From assembly GCA_030374765.1 (NCBI GenBank), contig JARGXX010000097.1, positions 496,001 through 560,000 of the forward strand: a DNA stretch of 64,000 nt, in the 5' to 3' direction. A program made the position numbers and the translations under genes. A model generated the notes under the pieces. The model ran no database searches and was not told the origin of the DNA. It worked only from the letters and a program-made list of their open reading frames with translations. Positions 1-64,000 of this stretch are shown in pieces (within the stretch, counting starts at the first letter, position 1; the number at the start of each line of letters is the position of its first letter). The DNA comes from Agarophyton chilense. Taxonomy: Eukaryota > Rhodophyta > Florideophyceae > Gracilariales > Gracilariaceae.

Positions 1-877
1 ATGCAAGCTCTGTGGCGGCACAACCCGATGACACGAGCATTGAGTTCATTTCGCTTGTCTTCCGGGCACGAACCAGTTTTCCGTTTGTAATCCGGGTATT
101 ATTAACGGAGGCACTATCTCCTTGGACGGCGTAACCAGCAGGCCTGTAGCAGTCTTCAATCAGTGAAGGCCAGCACAGTTCTGAAACGTATGCGAGCTTG
201 CTGCCGTTCCAGCTTCCAGGGTAATTGAGACAAGCGTGAATTATCTCTCCCTTATAGTTCCAGATAAGCAAGTTTGTAGCCTCCACGTTTTGCTTCATAC
301 CGTTATAGAAAGCATTCTGAATTTTGGATTCGTTGAAGTCCGCGCAGAGCATACGTGAACCATCACTCACCCAAAAAACACCTCGAAGCGCATACCCATG
401 ACGTCTGTGTTTCTGGAGAAGAGCGCAAGACTCTTTCATTTCGTCTTCGCTTAGCCACTTGATGCGAAACTCAGCGCGGTTTCTATCGCGCACAACAACC
501 CACAGCATGTCCAGCGCAAAGTCAAGCCATTTTGAAACGGATATAGGCGTGACCCCGAATATCGGACGCAATGAATATTCCACATCTCCTGTTTTAATGT
601 ACCACAATGCGAGGCCAAGCAAATATTCATCGTGTAGAAATGGTTTTCGGCTCCTTTCGGTGTTAAATGTTTGAAAACGGGACCCTTTCCATACTTGGTG
701 TCTGGTTGTTTTGAACCACGGAAGCAAGTTTTCGAAAAAGGAAGATCTTGGGAAACTAGTCGCTACCACAAAATCTTCGTTTGTGTCGCAAATCAGGCAC
801 TTTCGCCACGGCGTTGTATGGTTTTGGGGTCTCAGTATTCCAGAATAATGGAACTTACTGTTGGTCGTGCGTCTTCT
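1..877 (-). CDS. PIF/Harbinger-like transposase, C-terminal part, runs off the left edge
   Basis: A reading frame on the minus strand stays open from 877 to the window edge (about 292 codons). Its order of motifs fits PIF/Harbinger transposases (DDE superfamily endonuclease, DDE_Tnp_4 type): a Cys pair (CLICD) near the start, FLHDEYLLGLALWYIK, then VSDGSRMLCADF with a candidate first catalytic Asp (codon 362-364), EATNLLIWNYKGEIIHACLNYPGSW, and GDSA (Asp codon 119-121) followed by VNNTRITNGKLVRARKT. Such enzymes cut and paste DNA transposons at short target sites in the nucleus. The block after YPGSW normally reads HDS or NDS; here it is NGS (Gly codon 203-205), so a catalytic Asp is probably lost. 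No ATG lies in the frame before 509, so the true start is upstream, in another exon or lost. No terminal inverted repeat and no Myb-like partner gene is visible. Family call is from remembered motifs, not a search. Confidence 0.72.
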
Positions 878-880
878 TCA

Positions 881-3800
881 GGGTAATGCTTGTCGTTTTT
901 TTCTTTGGACAATTAATAGAATGAAAGTAAGCAACGCCACACAAACGCTTTCTTGGATAAGAAACATTGTAATGGTAGCACTTGGGTCGTCCAATTTTTT
1001 CCAGATTGACGGGATGAGACAACTGTTTGTTAGATATGGATTGTGGACTGCATTCTATTGGAGAGTAAAAGAATCTGTTGAGTTACTTGAAACTTACCAC
1101 AACAAGCGTCTGGAACTCTGGTTCGGGTGCCCCTTACCCAGTCCTGATTCCGAAATCTGGAAGGCAGCCAGGCCGACGTGTTCGGTTCTTATTCGGTATC
1201 GGTCTGGAACTCTGGGATTCTGGGATTTCTGGGATGCACCCAATGCATTCATGGCTTTTTAGGGTAGTAAAACCCGACTTATTGATTGGAAGTACATGTG
1301 CCATTGCCAGTATTGCATTCCTCTCGGAAGGGTCACAGATGCGTGGGGGCTGTGGCCGGCCACGCGATTTGTGCCACCACATCTTCAATCTTCCCTCAAG
1401 ACGTTTTATGAGAGACGCCGCTTCATATCATCCTATTGACCATACCTCTTACTTATAGGTTTCAACCTCGATTTCTTGATAAACTATGCTATCGGTTCTT
1501 CCCGCCTAGTAAAATCCTACGATGATTTTACCATGTGGGCACTTCCTCGAAGCTCCCCCTGCCGGGTGATTGAATGTTGGGCTTTCTAGCCTTCTGCGCA
1601 CCGTACTACGGAATGTACTGGGTACAATATCGTGAGAAGGGAGGGACGTCTATCGCCGACGATTACCGCATGAAAAAGAAGCACAAAGACCTATTCGGGT
1701 GGCACTACCAGGATTCTGTTTTCATGCAAGACTCCGTAAGGATGAATCATTAGTTTCCCCTCAAATGGTCCTCGCTGCAGGGAATCATGGGCCAAGCGAG
1801 TCCTTTGAGTAATCCCATGCAATCTTTTGCGGGGTACTAAACCAACATTTTACTGGATTCGGACGACTCGTTCACCAACCAATTACGGAAAGAGATCTTC
1901 GCTGAGTGGGTGTTGTTCGCCGTGGTGATGTGGATTTATGCTGCTTATTGTGGGATGGCTTTCCATACGAAATGCCGTGATTGGCGGTTGTACCAAGAAT
2001 CAGGGTGGTCATCCCCCGCGAGTCGCTTGTTTCTAGTACTGTCCGAGGTCGTTTGCTTCGGCAGAGGGTTTATAATACAAAACAATCTCCGCAGGTGAAA
2101 CTTTTACTTTTGCGATGCAAAACACCTCCTTGATGATAACAATTGCATCGATTGGTTCCAAGTACTGAGTCAATAGAGGTACGATTACAAGGTGTATACC
2201 TACTAAGACATCACTCTTGATCCCGCTGGTGCGACTCTAGGAACCCCTACGTTGGCATGCACCCGTTGCGCCCGGATGAGAAGAAGATGCCGCGTTGTTA
2301 TGCGTGTGAACTTGGCGACCATTGGCTCCAAGGGTTGGGCTTCGTCCGAAGTTGCCTCCAGGATTCAAACGCTCCGCTACGGCTTTCGCGCGATCCCGCT
2401 TGTTGAGGTTCAATGACGGCTTCTTTTGCTAAGGTCACCTGTGGCTCTGACGTTGAAAAAAGTCCTCGAGATCTCTCTGTGTGCCAGGGATTCCCTTGCC
2501 CAAGTCGCGGCGCTTCCCGTCTTGGAGGGTGAGTACGAGGTCATTAAGTCTGTGCCGTTGGTTCCCTCAGTTATCTCTTTGAAGGGCTACTCCGTTGCCG
2601 ATAATCTTCCTTACGCTGCAGTAAGTGACGCCCCTGGAGGACGGTACATTCCTGAGGGGGCTATCCAACTTCAAGCATTCTGGCACAAGGGCCAGCAGAT
2701 ATGGGTTGATATCATCTTGACCCTGGCGGGTGTTCTTTGGAAGGCGCGATCTTAGGTGAGCGACATCGCGTTCTTACACGTGATGAACGAACAAGTGGCC
2801 TCATTCAGTGGGGCCTCGAACTTCGTTTTGGCGCAGGCGAGCTCCCGTCTGGCGGATGAGGTTTCGTCTGATTTGTAGGCCCACATTGAGTTGAGGGACT
2901 TACCGTTTGGGGTGCATTCTGTTGGGGGTGAGGTGCGGCCCGTGCTCAACACGAGGATGAACACTACGACTGCTATCATCATTTCATGGACGAGGTTAAG
3001 GGATTTCGCGTCTGTCGTGTTCGTCCATCGGGACCATCTATGCAGGGTGGGCAGTTGCCATATTTGGTGATCGTTTGCACTGGAGCAGAATATCATGCGG
3101 TGCCCTAATCATGGGAGGAGGTTGGGGTAATCGCCCAAGAGTCCGATGAATATTTCCCGAAGAACGCGATGAGACTTCCTACGGGGTGAATGGTGGTGGG
3201 ATTGCGGACACAGAAGGCGGGGCTGAGTTCACCTTTTCTTTCAATGGGGTGGTGGATACTGTCGTAGACCTGGTGAGTGGGGAACTCTGATGAGTATGGG
3301 CCGGCTCTTACGGTCCATCTTCTGCGTTTCAATCGCGGTGCCCGATAGCGTGTGGCTTGTAGTGACTTTCTTGAGGTATTTTTCCGTAAGCTTTTGCGTA
3401 GGGGCTCTCGTTTGCATCATTTATCTTAGGGTGTTCTTGGGAAATTCCGTACGCTCTGTCGGTTCTGTGCCTCCGACGGGCTGGGCACATTATGGGAGCG
3501 TGTCACGCGCAATTAATGCGACGTGAGTGTGGCCACCAGCCATTTTACGCTGGTGAGTGCCCCGTGGGGTCCATGCCGGGTAGCGGGCATTTGCGTTTGC
3601 TAGGGCTCCCCTGCTTTTTTAATGTCTTCCTTCCCCCCTCGTCGTCTTCAGGTCTATTTCGTCCTGAAAGGGAGTTCATAGAGGCTTGCGACGGTTAGTA
3701 TTCTTATGTTGGCAGTGAATTTAGTGGGGTAGGTGTTAAGGAAGGCATGACGGTCGTCATCTCCATGTCTTTTCCGTATTTGCGTTCCGTAAGAAAGGGG

Positions 3801-3989
3801 TAAAAAGTTTGTTGGATATCTACTACTGGTTTTCAAGAGAGTATTGTAAAGGTGGGAAGCCATAATAGCCAACCTGCACGACGGATGTGGCGTCCGTGGC
3901 GACTACATCGTCCATTACCTTGTCGTCGACCCATTTGCGGGATTTAGTCTTACATTAGTTTTGGGAGCATGGCCACATCTGGGTTAGTA
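881..3989. other. No recognisable gene; decayed sequence
   Basis: Short open frames exist (for example 2426-2755 and 3290-3526, plus strand) but none shows a domain I recognise and all are cut by stops within about 110 codons. Parts of 1570-2100 on the plus strand read like old protein-coding sequence broken by stops, rich in Trp and Tyr, but I cannot name the family. I see no LTR pair, RNA gene or tandem array here. Confidence 0.5.
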
Positions 3990-5240
3990 TAGGTGGTGGT
4001 AGTTCCTGGTGGGGTGATGGTAGCGGTTGGGTCTGCTGACACGGCTCATTCGCAAAAGAGCAAAGGGAAACTTGCGATGGGGACCGGCGTGGGATGTGTG
4101 TTTCCAGAGTGGTGGTCGGAGACCGTTCCCTGTAGGGTCGTTAAAGTATTTTTCTTTCGTGGGGCCTTCGTCACTCGATCAGGAGATACTTTGTTTTGGA
4201 TGGTACCATGCAGGACGTTCATCGTCGTGTCAGTAGCTTTGACGGACCTTTGAAAGGTCCAACTGTCCTGGAAGAAGTTTGGGAGAAATGGTTTCGTCGT
4301 CGGCGGTCTCAGTGGTTCTGATAGAGGGTTTGTCAAGAAACACAAAGTTTCCGGAGGGCGAATGAAGGTGCAGCCTTCACTCGATAGTCGAAGTCAGCGC
4401 TGTGGCGACGTTACGTTACGTCCGATTTCGCTTTTGCATTCGAGTGGAGGGATCGCATTCGGTTGGGTCTCAAGCCTCTTTCGGCAGCGTTATCTATGTC
4501 TTCAGTTACAAATTGCGATATTATCGTAGGAGAGGCATTAAAAACGATCTCAGGTTGTTGTTTTGTCAATAAGAAGTCGAATGGGTCGTCTCTGTAGGTC
4601 GGTGGTAGGCGTAAACCAGTGGTTGGACCAGATCATTCCAGTTGGGCTGGTTTCCCGATACGTATTGTCGGAGCCGTGTGACTAGGGTGCGATTGAATCC
4701 TTTCCCTCGCCGACTAGTTTGATAGTGAAAGACGGAGGTGAGAATATGACGTATCCCCATGTCCCCGCACGCGACTTAAAAGAATTTCGTTACAAATTGA
4801 GGCCCGTAGTTGATTAGGAGGTAGTGTGGGGACCAGTATGGGAATATCTAATTTTCCAGGAAATCCAGCGCTACCTTTGTGGCCTCTGTTTCCTGGAGGG
4901 GTGTGAAGCGAACCAGTTTTGTACATCAGTCCGTAATTGCTCAGTACAAACCTATTCCCATGTGCGCACTTGCTCAGTAGTCCTATTATGTCCATCGCCA
5001 TGAAATCATGTGGACCTGCCGCCTGGGAGACTTTCAAAAACTCCAGATTCTTGTGAAGTGTAATCCCTGGTTGACACGAAAGAACAACTCCTTAACGACA
5101 TAATAGACATCGTTGGCCACGAATGGCCAATAGAGATCCCGTCTTAAGGTCGGATACATTCTTCTCCATGAAATGTGCCCTGGTAACCGAAAATAATAAG
5201 AATAAGGAGAAGTGCACGACAGGAACCCATGCCGGTCATA
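3990..5240 (-). mobile_element. Old Ty3/Gypsy integrase fossil
   Basis: On the minus strand, from high to low coordinates, weak but ordered matches to a Gypsy integrase can be read: a zinc-binding segment with RRDLYWPF near 5110, a catalytic-core start around 5030-4900 (MAMDIIG, matching FVAIDILG of the element at the right end of this window), the segment GFNRTLVTRLRQY near 4690 (matching VERFNRTLLASLRSY), and a C-terminal piece with VSPDRVTKAP near 4140. It is heavily broken (many interruptions) and has no LTRs I can see. It appears related to the Gypsy-2 family (copies A and D) but much older. Boundaries are approximate. Confidence 0.6.
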
Positions 5241-5749
5241 TTTGAAGAGTAAAGGGGCTGTACCGAGTGTGTACGCGATGCTCTTGCACTAAGAGTCGTC
5301 TGCTTGCTCCTTCAGAATCTTCCCAACGGGTATCAGCATCGCGTTCAGTTGCTCGGCTTCTACCTCGAGTGATTGTTCCTAGGCGGGTTTCTCGTGCTTG
5401 GCTACAGGTACGTTATCCCAGTCTACGAACACGTTTTAGTGGACATCGTAGGGATTGCAAACTGTGGCGATGAGACAGTTGTAATTCCCAGAGAGTTCCA
5501 AGGGGAAGCAAGAGATATCGTCCTTCAACGCTCGTTGTCGAGACTATTGGTGGGCGTTTGAGAAAGCGCGCTTGCGGATTGGTGTTTGACCACGACATAG
5601 TGCACTACGTCGTACACAAAACCGAGATACTCAGACTCCAACCGGCAAGTCTACCCGTACAGTCGGCCAGGTTGAGGGTCCACATTAGGAAGTGAAAGTA
5701 CGTCATGATAGAGAACCTCTCCCATTCCAAATATGGTCTTAATAGGAGC

Positions 5750-8000
5750 ATTTCCTACACAGCGGTGAGGCACTTTCTTCCGTCATAAAGTATTTCTGTT
5801 CCGACAGTGGACGAGAGCGGCTCCAATATCCAATTGGTCTGTACTACTTACCTTCTGCATGCTCCTGGAGTAGTGTATATCCGATTTGGACATTTTAGAA
5901 GTCTGTGTCGAGGATGTAACCAGATGCAGACGTAGACAAAAGATATGCTGGGAGCCTTCAATGAGTTGAAAAAAAGCAAACTGAACCACACCAGTTTTAT
6001 CATTTCCCGAATTCGAAAAACCTTTCGTTTTAGAAAGATGTGCTTCAAGTGTTTGTTTGGGCGCCGTATTGTCCCAGAAAAAGAAAGATAGTAAGGTCCA
6101 CCTATTGCAATTTGATAGTCGTATGATAATGGCCGCGAAAAGAATTATTCTGCCTCTGAACGAGAAGTTTTCGCAGTACTATTTCTGTTGAAGAAGATCA
6201 CGGTGTATTTGCTGTCATCCATTCCTTCCAGAATTGTTACTGAGCATATGGCTCTTCGATATTCTTTCCACAACCATGACATACATGATATTTTTTGCTC
6301 GATGACTTGACTTTCTCGCCGAGTATGACTTTGAGATAGTCTGTTGCCCTGGAAAAGACAATGGTGAAGCAGTCTTTTTTTCAAGAATTGAACGTGGTAA
6401 ATAAGTCAAGTTACAAAAAAACGAAGGAATTATGGGGTGTCTTACTGCAGAAGCTGACCAGTTTTCTGATATTGAACTGTTTTATGCGAACAATTCTCGT
6501 TACCTTTATATGTTGCCCATGAATGAACATGACGCCCCTGTCTCTCAAACAGTGAAACGAAACGCAAAACATTTCTTGATTTGGGAAGGAAAACTTTTTC
6601 GAAGAGCTGCGAATGCTCTAGAAGTCGTACCAGATTTTGTTCAGAGAAAGGGTTTTTTGAGGTCTTTCCACGATGAAAATGGACACTGATGTTGTCGGAC
6701 TAAAGCTGATTGACTAGCAGAAACCGTAGAGCGCGGAAGTTGAGACTACTGGATGGATTGAAGGGAAAATGTAGGGGGAGAATGATTAGAGTAAGATGGT
6801 GTTAAATGGTTAAGGAGCGCATCTTCCTAGGCTTCTGCACCGCCTTCTTTATTGAAGCAGTCCAGAAAAACGCACAGGAAAAGATACTATTTTGCTTTTT
6901 CAGGGCGTCGTCATTCGACGCGACCTGTCAGTATAAATACTGTAGCTCCTACGCGCTCTCGGCGTCCCTTTGAGCCTACGCCTCCCCAATTTGCCTCTGT
7001 CGTATCGGAAAAATAAAAAACGACAGAGGGTGTCAGCAATTGAATAATTACAAACCACATGACCCCTTGCATTCGCAACCAGCCTGCCAATTTCCCGAAG
7101 GGTCATCAGACGAGGTATTGTAGACTGGTTGAGTGCCATGCCCTTTTCCCTACCGTCTCTTCGGAGAGGATGTTGACCAACCACTGAGATGTGAAAGTAA
7201 CAAGAAAGTTCATCAATGAAACGTTGTGGTGGCAAGAGATGTATCTAGAGGTCGTCGAATAAGTAAAACTTTGTGATGCTTGTCATAGAATGGTCTCCAT
7301 TCCATGATACTACAGCAATCTTCATGCACCGGTTTTCTTTCTCTTTGATAAATTTTCAATTGTCTTTGCGGGACAATTTAAGAAGAGTAGAGCTGTTAAT
7401 CGATTCTTCTTGGTTGGCAGGTTGCAGCATCCACAAAAGGCTCAACGTCAAAAACTGTTTTCGATTTTTTGAAGAAAAGACTCCCCTCTCTTTTGGGCCT
7501 TCCTCGTATCATATTGTTGGAAAATGCAACCTGTTTCACATCGCAGTCACTCAAATCGTTCATGGGAACGAAGAGAATCATATGGGGAACGTCCTAGCTT
7601 ACGCACCAATGTCCAATGATATCGCAAAAAGAATGGTGGGTTTGCTTAAAAGTGCCCTTTGTAAGATGTTTTTGGCCCATGGTTTCACTTTAAATGAAGA
7701 GTTACATTTAGATTTTTATGGTTACCGACGCTGACACGTTGCATGTAGAATCTAGCTCTTTGAGTTTCTATGCGGAGTGAAAACTCGTAGGTCATTCCAA
7801 GATTATGGCATAATGGGGCACCTTTAAAATCATCGAAGACGTTAAAGGCTAAAGAAGCATTGGAAGTATGCAACTTTCAGGCAAAGCGTAAGAAGCTGCG
7901 AGTCATTAAGTAAATCTCGGAGAACATAAGAATACTTCACGTTGGAAACGGCATTCTCGTCGCTAAGAGCAAATACCTTATAATGCAGTCAAGTGGTTGG
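5750..8000 (+). mobile_element. Old Ty3/Gypsy fossil: RT end, RNase H, integrase
   Basis: Plus-strand conceptual translation gives the end of reverse transcriptase and the tether (GAFNELKK near 5960), RNase H (REVFAVLFLLKK then EHMALRYSF, 6150-6280), the integrase zinc-binding segment (6570-6690, ending HDENGH, resuming near 7217 with ETLWWQEMY and CDACH) and the integrase core (FEEKTPLSFGPS near 7490, then YAPMSN..RMVGLLK, 7595-7660). The APMSN..ERMVGT-type ending marks a Gypsy lineage different from the Gypsy-1 and Gypsy-2 families elsewhere in the window. It has many interruptions and is interrupted by a later ~510-bp insertion. LTRs not identified; the left boundary could be nearer 5250. 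Confidence 0.65.
6692..7205 (+). repeat. Probable solo LTR inside the Gypsy fossil
   Basis: The integrase zinc-binding motif is split: HDENGH ends at 6688 and the next conserved part, ETLWWQEMY, begins near 7217, whereas a Gypsy integrase normally has only about 17 residues between them. The intervening ~510 bp begins TGTTGTCGG, has a TATA-like stretch (AGTATAAATACTG) near 6930 and ends near GTAACA, consistent with a solo LTR. I found no convincing target-site duplication and no second copy in the window, so the class and exact ends are uncertain. Confidence 0.35.
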
Positions 8001-9033
8001 CATTATTATGGAAGTTTCTCGGGCTTTGTCGTGAGGTTCGAGCAAATCATCCTACGGGATACTTTGGTCTTACAACCTAACCACTACGCTCGACAAAGGG
8101 TTCCGTGAACGTCCTGCAAAGTCCTTATTTCCACAATCAAGAGATGCTTAGGATTTGAGGTTGCCCCTCTGCAGCAATATTTAGCTGTGCGGCTTTGTCA
8201 TTCACAAAATTTGTAGATTATTCCATAAATGTCAAAACAGACGTGTTCAAAGTGCCAGCAGGGTCTGCACTTTCTGTTCCATCGCTGGCGTCTAAATAAA
8301 TAATAGCCCATTAGAGAGAATTATCCTGTTTGTCATATTTTTATTTATTAGTATGCTGCTCTTAAAGCTTCTGGCAGCGATTACATTAACCAAAAAGCAC
8401 ACAGTAGTAAACATCGAGTAGTTATGCGTTTCATCTGCAATTCGGAGGTCGTGTATCTCTATTAAAGAGTCTCTGATGTCTCCGAGATCTCTTACGGACG
8501 ACTTTAACCAATAATTGGAGCTCAGAGGTGATCCAGTGGCAGGCAGAGCTTCCCGAGGGGGATGAATTTACAGCCTTTATTTTTATATTTTTTCATTATA
8601 TCACGTTCACAGGCGTGATCGTTCACGCCAGATTAGAAACGGCCGAAGTCTAAGGTTAAATGACTATAGTGTTACAGTTATAGAATAGAGATATCGTGTT
8701 TTTCACGCAGAACCTGTTAACGCTAATGTGCGCGGTTTCTTGGAGTGAGCAAGAGTGCTGGTCGGATGAGGCTTGTTCACGTCGTCATTTATAGGGAACA
8801 AAATGTTTTCCGAACAGGATATCGTAGGGGAGATAAATCATGTAGATATTCCGTATCATCTACGTAACCTTACCTGCCTATAACTCCAAGTTCCAAGTAA
8901 TGGCATTGTGATAGAGAGAGTTGGTGCTTTTCCAACAACATTCACTTGCTAACAGTCCAATTATCTAAATCTCTCTGACAGAACCACCATTGAATCAGTC
9001 GCCTTTTATAACGACTTCTTCTTCATTTTCGAG
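8001..9033. other. No recognisable gene; AT-rich decayed sequence
   Basis: No frame longer than 60 codons with recognisable content. This stretch lies between the Gypsy fossil and the truncated 3' LTR of Copia-1. It may hold remnants of the Gypsy fossil's 3' end, but nothing can be named. Confidence 0.4.
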
Positions 9034-9183
9034 ATACGAAGCATAGAGATACAAAATACAGCACCCGAGAGACATAAACGGGTGCCATGTAAAATAGTAA
9101 GACAAGCAGAAGGTTGCATCATTCAGCAGCCCGACAACAAGAATTACAAAGCTATTCAAATATGACCGGTCTTCATATTAATA
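9034..9183 (-). repeat. 3' LTR of Copia-1, partial
   Basis: 150 bp matching 13779-13928 with 4 differences. It begins on the minus strand right after a purine tract (AAAGGGGAGAAA) that would prime plus-strand DNA. The distal ~145 bp seen in the 5' LTR is absent. Confidence 0.85.
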
Positions 9184-9194
9184 TTTCTCCCCTT

Positions 9195-12100
9195 TCAGCC
9201 GAAGTTCTTCTCTGAACTTTTTGTTTCCGAGACACTATCTAGGTCGATGAATAGTCGACCTGTGAAGAGTGTCAGTTGCAAAGCGTCCGTAAGACTACTG
9301 TCTTTCTTTGTCAGAGGGTCGGACAGATTAGTGCTTCCAGGTATCCAGGATATCTTTTCTACAGCACCAGTCTGAAACTCATACCTGATACATCCAACGT
9401 CACCCCTGATAGACTTATCGATAGAGTTTTTCTGAGTTGACAACGAAGTGAATAAAACCTTTGAATCTACGCAGAGTCTCATACGGATATCCATGTCCAA
9501 CAACTGGGAGTAAGCACTGGCAATTACCTTTCCTTCGTCAATACCCTCACCAGCAGCCAATATCTCTGCCGCAGGCACAGTCTTCACTGGCCTCTTAGAC
9601 TTGTGAGAAATCCAAGAAATAGGATGATAAATTGCGTTACTCTTCATCTCTCCTACCAGAAGGCCAGTAAGCACTCCTAACTGACCAACATCATCTATCC
9701 TTGACGCATCAGAAAATACAAGAACAGAAAGTTCTCGCTCCAATTTGTCCGTTGGTCTTGGATATGAAATTGTGGTGCCAAGCTTCTTGAGCTTTCTGAG
9801 GATGTTAACCTGCTCAACCAAATGACACACTTTAGTTTCCGGTGCCTTTTGCTGGAGATAGCTAGAGTAGAATGAACGATACGGAGAGGCAGCTGTTCCT
9901 ATCCATCTAAGCGAGCTGTTGATAGACGAATATGCTGACTTCTCTATCTTATTCACCGGCTCTTCATACTCCTTTCGGCGGTGTCTAGAAAGGGGATATT
10001 CGCTAACACCATCAAGCTTATCATTTGCATCAGCTTCTATGGTAAAGTCACTGTTCTGGGTTGTATTAATACCAAAGAAGCGAATTTTTCCAGGTCCATG
10101 GTTATCATCACCAAACTTAAACTTTTTGTTGAACTTGTCTAGAAAAACCATAGCCCGGTCACCTACACCTGCTGCCTTCAAGTCGTCGACAATATTCGCG
10201 ACGATTAGCACAAGCTTTACATTCTCCTTTTGGAAAAATAGCTGGGGAACATGCGTAGATTGCGTGAGTCCAATATCACACATTGCTTGATCAGACTGAT
10301 TTTGCCACTTGGCGTTAGCATTAACCAAGCCATACGCCTCAGTTAAGAGAAGCCAAAGGTGAGACGCCTTCATCTCACTCTCTCTCGGTGGTCTGACGTA
10401 CACGTCACGCTGAGCTGTTCCAGTCTGTAGAAATGCTGCCTTGACGTCAGCCTTGTACAGGGTCCACCCAAAGAGAGAAGATATGGACTCGAGGATCCGT
10501 AGTCCTGTAGGAGGGCATGTGCTGCAGTCTTTGTTTAGAGAGTCCTTTAAATCGTCTTCATTACCGTGAGGTGCTAGGCGAGCTTTAAGCTTCAATGAAC
10601 CATTATCATTCTTTTTCAACTTGTACAGTGTATGACTGTTTATAATATTAGACGCAGATGGAACTTTACTCTTAGGCAGAGGTCGCACAGTCTTCAGGAA
10701 TGTCTCCTCCTTCGTTCTGTAAGTATTGACAAGAGGAAACTGATCAAATCCTTGTGCCTGGTGAATGAGAAATGGTTTGTTACCAAAGTGGTCTAGCATC
10801 GATGATAGCACAGAGCTTTCAATACTAGTATCCTCAAAACCACTTGAAACTTTACCAGCATTTGCAGGAAGTGCACTTGCAAATTTCCAATGTTCCTTTG
10901 TCATATCTAGACATTCTGTGTCACCATCATCATAGTGGATCTCTCGGTGTCCGTCGTCTGCTGTAGAGTGCACGATACCATCGTAGAACTGACCTTCCAG
11001 TGGCCAAAAAACAGAGATTCTGTCACCAAGTGCAGGTTCTGACTTCGAGGTCTCGGTTGAAAAATCATCGTCAACAGGTTCTTCAATCTCATAAGAGGAT
11101 TCTACAGCGCCATTTACATCATGATCCGTGACACCATAATATTTTTCGTGAAGGAGCTCATCTAATTCGTCAATACCATCTTGCACATATTGCGCAAGGC
11201 TCTTATTTGGTATGGCAGGGCGAATGTCTTCGACAGCAACAGACAATTGGCGTCCTGCCTTTCCAGGAATAGTGACAGAGCGGGCATCGTAATTGATAGA
11301 TAGGATTGGTTTAGCAACTGACCATTTGCCCCTCTTTTCGTGCTCTTTCTTCTGGAAGACTTCAACAAGGTCACCAACAGAAATAGGTAACTCTTGAACT
11401 GCTTTGGATCGCAGAATAAGAGATAACTTACGGCGAGCTTGCATCCTTTCACGGGCTTCTAAAACATCATCAGGTACAGTACAATCCTGGGGTCTAGAAG
11501 CAACGGGGTTGGTAAAACCTTTTGCTAATTCGAAAGCAGACATAGTGTCATTACCATACAAATCATTTGATATAGAAACCGCCTTGTGTGCAGCGAGCTT
11601 AGAGTCACATTCTGAGCCAGCAGCTTCCTTCAGTCGCAGATATATACTGCGAATTATGTTGTGTTTAGACTCGATTGGGTTCTTTGAGTGTCGTCCAGGG
11701 GTAACTGAACGAATCTGAATACCCATCTTGTCAGCGTAAGCTTTGAACTCGCCCATTTTGAAAGCCTTATCCGCTTGAATTGAATCAGGATACCAGAACT
11801 GACTGACCCAACTGGCCTCAAATCCAAGTACTGCATCATAAAGCTTGGTAGAAGAAACAATGTATGCCGTTGAATATCTCGAAATGAGATCCATGCAGTG
11901 CATGAGGAGAATTTCATCCAGATTGAAGTGATCCACGCACAAGACTTCGTTGAAACTCTTTGATAAAGAGCTGATCGAGACCTTCCTATTAGGCTGCGGT
12001 ACAGCAGTGCAACGACAAGCTGTGCACTCTTCCATGGTTCTTGCAACATAGAAGGCTATTGTTTCATTCCAAAGGTTGTTCCTTTCCAAAAGAAGCTTAG

Positions 12101-12974
12101 AATCCGTAAAGCTTGCGTGTCCACATACATGCTTGTGAACTTTATCGATTACCTTCTTAAGTTTCTTCCATCGCATCTTGTCTAAAGTTACAGCACTTAG
12201 ACATGACAAAGGTGATGTACCCTTTTCCTTTTCGATGAAACTATCCAGTGGTACATAGCTTAAGAACTCGTGGTCAACCATGGAGATATGGTCGACATTT
12301 CCATCTATGACAAATGCTAGAGCATTTCTTTCAAGGTGCTCTATGTTGGCCTTCCTTGTAACATTTCTGCCAATTACCCACTGCGATGAGCCTTCAAGGA
12401 CTAGATATGTTATGTTGACAGCACGTCCACTGTCAGAATTTGCTGTGAGCACAGTGGATCCTAAAATGCGACGAGCTGGACTGGCATGTTTTCCTGTACC
12501 ATACTGCCGGTGTGTGTGACCATTGAGGGCCTTAGGTATTTTATCCAGCTTCGTATTGGTCTGAAGTCCAGCATTTCTGATGAGAAGGTTTATTTCGACC
12601 TGTCCAATTGCCGAGTAAGGTGCTCCGTCATCAACTAACGGTCCAGGTTGAGCTAATGCAGGCAATGATTCTGAAGATCCGGAAACTGTAGCCATGTTAA
12701 AAGAAACACTTTTCTTCTTACCCTTATCGAAACCGGTAGATGCATAGGCCGAGGTAGATGAAGATCCGTCACGAGCATTTCGTGAGTTTCCGTTCTGAGG
12801 TGCGTCAAACGACTTCACGTGTGATGGTAAGGATCCATCAGGTTTATGGTTCCTTTTCCAATGACCATACTTTCCACACTTGTCACAATGAAACTTCATT
12901 GTAATATTGTTTCCATTGTAGCGCCCTTTCCCATGACTCGTAGTTCCACCAGAACTAGCAGTAAGGGCATCCAT
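9195..12974 (-). CDS. Copia-1 gag-end/pol polyprotein, 1259 residues
   Basis: One uninterrupted frame. Visible in order: a zinc knuckle of CX2CX4HX4H form near residues 29-42 (CDKCGKYGHWKRNH); a retropepsin-like segment around 110-215 (DDGAPYSAIG, later WVIGRNV); integrase with an H..H..CX2C zinc site about 280-330 and a catalytic core with VDHF, QADKAF and IESKHN; a linker with acidic stretches; reverse transcriptase from about 790 (DVKAAFLQTG) with the IVDDLK catalytic box; RNase H ending LADP-like (NLSDPLTKKDS). These activities process the polyprotein, copy the RNA and insert the cDNA. The same layout occurs in Copia-2 (43082-48170), roughly 60% similar by eye, and in the fragment at 29307-30861. 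Function is from family knowledge; current activity cannot be judged. Confidence 0.9.
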   Translation of the reverse strand: MDALTASSGGTTSHGKGRYNGNNITMKFHCDKCGKYGHWKRNHKPDGSLPSHVKSFDAPQNGNSRNARDGSSSTSAYASTGFDKGKKKSVSFNMATVSGSSESLPALAQPGPLVDDGAPYSAIGQVEINLLIRNAGLQTNTKLDKIPKALNGHTHRQYGTGKHASPARRILGSTVLTANSDSGRAVNITYLVLEGSSQWVIGRNVTRKANIEHLERNALAFVIDGNVDHISMVDHEFLSYVPLDSFIEKEKGTSPLSCLSAVTLDKMRWKKLKKVIDKVHKHVCGHASFTDSKLLLERNNLWNETIAFYVARTMEECTACRCTAVPQPNRKVSISSLSKSFNEVLCVDHFNLDEILLMHCMDLISRYSTAYIVSSTKLYDAVLGFEASWVSQFWYPDSIQADKAFKMGEFKAYADKMGIQIRSVTPGRHSKNPIESKHNIIRSIYLRLKEAAGSECDSKLAAHKAVSISNDLYGNDTMSAFELAKGFTNPVASRPQDCTVPDDVLEARERMQARRKLSLILRSKAVQELPISVGDLVEVFQKKEHEKRGKWSVAKPILSINYDARSVTIPGKAGRQLSVAVEDIRPAIPNKSLAQYVQDGIDELDELLHEKYYGVTDHDVNGAVESSYEIEEPVDDDFSTETSKSEPALGDRISVFWPLEGQFYDGIVHSTADDGHREIHYDDGDTECLDMTKEHWKFASALPANAGKVSSGFEDTSIESSVLSSMLDHFGNKPFLIHQAQGFDQFPLVNTYRTKEETFLKTVRPLPKSKVPSASNIINSHTLYKLKKNDNGSLKLKARLAPHGNEDDLKDSLNKDCSTCPPTGLRILESISSLFGWTLYKADVKAAFLQTGTAQRDVYVRPPRESEMKASHLWLLLTEAYGLVNANAKWQNQSDQAMCDIGLTQSTHVPQLFFQKENVKLVLIVANIVDDLKAAGVGDRAMVFLDKFNKKFKFGDDNHGPGKIRFFGINTTQNSDFTIEADANDKLDGVSEYPLSRHRRKEYEEPVNKIEKSAYSSINSSLRWIGTAASPYRSFYSSYLQQKAPETKVCHLVEQVNILRKLKKLGTTISYPRPTDKLERELSVLVFSDASRIDDVGQLGVLTGLLVGEMKSNAIYHPISWISHKSKRPVKTVPAAEILAAGEGIDEGKVIASAYSQLLDMDIRMRLCVDSKVLFTSLSTQKNSIDKSIRGDVGCIRYEFQTGAVEKISWIPGSTNLSDPLTKKDSSLTDALQLTLFTGRLFIDLDSVSETKSSEKNFG

Positions 12975-12979
12975 AGAAC

Positions 12980-13630
12980 CTATTGCAGGTGCAGACTTGT
13001 CACACTGCTTGATGACAGACGATACAGACTGGTATGTTATTGCACTCAGGAATTCATCATTAGATGACTGTGCATTTAATTCTCAGCAGCTGGTGCAGCT
13101 GCTGCTAGTACTGATACTCGTTGTGAGTCATCAATCGAAGAATTAGATAGCAGCATGAGAGCTGTGATACATTCCGGAAGCTTCGTCGTTGTGAAAATGG
13201 AGTTGAATTTTGCAACCTGTGCAGAGAACCTAGACTCAAAGTTCTTCATACTTTCAGTGTTTCCACGACGAGTATTTCAGAGAGCGTTGAAAGCACGATA
13301 TGCTTCACTAACAACAGTCAAGGAATCTCTTTGATAGACATTTCCAACTAACAGTTGTACAGCTCCATCGGCAGTCAACTGCTGGTCCGTAATTCCAGAA
13401 CAAAGGTCTTTGGCACGTCCGAACAGTTGAGACTTTAGACAAATAGCTTGAAGAGTAGTAGGAATTTTATTGCTGTTAGAGTCGGGTAGTGCATTGTGGA
13501 ACATTTGCCATAAACGAACAGCATCGCCAAATTCTTCTTGGTCACCTTTGCCGTCGGTCCAAGGAGGTGATCTTGCATCCCAAGAGAATTTAGGCCTGGA
13601 CGGCAGGTTTAACTGGAACGCTGGGCCCAT
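12980..13630 (-). other. Copia-1 gag region, broken
   Basis: Gag would start at the ATG at 13628-13630 (MGPAFQLNLPSRPKFSWDA). The same N-terminus (MGPAPQSNLPSRPKFSWDA) is found in Copia-2, which supports this start over an upstream one in the LTR. Gag forms the virus-like particle; the segments LWQMFHNAL, AICLKSQLFGRAKDLCSGI and DSLTVVSEAYRAFN resemble the alpha-helical capsid region. The region has about one or two interruptions. Confidence 0.75.
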
Positions 13631-13633
13631 AAC
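13620..13633 (-). promoter_or_regulatory. Copia-1 primer-binding site (tRNA-iMet anticodon arm)
   Basis: Directly next to the 5' LTR the minus strand reads GTTATGGGCCCAGC, complementary to the anticodon arm of eukaryotic initiator tRNA (GCTGGGCCCATAAC), not to its 3' end. Drosophila copia and yeast Ty5 use such an internal, half-tRNA primer. The gag ATG is inside this site. Confidence 0.8.
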
Positions 13634-13928
13634 TAAGAATAGTTGGGCTGTAACCTGAAATCGATACACGTCGATAAGACAAACAAGGTGTAGAACAAAG
13701 TACACCGGCACGAGATCGAGTTATCCCGTCGTTTTACAATCAAGACTCGGATAGACCTTAAGTAGCAAACAACAATACATACGAAGCATAGAGATACAAA
13801 CTACAGCACCCGAGAGACATAAACGGGTGCCATGTAAAATAGTAAGACAAGCAGAAGGTTGCATCATTAAGCAGCCCGACAACAAGAATTACAAAGCCAT
13901 TCAAATATGACCGGTCGTCATATTAATA
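13634..13928 (-). repeat. 5' LTR of Copia-1
   Basis: 295 bp; on the minus strand it begins TATTAATATGA and ends ATTCTTA, immediately followed by the primer-binding site. It contains a GC stem (GCACCCG at 13806-13812 pairing with CGGGTGC at 13824-13830). Confidence 0.8.
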
Positions 13929-16900
13929 CTCGGGGACTCCGGAGCCGATTTTTCTACAATCTCGCGAACAGTATTCGACAGGATTCAGAAACAACGCCCC
14001 AGTACACCGTTCGAACGGTTCGAGAATCCAATGATTCTCGAGCTAGCACTCAAGGGAGAAAACCGGGCAAGTGTCCCCACAGCGTCGGGAAAAACTCAAC
14101 TGGCGCTTACCATCGTGCTACCAAACACCGGCTTACCCGTACGCATTCGGGACGTGGAATTCCTGGTCGCGGATGAGGACATGGCAGAAGTACTGCTCGG
14201 AAGACCATTGCTCAAAGTTATTGAATTCGATCTCGTAAAACACCTCCAGGATGTAGGAACAGCTATTGATGGTATGTCAGAGAAGAAATTGAGGGCAAAG
14301 ACTGTCCGACTTTCCTCGACAGTCTGCAAGGGGCTGAGCTACCAAGAGGCCGAAGACGATCCGATAGAGCCACCGGAGTGCCTGCAAGCCAGATTTGGAG
14401 TCGATTCAGATGAATCTATCAACGAGGCAATGCGGAAGGCAGTCGAAGAGGCCAGGAGCAATGGAATCTCCTCAGAAGGAGCCGGAAGGCTAGAAACTCT
14501 TTTGGAAAGCCATCGTGATTGTTTTCGGATCAAGCTTGGCCCGGATCAACCTGCGAATGTACGACCGCTTTCTATGAAGCTAAGGCCAAACGCACAACCG
14601 TTTCGATGTGCACAGCGTCGCTATGGCCCAAATCAGAGGGGGTTTATTCGACACACAGTACAGCAACTGAAAAAAATTGGAGCTGCGTACAAGAATCCCA
14701 ATGCACGTTGGGCCAGCCCAGCACTGGCGGTACCGAAGCCTGGAATAGACAAACCACGGTTCACCGTAGATCTGCGAGGAACAAATGCCAGAAAGCTCCC
14801 TCTGCAGTCAGCGATGCCTCACCTAGAGTCCATGCTTCAAGACTGTAGCGAAAGCAAGTGCTTTGCGAACATTGATTTCACGCATGGCTATTGGCAAATA
14901 CCGCTCGATACTGCCCCTCAGGAAATCATGGCAATTCAAACTCCAGACGGAGTTTATGCCCCGAAGAGGACACTGCAAGGGGGAACAGACTATGGGAATC
15001 ATTTCCAGTCTGTTACCAGTGAACCTCTGCGCTGAGAGGGTGAAGCGTATGATACAGTGGTTAGATGATTTTCTGATGTACGCGAAATCCGAGGAAAACC
15101 TGCTCGAGGACATTGAAGCTTTCCTAACTGTCTGTAAGGAAGTAGGCTTCAAGGTCAACCCCGCTAAGTCTTTTTTTATTTGCAATGAAGTGAAGTTCTG
15201 TGGCAGGATCTTATAAGAAGAAGGGGTTCGTTTCGATCCACGAAATCTTGAGCCGCTCCTCAACATGCGGAGGCCAGAGATGGCAAGCGAACTACAGCAG
15301 CTTCTGTTTGCCGCTATCTGGATGCGGAATTCTATCCCCAAATTTTCCCAGACAGTCCAACCACTTCACGACTTACTGGAAAGCGCGTACAAAAAGGCCG
15401 GCAAACGAACAAAGAAAGCAGTAGAAAAGATTCGCATCTGTAAATCTTGGGGGACCGATCACACTGTCGCATTCGATACGGTAAAAGCTCAACTGGCAGC
15501 CGCTACCAAACTCGCTCTCCCGAAAGAAGGCTACAGGACATGTTTGTACACGGACGCTTCCGATTCGCACTGGGCGGCTATCCTGACGCAATCGTCTGAA
15601 GAGGATGCAAGCAAACCGATAGAAGATCAAAGGCAGGAACCCATGTGTTTTTTGTCTGGAGCTTTCACGGGTTCCTCCCAGAGATGGAGCGTCCCAGAGA
15701 AAGAAGGATACGCTATCGTCGAGGCCATGTGCCGAATGGACTACCTAACTGCCGGAAGAACTACTTCAATATTCACAGACCACGCCAATCTTGTGTGCAT
15801 CTACGACCCTTACGGACAGAACCCTGGCGTCCCGCGACATGCAGCGAACAAACTCATGCGTTGGGCTTTGAAACTTAGCGCATTCAGGTACATGATCGAA
15901 CATGTTTCAGGAGAGAAGAACGTATGGGCCGACATGCTGACCCGATGGGCCGTTCAGCCTACAAGAACAGTAGCCTCGTCAAGAATAGGACGTATAAGCC
16001 CGCTAATGGATGCTCCAATCAGTCCTAGTATCAACGAGGACTTCGACCGGCCCACGGAGAAAGATATCACTTCGTCGCAGACAATCCACGCCGCCAAAGC
16101 CCCGAAAACGCTTTCAAAGGAAAATCGCCCATGGAGACTGGCTTCGGGGCGAATCTGGATACCGGACACTGATCATGAACTTCGTCTTTGAATTTTGATA
16201 GCTGCACACACAGGAAGAGGAGGATATAGGGCATTCGAGCCAACCGTTGCATCCGTATCTGAGCACTTCTGGTGGAAGAAACTCCGTGAAGATATTCAGC
16301 AATTTGTTGGATCTTGTTTTCACTGCATTGCTATCGAGTCTGGTTCTACAGTGCCCAGGCCTCTTGGACACACCATGCACGCTAGCAGACCAAACGAACT
16401 GATTCATTTCGACTACTGTTTTATGAAGAAAGGAGAGGGCGATCTTCTTTATGATTTGATCGTCAAGGACGACTTGTCAGGATACGTATGGCTTAGGGCC
16501 ACAGCTGAAGCAGACGCGGAAACCACAGCAACTATTTTGATGGACTGGTTTGCATCTTTCGGCGTGCCAAAGTGCTGGGTATCGGACAAGGCAAGCCACT
16601 TTAAGAACCAACTCGTGAAATAGATATCCGACGGTTTGAAGGCTCGTCACCATTTTACTTTGCCGTACTGCCCGTAGAGCAATGGATCCGTGGAGGTCGT
16701 CTGCCGTGAACTCTTGAGAACTGCACGGGCAAAATTGTCCGAGTTTCAACTTCCGCTAACAGCTTCGCCATAAGTACTACCTCTCATACAGTCTGCCCTG
16801 GACAATTCACCGACACGTAGACTTAACGGAAATTGTCCCCTGACCGTCTTCAATGACCTTCAAAAGGACTCTCCGCTTTCGGTAATTGTCAAAAACCATC

Positions 16901-17565
16901 ATGTCGAGAACGTCAAGTGTATGGAAAGCGAACGTAGAAAGGCAGTTATCGAGGTGAAAAGGCTACAAACATCGCTCTCTAAGACGCATAGGGATTGCGC
17001 GGAGAGGGCTAGAAAGCAGAGGAAGGCATCTGTCGACGCACACAATCGTAAGACTGGCATAAGCCCCGCGAATTTTGCGAAAGGAGACTTCGTACTTCGC
17101 GGTGTTCTACAGATACACATTGGGTCTAAAATGAATCTCAAGTGGTACGGACCTTTTCGTGTCACGCTCAGCCGAGACAACTACGTTTTCGAAGTTGAAA
17201 ACTTGTCGACTGGAAAGAAGGAGTGGGTACACGGGCGCCGGCTTAAGTTCCTCAGTAACGAGGATTTTGAAGTCACTCAGGGAAGTCAAGGACCATTTAG
17301 CGTATCAAGAAAAAGAGCTGCTTACAATCGAAGAATTTCAGGACATCCGCAGATGCGCTGGTATGATCCAGATACTCGTGAAGTGGAAAGGCTTTAGCAA
17401 CGAGGAAACGGATTGGGTCTCAATCGAATCTTTGAAGCATGACGTGCCGGTGCTGGAGAAGGAATATATTGAAGAGCTTCTATCGTCCGGAACCCAAAAG
17501 CAGCGCAGAATGGCACGTAACATCGATTTGCAATAACAAGACCAAGCTATCTGATTATGGGAAAC

Positions 17566-17854
17566 TGTTGATACTACGACCATTCTGGCATCTCGTGAAA
17601 CCATCGCACCTGCATCGGGAACCCAGCGGTACCCGAAAAAGAACTACCGATTCAGAGTAGAGGGGAAATCGCGCTCGCAACCCACGCAGTCGTGGGTGGC
17701 CTACAGAAGAGTAATAGCGCAACCCAGAAACACAATAAATAAGCCAACCTCCAGACAGAGCTGTCTGGAGGAAAGGGGCAACCTCAGAGTGAGAGACATC
17801 TCTGAGAACTTGGTGCCTGCTCTTTCCTTGCCTTTTGCGCGAACCGCCGCCGGC
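17566..17854 (+). repeat. 3' LTR of Gypsy-1 copy C, truncated
   Basis: Begins TGTTGATACTACG and matches the reverse complement of the copy B LTRs until about 17854, where the match stops and an old Copia fossil begins. It contains a 24-bp hairpin (17748-17771) with 11-bp arms CCTCCAGACAG / CTGTCTGGAGG. Confidence 0.85.
17748..17771 (+). repeat. Perfect hairpin in the Gypsy-1 LTR
   Basis: 11-bp arms around a 2-nt centre, just after an AATAAA sequence (CACAATAAATAAG, about 17730). It could sit in the R region near the poly(A) site. One arm is altered in both LTRs of copy B, so it is not strictly kept. Confidence 0.6.
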
Positions 17855-19060
17855 CGCTCGATATCGCTAGTAATGGAACAGCGGTGTTGACGTCTGCCCT
17901 CGTTCGAGTGGAAGGAAACAACCGGTTACCTATCGTTTTGCGGTACGGAATATCCTCAATTTGAAGTTTCTCAGCATGAAACGGAATCTGCAACGGCTCA
18001 TACAGTTCATGCGTCAGCGGAAGTAGAATGTATACAGTCTTGCAGGTTTCCATGTGGGTATCCTCCAATATCTTCAGCATTAAATACTTTTTGTCCAAAA
18101 ATGAACTCATTGTTTGATTAGAAGATTTGCACTCCGAGGAACATGATACTGCGTTCTATGTTCCTGACTGGGTACTCCTTCATTATCTGATATTTTACCT
18201 CCAATATTGATACAGTGTTCCCCAATATGACGATATCGTTGACGTAGACAAACAAAACAACTGTTTGCCCTCTACAGTGCTTAGTGTAAACACAATCGCT
18301 ACTTCCAATCGGTCTCAGACCAATTCTCTTCAAGAATGACGACAAAGTGTGGTACCACAGTTTGGAAGCCTCACGAAGTCCATAGAGAGATTTGTGTAGC
18401 TTTTCAATGTCACCATTCTTATGGTAGATGCAGAAGTTGTTTCGTCGACGCTACCGACGTTTTACTGTTGCGGTGTCGCGCTGCTATGGTCTTAAGTACT
18501 ACTCGTTCTAGCTACTTGGCCTCCAGCCTTCTAGTCACCCAAAATCCAAAATGTAGTGCTGCACCGTACCAGTGCTCGTAATTGAGCGCAGTGTAGAAGC
18601 CAAACGTCCGTATCGGACAACAGTGGCCAAACGTCCAGATCGGACAACAACCATTACCCTCAGCGATGTCTTCAAGACGTGGGAGCCGGACATGTATATC
18701 AAAATTTTTTTGGAAATGGAGCATTCAGAAAGCTTTTAACATCAACATGCTGCCGATCCCATTTTTTTGGACTTGCAGGCAAAGAAAGGATTCTGAACCG
18801 GTGCATAGCAATTTTTGGTGTTCACAGTGCTCAATACCTGTAGATTTCCATGGGCGACCAGCCTGGCTTTAAAGCGTTCTAGATTACCTTGTTCGTCTCT
18901 TTTCAGACGTAAAGTTATTCCAGTGGGTAGTGCAAAATTTGAAGGAGCGTCTGTATTGACCCTGTAAGTCTTGGCCTATTTGATGGTTTAGAACTCCTCC
19001 ATGATCGCCGCTTTCCAGAAGAGCCACTCTGGAGAGGCATGTGCTTCCTTGAGAAAAGAC
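17855..19060 (-). mobile_element. Old Copia reverse-transcriptase fossil
   Basis: Reading from high to low on the minus strand: PEWLFWKAAIMEEF (near 19020), LPTGITLRLKRDEQGNLERFKARLVAHG (18940-18850), FCIYHKNGDIEKLHKSLYGLREASKLWYHTL (18430-18330), FVYVNDIVILGN (18265-18230), and IPYRKTIGNRL..TRADVNTAV (17960-17890). These are the reverse-transcriptase landmarks of a Copia element unlike Copia-1/2. About 200 bp of extra sequence lies between 18530 and 18740, including two ~27-bp tandem units at 18600-18652. Many interruptions; RNase H end cut off by the Gypsy-1 LTR. Confidence 0.72.
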
Positions 19061-19239
19061 TCATGTGAGGTGCTAATAGCGCTCCGTATTGAAATCAGGG
19101 CGATCATGACCAATGTACTCAACACCAGTATGTATTTCAACGAGCATAACTTTCATCAATGTCAAGCATCATCACTTGAGGCAACATCCCTAAAAACCCA
19201 ATTCTCTGCGTCACGTTTCATAGAAACAAATGCTAGCTG

Positions 19240-20770
19240 ACAGATTTATGGAGCAATTAGTACGATTTCAATCATCAAACGAATCAAGTTGTCTGCGACA
19301 TCACTCTTCGCCACCCTCATCACGATGAAATAGCCATCCACAGCCCTCGCTGGCCAATACAAGTTCCTTCGCAAAGTGAGGCAGAGTTTTAGTACACCGG
19401 GGTGTCCACAAAGTTTCGCATAGTGCGACAGACTCAAGACTCTAGATTGTAGATTATGGGGGTTCACTACTTATGGGGATGACTGTACCTTTTTGAAGAT
19501 GTATCTAATGTCATTTATCTCGAAAGGGAGAGTTGCCCCACTCTTGAGGCTGTCGCATATCTTCGTCAAGGAGGGGTCGCCTTCCTGTTCTATAACCATC
19601 TTCACCAAGGGTATCAGTACGAAATTACCCAGTGTTGAATTCTAAATTTCGTCAGCGACGATAAAAGTGTCCCATTCAGCATCCGAATCAAGGTAAATAG
19701 GCCATATATTGTTTATCGAGTCTGACTCGTATGGTGCTCGATCGACCACTAATAATAAAGATATATTCTTCTCATCGGCGCCCAGCGCTTTTCGGATCGT
19801 TCGTCAACGTGATAACACGTCCGCTTGAACGTTGTATGTGCCCTTTTTGTAGATCATTTCGAAATCATATTCCGCTAAACGGAGTCTCCAACGCACTCAA
19901 GGGTCCAACAGTACCGAAAAGGTTAGGAGCTACTGTGAGTAGGAGTAATCTGTAGAGACCGTAGAGTTCATACCCATGAGTTAGAGGCAGAGAATAGAGA
20001 GAGCCCACACAACGGGGAGACCCCTTTTCTCATACCCTGATTAGTTGCATTGGTGGACATTCAGCGAACGTGACCAATACCAAATGGGGCTCCCTTCTCC
20101 TTTGGGAGGTCTCTGAAAGAGATCGAATATTACTTGGTAATCGTTAGCGTCTATGTTCACAACAACCGATAGTCCAGGTTTCGGTAAAGATAAGATCGGT
20201 GGTGGTGTGACGGACTCATTAAAAATAAAAATAAAACATCCATCTTCGTGGATGTTAAGGGTTTCAACTAAGGTGGTTCATCTTTCTGCAGAAGCTCATT
20301 TAAAAGTTTGGGGATTTCCGTGCAGTTAGGAACAAATCCTCGGTAGACGTTGATCAATCATACAAAGGAGCGTAGTTGTCCTGACTTATAGGCTCTATAT
20401 CTAAGCAAAGCGAATTAATTCGAACTTCTTCGATCATAACCTGTCCAGGACGGCAATGTGACCCAGGTTCTGGACAATATCTGTGAAGAAGTTGCATTTT
20501 CCTAAATTGAGTGTTACCCCAGTTTAACGAGACGTGGTAATAATATACTTGACATGATTAAGGTGGTCATCCAGATTATCTCAGAAAACAATGATATCCT
20601 CCAGATAGATGGAGTATGTACGTCACTTAAAGTGGACTAGTAAGATACCCAGAGCAGGCTGAAAGGTATCTAGAGCAATTTTCAGACAAAAAAGGAATCT
20701 GTTTGAGACGGTAGAATCCTGAATGACAGTTAAAAGAAGTCTTGTCCGAGTCTTCGTTTCGAACGATAAC
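19240..20770 (-). mobile_element. Old Gypsy-2-like pol fossil
   Basis: The segment at 19246-19467 reads SRVLSLSHYAKLCGHPGVLKLCLTLRRNLYWPARAVD, a clear relative of the integrase zinc-binding region of copy D (SRVLHLSHNATLGGHAG..LYLTLRRNFYWPAMAVD). Upstream on the minus strand, RNase H- and reverse-transcriptase-like stretches continue to about 20770. There the sequence is cut by the dispersed repeat beginning at 20773. Many interruptions; no LTR visible. Confidence 0.65.
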
Positions 20771-20772
20771 AT

Positions 20773-21289
20773 ACTACGTAGTACTTGAGAGCTTACAAGT
20801 AAAGCTCCTGCCTCCGCTTGCTCTCCTGACCTTGGGGCGAAGCGGAACCCCCACACAGTACTCTCGTTTCATTTTTATTGTGCATTTGTGCGCGTATGCG
20901 CACATTCCCACACAGTGCCTCAGAGTACCCGACGAGCACATCCACCCAATTTAGCAGTCCGATCGATGTGACGTGCCCACACCGGTAGTTTCGCTGTGTC
21001 GATTTGTTCGAATTCTTTTTCGAAAGTTCAAGGTGTGTCAAGGGGCATAAATATCTGTGTTGCCATATTGACGTCAATATGACACACTGCATGATAAACC
21101 ACATTCCTCGTTTCTTGAAGGGCCAGTATTTTACCACACAAATTGATATCTTGTTTTTTTGGATGAGAAGACAAGGGATTTGAGCTTGCCCACAGCCTCA
21201 CATACAAATCTGGCACGCTGTCGTTCGTTTGTGATTGAAAATGAAGTTGTAATTATTTTATTCATATCACCTGCTTAGTGGAGGCTGTT
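20773..21289. repeat. Dispersed ~516-bp repeat, copy 1
   Basis: Matches 33087-33602 over its full length, roughly 93% by eye, same orientation. Starts ACTACGTA..TACTTGAGAG and ends GCTTAGTGGAGGCTGTT. No coding potential; no terminal inverted repeat. Length and sharp ends suggest a solo LTR or a non-autonomous element, class unresolved. It lies exactly between the Gypsy-2 fossil and the gag start region of copy A. Confidence 0.75.
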
Positions 21290-21314
21290 CACGCGTAGCC
21301 GTTCCGTCAATGAC

Positions 21315-23384
21315 GTGGTGCCTGCGGACCCTGGAAGGGTTCCCCCGCCGTTACCTCAAGCCGCTCCGAAAGGCAAGAGTAAGGGGTCGAAGTCCTCCAA
21401 GAACAACAAGCTACCGCCTAAGGCGTCGAAGAATGGACCCAATTCTGGTGCTGGACCGGCCCCTGCCGTGGATGACCCGGCTCTTGCCGACGAAAAGGCC
21501 CAGAAAAACGAGTTCCACATCGACAACAACTCAAGTGTGAGGCAGCAGATCCGCGTAATGCGGGAAGCGCACAATGCCTTCGTGGAAGAGTTCGAAGCCC
21601 TGCGTTCCAGGTGTGATGGCTCTTCTATGAAGGAAGTGGTTGACGACCTCCGCTTGTTGCGGGCGGACGTCAACACCCTGTTGGAATGCTTTGGTGGTCC
21701 CGCCGCTTACGTGGAAGGTGTCGAGACCCGATTCAATCGTGTTAGCGCCCGTCTCCAGACGTTAGAACAAACCATCTTGATGGAAGACGTCCCGGAGAAG
21801 CCGGTTGCTGTGTCGCACCAAGCGAAACACGAGAGGAAAAGGGACGATACCCGCCGTCGGCGTGGAAAGCGTGACAGCGATGACTCGGACTCGTCGAACT
21901 CCTCACGGTCGTCGCGTGGCTCTCACCATTCAAATGGGTCGGACTCGTCAGATTCGTCTTCTGACGATGGCCATCGCAGGCGTTCATCCCGTTCTAAACG
22001 GTCGTCTGCCACCCAAGGTGTGATCCGCGCCCGCGAGAAGGAAAGGAAACACTCCGGGTTGAAGGAGCTGAAATGCACCAACCCCCTGTACAAGAAGTTG
22101 GTTTCTTACCGATACTATCGGCTAGAGAACTTCTCTTTGGATCGCACGCCCCTTGGCACGGGTAGAGTGAAGGATTGCATAAAGCGTATGCAACTGTCCC
22201 TCAGGAACCAGAGCTTTTATGGAGAAGAACCCATTTTGGTGTTGGATTTCCTTGCCAGGTTCGTCGCCGAAGCGGATATTCTCGGTATGACCGAAGGACA
22301 GGCGTTTATTGCACTCCTTTACTTTATGAAAGGCCTCGCCGAGGATCAATACAACTCTGTAAGAGGTTCGTCTAGAGCCTCCGAAGGAGGGGTAACCTGC
22401 TGGCCAGAAGCAGTACAATACCTCTTGAGGTCCTACGCCACTAATTACGCGATTCAGTCGGCCATTCTCGCTCTTCGCGATACGCGCCAGAAGTCTAAAG
22501 AAACGGAAACCGAATTCTCGGTGCGCCTGAACAAGGCTTTCCCCCGTAGTGGGAACGTACACTCCGCCGGAGAGCGCTGCACCATGTTCATCGATGGACT
22601 GGACCCCGCTATCCGAATACTCGTGGCCCGTTACCGGGAAGACCGAAGGAAGACCACGTATCTGGAGTTGGTCCAACACGCGCAAGCGGAAGGTGACGCT
22701 TTAAGAGCTCGTGCCCCCGGACATAGGTCGCAAACCGCCAAGGCGTTGGTGATGGAAACAAAGTCACCATCCCTATCGCTGATTGCGAGTGAGCGCCCCC
22801 AACAGGAGTACGACAACGTACACTTCGCCCGAAGCGATATCCATTCGGTCCCGACAACCGAACTACCGTCTACGACGGACGACTCATATGACACGTCCCA
22901 GGATGGACCCCTGCTGTACGCAGACTCTCCCCGTGTTCATGGACCTCGCATCCCGTATTCAAACGGTGCGCTCCGACAGAGTCGCCCTGGATGGAAGGAT
23001 ACCCGCCAAGCGGTGAAGTTCAAGGATGCTCGCTCCGGTTTGCAGCCCTCACGCCAGGGACTCATATGCCACATATGCTACGAACACGCTCAAATTTCAC
23101 CGGACTGTATCCTCACCATGAGGGAAGTAGCCCGAGTAGTCGGTAATTATGAGGCGTTGACCCCAGTGGAAAAGCGGATTGTTCCGATGACGTCTTATCT
23201 TCGAGCGAAGATCGATTTTCCACGGAGTATTCCGGAGGCGAAACCGCGCAATGCGTTGCTTTACCCTGCCGAGCAGGCTTCCGACCACCGCCCCGTTCTT
23301 TCAAACCCAGCCGCTGGCGCCCCATTGCTAGTGGTTCAGGATTCTGAGGCCCCGCCCCAGGCGGATGGGACCCAGGAAAACTGA
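21315..23384 (+). CDS. Gypsy-2 copy A gag, 689 residues
   Basis: A long open frame whose N-terminal third is Lys/Pro-rich, followed by a possible coiled coil (residues 75-155) and a Ser/Arg/Asp-rich stretch (about 175-240, RRRGKRDSDDSDSSNSSRSS type). Residues about 300-480 read like a retrotransposon gag capsid domain (VLDFLARFVAEADILGMTEGQAFIALLYFMKGLA, YAIQSAILALRDTRQKSKETETEF, MFIDGLDPAI). A Cys/His group (CHICYEHAQISPDC, about residue 600) sits where a zinc knuckle would be, with unusual spacing. It would form the particle shell. The start at 21315 is the first ATG in frame after the repeat border. Matching gag of copy D lies outside the window. Confidence 0.75.
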   Translation: MVPADPGRVPPPLPQAAPKGKSKGSKSSKNNKLPPKASKNGPNSGAGPAPAVDDPALADEKAQKNEFHIDNNSSVRQQIRVMREAHNAFVEEFEALRSRCDGSSMKEVVDDLRLLRADVNTLLECFGGPAAYVEGVETRFNRVSARLQTLEQTILMEDVPEKPVAVSHQAKHERKRDDTRRRRGKRDSDDSDSSNSSRSSRGSHHSNGSDSSDSSSDDGHRRRSSRSKRSSATQGVIRAREKERKHSGLKELKCTNPLYKKLVSYRYYRLENFSLDRTPLGTGRVKDCIKRMQLSLRNQSFYGEEPILVLDFLARFVAEADILGMTEGQAFIALLYFMKGLAEDQYNSVRGSSRASEGGVTCWPEAVQYLLRSYATNYAIQSAILALRDTRQKSKETETEFSVRLNKAFPRSGNVHSAGERCTMFIDGLDPAIRILVARYREDRRKTTYLELVQHAQAEGDALRARAPGHRSQTAKALVMETKSPSLSLIASERPQQEYDNVHFARSDIHSVPTTELPSTTDDSYDTSQDGPLLYADSPRVHGPRIPYSNGALRQSRPGWKDTRQAVKFKDARSGLQPSRQGLICHICYEHAQISPDCILTMREVARVVGNYEALTPVEKRIVPMTSYLRAKIDFPRSIPEAKPRNALLYPAEQASDHRPVLSNPAAGAPLLVVQDSEAPPQADGTQEN

Positions 23385-23422
23385 TTTCGGGAGTCTCCCC
23401 TTCGGGAGAGGCGTCCCGAACA

Positions 23423-24139
23423 GTGAGGTTGACGGCGCCCAAGGCGTCCCCGCCTCGCTCCCCGGTCCAAATCCTCTCAAGGAAACAGGCCGTCTCAGAC
23501 GTGGACTCTGAACACTTTAGTGTTTTACCTCGACCGTGGAAACGGGTACATCACAACCGGTTCCCGGAAAGAGTCATAGTCATGACGAAGCGAAACTTTA
23601 AAGTTTACGCTGACCTAGGCCTTACTACCAAGTTCATGGTGCGTTTTCTCACTGTGTTGGATACAGGTACAGAACCGAACTTCGTCGTGGATTCTATCCT
23701 ACCACCTGCTTTGCAGTCGCACATCCGCCGTGGCGTAGCGTTAGACGCCGCTGACGCTGGTAACAACCCGTTAGAAACGGTTGGAGTGATCGATATGGTG
23801 GTACGCTTAGGACCCTGCGTCGTGAAGCTGCACTTTATTGTCTGTCGGTCACTCCCCGCCCCTCTCATCTTGGGTTGTGATTTTTGCGACCGTTTCGTCG
23901 AAGCGATTGTACCCCGCTTAAAGCGTGTGGAATTGGACGATGGATCCTCTGTTCCCATCGTCCGCCGTCCACCGAAGCGTACATCGAAGAAGAATGTTCC
24001 TCTTCCTGCTGCACAGGAGTTCCCCGCCGCTTTTCGCGAGTCTACAAAGCTTCGTGTCGACGAGTCGATTTGCATTCCGCCAAAGTCCCACTCTTGGGTG
24101 CGTGTCAGTTCTCGTCAGCACGGTACTCGAATCGTTTGA
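23423..24139 (+). CDS. Gypsy-2 copy A protease frame
   Basis: 238-residue frame with an aspartic-protease signature: FLTVLDTGTEPNFV (active-site DTG near residue 78) and a C-terminal LPAPLILGCDFCDRFV (flap/ILG motif). It starts 39 bp downstream of the gag stop in another phase, so in the family it may be made by frameshifting or as part of a longer polyprotein. It would cut the polyprotein during particle maturation. Confidence 0.7.
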   Translation: MRLTAPKASPPRSPVQILSRKQAVSDVDSEHFSVLPRPWKRVHHNRFPERVIVMTKRNFKVYADLGLTTKFMVRFLTVLDTGTEPNFVVDSILPPALQSHIRRGVALDAADAGNNPLETVGVIDMVVRLGPCVVKLHFIVCRSLPAPLILGCDFCDRFVEAIVPRLKRVELDDGSSVPIVRRPPKRTSKKNVPLPAAQEFPAAFRESTKLRVDESICIPPKSHSWVRVSSRQHGTRIV

Positions 24140-24418
24140 CCGATACCATCACTTTCGAACAGGCATCAACTCGCTTTCGCGGATGGAATGGTTCACATTG
24201 AGCCCGACAAGTCGTTTTGTGTATGTGTTTCCAACTTTGGAGAGAAACACCAGTATCTGGTTAGGAACCAAGTCATTGGAAGAGTTGCTCCTCACCCCAT
24301 GTCTATCTTTACCCTTCAAGGGGATCGTACTGGTTCAACCGGAATGGGTCACCCTGAGGAGGGGGATAATCTCGTCCGAGGTCCCTAGTCTACACTGAAC
24401 TTATCCACACTGCCGTGT

Positions 24419-27091
24419 GTGTCGCCACCAGCAGTACTGGTTAATTTATCCAATGGTTCTTGGATTGCTGTCATCGACTACCGTCGGTTCTGCACGACTG
24501 ACGTCGGAAAGATACCACCTCAGTTGGTGAATTTCAAAGCCCAGCCATTGCTGGATGGGCTACCGAATTGTTCGGATCATGAGAGTTGCTGGAACTCGTG
24601 GCTTTCAGTAATGCCTTCCGCTGTTCAGCGTTCGATGGCCTGCATACGCCCAAGGCGCAGAGGAGGGCCATTTAACAGAACTCTGGATGCTTCAGCCCCT
24701 CGCAACGAGGATGGTTCTCAGAATCCCTCGCATATTGCGGAAGTTCCCGTTTCTACGGTAGGGCTAGTCTATCCCATCCAGATGGTTGCTTTACCCGCCA
24801 AAAAGCGATTCCCGCTCTACAACCCACCCGTGGGACTCTCTGATATACCGATTCAATTGGACGCTGGCCTGAATGGCCTTTCTTCTCTCACGCCACTGCG
24901 CGGTGTCTATCCCCGCCAGTTGGGCGTTTCTATAACTCTTTATGCCACTCCGTCTAAGGAAGGGGAAGAGGATGTTGATTCTCGTCGAGAGACTGTTACC
25001 GCTTCGTCGCGTCATGATAACGGTGGTACACGGAGCTCTGGACACATCGAAATAGATATTGGTGGACGGAAAGCTTCGTCGACGGACGTGTCCTGCACTC
25101 ATCTGCACCGTGCCACTGATGCTGAGTCCTCTCGAGGAAGTTCTACCGCATCTGTGCACGATGGCACTCTCCACGGGGATTCTGGTTTGCAGAAAGCGCC
25201 ACGCAATGGAAAGGCTCCCGCCGAAGCGAAGTCGTTGCTGAATGTTAGTCGCGCTCGCGAAACATCACCGGCACCGCCGTTGGAAGACATTCGTGGTTCT
25301 TTGCATTTGCATCCCGTGAATCACGGTTCGCTTTCGACAGCATTGCTGGGTACTGAAAGGAATGCCCTCGTGGGCTCCCTTAAGCCGATCTCGTCCGACG
25401 GCTCAACTCGTATAGTACGGAAGGACATACCAGTTATACCGGGCAAGCACACCGTACCTCGCGAGGAAACCCAACCCAGGACACTGGAATCTGATGTCGA
25501 TCAACCGCAAATGTGCGAGAGAAACCCGAATGTCTCGGTTGTTACCAAAACTGTCGTCGTGGTCGCAAGGGTCAGTCCGGATGCTTTACACGTTGAAGAT
25601 GACGGAGGGCAGCCCGACATTCCGTGTTATGATGGAACTACGCTAGTCATAACATCCACTCTGGATCTTTTGCCCTTTTGGGGAAGGTCTACCGCTTTTG
25701 TGTCGGATGGTGCCCACCAATGGGATTCAACATCTGTTGTCTTGCCACAAAGTGGAAAATCTCTCGCCGAAGCGATCTTGTCGAAGGATTATTTTCGCGC
25801 TTGCGACACTGAACCGGCTGTGCCGTCGAGCGTTGATCCGCAGCCCGTGGGTCACGGTTCGTCGACACTAGCTACGCTGGACACTACAGAGCAGGCCCTC
25901 TCGGGATCCTCTGAGCCGACTACACCGGAAGTGTGGACACCAACTGCACGGCAGGATACACCGGCTAGGCCGGGCAAGCACACCGTACAGGACGGGAGAA
26001 ACACACCCAGCACGCTTGACACTGGTTCAGGACGCTCGCGCAGTCGCGGATACAGTCCGATTGTCTCGGTTGACCCCGACAGTATTGTCGAAGTCGCACC
26101 GGTCACTCCGGAGAACGGAAACGTCGATGACGGAAGCACCTCGTCGCCGAGTGAAGTTGGACCCTCGAGAGGGATAGTTTGTGACGACCTTGCTTCCCAG
26201 AGGGACAATTCGCAGGAAAAGTCACAGCACGTTCGTGATGGAGACACGGTTGAGCCGGAGATGCACGCCCGACGTGGTACTTTGTCGCCGAAGCTAGCCG
26301 ACACACCGGCAACGCCGTTGCACACGCCCTCACGGGAGGAGGCGGAACGCAGCACGGCGCGGAGCGCTCCCAGCCATCAGCTGGTCACGTCCCGTGACCA
26401 AGTGGCACCCGACAGGGGAGATGCACCAATAGGCGCTCGAGGCGATTCAACCGTCAAGAGACGACGCCCCGTGGCAAAACCGCCTCCTGCGTCAAGTTCA
26501 TCACCGTCGCGACGGATTCCACTAAGGAAACTCGCGGAGAGCGATCCAGAAATCCAGCTTTGGGATGAGTCCGCGTTCCCCCGAAGGGTGGTTTCTGCAC
26601 GAGAAGTCTCGGTAAGCTCCCCGACCCGAAAACTGGGAGAATTGCCCTATGGGAAGGCCTTCGGCCGAAGCCGTCGAAATGACGATTCTTGTCACGACGC
26701 CATGGCGGAAGTACCACGCCAAGCGGTCAAAGCCTCCCAGAAACCGGTTTGTATCCGTACCCGGGTCAAGGAAAGGCCGTACCAAGCCGTGGACCCCTGC
26801 GGGGACGGACACAGTAGCCCACACGCGATGGCGGAAAACTGCCAGTATGGCACTGTGACACAGGCACGGCAGGGCCGGAAATTCTACGACCACTTCGTTA
26901 TCGACCACGTCGTGGAGCATTCTTACCATCGGGATGGTTACATACAGTATCGCGTCCGTTGGCACGGGTTGGGTCGCGAATGGGATTCCATTGAGCCAAT
27001 GCAGCACCTCCCACGTTCTAAAGTGGTTTCATATCACTGCAGGACGCGGACGGGAATCCCGGCATCGGTGGTGAAAGCCCAAGTGGGATAG
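24419..27091 (+). CDS. Gypsy-2 copy A linker-chromodomain frame, 890 residues
   Basis: Open frame. A short N-terminal trace (SWIAVIDYRRF, matching SWRFCIDYRRL of copy D) is all that remains of reverse transcriptase. Most of it is a low-complexity Ser/Pro/Thr/Arg linker that also occurs in copy D after integrase (LNGLSSLTP.RGVYPR..GVS, SSRHDN, PVGHGSST). The last 70 residues are a chromodomain (FVIDHVVEHSYHRDGYIQYRVRWHGLGREWDSIEPMQHLP), a module that guides integration toward marked chromatin. The linker holds a diverged internal duplication with a period of about 532 bp (25310 and 25841), of which copy D has one unit. That such a long frame stays open without the catalytic core is unusual. 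Confidence 0.72.
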   Translation: MSPPAVLVNLSNGSWIAVIDYRRFCTTDVGKIPPQLVNFKAQPLLDGLPNCSDHESCWNSWLSVMPSAVQRSMACIRPRRRGGPFNRTLDASAPRNEDGSQNPSHIAEVPVSTVGLVYPIQMVALPAKKRFPLYNPPVGLSDIPIQLDAGLNGLSSLTPLRGVYPRQLGVSITLYATPSKEGEEDVDSRRETVTASSRHDNGGTRSSGHIEIDIGGRKASSTDVSCTHLHRATDAESSRGSSTASVHDGTLHGDSGLQKAPRNGKAPAEAKSLLNVSRARETSPAPPLEDIRGSLHLHPVNHGSLSTALLGTERNALVGSLKPISSDGSTRIVRKDIPVIPGKHTVPREETQPRTLESDVDQPQMCERNPNVSVVTKTVVVVARVSPDALHVEDDGGQPDIPCYDGTTLVITSTLDLLPFWGRSTAFVSDGAHQWDSTSVVLPQSGKSLAEAILSKDYFRACDTEPAVPSSVDPQPVGHGSSTLATLDTTEQALSGSSEPTTPEVWTPTARQDTPARPGKHTVQDGRNTPSTLDTGSGRSRSRGYSPIVSVDPDSIVEVAPVTPENGNVDDGSTSSPSEVGPSRGIVCDDLASQRDNSQEKSQHVRDGDTVEPEMHARRGTLSPKLADTPATPLHTPSREEAERSTARSAPSHQLVTSRDQVAPDRGDAPIGARGDSTVKRRRPVAKPPPASSSSPSRRIPLRKLAESDPEIQLWDESAFPRRVVSAREVSVSSPTRKLGELPYGKAFGRSRRNDDSCHDAMAEVPRQAVKASQKPVCIRTRVKERPYQAVDPCGDGHSSPHAMAENCQYGTVTQARQGRKFYDHFVIDHVVEHSYHRDGYIQYRVRWHGLGREWDSIEPMQHLPRSKVVSYHCRTRTGIPASVVKAQVG

Positions 27092-27099
27092 TAGCCCAC

Positions 27100-28565
27100 C
27101 TTGGTGGAGAGAAGGAGAACTATGGTTGTTTGGTCGGAAATGGAGAAGAAGGAGTATGGTTGGCTTTGTTATTCATGCCGTTCATACAGGAGTGGCTCTC
27201 ACTTGGTGTGAGGTCACAATAATGCTCGCTCTTAGCGGTCGGGTACCGACTGTTGTCGTGTCTGATCGCCCCTTTCGTTTTCGGTTGTTTACACTTGATT
27301 GGTTTTTCATCCAGCTTGCTGGTTCACGATTGCTTCTGTGATCCGTAATCACGGTTTTTCCCCATTCGTTATGGTGTACAACAACCGATGGCACCGTTTC
27401 TTGATCAGCTTTGTTGCGGCTGGTCGCCCACGAGTCGTGGTGGTGAAGCCCCATACTTGGGATGTGGACTTGGTCCATCACCGTTTCGCGGGTGCTACTG
27501 TACACTACAGGTCACCTGGAGACCTTCCTCGTTTGTTTATTAATCGTTCAGAACGATTCGGCTCCCCGTTTGCTTACGGTTGCTTTCTCCGGAATCGGAT
27601 GTTTCATCTCTACAGTAATACCTGGATTCCAGTTGCGGAAACCCCGTTACTCCAGGAATACTACTCTGATTCGGATGAGACTTGTACACAGACTATTCTA
27701 GAGATAAACAAGCGCCTTGGCGAAGACGGAACCCAATTATCTTGGAAAACGTCAGAGATATGACATCTTTTCAGTTTGCCGCTCTATTCTTATCCTGAAC
27801 TGAAACAGGTCGCGACTTCCCACTTAATGGTGTTCAATCTTCCCATTCTTAGGTGCAATTGCAAGTTCTGTTTCTTGTGAGTACGCCGACTAGTTGGGTT
27901 AGTGCCAGGACTTTTGCATCTGAAGTTATCCGCGTTTTGCGTTGTGGACCGCTTTGAACCCGGTAATCCTGGTTTGGACCGGTGGAAAAACCGCCCGTCC
28001 GCGGGAAGCTGGAACTCGGTTCGAGACAAGATCTCCCTTGGGAGTTAGTAGACAACACGGGAAGGACACTGGAAGTCAAGACCCACGACACCGGGCACTA
28101 GCCGTGTTGACGAAGCTCGTGCGCTCCTACCCTTGCGGGGGGGAGGTGGTCCGATGATTTGGTGGCCGCGTACTCTCTCAGGGAGGAATCGGAACGCCTC
28201 AGGGAGGAATGTGAAGGCTATGAGACTGACAAAAACACCTCATGGAGGGATATACCGCGCAAGCAGAGGTGGAACACAACCGAACAATCGGGATGGCGGA
28301 CTACAGTATCCACAACAAGGGAACCCGACAAGGAATGGTCGTGAAACTTGGTGATTGCGCCTCACTCTTGTTGATGATCCCAACCGCAACTCGCGGGGCG
28401 CACTGCGATCGCAGATAGAATTTCTCTCTCATGAGGATGAGCCGATAAAATCGGAGTGGATTCGCTCAAGGCGGAGGTGTCTACCGGTTACAGAAATGTG
28501 GACGTGCACAGCGGATGTATTCCCGACGGCGTCGACGTCCCTCGTCGAGGTTGTCGCTCCGTCTG
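27100..28565 (+). other. Variable region of copy A between chromodomain and 3' LTR
   Basis: After the shared CCCACCTTGGTGGA just past the pol stop, copy A and copy D stop matching until the polypurine tract. Copy A holds a 154-codon plus-strand frame (27299-27763, with WHRFLISFV, PHTWDVDLVHHRF, MFHLYSNTWIP) that I cannot assign; shorter frames on both strands follow. No signal peptide or membrane segment is obvious. The corresponding region of copy D (57314-59465) carries an unrelated antisense frame. Confidence 0.5.
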
Positions 28566-28577
28566 AGAAGGGGGATA

Positions 28578-29306
28578 TGTGGTGCACGCCCTCTGGGAGG
28601 GGTTCTGAAGGACTTAGTAGTTTTCCCGAAACATTCGGATGCGCAGGGCGTAGCTGCAGCGCGCCGTGGCCCCGACTTGGGTGCAACTGACACACGTGTA
28701 ACGTGGTTGGCCAAGGAGAGGCTGGCACAGCATTGCTGGATATGTTCTCTATTTATTTAGATTTATTACACTAGGTTAGGGAGTTTTCTACAGTACTCTA
28801 CACTATATAGTGCCAGGGCGATCTCGCCCTGACACTCAGTAAACTTCCCCAACCAGGGTTCTTGGCTCTAAGTCTTTTTCCGCTTTCGCGAGTCTTCCAC
28901 ACTCTACAGAGGTGAAGCCGCGTTACTAACGGTAGACTTATCCACCCTGCGTCAACAGGAGACTCACCGCTGTTAGCGTGTATGTCTTTCATACCACTGC
29001 CGTGTTCTCGCCCCAGTATTGGGTTTGCTACATATTTCTTTTGGCTCTCGTGGCCCATGCCCCCGATTGCCCCCACTGGGTGGTCCCCCCTTTTATCACT
29101 TGCCCACTCCCGTGGAATACAGCTCATACCTGGTCTGCTCCCTTCTAGCATCCCGCACTCTCCCCGCTTGGCGTGCCGGTGAACCTCAGCCTTACACCCC
29201 GACTTAGTCGTGTTCACTCCGGAGAGGCTCCGTCGCCGTGCTACCCTCCTTGGAGGAAGACTCGGACATCTTCGTGTGTTTCCGCCGCCCTTGGCGTTGC
29301 ACTACA
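28578..29306 (+). repeat. 3' LTR of Gypsy-2 copy A
   Basis: 729 bp, TGTGGTGCACG at the start, GCACTACA at the end. Ends were set by alignment with the solo LTR at 38736-39599 and with the LTR of copy D. It has a 12-bp palindrome CACTATATAGTG (28801-28812) followed by a stem CAGGGCGA/TCGCCCTG (28814-28831). It abuts a Copia fragment at 29307. Confidence 0.8.
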
Positions 29307-31115
29307 GATTTGATCAATACCCGCTCGTCAATGCGTATGCCCGGGAAGAAGAGACCTTTCTGAAGACCGCTCGTGTTGTTTGCATTCGAGATATTCCTAA
29401 AGGAGCTAACGTCATCAACAGTCATACGCTCTATAAGATCAAGCACAATGACGATGGATCCTTGAAGTTGAAAGCCCGAATCGCGCCGCATGGAAACGAA
29501 GACGCTCTCAAACACACCCTCAGCAAAGACTGCGCCACCTGCTCGCCGACTGGGCTTCGTATCCTAGAATCTGTGGAATCTCTTTTTGGCTGGACACTTC
29601 ATAAGGCAGACGTTAAAGCCGCATTCTTACAGACCGGTGCTGCTGAAAGAGATGTGTATGTGAAGCCACCTGCTGAGAGTCACATGCGTGCGACACATGT
29701 ATGGGTTCTTTAAACTGCTGCGTAGGGCTTAGTCAACGCCAACGCTAAATGGCAATCAAAGTCAGATGCCGTGATGCCAGAACTTGGACTAGAGCAATCC
29801 AAGCACATACCCCAGCTTTTCTTCAAAAAAAGGATGGAAAGCTAGCACTTCTGGTTGCCAAGGTCGTAGATGACCTCAAGGCAGCAGGGGTAGGAGACCA
29901 TGCCAAACAGTTTCTCTCAGCCTTTGATCAGAAGTTCAAGTTCGGCACGGTTAACTGCGGACCAGGTCACATGAGGTATTTCAGAATCAACACAATCCAA
30001 AATGAAGACTTTTCTATCGCAAGCAATGCCGACGACAAGCTTGAGGCGATAGGCGAGTGTCCGATCTCTAGACATCGGCGCAAAGAAAGCTCTGAAATTA
30101 TCAACGCAATCGAGGAAGCTACGTACGCATCTATCAACAGCTCCATTGGCTGGATTGGAACCACTGCTTCTCCTATTTGTGCATTTTACGCAAGCTTTCT
30201 CCAGCAGAAAGCGCCTCAGACCCAAGTTCACCACCTTGTCGAACAGACAACTATTACTCGTCGCTTGAAGAATCTTGGCACTACCATAATGTACTCGCGC
30301 CCAAAAGATAACTCTGACTACGAGCTTTTGATTCTTGTCTTTGCTGATGCATCTCGAATCGACGATGTAGGACAGATAGGCGTCATCACTGGACTTCTGC
30401 TAGGTCCCATGCAAAAAGCGTCCATTTATCACGTTATCTCGTGGATTTCTCACAAGGCTAAGCGTCCTGTTCGCAGTGTTCCCGCGGCAGAAGTTTTTGC
30501 CGCCGCAGAGGGCATCGACGACGGCAAGGTAGTCTGCAATGTGTACAATGAACTACTGAATGTGAAGGTTAAATTGCATATTTGTGTTGACTCAAAGGAT
30601 CTCTTCAGTTCTATGTCGACTCAGAAACTATCAATTGATAAGTCGATTCGCGGAGATGTGGGCTCCATCAGGTACGAGTTTCAAACAGGTGCCGTCGACA
30701 CGATATCTTGGATTCCTGGCACCACAAACATCGCAGATCCACTCACAAAGGAAGACAGCTGCCTCACCGATGCACTACAACTAACTATGTTCACTGGGAA
30801 ACTGACGATGGACTACGACTCCGTGGCCGAAACACAGAAGTGTGAAAAGAACTTTGGCTAAAAAGAGAGCGATATGAATGTAGACACTCTCGTAGACTCT
30901 ATCGAAAGCGCTCATATACAATGCATCTCCATTTGTATTTGAATCCTGTATTACACGACGCCCGGTCTCACCTTACGTGACAACCGCTTGTGCATGGAGC
31001 CTCATGGCTACAAATACCAGAACTTGCACTCCGTTAAAGACGAGTAAAGACGACCAGACTGTACTTCGACTACACTCTCTGCTTAGATTCCTGTATATAA
31101 CTCCGATCATACTTA
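29307..31115 (+). mobile_element. Copia fragment: reverse transcriptase, RNase H and 3' LTR
   Basis: Related to Copia-1 and Copia-2 (DQYPLVNAY..EETFLKTAR, KADVKAAFLQTGAAERDVYV, KVVDDLKAAG, LVFADASRIDDVGQIGV, WIPGTTNIADPLTKEDS). It starts abruptly at the LTR of Gypsy-2 copy A, so gag, protease and integrase are gone. RNase H ends at 30861, then a purine tract and an LTR-like sequence (30873-31115). About one or two interruptions in what remains. Being in the same orientation as copy A and directly adjacent, the junction may mark the insertion of A into it or a deletion. Confidence 0.82.
30873..31115 (+). repeat. 3' LTR of the Copia fragment
   Basis: 243 bp beginning TATGAATG after the purine tract AAAAAGAGAGCGA and ending CATACTTA. 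Start and end resemble the TATGAG...TTA ends of the Copia-2 LTR, which supports this boundary. A TATATAA sequence lies near 31095. No partner LTR is in the window. Confidence 0.6.
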
Positions 31116-31860
31116 GTGGTTGCATATTCAAGGCGAACTGACAAAGCTGACTACGAACTCAATTTTATCGTATTCTTTGATGCATTTCGTATCGATGATG
31201 TTCGACAACTGGGAATTATAACTGACCTGTTGATAGGCAAGATGCATAAGAATGAAATCTACCATGTTCTCTCCTAGAGTTTACGCAAGGAAAAGCGCTC
31301 AGTGAAAAGTGTGCCAGCAGCAAAAACATTGCAGCAGGAGAAGGGATAGATAAAGGGAAGAATGTCAAGAACGTCTATCGAGAGCTATTGGACATGGAAG
31401 TTAAGTTGAAAATTTTATTCGACTCTAAAGACTTGTTCACGTCGATGTCTACGCAGAAATATTCCATCGACTATTCAATCAGAAGTGATGTCGGCAGCAT
31501 TAGATTTGAGTTTTGAAACGGAACTGTAGACTCGATCTCATGGATTTCCGGCTTCGTAAATCTAGCTGATCCCCTCACGGAAAAGGATGGCTGTTTATCT
31601 GATGCACTACAGATAATATTGTTTACTGGAAGATTGATCATTGATCTTAGCGATGTGTCTGAGACAAAGAGTTTAAAAAAGCATTTCGTTTAGCCGAAAA
31701 AAAGAGGAATGTAGACTTCATGGACTTCTAGTGGTACGCACGAGAAAACAAATGTTACATTGCAACGTCTTATGTCTATTGAAATGTACCACAAAGCACT
31801 AGTCTGTAGACAGAACTCTGAACTTTATAAGGACACAGCCTCTGCTGCCAAAAGTAATCT
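31116..31860 (+). mobile_element. Older Copia RNase H fossil with LTR remnant
   Basis: Sequence resumes in RNase H of another Copia-1/2-like element (YELNFIVFFDAFRIDDVRQLGIITDLLIGKM, GIDKGKNVKNVYRELLDMEVKL, STQKYSIDYSIRSDVGSIRFEF, NLADPLTEKDG) and ends near 31690. A purine tract (AAAAAAAGAGGAA) and a probable LTR start (TGTAGACTTC) follow. More decayed than the fragment before it, with several interruptions. Confidence 0.7.
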
Positions 31861-31862
31861 GA

Positions 31863-32644
31863 CTACCGCGCAGCCGCGGGAAAGCTCCGACTAGCACGAA
31901 CTGGAACTGTCATAGTACCAAAATACTGCTCAATACTTATAAGGTCCTCTTTGTCATTGGATGATGCTCTGAGTAACGTTGTAATACTTGTGAGACAGAA
32001 GTTGGCCATATGAATGAGTTTGGCAGCTGTTGTGTCGGTAAAATTGGCCAGCGCCACGAAAGGAGAGCGTATAGGGTCAAGGGGAGAAGAATCAGTTTCA
32101 TTTGCAATTGTATCGCCCAAATCCAGGACACCAGAGAGAGGTTTAGATTCGTCATACTCGATGTCATTGGTAAAATAACCTGCTGCTGAAGCGAAGATAG
32201 CTCACAGCTGTCCGTTTGATAGAAAAATAATGTCGCGGCTGGAATGATCTGGTAGGTGGATTTGATAACGATCGAAGGGCGTCGATTACGTTCAGTAGAC
32301 TTTCGAGGCGGAATATGTTTTCGAGAGGATTGATTCGCAGGCAAAAAAGAAGTCCGTTTCCGTATACCCCCACGTACACGTCGCACTGCTTTTTTTTTTG
32401 CAACACGAACTAGGCGAAAAACATTCTGAGGAACCTTCAGCGGTGTAAATTCATCAATCCCAAAGGACGAAGATGGCGGCGGTGGTTCATCGGCTAACAA
32501 TGTAGTATTGTTTTCGGCAAGGTTATAATTGGCCGGTGATGATATCATTACAATGTTTGAAAGGTAATCAAGGACGACGATCTGTTTGAAAGGTAATAAA
32601 GAAAGACGATCAATGTCGTGATCGCGCATGAACCTGGTTGTCAA
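31863..32644 (-). pseudogene. Possible decayed gene of unknown function
   Basis: Two minus-strand frames overlap here (31937-32644, 235 codons; 31863-32120, 85 codons). The upstream one has a basic stretch (RVAKKKAVRRVRGGIRKR) and Pro-rich segment; the downstream one reads like sense protein (RSPFVALANFTDTTAAKLIHMANFCLTSITTLLRASSNDKEDLISIEQYFGT). The two could be parts of one gene separated by a frameshift or intron, or unrelated. A T-run of 11 lies near 32390. I recognise no domain, and it is not clearly part of the neighbouring Copia fossil. Confidence 0.3.
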
Positions 32645-33086
32645 GCTCCCGGAGCCTCGTAGAAAGACGTTTGAGGATTCACAGTAGGAAATAGTTGTTC
32701 ATGCGCTTGGATTCACTTGGATATATTCAATCGAAACAAAACCAGTGTCGGTTGGGTACACATCGAAATAACTCGAGTGTCAGTTGCGCAGGCGGTACGG
32801 ACCTTCTCACCCACCCGAAGAGAATAGTGGCAAGCGCCGTGGGCTCGGTGCCGGTGCAATTATCTTCGATGGATTCACTTGCGTGCTGATGAAGCCTGTG
32901 GCGTTGCGTAGACGTTTGGCATTTTGAGGTCACCAAGTCGCGTTGCAAGATAAATATTATTATTGGTTTCTTGAAAGGGTCATTTTTGTAGTATATTAAG
33001 CTATACTACGGACAGAAAAACTTCTTTAGACGTTAGCATTTTATTCGTTACGTTGTAGCAATTTTACAACGAGAATAACGAACGTG
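32645..33086. other. Intergenic, no gene recognised
   Basis: No supported frame. It contains one hairpin: GTAGTATA (32988-32995), six-base loop, TATACTAC (33002-33009). The dispersed repeat follows at 33087. Confidence 0.45.
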
Positions 33087-33602
33087 ACTACGTATTACTT
33101 GAGAGCTTACAAGGAAAGCTCCTGTCTCCGCTTGCTCTCCCGACCTTGGGGCGAAGCGGAACCGCCAGACAGTACTCTTGTTTCATTTTTATTATGCATT
33201 TGGGCGCATATGCCTACATCCCCACACAGTACGTCAGAGCACCCGGCGAGCGCATCCACCCAATTTGCAGTCCAATCGATGTGACGTGCCCACACCGGTA
33301 GTTTCGTTGTGTCGTTTCGTTCGAATTCTTTTTCGAAAGTTCAAGGTGTGTCAAGGGGCATAAATGTCTGTGTTGCCATATTGATGTCACTATGACACAC
33401 TGCATGATAAACCACATTCCTCGTTCCTTGAAGGGCCAGTACTTTACCACACAAATCGATATCTTGTTTTCTTGAATGAGAAGCCAAGGCATTTGAGCTT
33501 GCCCACACCCTCACGTACAAATCTGGCACGCTGTCGTTCGTTTGTGATTGAAAATGAAGTTGTAATTATTTTATTCATATCACCTGCTTAGTGGAGGCTG
33601 TT
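33087..33602. repeat. Dispersed ~516-bp repeat, copy 2
   Basis: Second copy of 20773-21289, same orientation, nearly the same length. It ends 138 bp from the stop codon of the secreted-protein gene, so it lies in or next to that gene's 3' flank. Immediately after its right end is TTTTTGTTTCAG followed by GTACAG, which looks like a 3' splice site on the plus strand, but no plus-strand exon can be shown. Confidence 0.75.
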
Positions 33603-33739
33603 TTCTGTTTTTGTTTCAGGTACAGCGAGCAGAAACCGGTTGCTTTGTGCAGTAGTGAGGACGTAAACGTGTACGTGCCCCCCCTTTTCAAGAGATTTTC
33701 GCTTTCCCGGCGTTGTTAAATAACACATTGAGCGGCTCT

Positions 33740-34534
33740 CTAGTGGGACGGCTCGCCGTAGAAAAGATCATCCATCACCACAATGTCCTTAAAGAATCGG
33801 TGCAAAGTGCGGCGGAAAAAGCCTCGAATGGAGGAATTGCCCAGTTGTACCTTCACTTTGGATATGACTGGAAGAGTTTTCTTCGGATCGTGGGGATCCA
33901 CGACAACCAATCCAGCAAAACTTAAGCCCTTGTTCTTAGGCGGAACTTCCACTTTTGCAATTTCGCATCCCTCCTTATCAAAGTACACCATACGGGTGAG
34001 GCGCGGAAGATCGACATCGGTGAACACTGCTCCAAAACCGCTCACTCTCGCCGCCTCATGCTTTGCCGGAATTTGGAATTTGACAGTAACACGGTTGGAT
34101 AGAACGGGGGTAAACAAACGTTTCTGGGAGAACCGGCGGAACTGTTTGGTCACAAAAGCTGGGAGCAAGGACGAGAACCGATCATCCTTTGGTGGTGGGG
34201 TCCCTGGGTTGGAAACGGCGAATTTACCTCCGCGAGCATGGAACGCAGCCCCACGGGTGACGACGTTGTTGAAGAAATTGCCAGGCATGTTGAAGGGAAC
34301 GATGTCGGCATCCCAGTTGATGGACCGCTGCCCAGAGGGAAGTGGACCCGGAGCGTTGCCGTTGTTGTCGCCACCCAAAAGGGTCTTGAAGTCTGCGACG
34401 ACGGAGGTGAGGCCGTCGGCTTTGTGGGCGGTATGTGTGAGGACCTCAGTGTGGTACTGCGGGCATCGCTTCTGCGAGGCAAGGGAACACACCAAGAAGC
34501 TAGAGAGGCAAAGGGTAAGGATCATTGAGTTCAT
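33740..34534 (-). CDS. Secreted protein of a bacterial-type SINWD/MDDFIYGEP family
   Basis: 264 residues, no intron visible. Residues 1-20 form a signal peptide (ILTLCLSSFLVCSL core, cleavage probably after SLA), so the product should enter the secretory pathway and be exported or cell-wall bound. The rest follows a pattern I know from exported bacterial proteins: QRSINWDAD near residue 68, PGNFFNNVVTRGAAFH, then KRLFTPVLSN, GFGAVFTDVDL near 165, and a C-terminal DIVVMDDLFYGEP. The fold is probably a beta-sandwich; biochemical role unknown. The first ATG (34534) gives a good signal peptide; a second Met is three codons on. A TATA-like box lies about 125 bp upstream. Basic residues (RFFRRTLHRFFKD) near the C-terminus are unusual. 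The best-supported host gene in the window. Confidence 0.85.
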   Translation of the reverse strand: MNSMILTLCLSSFLVCSLASQKRCPQYHTEVLTHTAHKADGLTSVVADFKTLLGGDNNGNAPGPLPSGQRSINWDADIVPFNMPGNFFNNVVTRGAAFHARGGKFAVSNPGTPPPKDDRFSSLLPAFVTKQFRRFSQKRLFTPVLSNRVTVKFQIPAKHEAARVSGFGAVFTDVDLPRLTRMVYFDKEGCEIAKVEVPPKNKGLSFAGLVVVDPHDPKKTLPVISKVKVQLGNSSIRGFFRRTLHRFFKDIVVMDDLFYGEPSH

Positions 34535-34659
34535 TTTGGTGCAGCTAGCAGAAAGTTTGAGCTCGATTAACGCTGGTTATGACCTGACTTGTAGTTGCGA
34601 TAGATTTGAGAGATGTCGTGCTTGGGGGGAACGAGACCTGATAGCTGCGCCGATCGTCT

Positions 34660-34667
34660 CTTTATAC
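34660..34667 (-). promoter_or_regulatory. TATA-like box of the secreted-protein gene
   Basis: GTATAAAG on the minus strand, about 126 bp upstream of the ATG. That leaves room for a transcription start ~30 bp downstream and a ~95-bp leader. Inferred from sequence and spacing only. Confidence 0.4.
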
Positions 34668-35316
34668 GAGGGCGCTCCGGTCGAAGCGGGCGCAATACTC
34701 GGTGGCGCTCATGCCGTTCGCCTGTTCGTGAGGGTATTGAGCTGGGGTGCTTTGAATGCCGTGGTCCTCTTCAACAATGATCTCGATCGCGGGGGATGAA
34801 GGATACCACGAAGCACAAAGGAACAGTCGCAAATGGCCCCCCTGTGGAACGCACACACTTGGCAACAGTTCTTCCGCAAGCATAAGTGGACTGTGTTGCA
34901 GATTCTGACGTCAGCGCTCCACCGTGATTGGCGTGGATGCGGAAACGTGGTGGCAAGTGGCGATGCATCTGTGCAGTCTCTGCATTGCTGCCCGCTTGTG
35001 GGCGACTCTGTAATGGTGGCGTCCTCTGCAGCATCAGCTTGAAGCCGTGCCGCATCTCGCTGTCCTCCTCCGTGGCTCGACCTGCAGCTGCACTGAATCG
35101 CCATTCAACCAGCCTAGTTGAATCGAATGGGTCATTGTTTCACCCATTTCTCCTGCGACCCGCCAGTGATACCAATTGAGAGCGATACTCTCATCGGTCG
35201 AGTAGTGTTGGTCGACGAAGGGTAGTTGGCTTTGCTGAGTTGAACCCAGGCTGAAAAGCATTGGTCGCTCTCTTCATTCGAAGACACCTGTTTGTGTTTG
35301 GCCATCACACACGTCG
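34668..35316. other. Upstream flank of the secreted-protein gene
   Basis: Only overlapping short frames on both strands with biased composition; none is convincing as a gene. It probably holds regulatory sequence between two minus-strand genes. Confidence 0.35.
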
Positions 35317-36234
35317 TCAAAGATCCCTAAGTACGCTTCCAAACGATTGCAGATACCTGCCAACCGCCCTCAAAACCTTCGCGGCAGCTGCAAATATGGC
35401 ATCCAGCACATTGGCACCCACACTCTTCCCCTTCTTTGGCTTCGCTCCGCGTTCACGCCGCATGCGTCTGCGCACTTTTTGCAACATTTTGCTGTTGAGC
35501 TCCCATCCGTTGGAAGCTCCAGACGCAGGGCTGGCACGAGTCAAACGCAGTTGACAAGGGATGTGACTTCGTCGCGCCAAACTCCATCCCGAGCTGCGCT
35601 CGCCTCGCAGCTTGCGCTGAAACGCCTTCACACTAGCCGCCCACTCGTCCGCTTCGGCTTGGCTTGTGATTCGGCAGCTCCTTGCAGGCCACTGTGCGCT
35701 TCTTGGTTCGCCGCGCTTCTGGGAGGAAATCAGCGGCGAATGCGATGACAGCCTCGTGCTTTGATCTGCTGCAGATGCCAAGGGGTTTTGTGGGATGGAG
35801 GAGAGACTTTTGAGTCGCGCCGGGGATTTCGAGCCGCCTGAGAGCCCCGAGAATGCGGCATGGCCCTCAGGCTTTCCAATGCTGCTTCGATTCGGCCATT
35901 CTTTTCCCTTTCTAACTCGTCGAAAACTTCCAGACTCATGGCGGATGGTGTAAAGTTCGGAGACATGACGAATGAAGCAGATGGTGGTATCTTTCGGTGA
36001 AGTGCGGATGCTGCGAGCAACCTTTTTCGATGGTGTATAGGTAAAAGGTATACTGCAAACTGCACGGAAAGAGTTTACTGCTGTCAAGACGGATGCTGGA
36101 TGGGATGAGACAGGAAGAACCGAAAGAAGTGGTGACCTTTCTAAACAGAAATGGGAAATTCTAAGAACGATGTAGAGAGAAACGGGAGAGCGCTTGGAAA
36201 TGAATATTTGCAATTTCGTATTTCTTGGCTGCAA
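35317..36234 (-). CDS. Hypothetical basic protein, 305 codons
   Basis: The longest minus-strand frame between the transposon blocks. The C-terminal half reads as plausible protein: QAEADEWAASVKAFQRKLRGE, then a basic cluster (KMLQKVRRRMRRERGAKPKKGKSVG) and an Ala/Leu-rich amphipathic end (NVLDAIFAAAAKVLRAVGRYLQSFGSVLRDL). The N-terminal half is Ser/Arg-rich and weaker; a Met inside the frame, or an exon in another phase (35730-36065, with MSLEVFDELEREKNGRIEAALESLRAMP), may be the true start. No known domain. It lies about 780 bp upstream of the secreted-protein gene, same strand. It could be real or a chance frame in GC-rich DNA. Confidence 0.35.
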   Translation of the reverse strand: MQPRNTKLQIFISKRSPVSLYIVLRISHFCLERSPLLSVLPVSSHPASVLTAVNSFRAVCSIPFTYTPSKKVARSIRTSPKDTTICFIRHVSELYTIRHESGSFRRVRKGKEWPNRSSIGKPEGHAAFSGLSGGSKSPARLKSLSSIPQNPLASAADQSTRLSSHSPLISSQKRGEPRSAQWPARSCRITSQAEADEWAASVKAFQRKLRGERSSGWSLARRSHIPCQLRLTRASPASGASNGWELNSKMLQKVRRRMRRERGAKPKKGKSVGANVLDAIFAAAAKVLRAVGRYLQSFGSVLRDL

Positions 36235-37903
36235 AAGAGTGCATTCCGACGAAAGACAACGAAATCATGAGGTCGCCGTTGATACAAGCTGAAGGTCGAT
36301 GAGGCAGCTTTCTCTCCGAATGGCGACGAGGCATTACGCCTGTGATTAAGAGAGGCTGACAATTTACGAGTGATTTTTAAGAGAGAAGGAAGGCTCCGGG
36401 AGAGGGTATGGGTGAGTTAAATGCACTGCAGAGTTATGATAGCTGCATTGTTCGATCGCCATGAGAGGCGACAGGTAATATTCGAAGACTGTGGTGAACG
36501 AAGCCTGTCGTGTCTGGATGAAAGCCAGTCCGTGAATGATCAGGTCAGTCAGGGCATCTCCCCTTGGAGACTAAATCATCAAATCATCCAAAAATTATAA
36601 CAGTTCTATGGGGCGGAATCATTATAGTGATTTCCTCGTGCCCAAAGATAGCTCTCCCGATGTAAGAAAGGATACGCATATGCGCATAAATGCCCAGAAG
36701 AGCGGATTGGAGGGGGAGAGATCCAGGGAGAGGAACAGAATCCGGGTGGTCGATACTTGCCTGCCCACGTTGGAAGGCAAGCTGGTCGTCCTTTTACTCA
36801 ACTAGTAGTCGGTTCCCTAAACATTAGTAGAATCTGTAGGAGCTGTTACGGCATAACGAATTACTGTAGCCCAGATGGTGGTTTTGGTTTGAAACCGGCA
36901 TCTGCTTTTTTGTTCTAACAGTTGTACATACGTCACGAACGCTAGTGTTCGTTAACGAGTTGTAGAACTATACTAGCTCCCTTAGTAATTACGTTACACC
37001 CGATGCCCTTGCCTGTCAGATCCTTACCAATTCCGACAACGATATCACTCCAAAGCAAGGCGTGTATCGCCCAGGAAATTCCCAAAACATCAAACGGCAC
37101 CGCTAGCAGTTTAGTATCTACCGTATCAGGAACTAATCTGTTTAAAGCAGTGTTTACAACTTAATAGGATGATCATGACCAGATTTGTTTTCCAAGGCGA
37201 AACACTGGTGGCATATTTGGGTTCGAAATCTTAACGTAGAACATAATAAAGAATACCAGATTGTTCAGCAGATATCTTCGGGCATCCACATCAACAATAA
37301 ATCCTAGGTGCCCAACCTTTTTTGTTGTCTAAGAACATCTCTACATACAATTTCGTAATTTTTTTGTGATAGAACAGAAACAGCATGCCTACCCCTGCAG
37401 TTTTTGTCTATCAGATGCTATTTGAATAGAATAGAAGGCAACTTTTCGGTAACGGAGACCTTGATAGATGTACACCTGCTATCTCTTCAATAGAATTTCC
37501 AAGCCGTGCGATACGATTGGCTATCTACTGATACCGAAATCCCCAAACCCCGAAACAGCCTTCTTCTTAATTAAGCATCACTCAGCTCCATTACCGCATA
37601 CCCGACCACTGCTGTCCTATGTTTCTAGGGGAGATCGTCAATCCAGAACTTCCGGCATTTTGCAGAGAATAGTGATACATACATATGTTTGCGCATTGCC
37701 TGATCATAATCACGAAAACTTTTTGCGTTTTGGTGGTGGCAGATCATTTTCGAGGTTCCATGAAGGTACGGCATTCTATAGAAGGTACAAGATGACGGCT
37801 TCTAGGATGGGCAATGATGACTGAAAACTTGAAGAAGTGCGGGGTGGGATATGACAAAGCTATTGTATTGTCACGTTTACAAACCGAATAAATATCCACT
37901 GAT
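36235..37903. other. No gene recognised; perhaps part of an old Copia fossil
   Basis: Short frames only (36608-36805 and 37468-37824, plus strand), none with a firm domain. The last ~50 bp can be read as AIVLSRLQTE.ISTD, weakly like the Copia segment just before RNase H, and the sequence right of Gypsy-1 copy B (49212) continues in Copia RNase H on the same strand. So copy B may have inserted into one old Copia element. Confidence 0.35.
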
Positions 37904-38218
37904 TGTTGATCGAGTACGATGCGTAGGCGGGGTCGGACGACGGGCCGGCGGCGGTTCGCGCAAAAGGCAAGGAAAGAGCAGGAACCAAGTTCTCAGAGAT
38001 GTCTCTCACTCTGAGGCAGACAGCTCTGTCTGGAGGTTGGCTTATTTATTGTTTTTCTGGGTTGCGCTATTACTCTTCTGTAGGCCACCCACGACTGCGT
38101 GGGTTGCGAGCGCGATTTCCCCTCTACTCTGAATCGGTAGTTCTTTTTCGGGTAACGCTGGGTTCCCGATGCAGGTGCGATGGTTTCACGAGATGCCAGA
38201 ATGGTCGTAGTATCAACA
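37904..38218 (-). repeat. 3' LTR of Gypsy-1 copy B
   Basis: 315 bp with canonical ends on the minus strand (TGTTGATAC...GATCAACA) that form a 7-bp inverted repeat. 14 bp shorter than the 5' LTR. Confidence 0.9.
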
Positions 38219-38735
38219 GTTTCCTATAATCACATAGCTTGGTCTGGTTATTGCAAATCGATGTTACGTGCCATTCTGCGCTGCTTTTGGGTTCCGGACG
38301 ATAGAAGCTCTTCAATATATTCCTTCTCCAGCACCGGCACGTCATGCTTCAAAGATTCGATTGAGACCCAATCCGTTTCCTCGTTGCTAAAGCCTTTCCA
38401 CTTCACGAGTATCTGGATCATATCAGCGCATCTGCGGATGTCCTGAAATTCTTCGATTGTAAGCAGCTCGTTTTCTTGATACGCTAAATGGTCCTTGACT
38501 TCCTGACTGGCTTCAAAATCCTTGTTACTGAGGAACTTCAGCCGGCGCCCGTGTACCCACTCCTTCATTCCAGTCGACAAGTTTTCAACTTCGAAAACAT
38601 AGTTGTCTCGGCAGAGCGTGACACGAAAAGGTCCGTACCACTTGAGATTCATTTTAGACCCAATGTGTATCTGTAGAACACCGCGAAGTACGAAGTCTCC
38701 TTTTGCAAAACTCGCGTGGCTTATGCCATTCTTTC

Positions 38736-39599
38736 TGTAGGACAATGCTCCCAAGGGGAAAAACCTACGAAGACGTCCGGATCTTCCTCTCACGAGGTAA
38801 CCGGCGCGGTACAGCCCTCCCAGGGATCGGCGCGCAATGCCGGGTGTAGGCCGGAGCCGAACCGTCGGGACGGGCGCAGGGAGGCTGAAAGAAGCAGAGG
38901 ATATCCGCTGAAGCGGTGCTTGTGTATCCTCTGAGGAGGCAAAACCCACGAGGGTGGCGAGCACGACAGGTGTCAGTGCGAGCCGCAAGAACGGGAATTG
39001 CCCAATGAAGGGGAGGAAAATGGGAGGAAAATGGGAACAGAGGCAAGAGGGCGAGGTTGACCACGAGTCGCAAGAGGGGACTCGGGAATACCCGGCACTG
39101 CCGGGTGTAGCAAACCGTATACACGGGCGGAACCACGAAAGGGGGGATAGATGCCCAACACACGAAGGCTGCTTGAACGTCCAAGGGGGTTGGGAAGCCG
39201 TGCACCACGGGAAATCCCTCCGTAAGGAGTTGTATATCCGTGCAGGCGGTTCGACCCAGAGCCAAGATCTGGAAGACCAAGATCACCCTTGTTGGGGAGA
39301 CTTTACTGGACCGGCGGCCGCGAGGCCAGCGGCCTAAGTACTGTAGTCACCGTAGAATAGAATAAATAAAGTCTATCCTAAATAGCTAAATGTCCGTCTA
39401 ACAAAGGGGCCAATCTGGCGGCGACGTGTCGCGCGGGCGCTGCGGCCACGAGTATGGCACCCGGTCCCGCCGGTGCATCACCCGCGTTCCGGCCATCGCC
39501 GTGAAAACGCATTACTCCTACTCATAACGAGGTTGCACGCCGGAGGCTCCGGAAAAAACTTAAGTCCCCAAAAACCTCCCTGGAGGACGTTGCTCTTCA
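38736..39599 (-). repeat. Solo LTR of a Gypsy-2 relative, inside copy B
   Basis: 864 bp present in copy B but absent from copy C at the matching site (17055). On the minus strand it starts TGAAGAGCAACG and ends GTCCTACA, and is flanked by CTTTC (38731-38735) and CTTAC (39600-39604), a 5-bp target duplication with one mismatch. Its inside aligns with the LTRs of copies A and D (for example CAGTAAA..TCCCCAAC.AGGGT). It arose from a full element by recombination between its LTRs. The 173-codon frame inside it (38765-39286) is not a gene. Confidence 0.82.
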
Positions 39600-42500
39600 C
39601 TTACGATTGTGTGCGTCGACAGATGCTTTCCTCTGCTTTCTAGCCCTCTCCGCGCAATCCCTATGCATCTTAGAGAGCGATGTTTGTAGCCTTTTCACCT
39701 CGATAACTGCCTTTCTAAGTTCGCTTTCCATACACTTGACGTTCTCGACATGATGGTTTTTGACAATTACCGAAAGCGGAGAGTCCTTTTGAAGGTCATT
39801 GAAGACGGTCAGGGGACAATTTCCGTTCAGTCTACGTGTCGGTGAATTGTTCAGGCCAGACTGTATGAGAGGTAGTACTTATGGCCAAGCTGTTAGCGGA
39901 AGTTGAAACTAGGACAATTTTGCCCGTGCAGTTCTCAAGAGTTCATGGCAGACGACCTCCACGGATCCATTGCTCTACAGGCAGTACGGCAAATTAAAAT
40001 GGTGACGAGCCTTCAAACCGTCGGATATCTGTTTCACGAGTTCCTTCTTAAAGTGGCTTGCCTTGTCCGATACCCAGCACTTTGGCACGCCGAAAGATGC
40101 AAACCAGTCCATCAAAATAGCTGCTGTGGTTTCCGCGTCTGCTTCAGCTGTGGCCTTAAGCAATACGTATCCTGAAAAGTCGTCCTTGACGATCATACTT
40201 AAAGAAGATCGCCCTCTCCTTTTTTCATAAAACAGTAGTCGAAATGAATCAGTTCGTTTGGTCTGCTAGCGTGCATGGTGTGTCCAAAAGGCCTGGGCAC
40301 TGTAGAACCAGACTCGATAGCAATGCAGTGACAACAGGATCCAACAAATTGCTGAATATTTTCACGGAGTTTCTTCCACCAGAACTGCTCAGATACGGAT
40401 GCAACGGTTGGCTCGAATGCCCTATGTCCTCCTCTTCCTGTGTGTGCAGCTATCAAAATTCGAAGACGAAGTTCATGATCAGTGTCCGGTATCCATATTC
40501 GCCCCGAAGCCAGTCTCCATGGGCGAATTTCCTTTGAAAGCTTTTTCGGGGCTTTGGCGGCGTGGATTGTCTGCGAAGAAATGATATCTTTCTCCGTGGG
40601 CCGGTCGAAGTCCTCGTTGATACTAGGACTGATTGGAGCATCCATTAGCGGGCTTATACGTCCTATTCTTGACGGGGCTACTGTTCTTGTAGGCTGAACG
40701 GCCCATCGGGTCAGCATGTCGGCCCATACGTTCTTCTCTCCTGAAACATGTTCGATCATGTACCTGAATGCGCAAAGTTTCAAAGCCCAACGCATGAGTT
40801 TGTTCGCTGTATGTCGCGGGATGTCAGGGTTCTGTCCGTAAGGGTCGTAGATGCACACAAGATTGGCGTGGTCTGTGAATATTGAAGTAGTTCTTCCGGC
40901 AGTTAGGTAGTCCATTCGGCACATGGCCTCGACGATCGCGTATCTTTCTTTCTCTGGGACGCTCCATCTCTGGGAGGAACCTGTGAAAGCTCCAGACAAA
41001 AAAACACATGGGTTCGTGCCTTTGATCTTCTATCGGTTTGATTGCATCCTCTTCAGACGATTGCGTCAGGATAGCCGCCCAGTGCAAATCGGAAGCGTCC
41101 GTGTACAAACATGTCCTGTAGCCTTCTTTCGGGAGAGCGAGTTTGGTAGCGGCTGCCAGTTGAGCTTTTACCGTATCGAATGCGACAGTGTGATCGGTCC
41201 CCCAAGATTCACTGATGCGAATCTTTTCTACTCCCTTCTTTTTTCGTTTGCCGGCCTTTTTGTACGCGCTTTCCAGTAAGTCGTGAAGTGGTTGGACTGT
41301 CTGGGAAAATTTGGGGATAGAATTCCGCATCCAGTTAGCGGCAAACAGAAGCTGCTGTAGTTCGCTTGCCATCTCTGGCCTCCGCATGTTGAGGAGCGGC
41401 TCAAGATTTCGTGGATCGAAACGAACCCCTTCTTCTGATAAGATCCTGCCACAGAACTTCACTTCATTGCAAATAAAAAAAGACTTAGCGGGGTTGACCT
41501 TGAAGCCTACTTCCTTACAGACAGCTAAGAAAGCTTCAATGTCCTCGAGCAGGTTTTCCTCGGATTTCGCGTACATCAGAAAATCATCTAACCACTGTAT
41601 CATACGCTTCACCCTCTCAGCGCAGAGGTTCACTGGTAACAGACTGGAAATGATTCCCATAGTCTGTTCCCCCTTGCAGTGTCCTCTTCGGGGCATAAAC
41701 TCCGTCTGGGGTTTGAATTGCCATGATTTCCTGAGGGGCAGTATCGAGCGGTATTTGCCAATAGCCATGCGTGAAATCAACGTTCGCAAAGCACTTGCTT
41801 TCGCTACAGTCTTGAAGCATGGACTCTAGGTGAGGCATCGCTGACTGCAGAGGGAGCTTTTTGGCATTTGATCCTCGCAGATCTACGGTGAACCGTAGTT
41901 TGTCTGTTCCAGGCTTCGGTACCGCCAGTGCTGGGCTGGCCCAACGTGCATTGGGATTCTTGTACGCAGCTCCAATTTTTTTCAGTTGCTGTACTGTGTG
42001 TCGAATAAACCCCCTCTGGTTTGGGCCATAGCGACGCTGTGCACATCGAAACGGTTGTGCGTTTGGCCTTAGCTTCACAGAAGGCGGTCGTACATTCGCA
42101 GGTTGATCCAGGCCAAGCTTGATCCGAAAAGAATCACGATGGCTTTCCAAAAGAGTTTTCAGCCTTCCGGCTCCTTCTGAGGAGATTCTATTGCTCCTGG
42201 CCTCTTCGACTGCCTTCCGCATTTCCTCGTTGATAGATTCATCTGAATCGACTCCAAATCCGGCTTGCAGGCACTCCGGTGGCTCTATCGAATCGTCTTC
42301 GGCCTCTTGGTAGCTCAGCCCCTTGAAGACTGTCGAGGAAAGTCGGACAGTCTTTGTCCTCAATTCCTTCTCTGACACACCATCAATAGCTGTTCCTACC
42401 TCCTGGAGGTGTTTTCCGAGATCGAATCCAATGGCTTTGAGCAATGGTATTCCGAGCAGTACTTCTGCCATGTCCTCCTCCGCGACCAGGAATTCCACGT

Positions 42501-43076
42501 CCCGAATGCGTACGGGTAAGCCGGTGTTTGGTAGCACGATGGTCAGTGCCAGTTGAGTTTTTCCCGACGCTGTGGGGACACTTGCCCGGTTTTCTCCCTT
42601 GAGTGCTAGCTCGAGAATCATTGGATTTTCGAACCGTTCGAACGGTGTACTGGGGCGTTGTTTCTGATTCTTCTCGAATACTGTTGGCAAGATTGTAGAA
42701 AAATCGGCTCCGGAGTCCCGAGAGCCACTTCTTCCACGTTGTTGAGCAGTATGGAGTACCGTACCTCATATTCATTCGGATTCTTGTGGGAAACTGAACG
42801 TACGGACGCAAGCTTCGTCTTCTTGTCTCGCCGCTTCTTGTTGCCAAACAGCTTGTTCAAAAGTTCGTTTTGCTTCTCCTTCGGGGTGATGGGGCATTTT
42901 CTGATAGGATGGATGCCATCACAATCGTCGTTGAGACATGGTTTGTCCCACTCCCCTTGGATGCCTTTCTTTTTTGAATTGTTCGATTCCTCTCTCTTAC
43001 CAAGAAGATCGTGGAGAGAACGGCCAGTTATCCCAATTTTCCCCGGTGGTTCCTGTGCACGACCACTCTGCGTGTC

Positions 43077-43081
43077 CTTTG
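43077..43081. repeat. Target-site duplication of Copia-2, left
   Basis: CTTTG, identical to 48171-48175 on the other side. Both copies lie within Gypsy-1 copy B gag, which proves a simple insertion and fixes the LTR ends. Confidence 0.85.
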
Positions 43082-43361
43082 TAAGAATGATTAGACTTGC
43101 GGTGTAGAACTAGGTACACACAGTGTAGGACAGAGTACACAATTGCTGCGAGAGCGAGGTCGCAGATGTTTACAAACATGAGGTACATAGATGTACAAAT
43201 AGAGTACATTACAACATAATTAACGGGCGTAATACATGATATAAAAGGTTGCCATGTGGTACGAATGATGACTCATAGCAACGACAATTAAGTGTTCAAA
43301 TACAAAGCATTGAGCGGGCGTATTTGTAGACGATCGACTTCCATCAATGATCGTTCTCATA
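43082..43361 (-). repeat. 3' LTR of Copia-2
   Basis: 280 bp; minus strand starts TATGAGAACG and ends CATTCTTA. Preceded by the purine tract at 43362-43376. End set by the CTTTG target duplication. Confidence 0.88.
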
Positions 43362-46300
43362 TTCCTCCCCTTTCAGCCAAAGTTTTTCTTCGAATGCTTC
43401 GTCTCAGCAATGTCCTGGAAATCGAAGCAAAGTCTGCCAGTGAACAGACTCAGTTGAAGAGCATCCGTCAGAGAGCTGTCTTTCTTGGTAAGCAAATCTG
43501 CCAGGTTGGAATGACCGGGAACCCACGATATCTTATCAACAGCACCAGTCTGAAATTCAAAACGGACGCAGCTAACATCACGACGAATCGATTTGTCGAT
43601 AGAATTCTTCTGTGTCGATAGTGAAGTAAACAATTCGTTAGAGTCCACAGCAAGTCTCAACTTGATTTCCATGCCAAGACGCTCCGAGTATGCCTTAGAG
43701 ATTGTCTTTCCTTCGTCAATCCCTTCCGAGGCAGCAAAAATCTCTGCAGCAGGTATGCTTTTGACCGGGCGCTTTGACTTGTGAGACAACCACGATATGG
43801 CATGATAAATCGAGTTGTTCTTAATCTCACCGATAAGCAAACCAGTTAGAACTCCAAGTTGGCCACATTCATCTGTCCGTGACGCATCTGAAAACACTAG
43901 AACGCTGAGTTCATACTGATTTTTGTCTGTTGGTCTAGGGTAAGCAATAGTTGTTCCGAGCTTCTTCAGCTTACGAACTATATTCACTTGTTCAACAAGG
44001 TGACACACTTTTAGATCAGGGGCTTTTTGCTGCAGGTAGCTGGCATAGAATGAGCAAAATGGTGAAGCCGCAGTTCCGATCTATCCAAGTGAACTATTTG
44101 TGGAGGCAAACACAGACTTTTCAAGCTGATTGAGTGGCTCATCAAAATTCTTGCGGCGTTGCCTAGAAAACGGATACTCAGATACAGAGTTCATCTTATC
44201 GTCCGCCTCTGTCTCAATGGTAAAGTCGCCATTTTGAACAGTGTTGATGCCAAAGAATCGGAGTTTGCCTGGTCCTTGCATCACATCACCAAACTTGAAT
44301 AGTCTGTCAAACTCCTCCATAAAGCGTTTCACACGGTCGCCATCGCCTGCAGCTTTCAGGTCGTCAACTATTTTAGCAACAATTAATACCAGCCTTCCGT
44401 TTTCTTTCTGGAAAAAAAGCTGAGAAACATGGGTCGACTGCTTGAGTCCAATGTCAAACATAACATTATCGGACTGGTTCTGCCACTTGGCATTTGCATT
44501 GACAAGGCCGTAGGCAGCTGTCAGAAGTAGCCAAAGATGAGTCGATTTCATTTGGCTTTCTTTGGGTGGGCGAACATAGACGTTTCTTTGAGCCTCCCCT
44601 GTCTGCAGAAACGCAGCCTTCACATCAGCCCTGTGGATTATCCAGCCGAATAGAGATGCAATTGATTCGAGGATCCGATTTCCTGTGGGTGGGCATGTGG
44701 TACAGTCTTTGCTCAAGACGTTCTTCAAATCGTCCTCGTTCTCATGTGGTGCAATACGTGCTTTAAGCTTGAGAGACCCGTCATCATTACTCTTCACTTT
44801 GTATAAGGTGTGACTGCTGATAACATTGGAGTTCGGAGGAACTTCTTCGTGTGTGACCGTACGAACAGTCTTGAGAAATGTATCTTACTCTGCATTGTAG
44901 GCGTTGACTAAAGGGTATTGGTCAAACCCTTGTGCGTGGTGCCTTAGAAATGGTTTGTTCCCAAAATGGTCAAGAATCGATTCTAGGACTGAGTTCTCAG
45001 TGCTTGTGACTTCCAGTTGTGCCACTGTACCAGAACTGGCTGGGAGTGTTTCAGTAAACTTCCATACCTCCTTCTCCATTTCAAGTTGTTCTACATCCCC
45101 ATCATCATAGTGTATGTTTAGACGACCATCTTCTGTTGCCGAGTGGACAGTGCCAGGGAAGAATTGTTCTTCAAGGGGCCAGAGAACAGAGATATTGTCT
45201 CCTACACAGGGTTCAACGTTTGAGGATTCAGTAGAGAAGTCATCATCAACAGGTGCATCAACAGGTGTGTTGATATCAGACGAACCTTGAGATAAGTCAA
45301 CTGCAGTGTCACTTGGTACAGAGCATTCAAAGTTGACATCTGTGTTCATTTCAGCCTGTGCCTTTTAAGCAGTACAATGGTCACTTGAAATCTCGGATAT
45401 CGAGTCAATACCATCTTGTACTAGTTGGGCGAAGCTTTCTTGAGGCAGTGCTGGGCGAGTATCTTCAAATGCAACAGTGATTTCTCGATTTTTGCGTTCT
45501 GGTATAGTCACTGAACGTGCATGCTGGTTGATAGAGAGGACCGGTTTGGGATCGGACCATTTTCCTCTCTTCTCAAATTCTTTCTTTTGGTATACTTCTA
45601 TCAGATCACCAGCTGCAATTGGCATTTCGGTCACTGCCTTCGAGCGCAAAATAAGCGCCAGTTTGCGACGAGCTTTAAGCTGGTCACGATCATTGAGCAC
45701 ATCATCCGGGATTACAGTTTCGATAGGCTTTGCCACGATAGGGCTAGAAAAGCCTTTGGCTAGTTCGAATGCAGACATAGTGTCGTTGCCATAGAGGTCA
45801 TTTGAGATTGACACAGCCTTGTATGCTGCGAGCTTTGGATCGAAGTCCGCGCCAGCAGCTTCTTTTAGACGAATAAAGACGCTACGGATGATGCTGTGTT
45901 TAGACTCTATTGCATTCTTGGAGTGCCTACCAGGAGGCACTGGGTGAATTGAGATTCCAATCTTCTTGATGTAGTTCTTGAATGCACCTATTTGGAATAC
46001 CTTGTCTGCACGAATAGAGTCAGGGTACCAGAATTGTGATACCCATGAAGCTTCAAAGCCAACAACAGCTTCTGAGAGATTTGTCGAGGTAAATGCATAG
46101 ACGCTCGAATATCGTGTGATGAGATCCATCAGATGCATTAGTAGTATTTCATCCATATATAGATGATCAACACAGAGAACCTCGTTGAATATCTTTGACA
46201 GAGAACTGATTGAAACCTTACGACTGGGCTGCGGGACCGATGTGCTCCGACAAGCCGTGCAGCGATTGACCATGTCCGTGAGGTAGGAAGCTATGGTTTC

Positions 46301-47876
46301 ATTCCAAAATCCATTTCTCTCGAGGAGGAGCTTGTAGTCTGTATAGCTTGCAATACCACAAACGTGCTTGTGGACTTTGTCTATAATCTTCTTGACCTCA
46401 AGCCATGGTGCATTATCGAGAGTGACTGCTGAGAGGCATGAAAGTGTAGAACCATTGTTAAAATGAGAGGTAAATTGATCTAGAGCTTTGTAGCTTAAGA
46501 AACTTTCATTGATTATAGATATATGGTCTCTATGACCATCAGCCAGGAAGACCAATGCATTTCTTCCAATATGCTCGATGTTGGCCTTGCGAGTTACATT
46601 TCTTCCTATGACCCACTGAGAAGATCCATTCAGGACAAGGTGGGTGATACGGACTGGTCTACCTTGGTCAGATGTCGCAGTGATGACAATAGATCCTAAG
46701 ATGCAGCGTGCCGGACTGGAGTGTTCACCGACTCCATACTGCCAATGTGTATGTCCATCGAGTGCTTTTGGAATAGCATCGAGCTTGGGATTGGGAGATA
46801 TCCCTATATGGTCAGCAAGTAGATTCAGTTCGATAAGGCAAATTGCAGAGTACAGTGCTCCGTCGTCAAGTAGAGGTCCAACTTCGACAGGTGACTTGCC
46901 GGTACTAGCTGATGAACTAGTCAGAGTTGCCATATTAAACGACACTGTCTTCCTTTGCGACTTGTCTCTCCTTTCTTGATCATGGTCAGGGCGCGATCCA
47001 GGAGCTCGCGAAGCAGATGATGTAGCTGGTGCATCGAACGACTTGACATGATGAGGTAGTGAGCCGTCAGGGTTATGGTTACGTTTCCAATGACCGTATT
47101 TGCCGCATATGTCACAAGGATATTTCATTGAAGGAGACTGTCCTTTGTAACGGTAACCAGAACTGTTCTTGCTATAGCGATGTTGTTCGCGGTGTTGCGT
47201 GGTGCCAGCAGAACTAGCAGTAAACGGTACAGTACCACTCAGGGCAAGCGAATCTTGTCGCACTGCTTCATTACCGAGGCCACTGACTGATACGTGATAG
47301 AGCTCAGAAACTCATCATTCGACGATTGAGAATTCAGGTTCTCATCGGAAGGTGCAGCTGCTGCCATGACAGAGACCCGCTGAGAGTCGTCAATTGCAGA
47401 GTTGGATAGCAGCATTAGCGCCGTAATACACTCTGGAAGCTTAGTCGTTGCAGAGACGGAGTTGAACTTTGCAACTTGCGCGGAGAAACGGGATTCGAAG
47501 TTCTTCATAGTCTCTGTGTTGCCTCTACGAGTATTCCAGAGTTGGTTGAAATCGCGATAGGTCTCACTGACTACAGAGAGCATCCTTCTGGTAAATTTTT
47601 CCTACCAGATGATCCACAGCGCCATCTTCCGTCAACTGGCCATCAGCAATTCCGGAGCAAAGGTCCTTTGCACGGCCATACAGTTGCGACTTAAGACATA
47701 TAGCCTGAAGTGCAATTGGAATCTTGTTGCTGTTCGAAGCTAGTAGTGCGTTATGAAACGTTTGCCAGAGCTTCACAGCATCACGATATTCTTCCTGGTC
47801 ACCTTTGCCATCAGTCCATGGAGGAGACTTGGCATCCCAGGAGAACTTGGGCCGGGACGGCAGATTGGATTGGGGC

Positions 47877-47890
47877 GCTGGGCCCATAAC
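47877..47890 (-). promoter_or_regulatory. Copia-2 primer-binding site (tRNA-iMet anticodon arm)
   Basis: GTTATGGGCCCAGC on the minus strand, directly abutting the 5' LTR and identical to the site of Copia-1. The gag ATG (47885-47887) is inside it, so the first codons of gag (Met-Gly-Pro) are dictated by the primer match. Confidence 0.82.
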
Positions 47891-48170
47891 TAACAATGAT
47901 TAGACTTGCGGTGTAGAACTAGGTACACACAGTGTAGGACAGAGTACACAGTTGCTGCGAGAGCGAGGTCGCAGATGCTTACAAACATGAGGTACATAGA
48001 TGTATAAATAGAGTACATTACAACATAATTAACGGGCGTAATATATGATATAAGAGGTTGCCATGTGGTACGAATGATGACTCATAGCAACGACAATTAA
48101 GTGTTCAAATACAAAACATTGAGAGGGCGTATTTGTAGACGATCGACTTCCATCAATGGTCGTTCTCATA
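47891..48170 (-). repeat. 5' LTR of Copia-2
   Basis: 280 bp, same ends as the 3' LTR apart from single-base differences. A TATAAATA-like stretch (about 48000-48007 on the plus strand) and AT-rich centre are seen. Confidence 0.88.
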
Positions 48171-48840
48171 CTTTGTGTGTCCGTGACCATGTTTGCGTTT
48201 GAGCTTCAACGCAGCAGATTGAACGGCGTGCACTTGATCTGAATGTGATGCCAAGGTGTTCGCGAAGAAAGTAAGATTTCCCTTCTGTTCTGCGTTCCAC
48301 ATGCCCATTTGGTCCCTGACGAGCTGTTTAAGTTCGGAAGGTTCAAGTTTGTGTACCAGTTTCATCACCAGTTTCTTACATCGGTCTTTCTCTGTGATAA
48401 CTTCCGAAACTTTGTATTCGTCGAGAGCAGTTATGACGTCGAGCATAAATTGTTCGGCCGTTCCAGCTGGATCCCTTGGGAGCAGCTGGTATTTGACTCC
48501 ACCGATTTCTTCCTCAACTCGATCGTTCAGATCTCGGGAGGTATGAGCCAAGCGGGAGGCGAACCATTCTTTGACGGATTCCTCTGTTGCTTCTTCCACC
48601 TCTGCAGCCCCTGCTATCCTACCTAGGATGCAAAGCCTTTGCAGGAGTTTCGGCTTGATGCACTGCCGAACGGACGCAGCCTTGATCTTCTGATTGTTCT
48701 GCCTGCCAGCGTTGATGTCGTTCACACGCTCAATGTAAGCTGAATAATTTGTCCCGAATCGTATTAGTTCCGGCTGTGTTACTTTTGCCAGAGTTGGAGC
48801 TTGTATAGTGTTAACCAGCCCGTACATCGACATATTTGCC
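48171..48840 (-). other. Gypsy-1 copy B gag, N-terminal part
   Basis: A minus-strand frame reads MSMYGLVNTIQAPTLAKVTQPELIRFGTNYSAYIERVND, then a helical region (EEATEESVKEWFASRLAHTSRDLNDRVEEEI, FMLDVITALDEYKV, LVMKLVHKLEPSELKQLVRDQMG) typical of a gag capsid. It is cut at the Copia-2 insertion site and continues at about 43076. The first in-frame ATG is at about 48833. Copy C has lost this part. Confidence 0.7.
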
Positions 48841-48882
48841 CTCGCAATGAATCTGTACGATTTACCGTCTTGCAAAGCGCTT

Positions 48883-49211
48883 TGTTGATCGAGTACGATG
48901 CATAGGCGGGGTTGGACGACCGGACGGCGGCGGTTTGCGCATAAGGCAAGGAAAGAGCAGGCACCAAGTTCTCAGAGATGTCTCTCACTCTGAGGTTGCC
49001 CCTTTCCTCCAGACAGCTCTTTCTGGAGGTTGGCTTATTTATTGTGTTTCTGGGTTGCGCTATTACTCTTCTGTAGGCCACCCACGACTGCGTGGGTTGC
49101 GAGCACGATTTCCTCTCTACTCTGAATCGGTAGTTCTTTTTCGGGTAACGCTGAGTTCCAGATGCAGGTGCGATGGTTTCACGAGATGCCAGAATGGTCG
49201 TAGTATCAACA
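48883..49211 (-). repeat. 5' LTR of Gypsy-1 copy B
   Basis: 329 bp, same ends as the 3' LTR. The sequence after it on the minus strand (AAGCGCTTTGCAAG) does not begin with the TGG expected for priming by a tRNA 3' end, so the primer is unclear. Confidence 0.9.
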
Positions 49212-50085
49212 GGCTCACTGAATATGGTTCTTATAATTTATTAGACCGATACCACGACTATTCTCTCATGGTCTGATATAGATTGGGGCAGAGACAAGGA
49301 TTCCCGCAGATCGCGTAGTCGATTGGTTATTAAACTGGGTGGTTCTACAGTAATATGGGTCTCAAAGATGAAGCCTTAGGTGTCACTGTCGACAATTAAG
49401 GCAGAGGTCTATGCACTATAACAGTGCATTAGGAACACTGTATGGGTTCAGAAATTTCTTGAAGAATTTGGACTATCTATTTTAAAACCAACTACAGTAC
49501 TGCAGGCTAATCTGGGCAGCATAGAACAGACGACGCAAGTTCAAGGTAGTCGAAATGTGAAGCACATATCAATTCGGTATTGTTATGTGAAGGATATGTT
49601 TCAGAGAGGAGTTAAAAGTGTATAATATACACCCTCAGAGAACAATCTAGCTGATTCTTTGACGAAGATTCTACCAATTGCAAGGTATGAACAACACCGC
49701 AGCAACCTCGCAGTAGTTATATTACCTTCGCGAGAGGTCGTGTTGAAAAAAGTGGAAAAAAAGCGAAAAGAAAATGGAATGGTGAATTATTTTATTTGAT
49801 AATCTGTGCATCTACGTGTGTAGAATTGGAAACGCTTACGTATCAAAATGACGATGGCGCATTCAGGCGAAATCTATGATCAAGTCACTACATCCTCAAG
49901 GATTCTTGAAAATGTTCTGAAAGGACATCTGGCGTGTCTTTCCTCTATGATAGCCTATGCGTATTGGACACTTAAGACGTAGAATTTGATGATGGATAGA
50001 AAATTAATACACTGCATGTTAAAACCATATAAAGACAGGCACAAACAATACTCGGTTCATCGAGTCAGAAGTCAATTTTGAACCT
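49212..50085 (+). mobile_element. Old Copia fossil: RNase H and probable 3' LTR
   Basis: Plus strand: SWSDIDWGRDKDSRRSRSRLVIKLGGSTVIWVSKMKP, VSLSTIKAEVYAL, NVKHISIRYCYVKDMFQRGVKSV, ENNLADSLTKILP (49280-49680), the RNase H of a classic plant-like Copia lineage. A purine-rich tract (AAAAAAAGCGAAAAGAAAATGG near 49752-49776) and a possible LTR (about 49781-50085, with ATATAAAGACAGG near 50025) follow. Several interruptions. Its 5' part may be the unresolved sequence left of copy B. Confidence 0.72.
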
Positions 50086-51464
50086 CATAGGTTGCATATT
50101 CTGCGTGAAAATTGTCTTTGCTGTCGTAAGGAACGAATGCAAAGATCGTCTCATCAGTTGTCCCAGACTCCAGAATTCTTTTAAGCCTGAGCCCCCTACA
50201 TTCGAGCTTCCAACGCCACACCTCTTCAAGAATATCAGAATGAAATAGGAAATGCATGTCTCAGGTTTCTTTTTCGACCTCTGTCACATGTACCATTCCA
50301 TCCGGCTTCCTGCTTCATTCACGCGATTGCAGCCAATGAAATCAATCGAATTCGCTCTTCTGTATACAGAAATCCAACAACCAATCCTCCATGAGACTCA
50401 GACCAGCCTTCTCCCAACAGAGTTGATCAGACCATTTCAGGCTACAATGCCTATGATATTCCCGTGGATCGTAACAGTAGCTCGCTGTTTCGCCAATTCC
50501 TGTTTACAAATCGCTTACGCCAAAGCTCGTTTCAAAATCCATAAGCATCACCGTCCCCTTCCATAATTCTAGATCCTCTTTCAAACAGGTGGTACTGAGA
50601 ATATGAAAGGTGAGGACCTGCTTTTTGTTCACATCTCAGATGAACTAAATGTCGTTGGGTCATACTCGCCCTAGAATGATATCATTTTTCTCAACAATGA
50701 GTGTGATATTGTTTTTTCCGGCAACAGCCTTCAACGAAAACAGCCGAAGTACAGCTCTCTGGAATCGGTCTTGCTCGAAACCTTGATGAAAATGGTATCT
50801 GCCGGAGAATTTTATTCGCCCTAATCCCTATAAGCTCTCAAATATCATTCCCTCTCAATGGCACCTACATTTTTCTCCCAAAATACGCTCGTTCGAGATC
50901 AAATTCACTTGGGGCGACTTTTGGGGCTCGCACTCGCTACAAAGCCAGCTCTATCATTCCTAATGCTCACATTTCTTGTCACTCACCGAAACGTACCGCC
51001 TTCGAAGGCTCTCCAGAGTGCAGCTCGCACAGAGGATACCGCCCTTTCAACCGTGCTCCCACTAGCAAGAGTCTGCCCCGACGGTGAAATCTGGCCCATT
51101 TTTTGTCGCTTTCGACACCAGTCCTATCGCTGCGTGTGTCTGTTTCGCTTTCGTTTTTAAGCGAAGCTCAGAATTCTTGCGTGGCCTTTCCGCTGGTAGC
51201 CACTTCATTACGGCTCTTAAGACACAAAATTACGCAGCATCGTGAAGTGTTGTAGTGGAGTACTGCATTTTCCCACAGATGGCGTCCCTCACAACAAATC
51301 GTTCGGCTAGAGGGGCATGCAGGCATACTTGCTTTTAAATAGATCGTCTCTCACAAAAAGCAGGTAGCCGTTTGGTATAGCTCTTTGATTCAACCACTAC
51401 AATTGGCGCCTTTTCAGAAGGCCAATCTTCACCTACCAATACCGCTCTACCTGCTCGTCGAATC
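50086..51464. other. No recognisable gene
   Basis: Two plus-strand frames of about 100 codons (50252-50566, 50858-51160) have no domain I recognise. This stretch and 55813-56422 would be neighbours if Copia-E were removed, so it may hold the 5' flank or an upstream part of the recombinase-like gene at 55917. Confidence 0.35.
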
Positions 51465-51714
51465 TGATGGAACAGCATTGGCATAGCTCCCTTGGAGAAG
51501 CTTGTTGATAGAAGATATGAATTTGCGGTCCCTCGTTTGTTTTGATTAATGTTACGATAGAAAGGCGAGGATAGTGATTGTAGGCACTTTAATGGCCCCC
51601 TGTGATTCTGGCTACAAGGGATCTCCTATTTTTGCAGGGTTTACGGGAGATATAAAACCCACTACCTCGCCACCCTCTCAAACCGAGGATAGGCAACGAC
51701 TGTTTGTTTGAACA
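51465..51714 (+). repeat. 5' LTR of Copia-E
   Basis: 250 bp, TGATGGAAC...TTGAACA, with a TATA box (GATATAAAACC) near 51650. Confidence 0.85.
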
Positions 51715-51716
51715 AG

Positions 51717-51726
51717 TGGTAGCATC
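51717..51726 (+). promoter_or_regulatory. Primer-binding site of Copia-E
   Basis: TGGTAGCATC, two bases after the LTR. The first eight bases match the complement of the 3' end of eukaryotic initiator tRNA-Met (TGGTAGCAGAGG), so this element uses the ordinary 3'-end priming, unlike Copia-1/2. Confidence 0.55.
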
Positions 51727-54700
51727 GCAGCGAACAGTTTTTTTCACACAGAACAACCATGGACGAGGATCTTTCGAAGAAGAGTCCACGCTATTACGCT
51801 TGTCATGGGGAGGATTTTACGTTATGGACTATGCGATTTGAAGCACTGCTCGACTCAAAGGAGCTGCTGTAAATTGTGACGCGCAACGTCCTAGGAGAAG
51901 ATGTTAGTCAACATGTACCGAATGATTTGGCATTGAAGATCTCTAAAGCCCGGATGTACCTCGTGCAATGTCTTGGTGATAAGCCATTGAGAACTATTGC
52001 AACTGAAAGAAATAATCCGTATACAATGTATCAAAAGCTCCGGGAGAGGTATGCAACAATGAATGCCGCTACTAGGGTCCAACTACAGACAAAACTGCAC
52101 AACATAAAATACGTTCCAGGCAAGACAATGTCCGAGTTTGTTGGTGAGTTTGAATCGGTCTTCAGTAGGCTCGAAGGAATGAGCAGCCCTGTAGAAGAGT
52201 CAATGCAAGTAGCAATACTACTCTCAAGCTTTGGGGACATAGATGAGACGGTGTATGGCGCGGTTATCTCAGCACTACAGACCATGCCAGAAGCAGAACT
52301 TACGTGGGAACGGGAAATTGCATGTCTTTTGCAGGCGTACGAATCTCGTATCTCCAATGCCACATCTTTTCATGAATCTGGAGTTTCTTTAGGCTCTGAG
52401 AAGGCTCTCAGATCAAATTTTCGGTGCAAATGTTTCAACTGCGGCCACACAGATGGAACACACACCAAGTAACGCAGTGGCACTTGGAGATGGTAGAAAG
52501 GTTCAGTCCACAATGATTGGTACTGTACGAATTGGTTTTAGAGACTTCGAAAGACCAGGTGCTATTGTGGTAGATCTTGAAGAAGTTCTGTTTGTCCCTG
52601 AGTTACAGTGCAACCTTCTTTCATGCGCAAAGCTTATTGAAGATGGGTTTCAAGTATCATTTTCCAGCTCAGGGTGCACGATTACCAAGGATGAGATGGT
52701 ACTACGTGGAAGTAAGGTTGGGGGACTGTATGAAGTACAAGGCAAAGCTCCAATTACTGCTTATGTTTCTTCGAACAGAAATAGGAACCTCGAATTATGG
52801 CATGAGCGCATTGGTCACATTGGAAAACGCAGAATCGAGAACATGTAGAGAACAGGAAACTTTTTAGGACTTGACCTAGATTCGAAACACTACAAGACGC
52901 GTGATTGTCAACCGTGCATTGAAGGGAAAATGACACGTCTCCCGTTATGCAGCAGACCAGATGAGGAGGTTGCAGTGGGAGAAGTCATATACTCTAACAT
53001 ATGTGGACCTTTCCAGACTGCGAGTATTATAGGAGAGAGGTTTTTTGTTTCCTTCATTGATAATTGATCTGGTTACAAAGGTGTTAGGCTCTTGAAAGAG
53101 CGGAGGGAACTCTCGAATGAATTCCGCTGCTTCCAATTGCCTTTTGAAAGACGAACGGAGAAGAGAATTAAACTACTCTACTCCGACAAAGGTCCAGAGA
53201 ACATTGGATTGAGGAAGTAACTAGAAGAAGAAGGAATCGATTGGGAAAATAGCGCACCATATACGCCACAGCAAAACGGTGTTGCTGAGCGTTTCAATCG
53301 AACTGTGATGGATATGGTGAGAACAATGCTCCACCATGCCTGTCTTCCGAACCGGTTCTGGGGCGAAGCTCTTGTTACTGACACTCGGCTGTTGAATATG
53401 ATCGGCGAAGATGGCGGATCCGGAGATACACCTTTCGAGACTGTATATGGATCTGCACCCTACGTAGGCCATATCAGATCTTTCGGATGCAAAGCATGGA
53501 TACATTTGGCACGTAGGAAGAAGCTAGACATAAAAGCCCGCCGGGGTATTCTACTTCGCGCTCTTAATCACCACAACTACCTTTTGTATGATATTGAGAA
53601 TGACTGTGCAACATTCGCCAGGCACTTTGTGATTAATGAGACAGTGTTCCCGGGGGTGGAAGGATTCGGGAAACAACCGAACCCCCTCGCAGGACTCCCT
53701 ACGTCCGTGCTGGAAACAGATGAGATCATGGAGGACACTGACCATAATGGGATACCCTTACACACCCCTTCGCCGTCATGGACAGGATAAAAATGAAAAT
53801 GATTTCAGCGCTACACGAGGAATTCACCTCGAAGAAAAGCCAGAGAAGCAGGCTGAAGAGGATAATGTGTCAATCACCCCAAGCATGCAAGAGATGCTGA
53901 CACACTATCCTGAGAGAAGATATCCTACGAGAGAGCGAAGAGCGCCACAGAAGTTTTCAGACACACAACATAATGGACTCGTTGGTCGCGAATTTGCCTT
54001 CGTGTCAGTACCAGAGACTGTGTTTGAGGCGCAAGCGTCATCTCACGCAAGACAGTGGATGTAAGCCATCAAGAACGAACTTCAAGCCTTAAGAATCATG
54101 GGTACATGGACTAGGGAGAAGACACCTCCAAATTCAAAGGTACTTGCGTCAAGATTTGTCTTTGCGATCAAGCTGTCACAAGATGGGTCAATACAGAAGT
54201 TCAAGGCACGGCCCGTTGCGAAAGGCTGCCAGCAAGGACACATGAACAGTGTCTATGCACCAGTGGTAGACTTTGAAACAGATCGGATTGCGTTGGCATT
54301 GGCACACAACAGAGGGTAACCTATAATCCAGCTGGATTTGAAGTCAGCGTTTTTGAATGGCATTATTGATGAGGAAGAACCAATATATATGTCACCACCA
54401 GAAGGAGTGGATTTAAATCTCCGACAAGATGAGTCCCTTTGTTTGCGCAGAGCTATATATGGATTGAAGCAGTCGAATTCAATTTGGAATAGAACATTCA
54501 AGAAAGCATTGCTCCAACTTGGTTTTAAACCTCTGAAGAGTGACAGTTGCTTATATGTACTTAAAAGGGATGAATCAGTGGTGTGGCTTATCGTATATGT
54601 CGATGACATCTTGCTCACGGGAGACAATGGCGCTTTGCTTGAAGAAGTTCAACAGAACTTGAAAAAGTATTTCGAAATTTGAACTGTCGATAACAAATCT

Positions 54701-55562
54701 AGTTTCTTGGGAGTTTACTTCGAACGAAACGGTCATGATGTGACTTTACACCAGCATCCAATGATACGAGGAGTTTTGGAGCGATTCAACATGGATGAGT
54801 CTCGTCCCATCAGCACGTCAATGGCATATGGAATCAGAGCATCTGCACTCAACTCTTCCGAGGAGTTTGTAGATCATGGGCTATATCAAGAATGCATGGG
54901 GTCTCTAATGTACTTGGCTAGTCGTACCAGGCCAGACATATGCGCATCAGTAAGCCTTTTGGCACGTGCACAGTCCAAGTCTACAGAAGTACACTGGAAG
55001 GCTGTCAAAAGGATACTACGATAACTGAATGGAACTCGAACGCTAGGAATAACATTGCAAAAGGCATCTCAAAGCGGTCACCCCTTCATCGCCTTTGCTG
55101 ATTCGGACTGGGCCGCAGACGATGTCAACCGGAAGTCTACTTCTGCCTATGTGATCAAGTTGTACGTAACCCCAATTATGTGGAAAACGCTCAAGCAAAA
55201 AGGTCTGGCAACATCAACGACGGAAGCAGAGTACATAGCTCTGTCAGAATGTATCAAAGCTATAAGATGGGCCCGATCCCTACTACTTGAGCTCCGTGTG
55301 CCAGAAGTGGACTCAGCAACTCCCGTCTTGGAAGACAACACAGGTGTATTACAGTGGATTCAAGGTGGGCGAAAAGATAAATATGTTGAGATCCGATATC
55401 ATTACGCTCGAGACGCTGTCAGTAAGGGTGGAGTCAAAGTGATATACTGCCCGACTCAAAGGATGATCGCAGATTTGTTCACACGAAACCACTCTTACGA
55501 ATACAACACAACTTTCTCTGCAGTTTGATGTCAATGAAGAAGAGCCATACCAATTGAGAGGA

Positions 55563-55812
55563 TGATGGAACGGCATTGGCATCGCTCCCTTGGAGAAGCT
55601 TGTTGATAGAAGAGATGAATTTGCGGTCCCTCGTCTGTGTTGATTAGTGTTACGATAGAAAGGCGAAGATAGTGATTGTAGGCACTGTAATGGCCTCCTG
55701 TGATTCTGGCTACAAGGGATCTCCTATTTTTGCAGGGTTTACCGGAGATATAAAACCTACTACCTCGCCACACTCTCAAACCGAGGAGAGGCAATGACTG
55801 TTTGATTGAACA
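55563..55812 (+). repeat. 3' LTR of Copia-E
   Basis: 250 bp, same ends as the 5' LTR; preceded by a short purine stretch (TTGAGAGGA). Confidence 0.85.
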
Positions 55813-55916
55813 TATTCAATGCCATCACAATAGCTCATTACATCTCCTAACGACTTCTACACATACCACCCCACTTGAATCCAGCTCCAACTCGCTCACG
55901 CCCAAAATAGTCCAAG

Positions 55917-56422
55917 ATGAACCTCTCCAGTGAAACCTGTATGTCCTTTCACCGTCGCCAGGCCCTCCTCGAGCACGATCGTTCTTTAAACCCACCACAA
56001 CTTCAAATATCATCGCCTTCGATCGCTCCGCGGGCACCACTTCAATATGGTACCCCCATTTATTGTGAGTCTGAGCTCAAATACTTATCCAAATACGAAA
56101 CGACCATGTTTGAATCCCACCATCTTCTTGCCGGGCGCCTTAAACCTCAAAGATGTCTTCAATACCTCGTGGCCTACTCATTGTTTCTTTGGAATGCTAA
56201 AACTATGCCAAGCACGGTCCAAGATCTCGATCATATCCTCTTTCGCTACACCGAAAATTTTTACAATCAGCACCCATCACCTGGAAAAAGCGAGGAAATG
56301 ATGAATTTACTCTTGCGTATCTGTTTCGTGGCTCCAAAACTGTGCTCCCGCCAAAACCTTGCGCACTGGACCACCGGAGCTTGGAAACGTTGTGTTCCTC
56401 ACAAAGCCTCTGTGCCGCCTCG
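55917..56422 (+). pseudogene. Tyrosine-recombinase-like N-terminal part, cut by an LTR
   Basis: The frame from the ATG at 55917 gives about 168 residues before it runs into the Gypsy-2 LTR. Residues 75-165 look like the helical core-binding (SAM-like) domain of a tyrosine recombinase: QRCLQYLVAYSLFLWNAKTM, DLDHILFRYTENFYNQHPSPGKSEEMMNLLLRICFVAPKLC, HWTTGAWKRCVPHKASVP. Such N-termini occur before Arg-His-Arg-Tyr catalytic domains in mobile elements (Crypton or DIRS types) and in related genes of algae and fungi. The catalytic part is not in the window; if the insertion is simple, it lies beyond the far end of copy D. Copia-E ends about 100 bp upstream, so both flanks are occupied by retrotransposons. 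Family assignment is from the spacing pattern only and is tentative. Confidence 0.42.
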
Positions 56423-57313
56423 TGGGTTAGGTGCGCTTGCTCCTTCAAGGAGGGTAGCACGGCGACGGAGCCTCTCCGGAGTGAACACGACTAAGTCGGG
56501 GTGTAAGGCCGAGGTTCACCGGCACGCCAAGCGGGGAGAGTGCGGGATGCTAGAAGGGAGCAGACCAGGTATGAGCTGTATTCCACGGGAGTGGGCAAGT
56601 CTCGAGATCGAGTAATGCACCCACAGGAGTGGCGGTAAACCCGGTAAGCCGGCGCGCGGCACACGCGCGAGCGGCACGAATAACCAACCACAAAGCAAAA
56701 GGGGGTGCTACCACGAGAGTGGGTAAGCGATAAAGGGGGGACCACCCAGTGGGGGCGATCGGGGGCATTGGCCACGGGAGCCAAAAGAAATATGTATCAA
56801 ACCCAATACTGAGGCGAGAACACGGCAGTGGTATGAAAGATATACACGCTAACAGCGGTGAGTCTCCTGTTGACGCAGGGTGGATAAGTCTACCTTTAGT
56901 AACGCGGCTTCACCTCCGTAGAGTGTGGAAGACTCGCGAAAGCGGAAAAAGACTTAGAGCCAAGAACCCTGGTTGGGGAAGTTTACTGAGTGTCAGGGCG
57001 AGATCGCCCTGGCACTATATAGTGTAGAATTCTGTAAAGAGCTCTCTAACCTAGTGTAATAAAGCTAAATAAATACAGAAATATCCAGCTATGCCGTGCC
57101 AACCTGTCCTGGGCCACCCGTGGTACCCGTGGGTAAGTCACACCCGAATGGGGGCCACGGCGCACGGCCGCCGGTGCACTTCGCGTACAACGCGTATACA
57201 CCTGGCTAGGCCAGCCCGCTAGTAGCGGTATTACTCATAGATCTCACAAGTATCGCCCGAGGCGGAAAAACAACCAAGTCCTGGAAAACGGCCCTCACGA
57301 GGGTTGCACTACA
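56423..57313 (-). repeat. 3' LTR of Gypsy-2 copy D
   Basis: 891 bp; minus strand starts TGTAGTGCAACC. It aligns with the LTR of copy A and the solo LTR. It carries an extra ~128-bp segment (56600-56727) bordered by the imperfect direct repeats GAGTGGGCAAG and GAGTGGGTAAG, absent from copy A. The low-coordinate end is set at the TG-complement next to the interrupted gene and is less certain. Confidence 0.75.
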
Positions 57314-57348
57314 TATCCCCCTCCTGAGGCGCGAGTACGACATCTGCG

Positions 57349-59286
57349 ATGGTGGGCGACGCGCCGAGACGAATGCATAAGAGTGCAACCAGCTCGCTGG
57401 GATCCACTTCATCCGATGCCAACAAACGCAGTGCGGCAAAACTCCAGTCTCCTGGCAACAACCGTTCTCAACGTTCCATTTCAACCGAATTCGCATCCTT
57501 GCGTGCCAGTCCTCCGATTCCTCGGCATCGTCTTTCGCTTCGCCGGTCTCCTCTTCCGGACATCCGGCCTCTTCGCTCACCGATGAGCAACCAAAACAAT
57601 CAACCCAACCGTCTCCCTGCGGGGTACTTCTCCGGCTTCCGGTCCGCTCCGCTTCTGCAAAGCGCGTCATCGGCTGCGCCGCAGATTCCTATCGCGAACG
57701 CGGCTGCTTCTCCGTACGGAATGTTACCCCCGAGAGGGTGGCCGCCATACGACATGCTTGTCGGGCGCCATCCTGGGCATCAGGCGTCCGTTCTCCGGCT
57801 TGCGCCGTGGTTCCACCCGATTGCGGTGTTAAACGAAGCGCTCATAGCAAGGTACACCGATGGAAACGGGATGCTTCCGGGCGATATTCCGGCCGTGGCG
57901 ACAACTTCGTTGGATTTGCGACGCCGCGTAGCAGTTCTGGTCCACGCTGTGGCGCGCCGGGGTAGTGAAACCTCGGCTTCCGCTCATGCGGCCTTCGTCT
58001 TTCTTGGCCTTCAACGGCTTCGCCGGGCTCCTTTCGAATATCCCATCCCCGATGGTCTCGGCACCGACATTCGGCTTTACCGCACTCAATGTGAGATTGG
58101 TTACGTGGACCGCCTGGCGGGTTTGGAAACACTCTCGTGGAGGGGCATCCCGATAGCACGGCAAGAGGCCATGTGCTGGACGCGACCGATTATCCGGGCA
58201 GAATTCCGCTACATGCGTCGACTTGCGCGGGCCAACTTCCTCGCCCTGATCCGCTTCGAGCGTCGGGCACGATCCCGATTCGGGTATTTGGTCCCTTATC
58301 AGAACGTGGAGATCGAACTCCTTCGCGTGGCCGACCGACGGGGTCGCTTTGTTCTCATTCCACCGTGGTGGTCGAACCTCGAGGCCTGCCGGGGCTGTTA
58401 CATCGAGCTGCCACCAGTCATCACTTATTACGGTTCGTACCTCATCGAGGATCCCGAGTCCGGACTGTGGTCCGTGGTGATTACCGAATGGGCAGTCCGC
58501 GCGGCGGTGTTCATCCTCTGGGAGGTGTATGACCAGTACAGACTGTGGTTCCTCCCGTTCCGGTTGAGGTCCGCGATTCGCAGCCTGGACCTGAGCATCC
58601 CACTTGGTGGAGTAACCAACGCCGAAGAAGTGGCGGGTCTTGTCGATTACATCGACCAGTTGGACTGGACCACCGTTCCGATTGAACAAAGCGGGCGCAC
58701 CGTGGGTAGCCGGGGTCAGGACTTGTCACCAGGAAGGCGTACTCCCTTGGGAGGTGATTTCGTATAGTTTGACCCTTGGGAAGGGCACGAAATCACCGCG
58801 GAGGAAGCGAACGAACTCCGGTTTGCACCACGCCATATCCCCGAGGGGCATCCGATCGGTTTTGTGGACGCGGATGAATATTACCACGTCTACGACGGCG
58901 ACGATCCAATGGTAGACAACGAACCCGACGACGGGGAATCGTACGCCGAGGCGGAGGTCGAGGGATCCGAAGCGGAAGGTCCCTATAACGCGGGGACGCC
59001 AGCCACGCCTTACGTGGATTTGGATAACCCCGCGGAGGCTGGGTCGGAGTACGTGGTAGCTGGACCACCTCCGGTTCCACCGGTGAATCTCCCAAGTGGT
59101 GGGGCGTCCGCCCCAGGCGATGCGAGCTCCGCTCCGGCGGGTCAAGCGGCCGTGATCTCCCAGTTTCTGCGACAGGTGGGGCTGGGGACCAACGCAGCGA
59201 GTGGCGATGTTGCCGCGATGCGCGAGGCCTTGATCACCCGCCTCCAGGGAGGTAACCAACCCGGGGGCGGTGAGCCGCACCCGTGA
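57349..59286 (+). CDS. Antisense reading frame between pol and 3' LTR of copy D
   Basis: On the strand opposite to pol a GC-rich frame covers almost the whole region, starting 36 bp from the LTR and ending 180 bp before the pol stop; about one break. The N-terminal ~110 residues are Arg/Ser/Pro/Asn-rich; the middle is ordinary globular-looking protein, rich in Trp, Arg and aromatic residues (HPIAVLNEALIARYTDGNG, RRVAVLVHAVARRGSETSASAHAAFVFLGLQRLRRAPFEYPI, RLARANFLALIRFERRARS, VVITEWAVRAAVFILWEVYDQYRLWFLPFRLRSAIRSLDL); the C-terminal ~140 residues are acidic, then Gly/Pro/Ala-rich. No zinc knuckle, protease or envelope-like membrane segment. I do not recognise it. The sense strand beneath is also partly open (57829-58689), so strand choice rests on length and composition. 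Antisense or additional ORFs at this position are known in some plant Gypsy elements. Confidence 0.5.
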
Positions 59287-59465
59287 CGGGGCACGCAATC
59301 CTGATGGGGAGTTTTCCCTTGTGACTTAGAGTAGTATCCCGAGTGCTCGGTATTCCATCGATAGCTTCGAATAAAAACTAAGTGACTTGTGTAACCCAAA
59401 ACCTTCCTTCACTAGCCTGTTCTCAAGCAAACCTACTTCTCTTTTCTCTTCCACCGAGGTGGGTT

Positions 59466-62400
59466 TTATCCTTCCTGGGCTTTAACAACCGATGCCGGGA
59501 TTCCCGTCCGCGTTCTGCGGTGATATGACACCACCTTCGAACGTGGGAGATGTTCCATCGGCTCATCCGAATCCCATTCGGGCCCTAAACCGTACCAACG
59601 GACGAGGTATTGAATATAACCATCCGGATGGTATGAGTGCTCCACTATGTGGTCGACCACGAACTCCTTCTCGTTGACTTCCCGCCCTTGAGGTGTACGC
59701 GTCACCGGACCAAACCGGGGTACGTCCGCAGGTGCGTGTGGGCTACTGTGCCCTTCCCCCGAGGGTTCCATGGGTTGGCGTTGCCTTTCCATGCCCTGGG
59801 TAGGGGAACGAACCGGGTTCCAGGTTGCCTTGGCCGCTTGGCGGGTTGCTTCCGCCAAGGCGTCATGACGAAGAGCGTCAGTTCGACGGCTTCGGCCGGA
59901 GACCTTCCCGTGGGGCAATTCTCCCAGTTTTTGGGTCGGAATGCTTTCCGAGAGTTCTCGTGCAGAGGCCACCCTTCGGGGGAACGCGGACTCATCCCAA
60001 GGCTGGGTTTCGCGGTCGCGTTCCGCGGGTCGTCGGGGTGAAATCCGTCGCGACGGTGCTGGACTTGACGCGGGAGGCGGTTTCATCACGGGGCGTTGTG
60101 CCTTGCCGGGTGAGCCGCCTTGGGCGCTGATTGGCGTACCTCCCGAGCCGGGTGTCGTCTGGTCACGTGACACGTCCGGCTGATGGCTGGGAGTACTCCG
60201 CGCCGTGCTGCCTTCCGCCTCCTCACGTGAGGGCGTGTGCAACGGCGCTGCCGGTATGTCCGCTCGCTTGGGCGACAAAGTACCGCGACGGGCGTGCAAC
60301 TCCGGGTCAACCGTGCCTTCCTCACCAACGGGCGGCGAAGTGCGCGGCGAGGAACCCCTGCGGGGAGCGAGTTCGTCCTCAACTATCCCTTTCGACGGTT
60401 CAACTTCACTCGGCGACGAGGTGCTTCCGTCCTTGACGGGCACATTCTCCGGGGTGACCGGTGCGCCTTCGACAACGCTGTCGGGGTCAACCGAGACACT
60501 CGGAGTGCGTCCGCCACTGCGCGTAGGTTCTGAACCAGCATCAAGCGTGCTGGGTGTGAATCTCCCGTCTGCTACGGTGTGCTTGCCCGGCTTAGCCAGT
60601 GTGTCCTGCCGTACAGTACGAGGGACCACTTCCGATCGATTCGGCCTAGAAAGGCCTGCGAGGGCGTGCTCTAAGTTTTCCAGCGTAGCTGGTGTCGACG
60701 AACCGTGACCCACGGGCTGCGGCTCAACGCTCGACGGCATAGCCGGTCCAGTATCGCGAGGGCGAACAGCATCCTGCGACGATTTCGGTTTCCCTTCGGC
60801 GAGAGGGTTTCCATTACGTGGTGCGTCCTGTCGAGTAGAGTCCCCGTGGGGAGTGCGATCAGACGCAGATGCGGTGGCGCTTCCCATAGAGGGTTCAGCA
60901 ACGGCTGTAGCGCGCAAATGCGGAGATGGAACGTCGGTAGATGGGACGTTTGGATCACCGTTGTTCTTGCTGGTGTGTCCAGGAGTCCGTGCACCACGGT
61001 TATCATGACGGGACGAAGCGGTTTCCGTCTCTCGACGAGAGTTATGAGCCTCCTCCCCCTCCTGAGACAGAGCGGCATGGGGAGTGGTTGAAACGCCCAA
61101 CGGGCGGGGGTAGACACCGCGCCGTGGCGTGAGAGAAGAGAGGCCATTCTGGCCTTGTTCCGATAAGATCGGCAAGTCAGAGAGTCCCCGGGTTGGGTGT
61201 GGTAACGCAGAAGGTCTGGAAACCACGGCAGTGGGCTGTGCCACTGTTGTGTGCCGAGCACCCTCATCCTCAGAGAGGGATTGTTGACCCATTTCGGTTA
61301 CTTCCAACGTCGGTGGCGGGGCGAGTACAACGCGGTCGCGGGAGATCCGCTCATGAGCGTCGACAATTTCCACCACGATGGTGTCGTCTTTCACCAAAAT
61401 GACCTTGTAAGGACCGTCCGCGACGGAAGAAAGCTTGTGCTTCTTCTCCTTTTCAGGGTTCCAGTACTGTTTACGGACGAAGACGAAGTCACCGGCTTTG
61501 ATTGGCGGGGCCTTACCGCGTACGCGAGAGTCGAAATCACGCTTGTAAGCGGCTTGGGCACGAGCCATCGAGCTTCGGGCGACCGGGATCAGCTTCGTAA
61601 GCCACTTTTTCCACCTGTGGCGATAATCCTTCACGGAAGGGAACGCATCCAGCGTGGGCTGGGGTTCTGACGCGACAGCGGGCGGAGGGCGGGGCGAGAC
61701 CAGTTCGAATGGAGTCAAGCCCGTAGTACGGTGTACCTGCGTATTGTACGCGAACGTCAAGGCGACAGTATATAAATCCCATGTCTTTGGGTGGTCGGCC
61801 CCGTAAGATCGGAGAGACGCTAATAGCGTTCGGTTAAACCGCTCCACTTGCCCATTACACTGGGGGTGATAGGTCGTTGTGAACAGGTTCTTGATGTCAA
61901 GAATCCTGCACACGTCCTCGAAGAATCGCGATGCAAACTGTTTTCCGTTATCGGATAGAAAATTAACCGGCGGGCCGTAGACAAATACCCAATGGGTTAC
62001 AAATGCTTGTGCAACCGTGAAAGCGGATATCTTCCGTAGAGGTACGGTCCGAACCAGTTTTGAGAAACGATCCGTGATAACGAGTAAAAACTTATGTCTA
62101 CGTCGTGTGGTGAGGAGCTTACCGAGGATGTCAATGGCGACAAACTCGAGAGGAGCCCGTGCCGGGAATAGTTTCAACTTCGCTGAGTACTTGCGAAGTT
62201 TCACCCGATTCTTAGCACATTCGGTACAAAACCGCACCGTTGCGTAGCAATCCACCGCCATGGCGGGCCAGTAGAAATTCCTTCGCAAAGTGAGGTAGAG
62301 CTTCCGTCCACCGGCGTGTCCACCAAGTGTCGCATTGTGCGATAGATGCAAAACTCTAGAATGTAGAGTATGCGGCACCACGACTTGTAGGGATAACTGA

Positions 62401-63991
62401 ACCGTCCTGACGAGGTATCCAAGATCGTTTACCTCGAAAGGGAGTTGTGCACCGCCATTAAGCCAGGCGCGAATCTTCGTACAGAAGGGGTCACCCTGCT
62501 GTTCTCTGACCATCTCCTCCGGGGGTATCGGCACAAAATTACCCGGCGGGGGTTTCTCTGAATCGTCCGAGACGAGAAATGCGTCAATATCATCATCTGA
62601 TTCCGGGCTTTCGTTCCATTTATCGTGTAACCAATCCGGGTCCCCCGGTGTTCCATCGTCTACGACGAAGCAAGGTATATCCTCGTCATCGACGGCTAGA
62701 GCTTCCCCATTCGTGGGTAAACGCGAGAGCGCGTCCGCTTGCGCGTTCTGAGTGCCCTTCTTGTAGATCACTTCAAAGTCATATTCCGCGAGGCGGAGTC
62801 TCCAACGCATTAAGCGGCCTGACGGCTCCGAGATGGTCATGAGCCATCGTAGGGACGAGTGATCCGTGTAAACGGTAAAGTGCACACCCATGAGGTAGGG
62901 GCGGAGTGTAGAGAGGGCCCACACAACTGCAAGGCACTCCTTCTCCGACACGGAGTACTTCCGCTCGTGGACATTGAGCGAGCGTGACCAGTACCCAATG
63001 GGTTTGCGTTCTCCTTCGGGAGTAGTTTGAAAGAGTGCACAGCCTACCTGGTAGTCGCTAGAGTCCGTGTCCACGGAAAAAGGTAGTCCTGGTTTCGGTA
63101 ACGATAGAATCGGTGCTGATGTGACAGCCTCCCTAAGGGAGTTAAAATCATCCGTCTGGGCGGACGTAAAGGGGCCAATTTAGGTGGTTGACCTTTCCGC
63201 AGAAGCGCGCTCAAAGGGGCCGCGATTTCAGCGAAGTTAGGGATAAACCGTCGGTAGACGTTGACCAATCCTAGAAAGGAGCGCAGTTCCGTCTGGGTAG
63301 CGGGTTCTTTCGCCTTGCGAAGGGACCTCACTCGAGCTTCCTCGATCATTACACGTCCCGGACGGATAATGTGCCCGAGATACTTCACAGTATCGGTAAA
63401 GAACTCACATTTCCTCAGTTTGAGGGTTATTCCAGCATCACGTAGCGTTGTCAATATGTCCCTGACATGGGTGAGATGGTCATCCAGATTGTCTGAGAAT
63501 ACAATGATATCGTCCAAATAGACGAGGCAAGTACGCCACTTAAAGCGGGCCAACAAAATGTCGATAGCACGCTGAAAGGTAGCGGGAGCATTGGTTAGAC
63601 CAAAAGGCATCCATTTGAAACGGTAGACTCCCGAGTGACAGACAAACGCAGTCTTATCTTGGTCCTCCTCCCTAACGGGAACCTGCCAATATCCCCAATT
63701 GGCGTCCAAAGCCATGAACACGGTAGCAGTGCCGAGAGAGTCGGTGTACTCATCCATTCGTGGGATCGGGTACACGTCCTTGACGGTAACATCATTCAAG
63801 CGACGGTAGTCGATGCAAAAGCGCCAGGACCCATCGGGTTTCGGAGCCAGTACCACTGGGGATGCCCACGGCGACTGAGCCGGTTCGATCACTCCAGCTC
63901 GGAGCATTTTGTCCACTTGGAAATGTTCCTCTTCTCGGGCATTGGGGCCTGCCCTGTAAGGGTGTTCAGCCACCGGTCGGGTGTTCGGCAA
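59466..63991 (-). CDS. Gypsy-2 copy D pol, N-terminus outside the window
   Basis: In order: reverse transcriptase (VIEPAQSPWASPVVLAPKPDG near 63880, FMALDANWGYWQVP, FGLTNAPATFQRAID, the YLDDIIVFS box near 63500), RNase H (DTDSSDYQVGCALFQ, KYSVSEKECLAVVWAL, YTDHSSLRWL, NAQADALSRLP; 63070-62710), integrase zinc finger (HNATLGGHAG..CTEC, 62340-62210) and core (VAIDILGKLL, LSDNGKQFAS, NGQVERFNRTLLASLRSYG; 62140-61790), a long Ser/Pro/Thr linker (61250-59750) and a chromodomain (VVDHIVEHSYHPDGYIQYLVRWYGLGPEWDSDEP; 59680-59560). The linker is nearly as long as integrase and is shared with copy A. About one break. The residue pattern at RT, RNase H and integrase catalytic sites looks normal. Confidence 0.9.
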
Positions 63992-64000
63992 TAAATCTAT

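What the first reader, a model, noticed from the sequence alone, without database searches (positions are those of the whole stretch)
57349..59286. Long antisense reading frame between pol and 3' LTR of a chromodomain Gypsy element
Seen: a frame of about 640 codons with about one break, on the strand opposite to pol, filling the space between chromodomain and LTR. Its product matches nothing I know. Known: some plant Gypsy lineages carry antisense or extra ORFs there. Inferred: it may be an accessory gene, expressed from the LTR in antisense or from its own promoter, or a captured host gene. This is my best candidate for something undescribed.
Basis: partly seen in the sequence, partly recalled or inferred. 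Interest (0 to 1): 0.75.

Follow-up and report, generated by a model that had tools for sequence, protein, structure and literature searches.

The report
Backward extra gene in seaweed retrotransposons
A family of jumping genes in a red seaweed carries a real, long-conserved extra protein gene written in the opposite direction between its enzyme gene and its end repeat; similar backward genes are known from plants and a fungus, but this protein resembles nothing in the libraries searched.

Summary
Window 57349-59286 (+) is one frame of 645 codon positions with a single TAG (58765), antisense to a chromodomain Gypsy pol, between chromodomain and 3' LTR. The host is a red alga (phycobilisome genes; nearest named relative from Gracilariopsis chorda). 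The frame is a real gene: related frames occur in five further sequence groups of the same genome (one seen only as a relic), in G. chorda (annotated hypothetical protein) and on five unnamed contigs. In 59 of 60 F1/F3 loci the pol tail lies downstream on the opposite strand. Between four families the core shows dN/dS 0.16-0.39 and identity at codon positions 1/2/3 of 55-72/65-80/35-45%; the ORF frame is the best conserved of six in each pair. The window's own copy is dead. No credible Pfam, NCBIfam, PHROG or PDB relative; both AlphaFold models were unusable. Best reading: an element-encoded accessory protein, expressed from an antisense promoter in the 3' LTR, probably a nuclear regulator or replication cofactor acting in trans. 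Gene and selection are shown; promoter, localisation and function are inferred. Antisense ORFs at this place are a known kind (Grande, RIRE2, Retand, Boty).

The parts
57349..58767 (+). antisense ORF, first part (472 codons: basic N-terminus, conserved core) up to an in-frame TAG
   Evidence: conserved core
58768..59286 (+). antisense ORF, remainder after the TAG (172 codons, acidic, with a short C-terminal motif conserved in F1, F2, F3 and G. chorda), ends with TGA
   Evidence: 15 of 30 fetched F1 loci have an open frame of 600 codons or more
59370..59375 (+). AATAAA in the antisense direction, 83 nt after the stop; possible poly(A) signal of an antisense mRNA (inferred)
   Evidence: sequence; AATAAA or ATTAAA at 82-84 nt in 11 of 15 F1 copies, at 59 nt in 21 of 22 F3 copies, none in the 205-400 nt searched of 3 F2 and the 163-270 nt held of 3 F4 copies
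57314..57326 (-). polypurine tract next to the 3' LTR
   Evidence: a like tract lies before the first ATG of the frame in the 8 copies of F1-F4 printed
56441..57313 (-). 3' LTR, lacking 49 nt at its outer end; proposed site of the antisense promoter (inferred)
   Evidence: 9 mismatches in 873 to the 5' LTR at G000:C97:561880-562801
59520..59663 (-). chromodomain at the C-terminus of pol
   Evidence: also in 5 of 5 other copies scanned, each below Pfam's cut-off
59466..63074 (-). pol: RNase H, integrase, Ser/Pro-rich linker, chromodomain
63075..64000 (-). pol: reverse transcriptase (the element continues past the window; gag remnant and 5' LTR lie at G000:C97:560828-562801)

Best explanation
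It is a genuine accessory protein gene of a chromodomain Ty3/Gypsy LTR retrotransposon lineage of red algae. An antisense promoter inside the 3' LTR (inferred) makes an mRNA running from the LTR towards pol, ending at a poly(A) signal in the short gap before the pol stop (inferred). The protein, about 590-650 residues in most open copies, has a basic N-terminal arm, a conserved core of about 320 residues and an acidic tail. It most likely works in trans, in the nucleus, on the element's own RNA, DNA or chromatin (regulating expression, RNA export or integration), as proposed for plant antisense ORFs. Shown: it is a conserved protein-coding gene of the element (about 0.95). Inferred: LTR-driven expression (about 0.75); nuclear regulator or cofactor rather than another role (about 0.45).
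For: Purifying selection between families: dN/dS 0.16-0.39 in nine copy pairs covering all six pairings of F1-F4; the ORF frame has the highest amino-acid identity of six frames in each pair. Within families pooled dN/dS is 0.56-0.67 in this frame and 0.86-1.46 in four of the other five. Fixed place and orientation: pol tail opposite and downstream in 59 of 60 F1/F3 loci; RT opposite for 69 of 80 F1 copies, mostly at 4.3-4.4 kb; F3 19 and F4 22 opposite pairs, no same-strand pair in F1, F3 or F4. Relatives outside the genome: G. chorda 47%, five proteins from unnamed contigs. The ATG lies 35 nt from the LTR in F1, and a polypyrimidine tract lies about 35-80 nt before the first ATG in the F2-F4 copies printed, so an unspliced mRNA would start in or beside the LTR. 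Possible poly(A) signal after the stop. Basic arm (pI 12.0), acidic tail (pI 4.1). A separate sense gag exists, so this is not a displaced gag.
Against: No transcript, promoter or localisation data. Recent changes within F1 are close to neutral (singletons 0.88, 0.75-1.06; variants in three or more copies 0.58, 0.32-1.13: not clearly below 1), as for the pol tail. dS between families is saturated (1.34-2.00), so omega values are rough. Frame -2 also looks constrained (0.53-0.77; in F2 slightly below the ORF frame), though it shares third positions and holds 19-25 stops. No poly(A) signal found for F2 and F4 in the stretches held. Locus L062 (F2) holds 831 nt past the stop without a pol match, and 11 of 80 F1 copies have no listed RT. 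No usable fold; no nuclear signal was tested. A non-autonomous element in the same window lacks the ORF, so it is probably not needed in cis.
Confidence: 0.5

Rival explanations
1. A structural or replication protein of the particle (nucleoprotein, capsid partner or the like) made from the antisense mRNA and packaged in trans.
For: Long conserved core with invariant charged and aromatic residues; the sense gag has only a sub-threshold Retrotrans_gag match (E = 0.011).
Against: A sense gag frame of about 756 codons exists in other copies. No capsid or nucleoprotein match in Pfam, PHROGs or PDB; the models are too poor to exclude one.
Confidence: 0.2
2. A captured host or viral gene that now serves the element (transduction), with a function carried over from its source, for example suppression of silencing.
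For: No similarity to other transposon proteins was found; orphan status fits capture from an unsampled source.
Against: It is present in the six sequence groups seen and has a G. chorda relative 62-63% identical to F3 copies. No host or viral homologue, all of which score or scan only part of what exists. Origin does not by itself give a function.
Confidence: 0.15
3. Antisense RNA is what matters (double-stranded RNA control of the element) and the frame is a passenger.
For: Antisense transcription reaching pol would pair with the genomic RNA; such roles are discussed for plant elements (PMC7264820, passages).
Against: A passenger frame would not keep amino acids while third positions saturate, or stay open for 600 codons or more in 43 of 66 loci.
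Confidence: 0.05
4. An envelope-like protein, or a gene of a second element inserted head to head.
For: Position between pol and 3' LTR is where env-like genes lie (PMC7264820, passages).
Against: Wrong strand for env; highest 19-residue hydropathy mean 1.57 in residues 1-472. Uniform spacing to pol in many copies and several families speaks against repeated chance nesting.
Confidence: 0.04

Closest known systems
[quoted passage not shown]
   Same: Same place and orientation, in most copies of a family, some conserved across species, product without known relatives (PMC7264820: passages, sections 5 and 7 read).
   Different: Different host group (red algae); chromodomain element.
Retand antisense ORFs with the TRP28 domain (PF04195)
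   Same: Antisense, between pol and 3' LTR, present across most clusters of a lineage (PMC11963269: passages, parts of the abstract included).
   Different: Retand is a non-chromovirus lineage; no PF04195 row among the Pfam matches of 16 members at E <= 10 or of four further relatives.
Boty and its antisense gene brtn (Botrytis, Sclerotinia)
   Same: A non-plant element with an antisense gene between pol and 3' LTR (PMC7264820 section 5; PMC8365987 passages; the original paper not seen).
   Different: Homology untested: brtn sequence not at hand.
HTLV-1 HBZ and antisense transcription from the 3' LTR of retroviruses
   Same: Works-like model: antisense promoter in the 3' LTR and a nuclear regulatory protein (as described in passages of PMC7264820 and PMC11963269).
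   Different: No homology claimed or tested; promoter and function here are inferred only.

Membership tests
Ty3/Gypsy LTR retrotransposon with chromodomain | RT, RNase H, integrase in Gypsy order | tested here: met
   Pfam RVT_1, RT_RNaseH, Integrase_H2C2, rve above cut-off, in this order
Ty3/Gypsy LTR retrotransposon with chromodomain | two LTRs and polypurine tract | tested here: met
   LTRs 98.97% identical over 873 nt, inverted ends TGTAGTGCAAC/GTTGCACTACA, tract; no target-site duplication seen for this copy, whose 3' LTR is truncated
Ty3/Gypsy LTR retrotransposon with chromodomain | chromodomain at the integrase C-terminus | tested here: inconclusive
   E = 8e-5 to 8e-4 in 6 of 6 proteins, each below Pfam's curated cut-off of 25.1 bits
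chromovirus clade | RT phylogeny within chromoviruses | not tested
   No tree was built; Ectocarpus chromodomain Gypsy lineages are reported not to be related to chromoviruses (PMC12477816, passage)
aORF-3R (antisense additional ORF between pol and 3' LTR) | position between pol and 3' LTR, opposite strand | tested here: met
   pol tail opposite in 59 of 60 F1/F3 loci
aORF-3R (antisense additional ORF between pol and 3' LTR) | kept in most copies with coding constraint | tested here: met
   68 of 76 typed F1 RT rows have a listed ORF; open in 43 of 66 loci; selection between families
aORF-3R (antisense additional ORF between pol and 3' LTR) | antisense transcription | not testable with these tools
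   no RNA data
Retand TRP28 proteins | PF04195 domain | tested here: not met
   no such row at E <= 10 for 16 members or P0003-P0006; HMMER's filters drop most matches above about 0.1
env-like third ORF | sense orientation | tested here: not met
   antisense
env-like third ORF | membrane segment | tested here: inconclusive
   hydropathy maximum 1.57 over residues 1-472; no dedicated predictor was run
Gag or capsid | capsid fold or Retrotrans_gag match | tested here: inconclusive
   no sequence match; AlphaFold models at mean pLDDT 38 and 48 unusable

The most novel reading that the evidence does not exclude
An ancient, previously undescribed protein family, perhaps of a new fold, has been carried antisense by a whole lineage of chromodomain Gypsy elements in red algae and in the unnamed organisms behind P0002-P0006; it is made from a bidirectional LTR and is a trans-acting regulator or replication factor that has diverged to about 30% identity while keeping some 20 invariant residues.
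Probability: 0.35. Interest if true: 0.75.

Novelty: new member of a known kind. Interest (0 to 1): 0.55.

Why it matters
Antisense genes of retrotransposons are described from plants and at least one fungal element, with functions not yet determined (PMC7264820). Finding one with no detectable relative, under clear purifying selection, in red algae suggests that LTR elements have repeatedly gained a protein made from the opposite strand, as HTLV did. More than 200 listed copies, divergent families and a conserved core in one 80 Mb genome make the question of what such proteins do testable by structure, localisation and strand-specific RNA.

Tried and rejected
Pfam, NCBIfam and PHROGs on the ORF family gave only noise or nothing; PDB by sequence gave nothing, or one chance-level row at E = 1.2. 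AlphaFold with 16 and 31 sequences gave mean pLDDT 38.2 and 47.8; Foldseek on the better model gave 16 hits, none with E <= 0.001, and I draw nothing from it. Three scans of viral contigs found no relative. I considered that the ORF replaces a missing gag, because the gag frame of the window copy is short; rejected because other copies have a gag frame of about 756 codons. I considered the overlapping sense-strand frames (298 codons in F1, up to 417 in F3) as the real gene; rejected because frame -1 is not conserved between families (23-38% against 42-65%). Frame -2 looks constrained within families (pooled 0.53-0.77, in F2 0.532 against 0.559 for the ORF frame) but shares third positions with the ORF and holds 19-25 stops.

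Full report
What is there. Opposite to it lies a Gypsy pol with RT, RNase H, integrase and a C-terminal chromodomain. The next 7 kb of the contig hold the gag end and the 5' LTR. The LTR of this family is about 922 nt with inverted ends TGTAGTGCAAC and GTTGCACTACA; the window's 3' LTR lacks 49 nt at its outer end, and the two LTRs differ at 9 of 873 positions. The ATG of the antisense frame lies 35 nt from the LTR, just past the polypurine tract. A frame this long was not reached in 2000 simulated sequences (maximum 422 against 479 codons).

Host. The genome (79.8 Mb, 135 contigs) has a plastid-like contig with phycobilisome proteins and phycobilisome linkers on six other contigs, and the nearest named relative of the ORF is from Gracilariopsis chorda. 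I infer a red alga, probably of the Gracilariales.

The frame is a family. A search of the own genome with the first 472 residues scored 90 of 1868 candidates: 80 rows of family F1 (the window's own at 100%, the others 90-96% identical) and 10 rows of 54-59% (F2). Of 71 F1 rows covering all 472 residues, 38 have no stop inside that stretch, the window's own among them. The G. chorda protein brought in a third family (F3, 71 of 1868 candidates scored) and P0002 a fourth (F4, 58 of the rows among 98 of 1693 scored); a relic (L069, F5) and a sixth group (F6) were seen later. Of 66 loci examined, 43 have an open frame of 600 codons or more, stop to stop: 15 of 30 F1, 3 of 3 F2, 22 of 30 F3, 3 of 3 F4. 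The F1 and F3 loci are the best-scoring 30 of their searches, and the F2 and F4 loci were picked because they were listed as open. Whole-length identity between families is 33-53%; G. chorda is 62-63% to F3. The last protein search, with an F4 copy, found P0003-P0006 at 47, 38, 31 and 29% over 91, 70, 56 and 59% of the query, all without a name; 21 columns stay invariant over the 13-row alignment. Database hits are few: 2, 2 and 4 in the three searches, each of which scored only about 8000 candidates.

It belongs to the element. In 59 of 60 F1 and F3 loci the pol tail lies downstream on the opposite strand; the exception, L033, has an opposite RT 2.25 kb away. Of the six F2 and F4 loci only L067 shows the pol tail; L062 holds 831 nt past the stop without a pol match, and the other four hold under 300 nt there; for one F4 copy the next 2.5 kb (L068) do hold an opposite RNase H frame. 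For F1, 69 of 80 ORF copies have an opposite RT within 9 kb and none a same-strand one on that side; 59 of the 68 counted lie at about 4.3-4.4 kb, and 8 of 76 F1 RT rows there have no listed ORF. For F3, 19 of 51 RT rows pair with a listed ORF, and for F4, 22 of 58 ORFs pair with a pol fragment; in neither is there a same-strand pair. The lists are truncated by the searches, so the fractions are lower bounds.

Selection. Between families the core of about 293 codons shows dN/dS 0.16-0.39 in nine copy pairs covering the six pairings of F1-F4 (not independent), with identity at codon positions 1/2/3 of 55-72, 65-80 and 35-45%. Amino-acid identity is 42-65% in the ORF frame and 20-38% in four of the other five frames; frame -2, which shares third positions, reaches 35-53% but has 20-30 stops per pair. 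dS is saturated (1.34-2.00), so the ratios are rough, but the pattern is that of a protein on the antisense strand. Within families, pooled dN/dS is 0.56-0.67 in this frame (15, 3, 22 and 3 open copies). Against this, frame -2 gives 0.53-0.77 there, and the youngest changes are nearly neutral: in 30 F1 copies singletons give 0.88 (0.75-1.06) and variants shared by three or more copies 0.58 (0.32-1.13); the pol tail behaves alike (0.92 and 0.84). Neutral drift of dead copies after insertion would explain this, but it means that selection is demonstrated on the lineages, not on present-day copies.

Anatomy and mechanism. In F1 the order is LTR, polypurine tract, ATG; in the F2, F3 and F4 copies printed, where LTR edges were not mapped, a like tract lies about 35-80 nt before the first ATG of the open frame. 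An unspliced mRNA for the frame would thus start in or at the LTR: an antisense promoter in the 3' LTR is the simplest reading, not shown. AATAAA or ATTAAA lies 82-84 nt after the stop in 11 of 15 open F1 copies and 59 nt after it in 21 of 22 F3 copies, in the short gap before the end of pol; F2 (0 of 3) and F4 (0 of 3) show none in the stretches held. Copies of one family are related, so these are few independent observations. The protein has a basic arm (pI 12.0), a core (pI 9.3) and an acidic tail (pI 4.1). A separate sense gag exists, with frames of about 756 codons in many other copies and a weak Retrotrans_gag match (E = 0.011, below the cut-off). A second element in the window (21288-29306) shares gag and LTR but shows no RT, integrase or antisense-ORF match: if it moved, the protein was not needed in cis. 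I therefore favour a trans-acting accessory protein, by analogy to what is proposed for plant antisense ORFs and described for retroviral antisense proteins (PMC7264820, sections 5 and 7 and passages; PMC11963269, passages). The analogy is no proof.

What is known. The review PMC7264820 lists Grande1, RIRE2, Retand, PvRetro13 and the fungal Boty as carriers of antisense ORFs between pol and 3' LTR, function not known. In Retand 97% of clusters have antisense ORFs with TRP28 (abstract); our family shows no such match. Library searches touching red algae, antisense ORFs and retrotransposons listed no title or abstract start that describes this; most papers were seen as listings only, a Gracilariopsis lemaneiformis genome paper in passages on repeats (PMC5970526), and subscription papers are mostly not held. 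Hence: a known kind of arrangement, an apparently undescribed protein family, a new host group as far as these searches reach.

The window copy itself looks dead: the TAG, a gag cut short compared with other copies, a pol frame that most other copies match only to about residue 279 of the RT query, and the truncated LTR.

Noticed in passing
window 21288-29306 (+): Second element with F1-like gag (91%) and LTR (99% and 91% in two pieces) but divergent linker-chromodomain (48-61%), no RT or integrase match, and about 1.5 kb of other sequence in place of the antisense ORF: a non-autonomous relative.
   Followed up: partly
window about 63160 (-): Most other copies match the window's RT query only to about residue 276-289 of 308, which suggests a frame change in this copy's pol near the RT-RNase H junction.
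   Followed up: no
L068 and 25 rows (F4): An F4 sub-population joins RNase H directly to the Ser/Pro-rich linker, apparently without integrase; at least one such copy keeps the antisense ORF beside it. Other F4 copies have a pol frame of about 1540 codons.
   Followed up: partly
L071 135-1730 (G000:C117): A sixth, distant group (F6) of the ORF with the same core motifs; its pol neighbourhood was not read.
   Followed up: partly
L031-L060, opposite strand of the ORF: Sense-strand frames of up to 411-417 codons lie over the ORF in F3; frame -1 is not conserved between families and may be a by-product of codon use.
   Followed up: partly
window about 51480-55800 (+): A degraded Copia-like element (recalled motifs, not tested) with similar stretches at both ends (near 51480 and 55590) lies next to the Gypsy element.
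   Followed up: no
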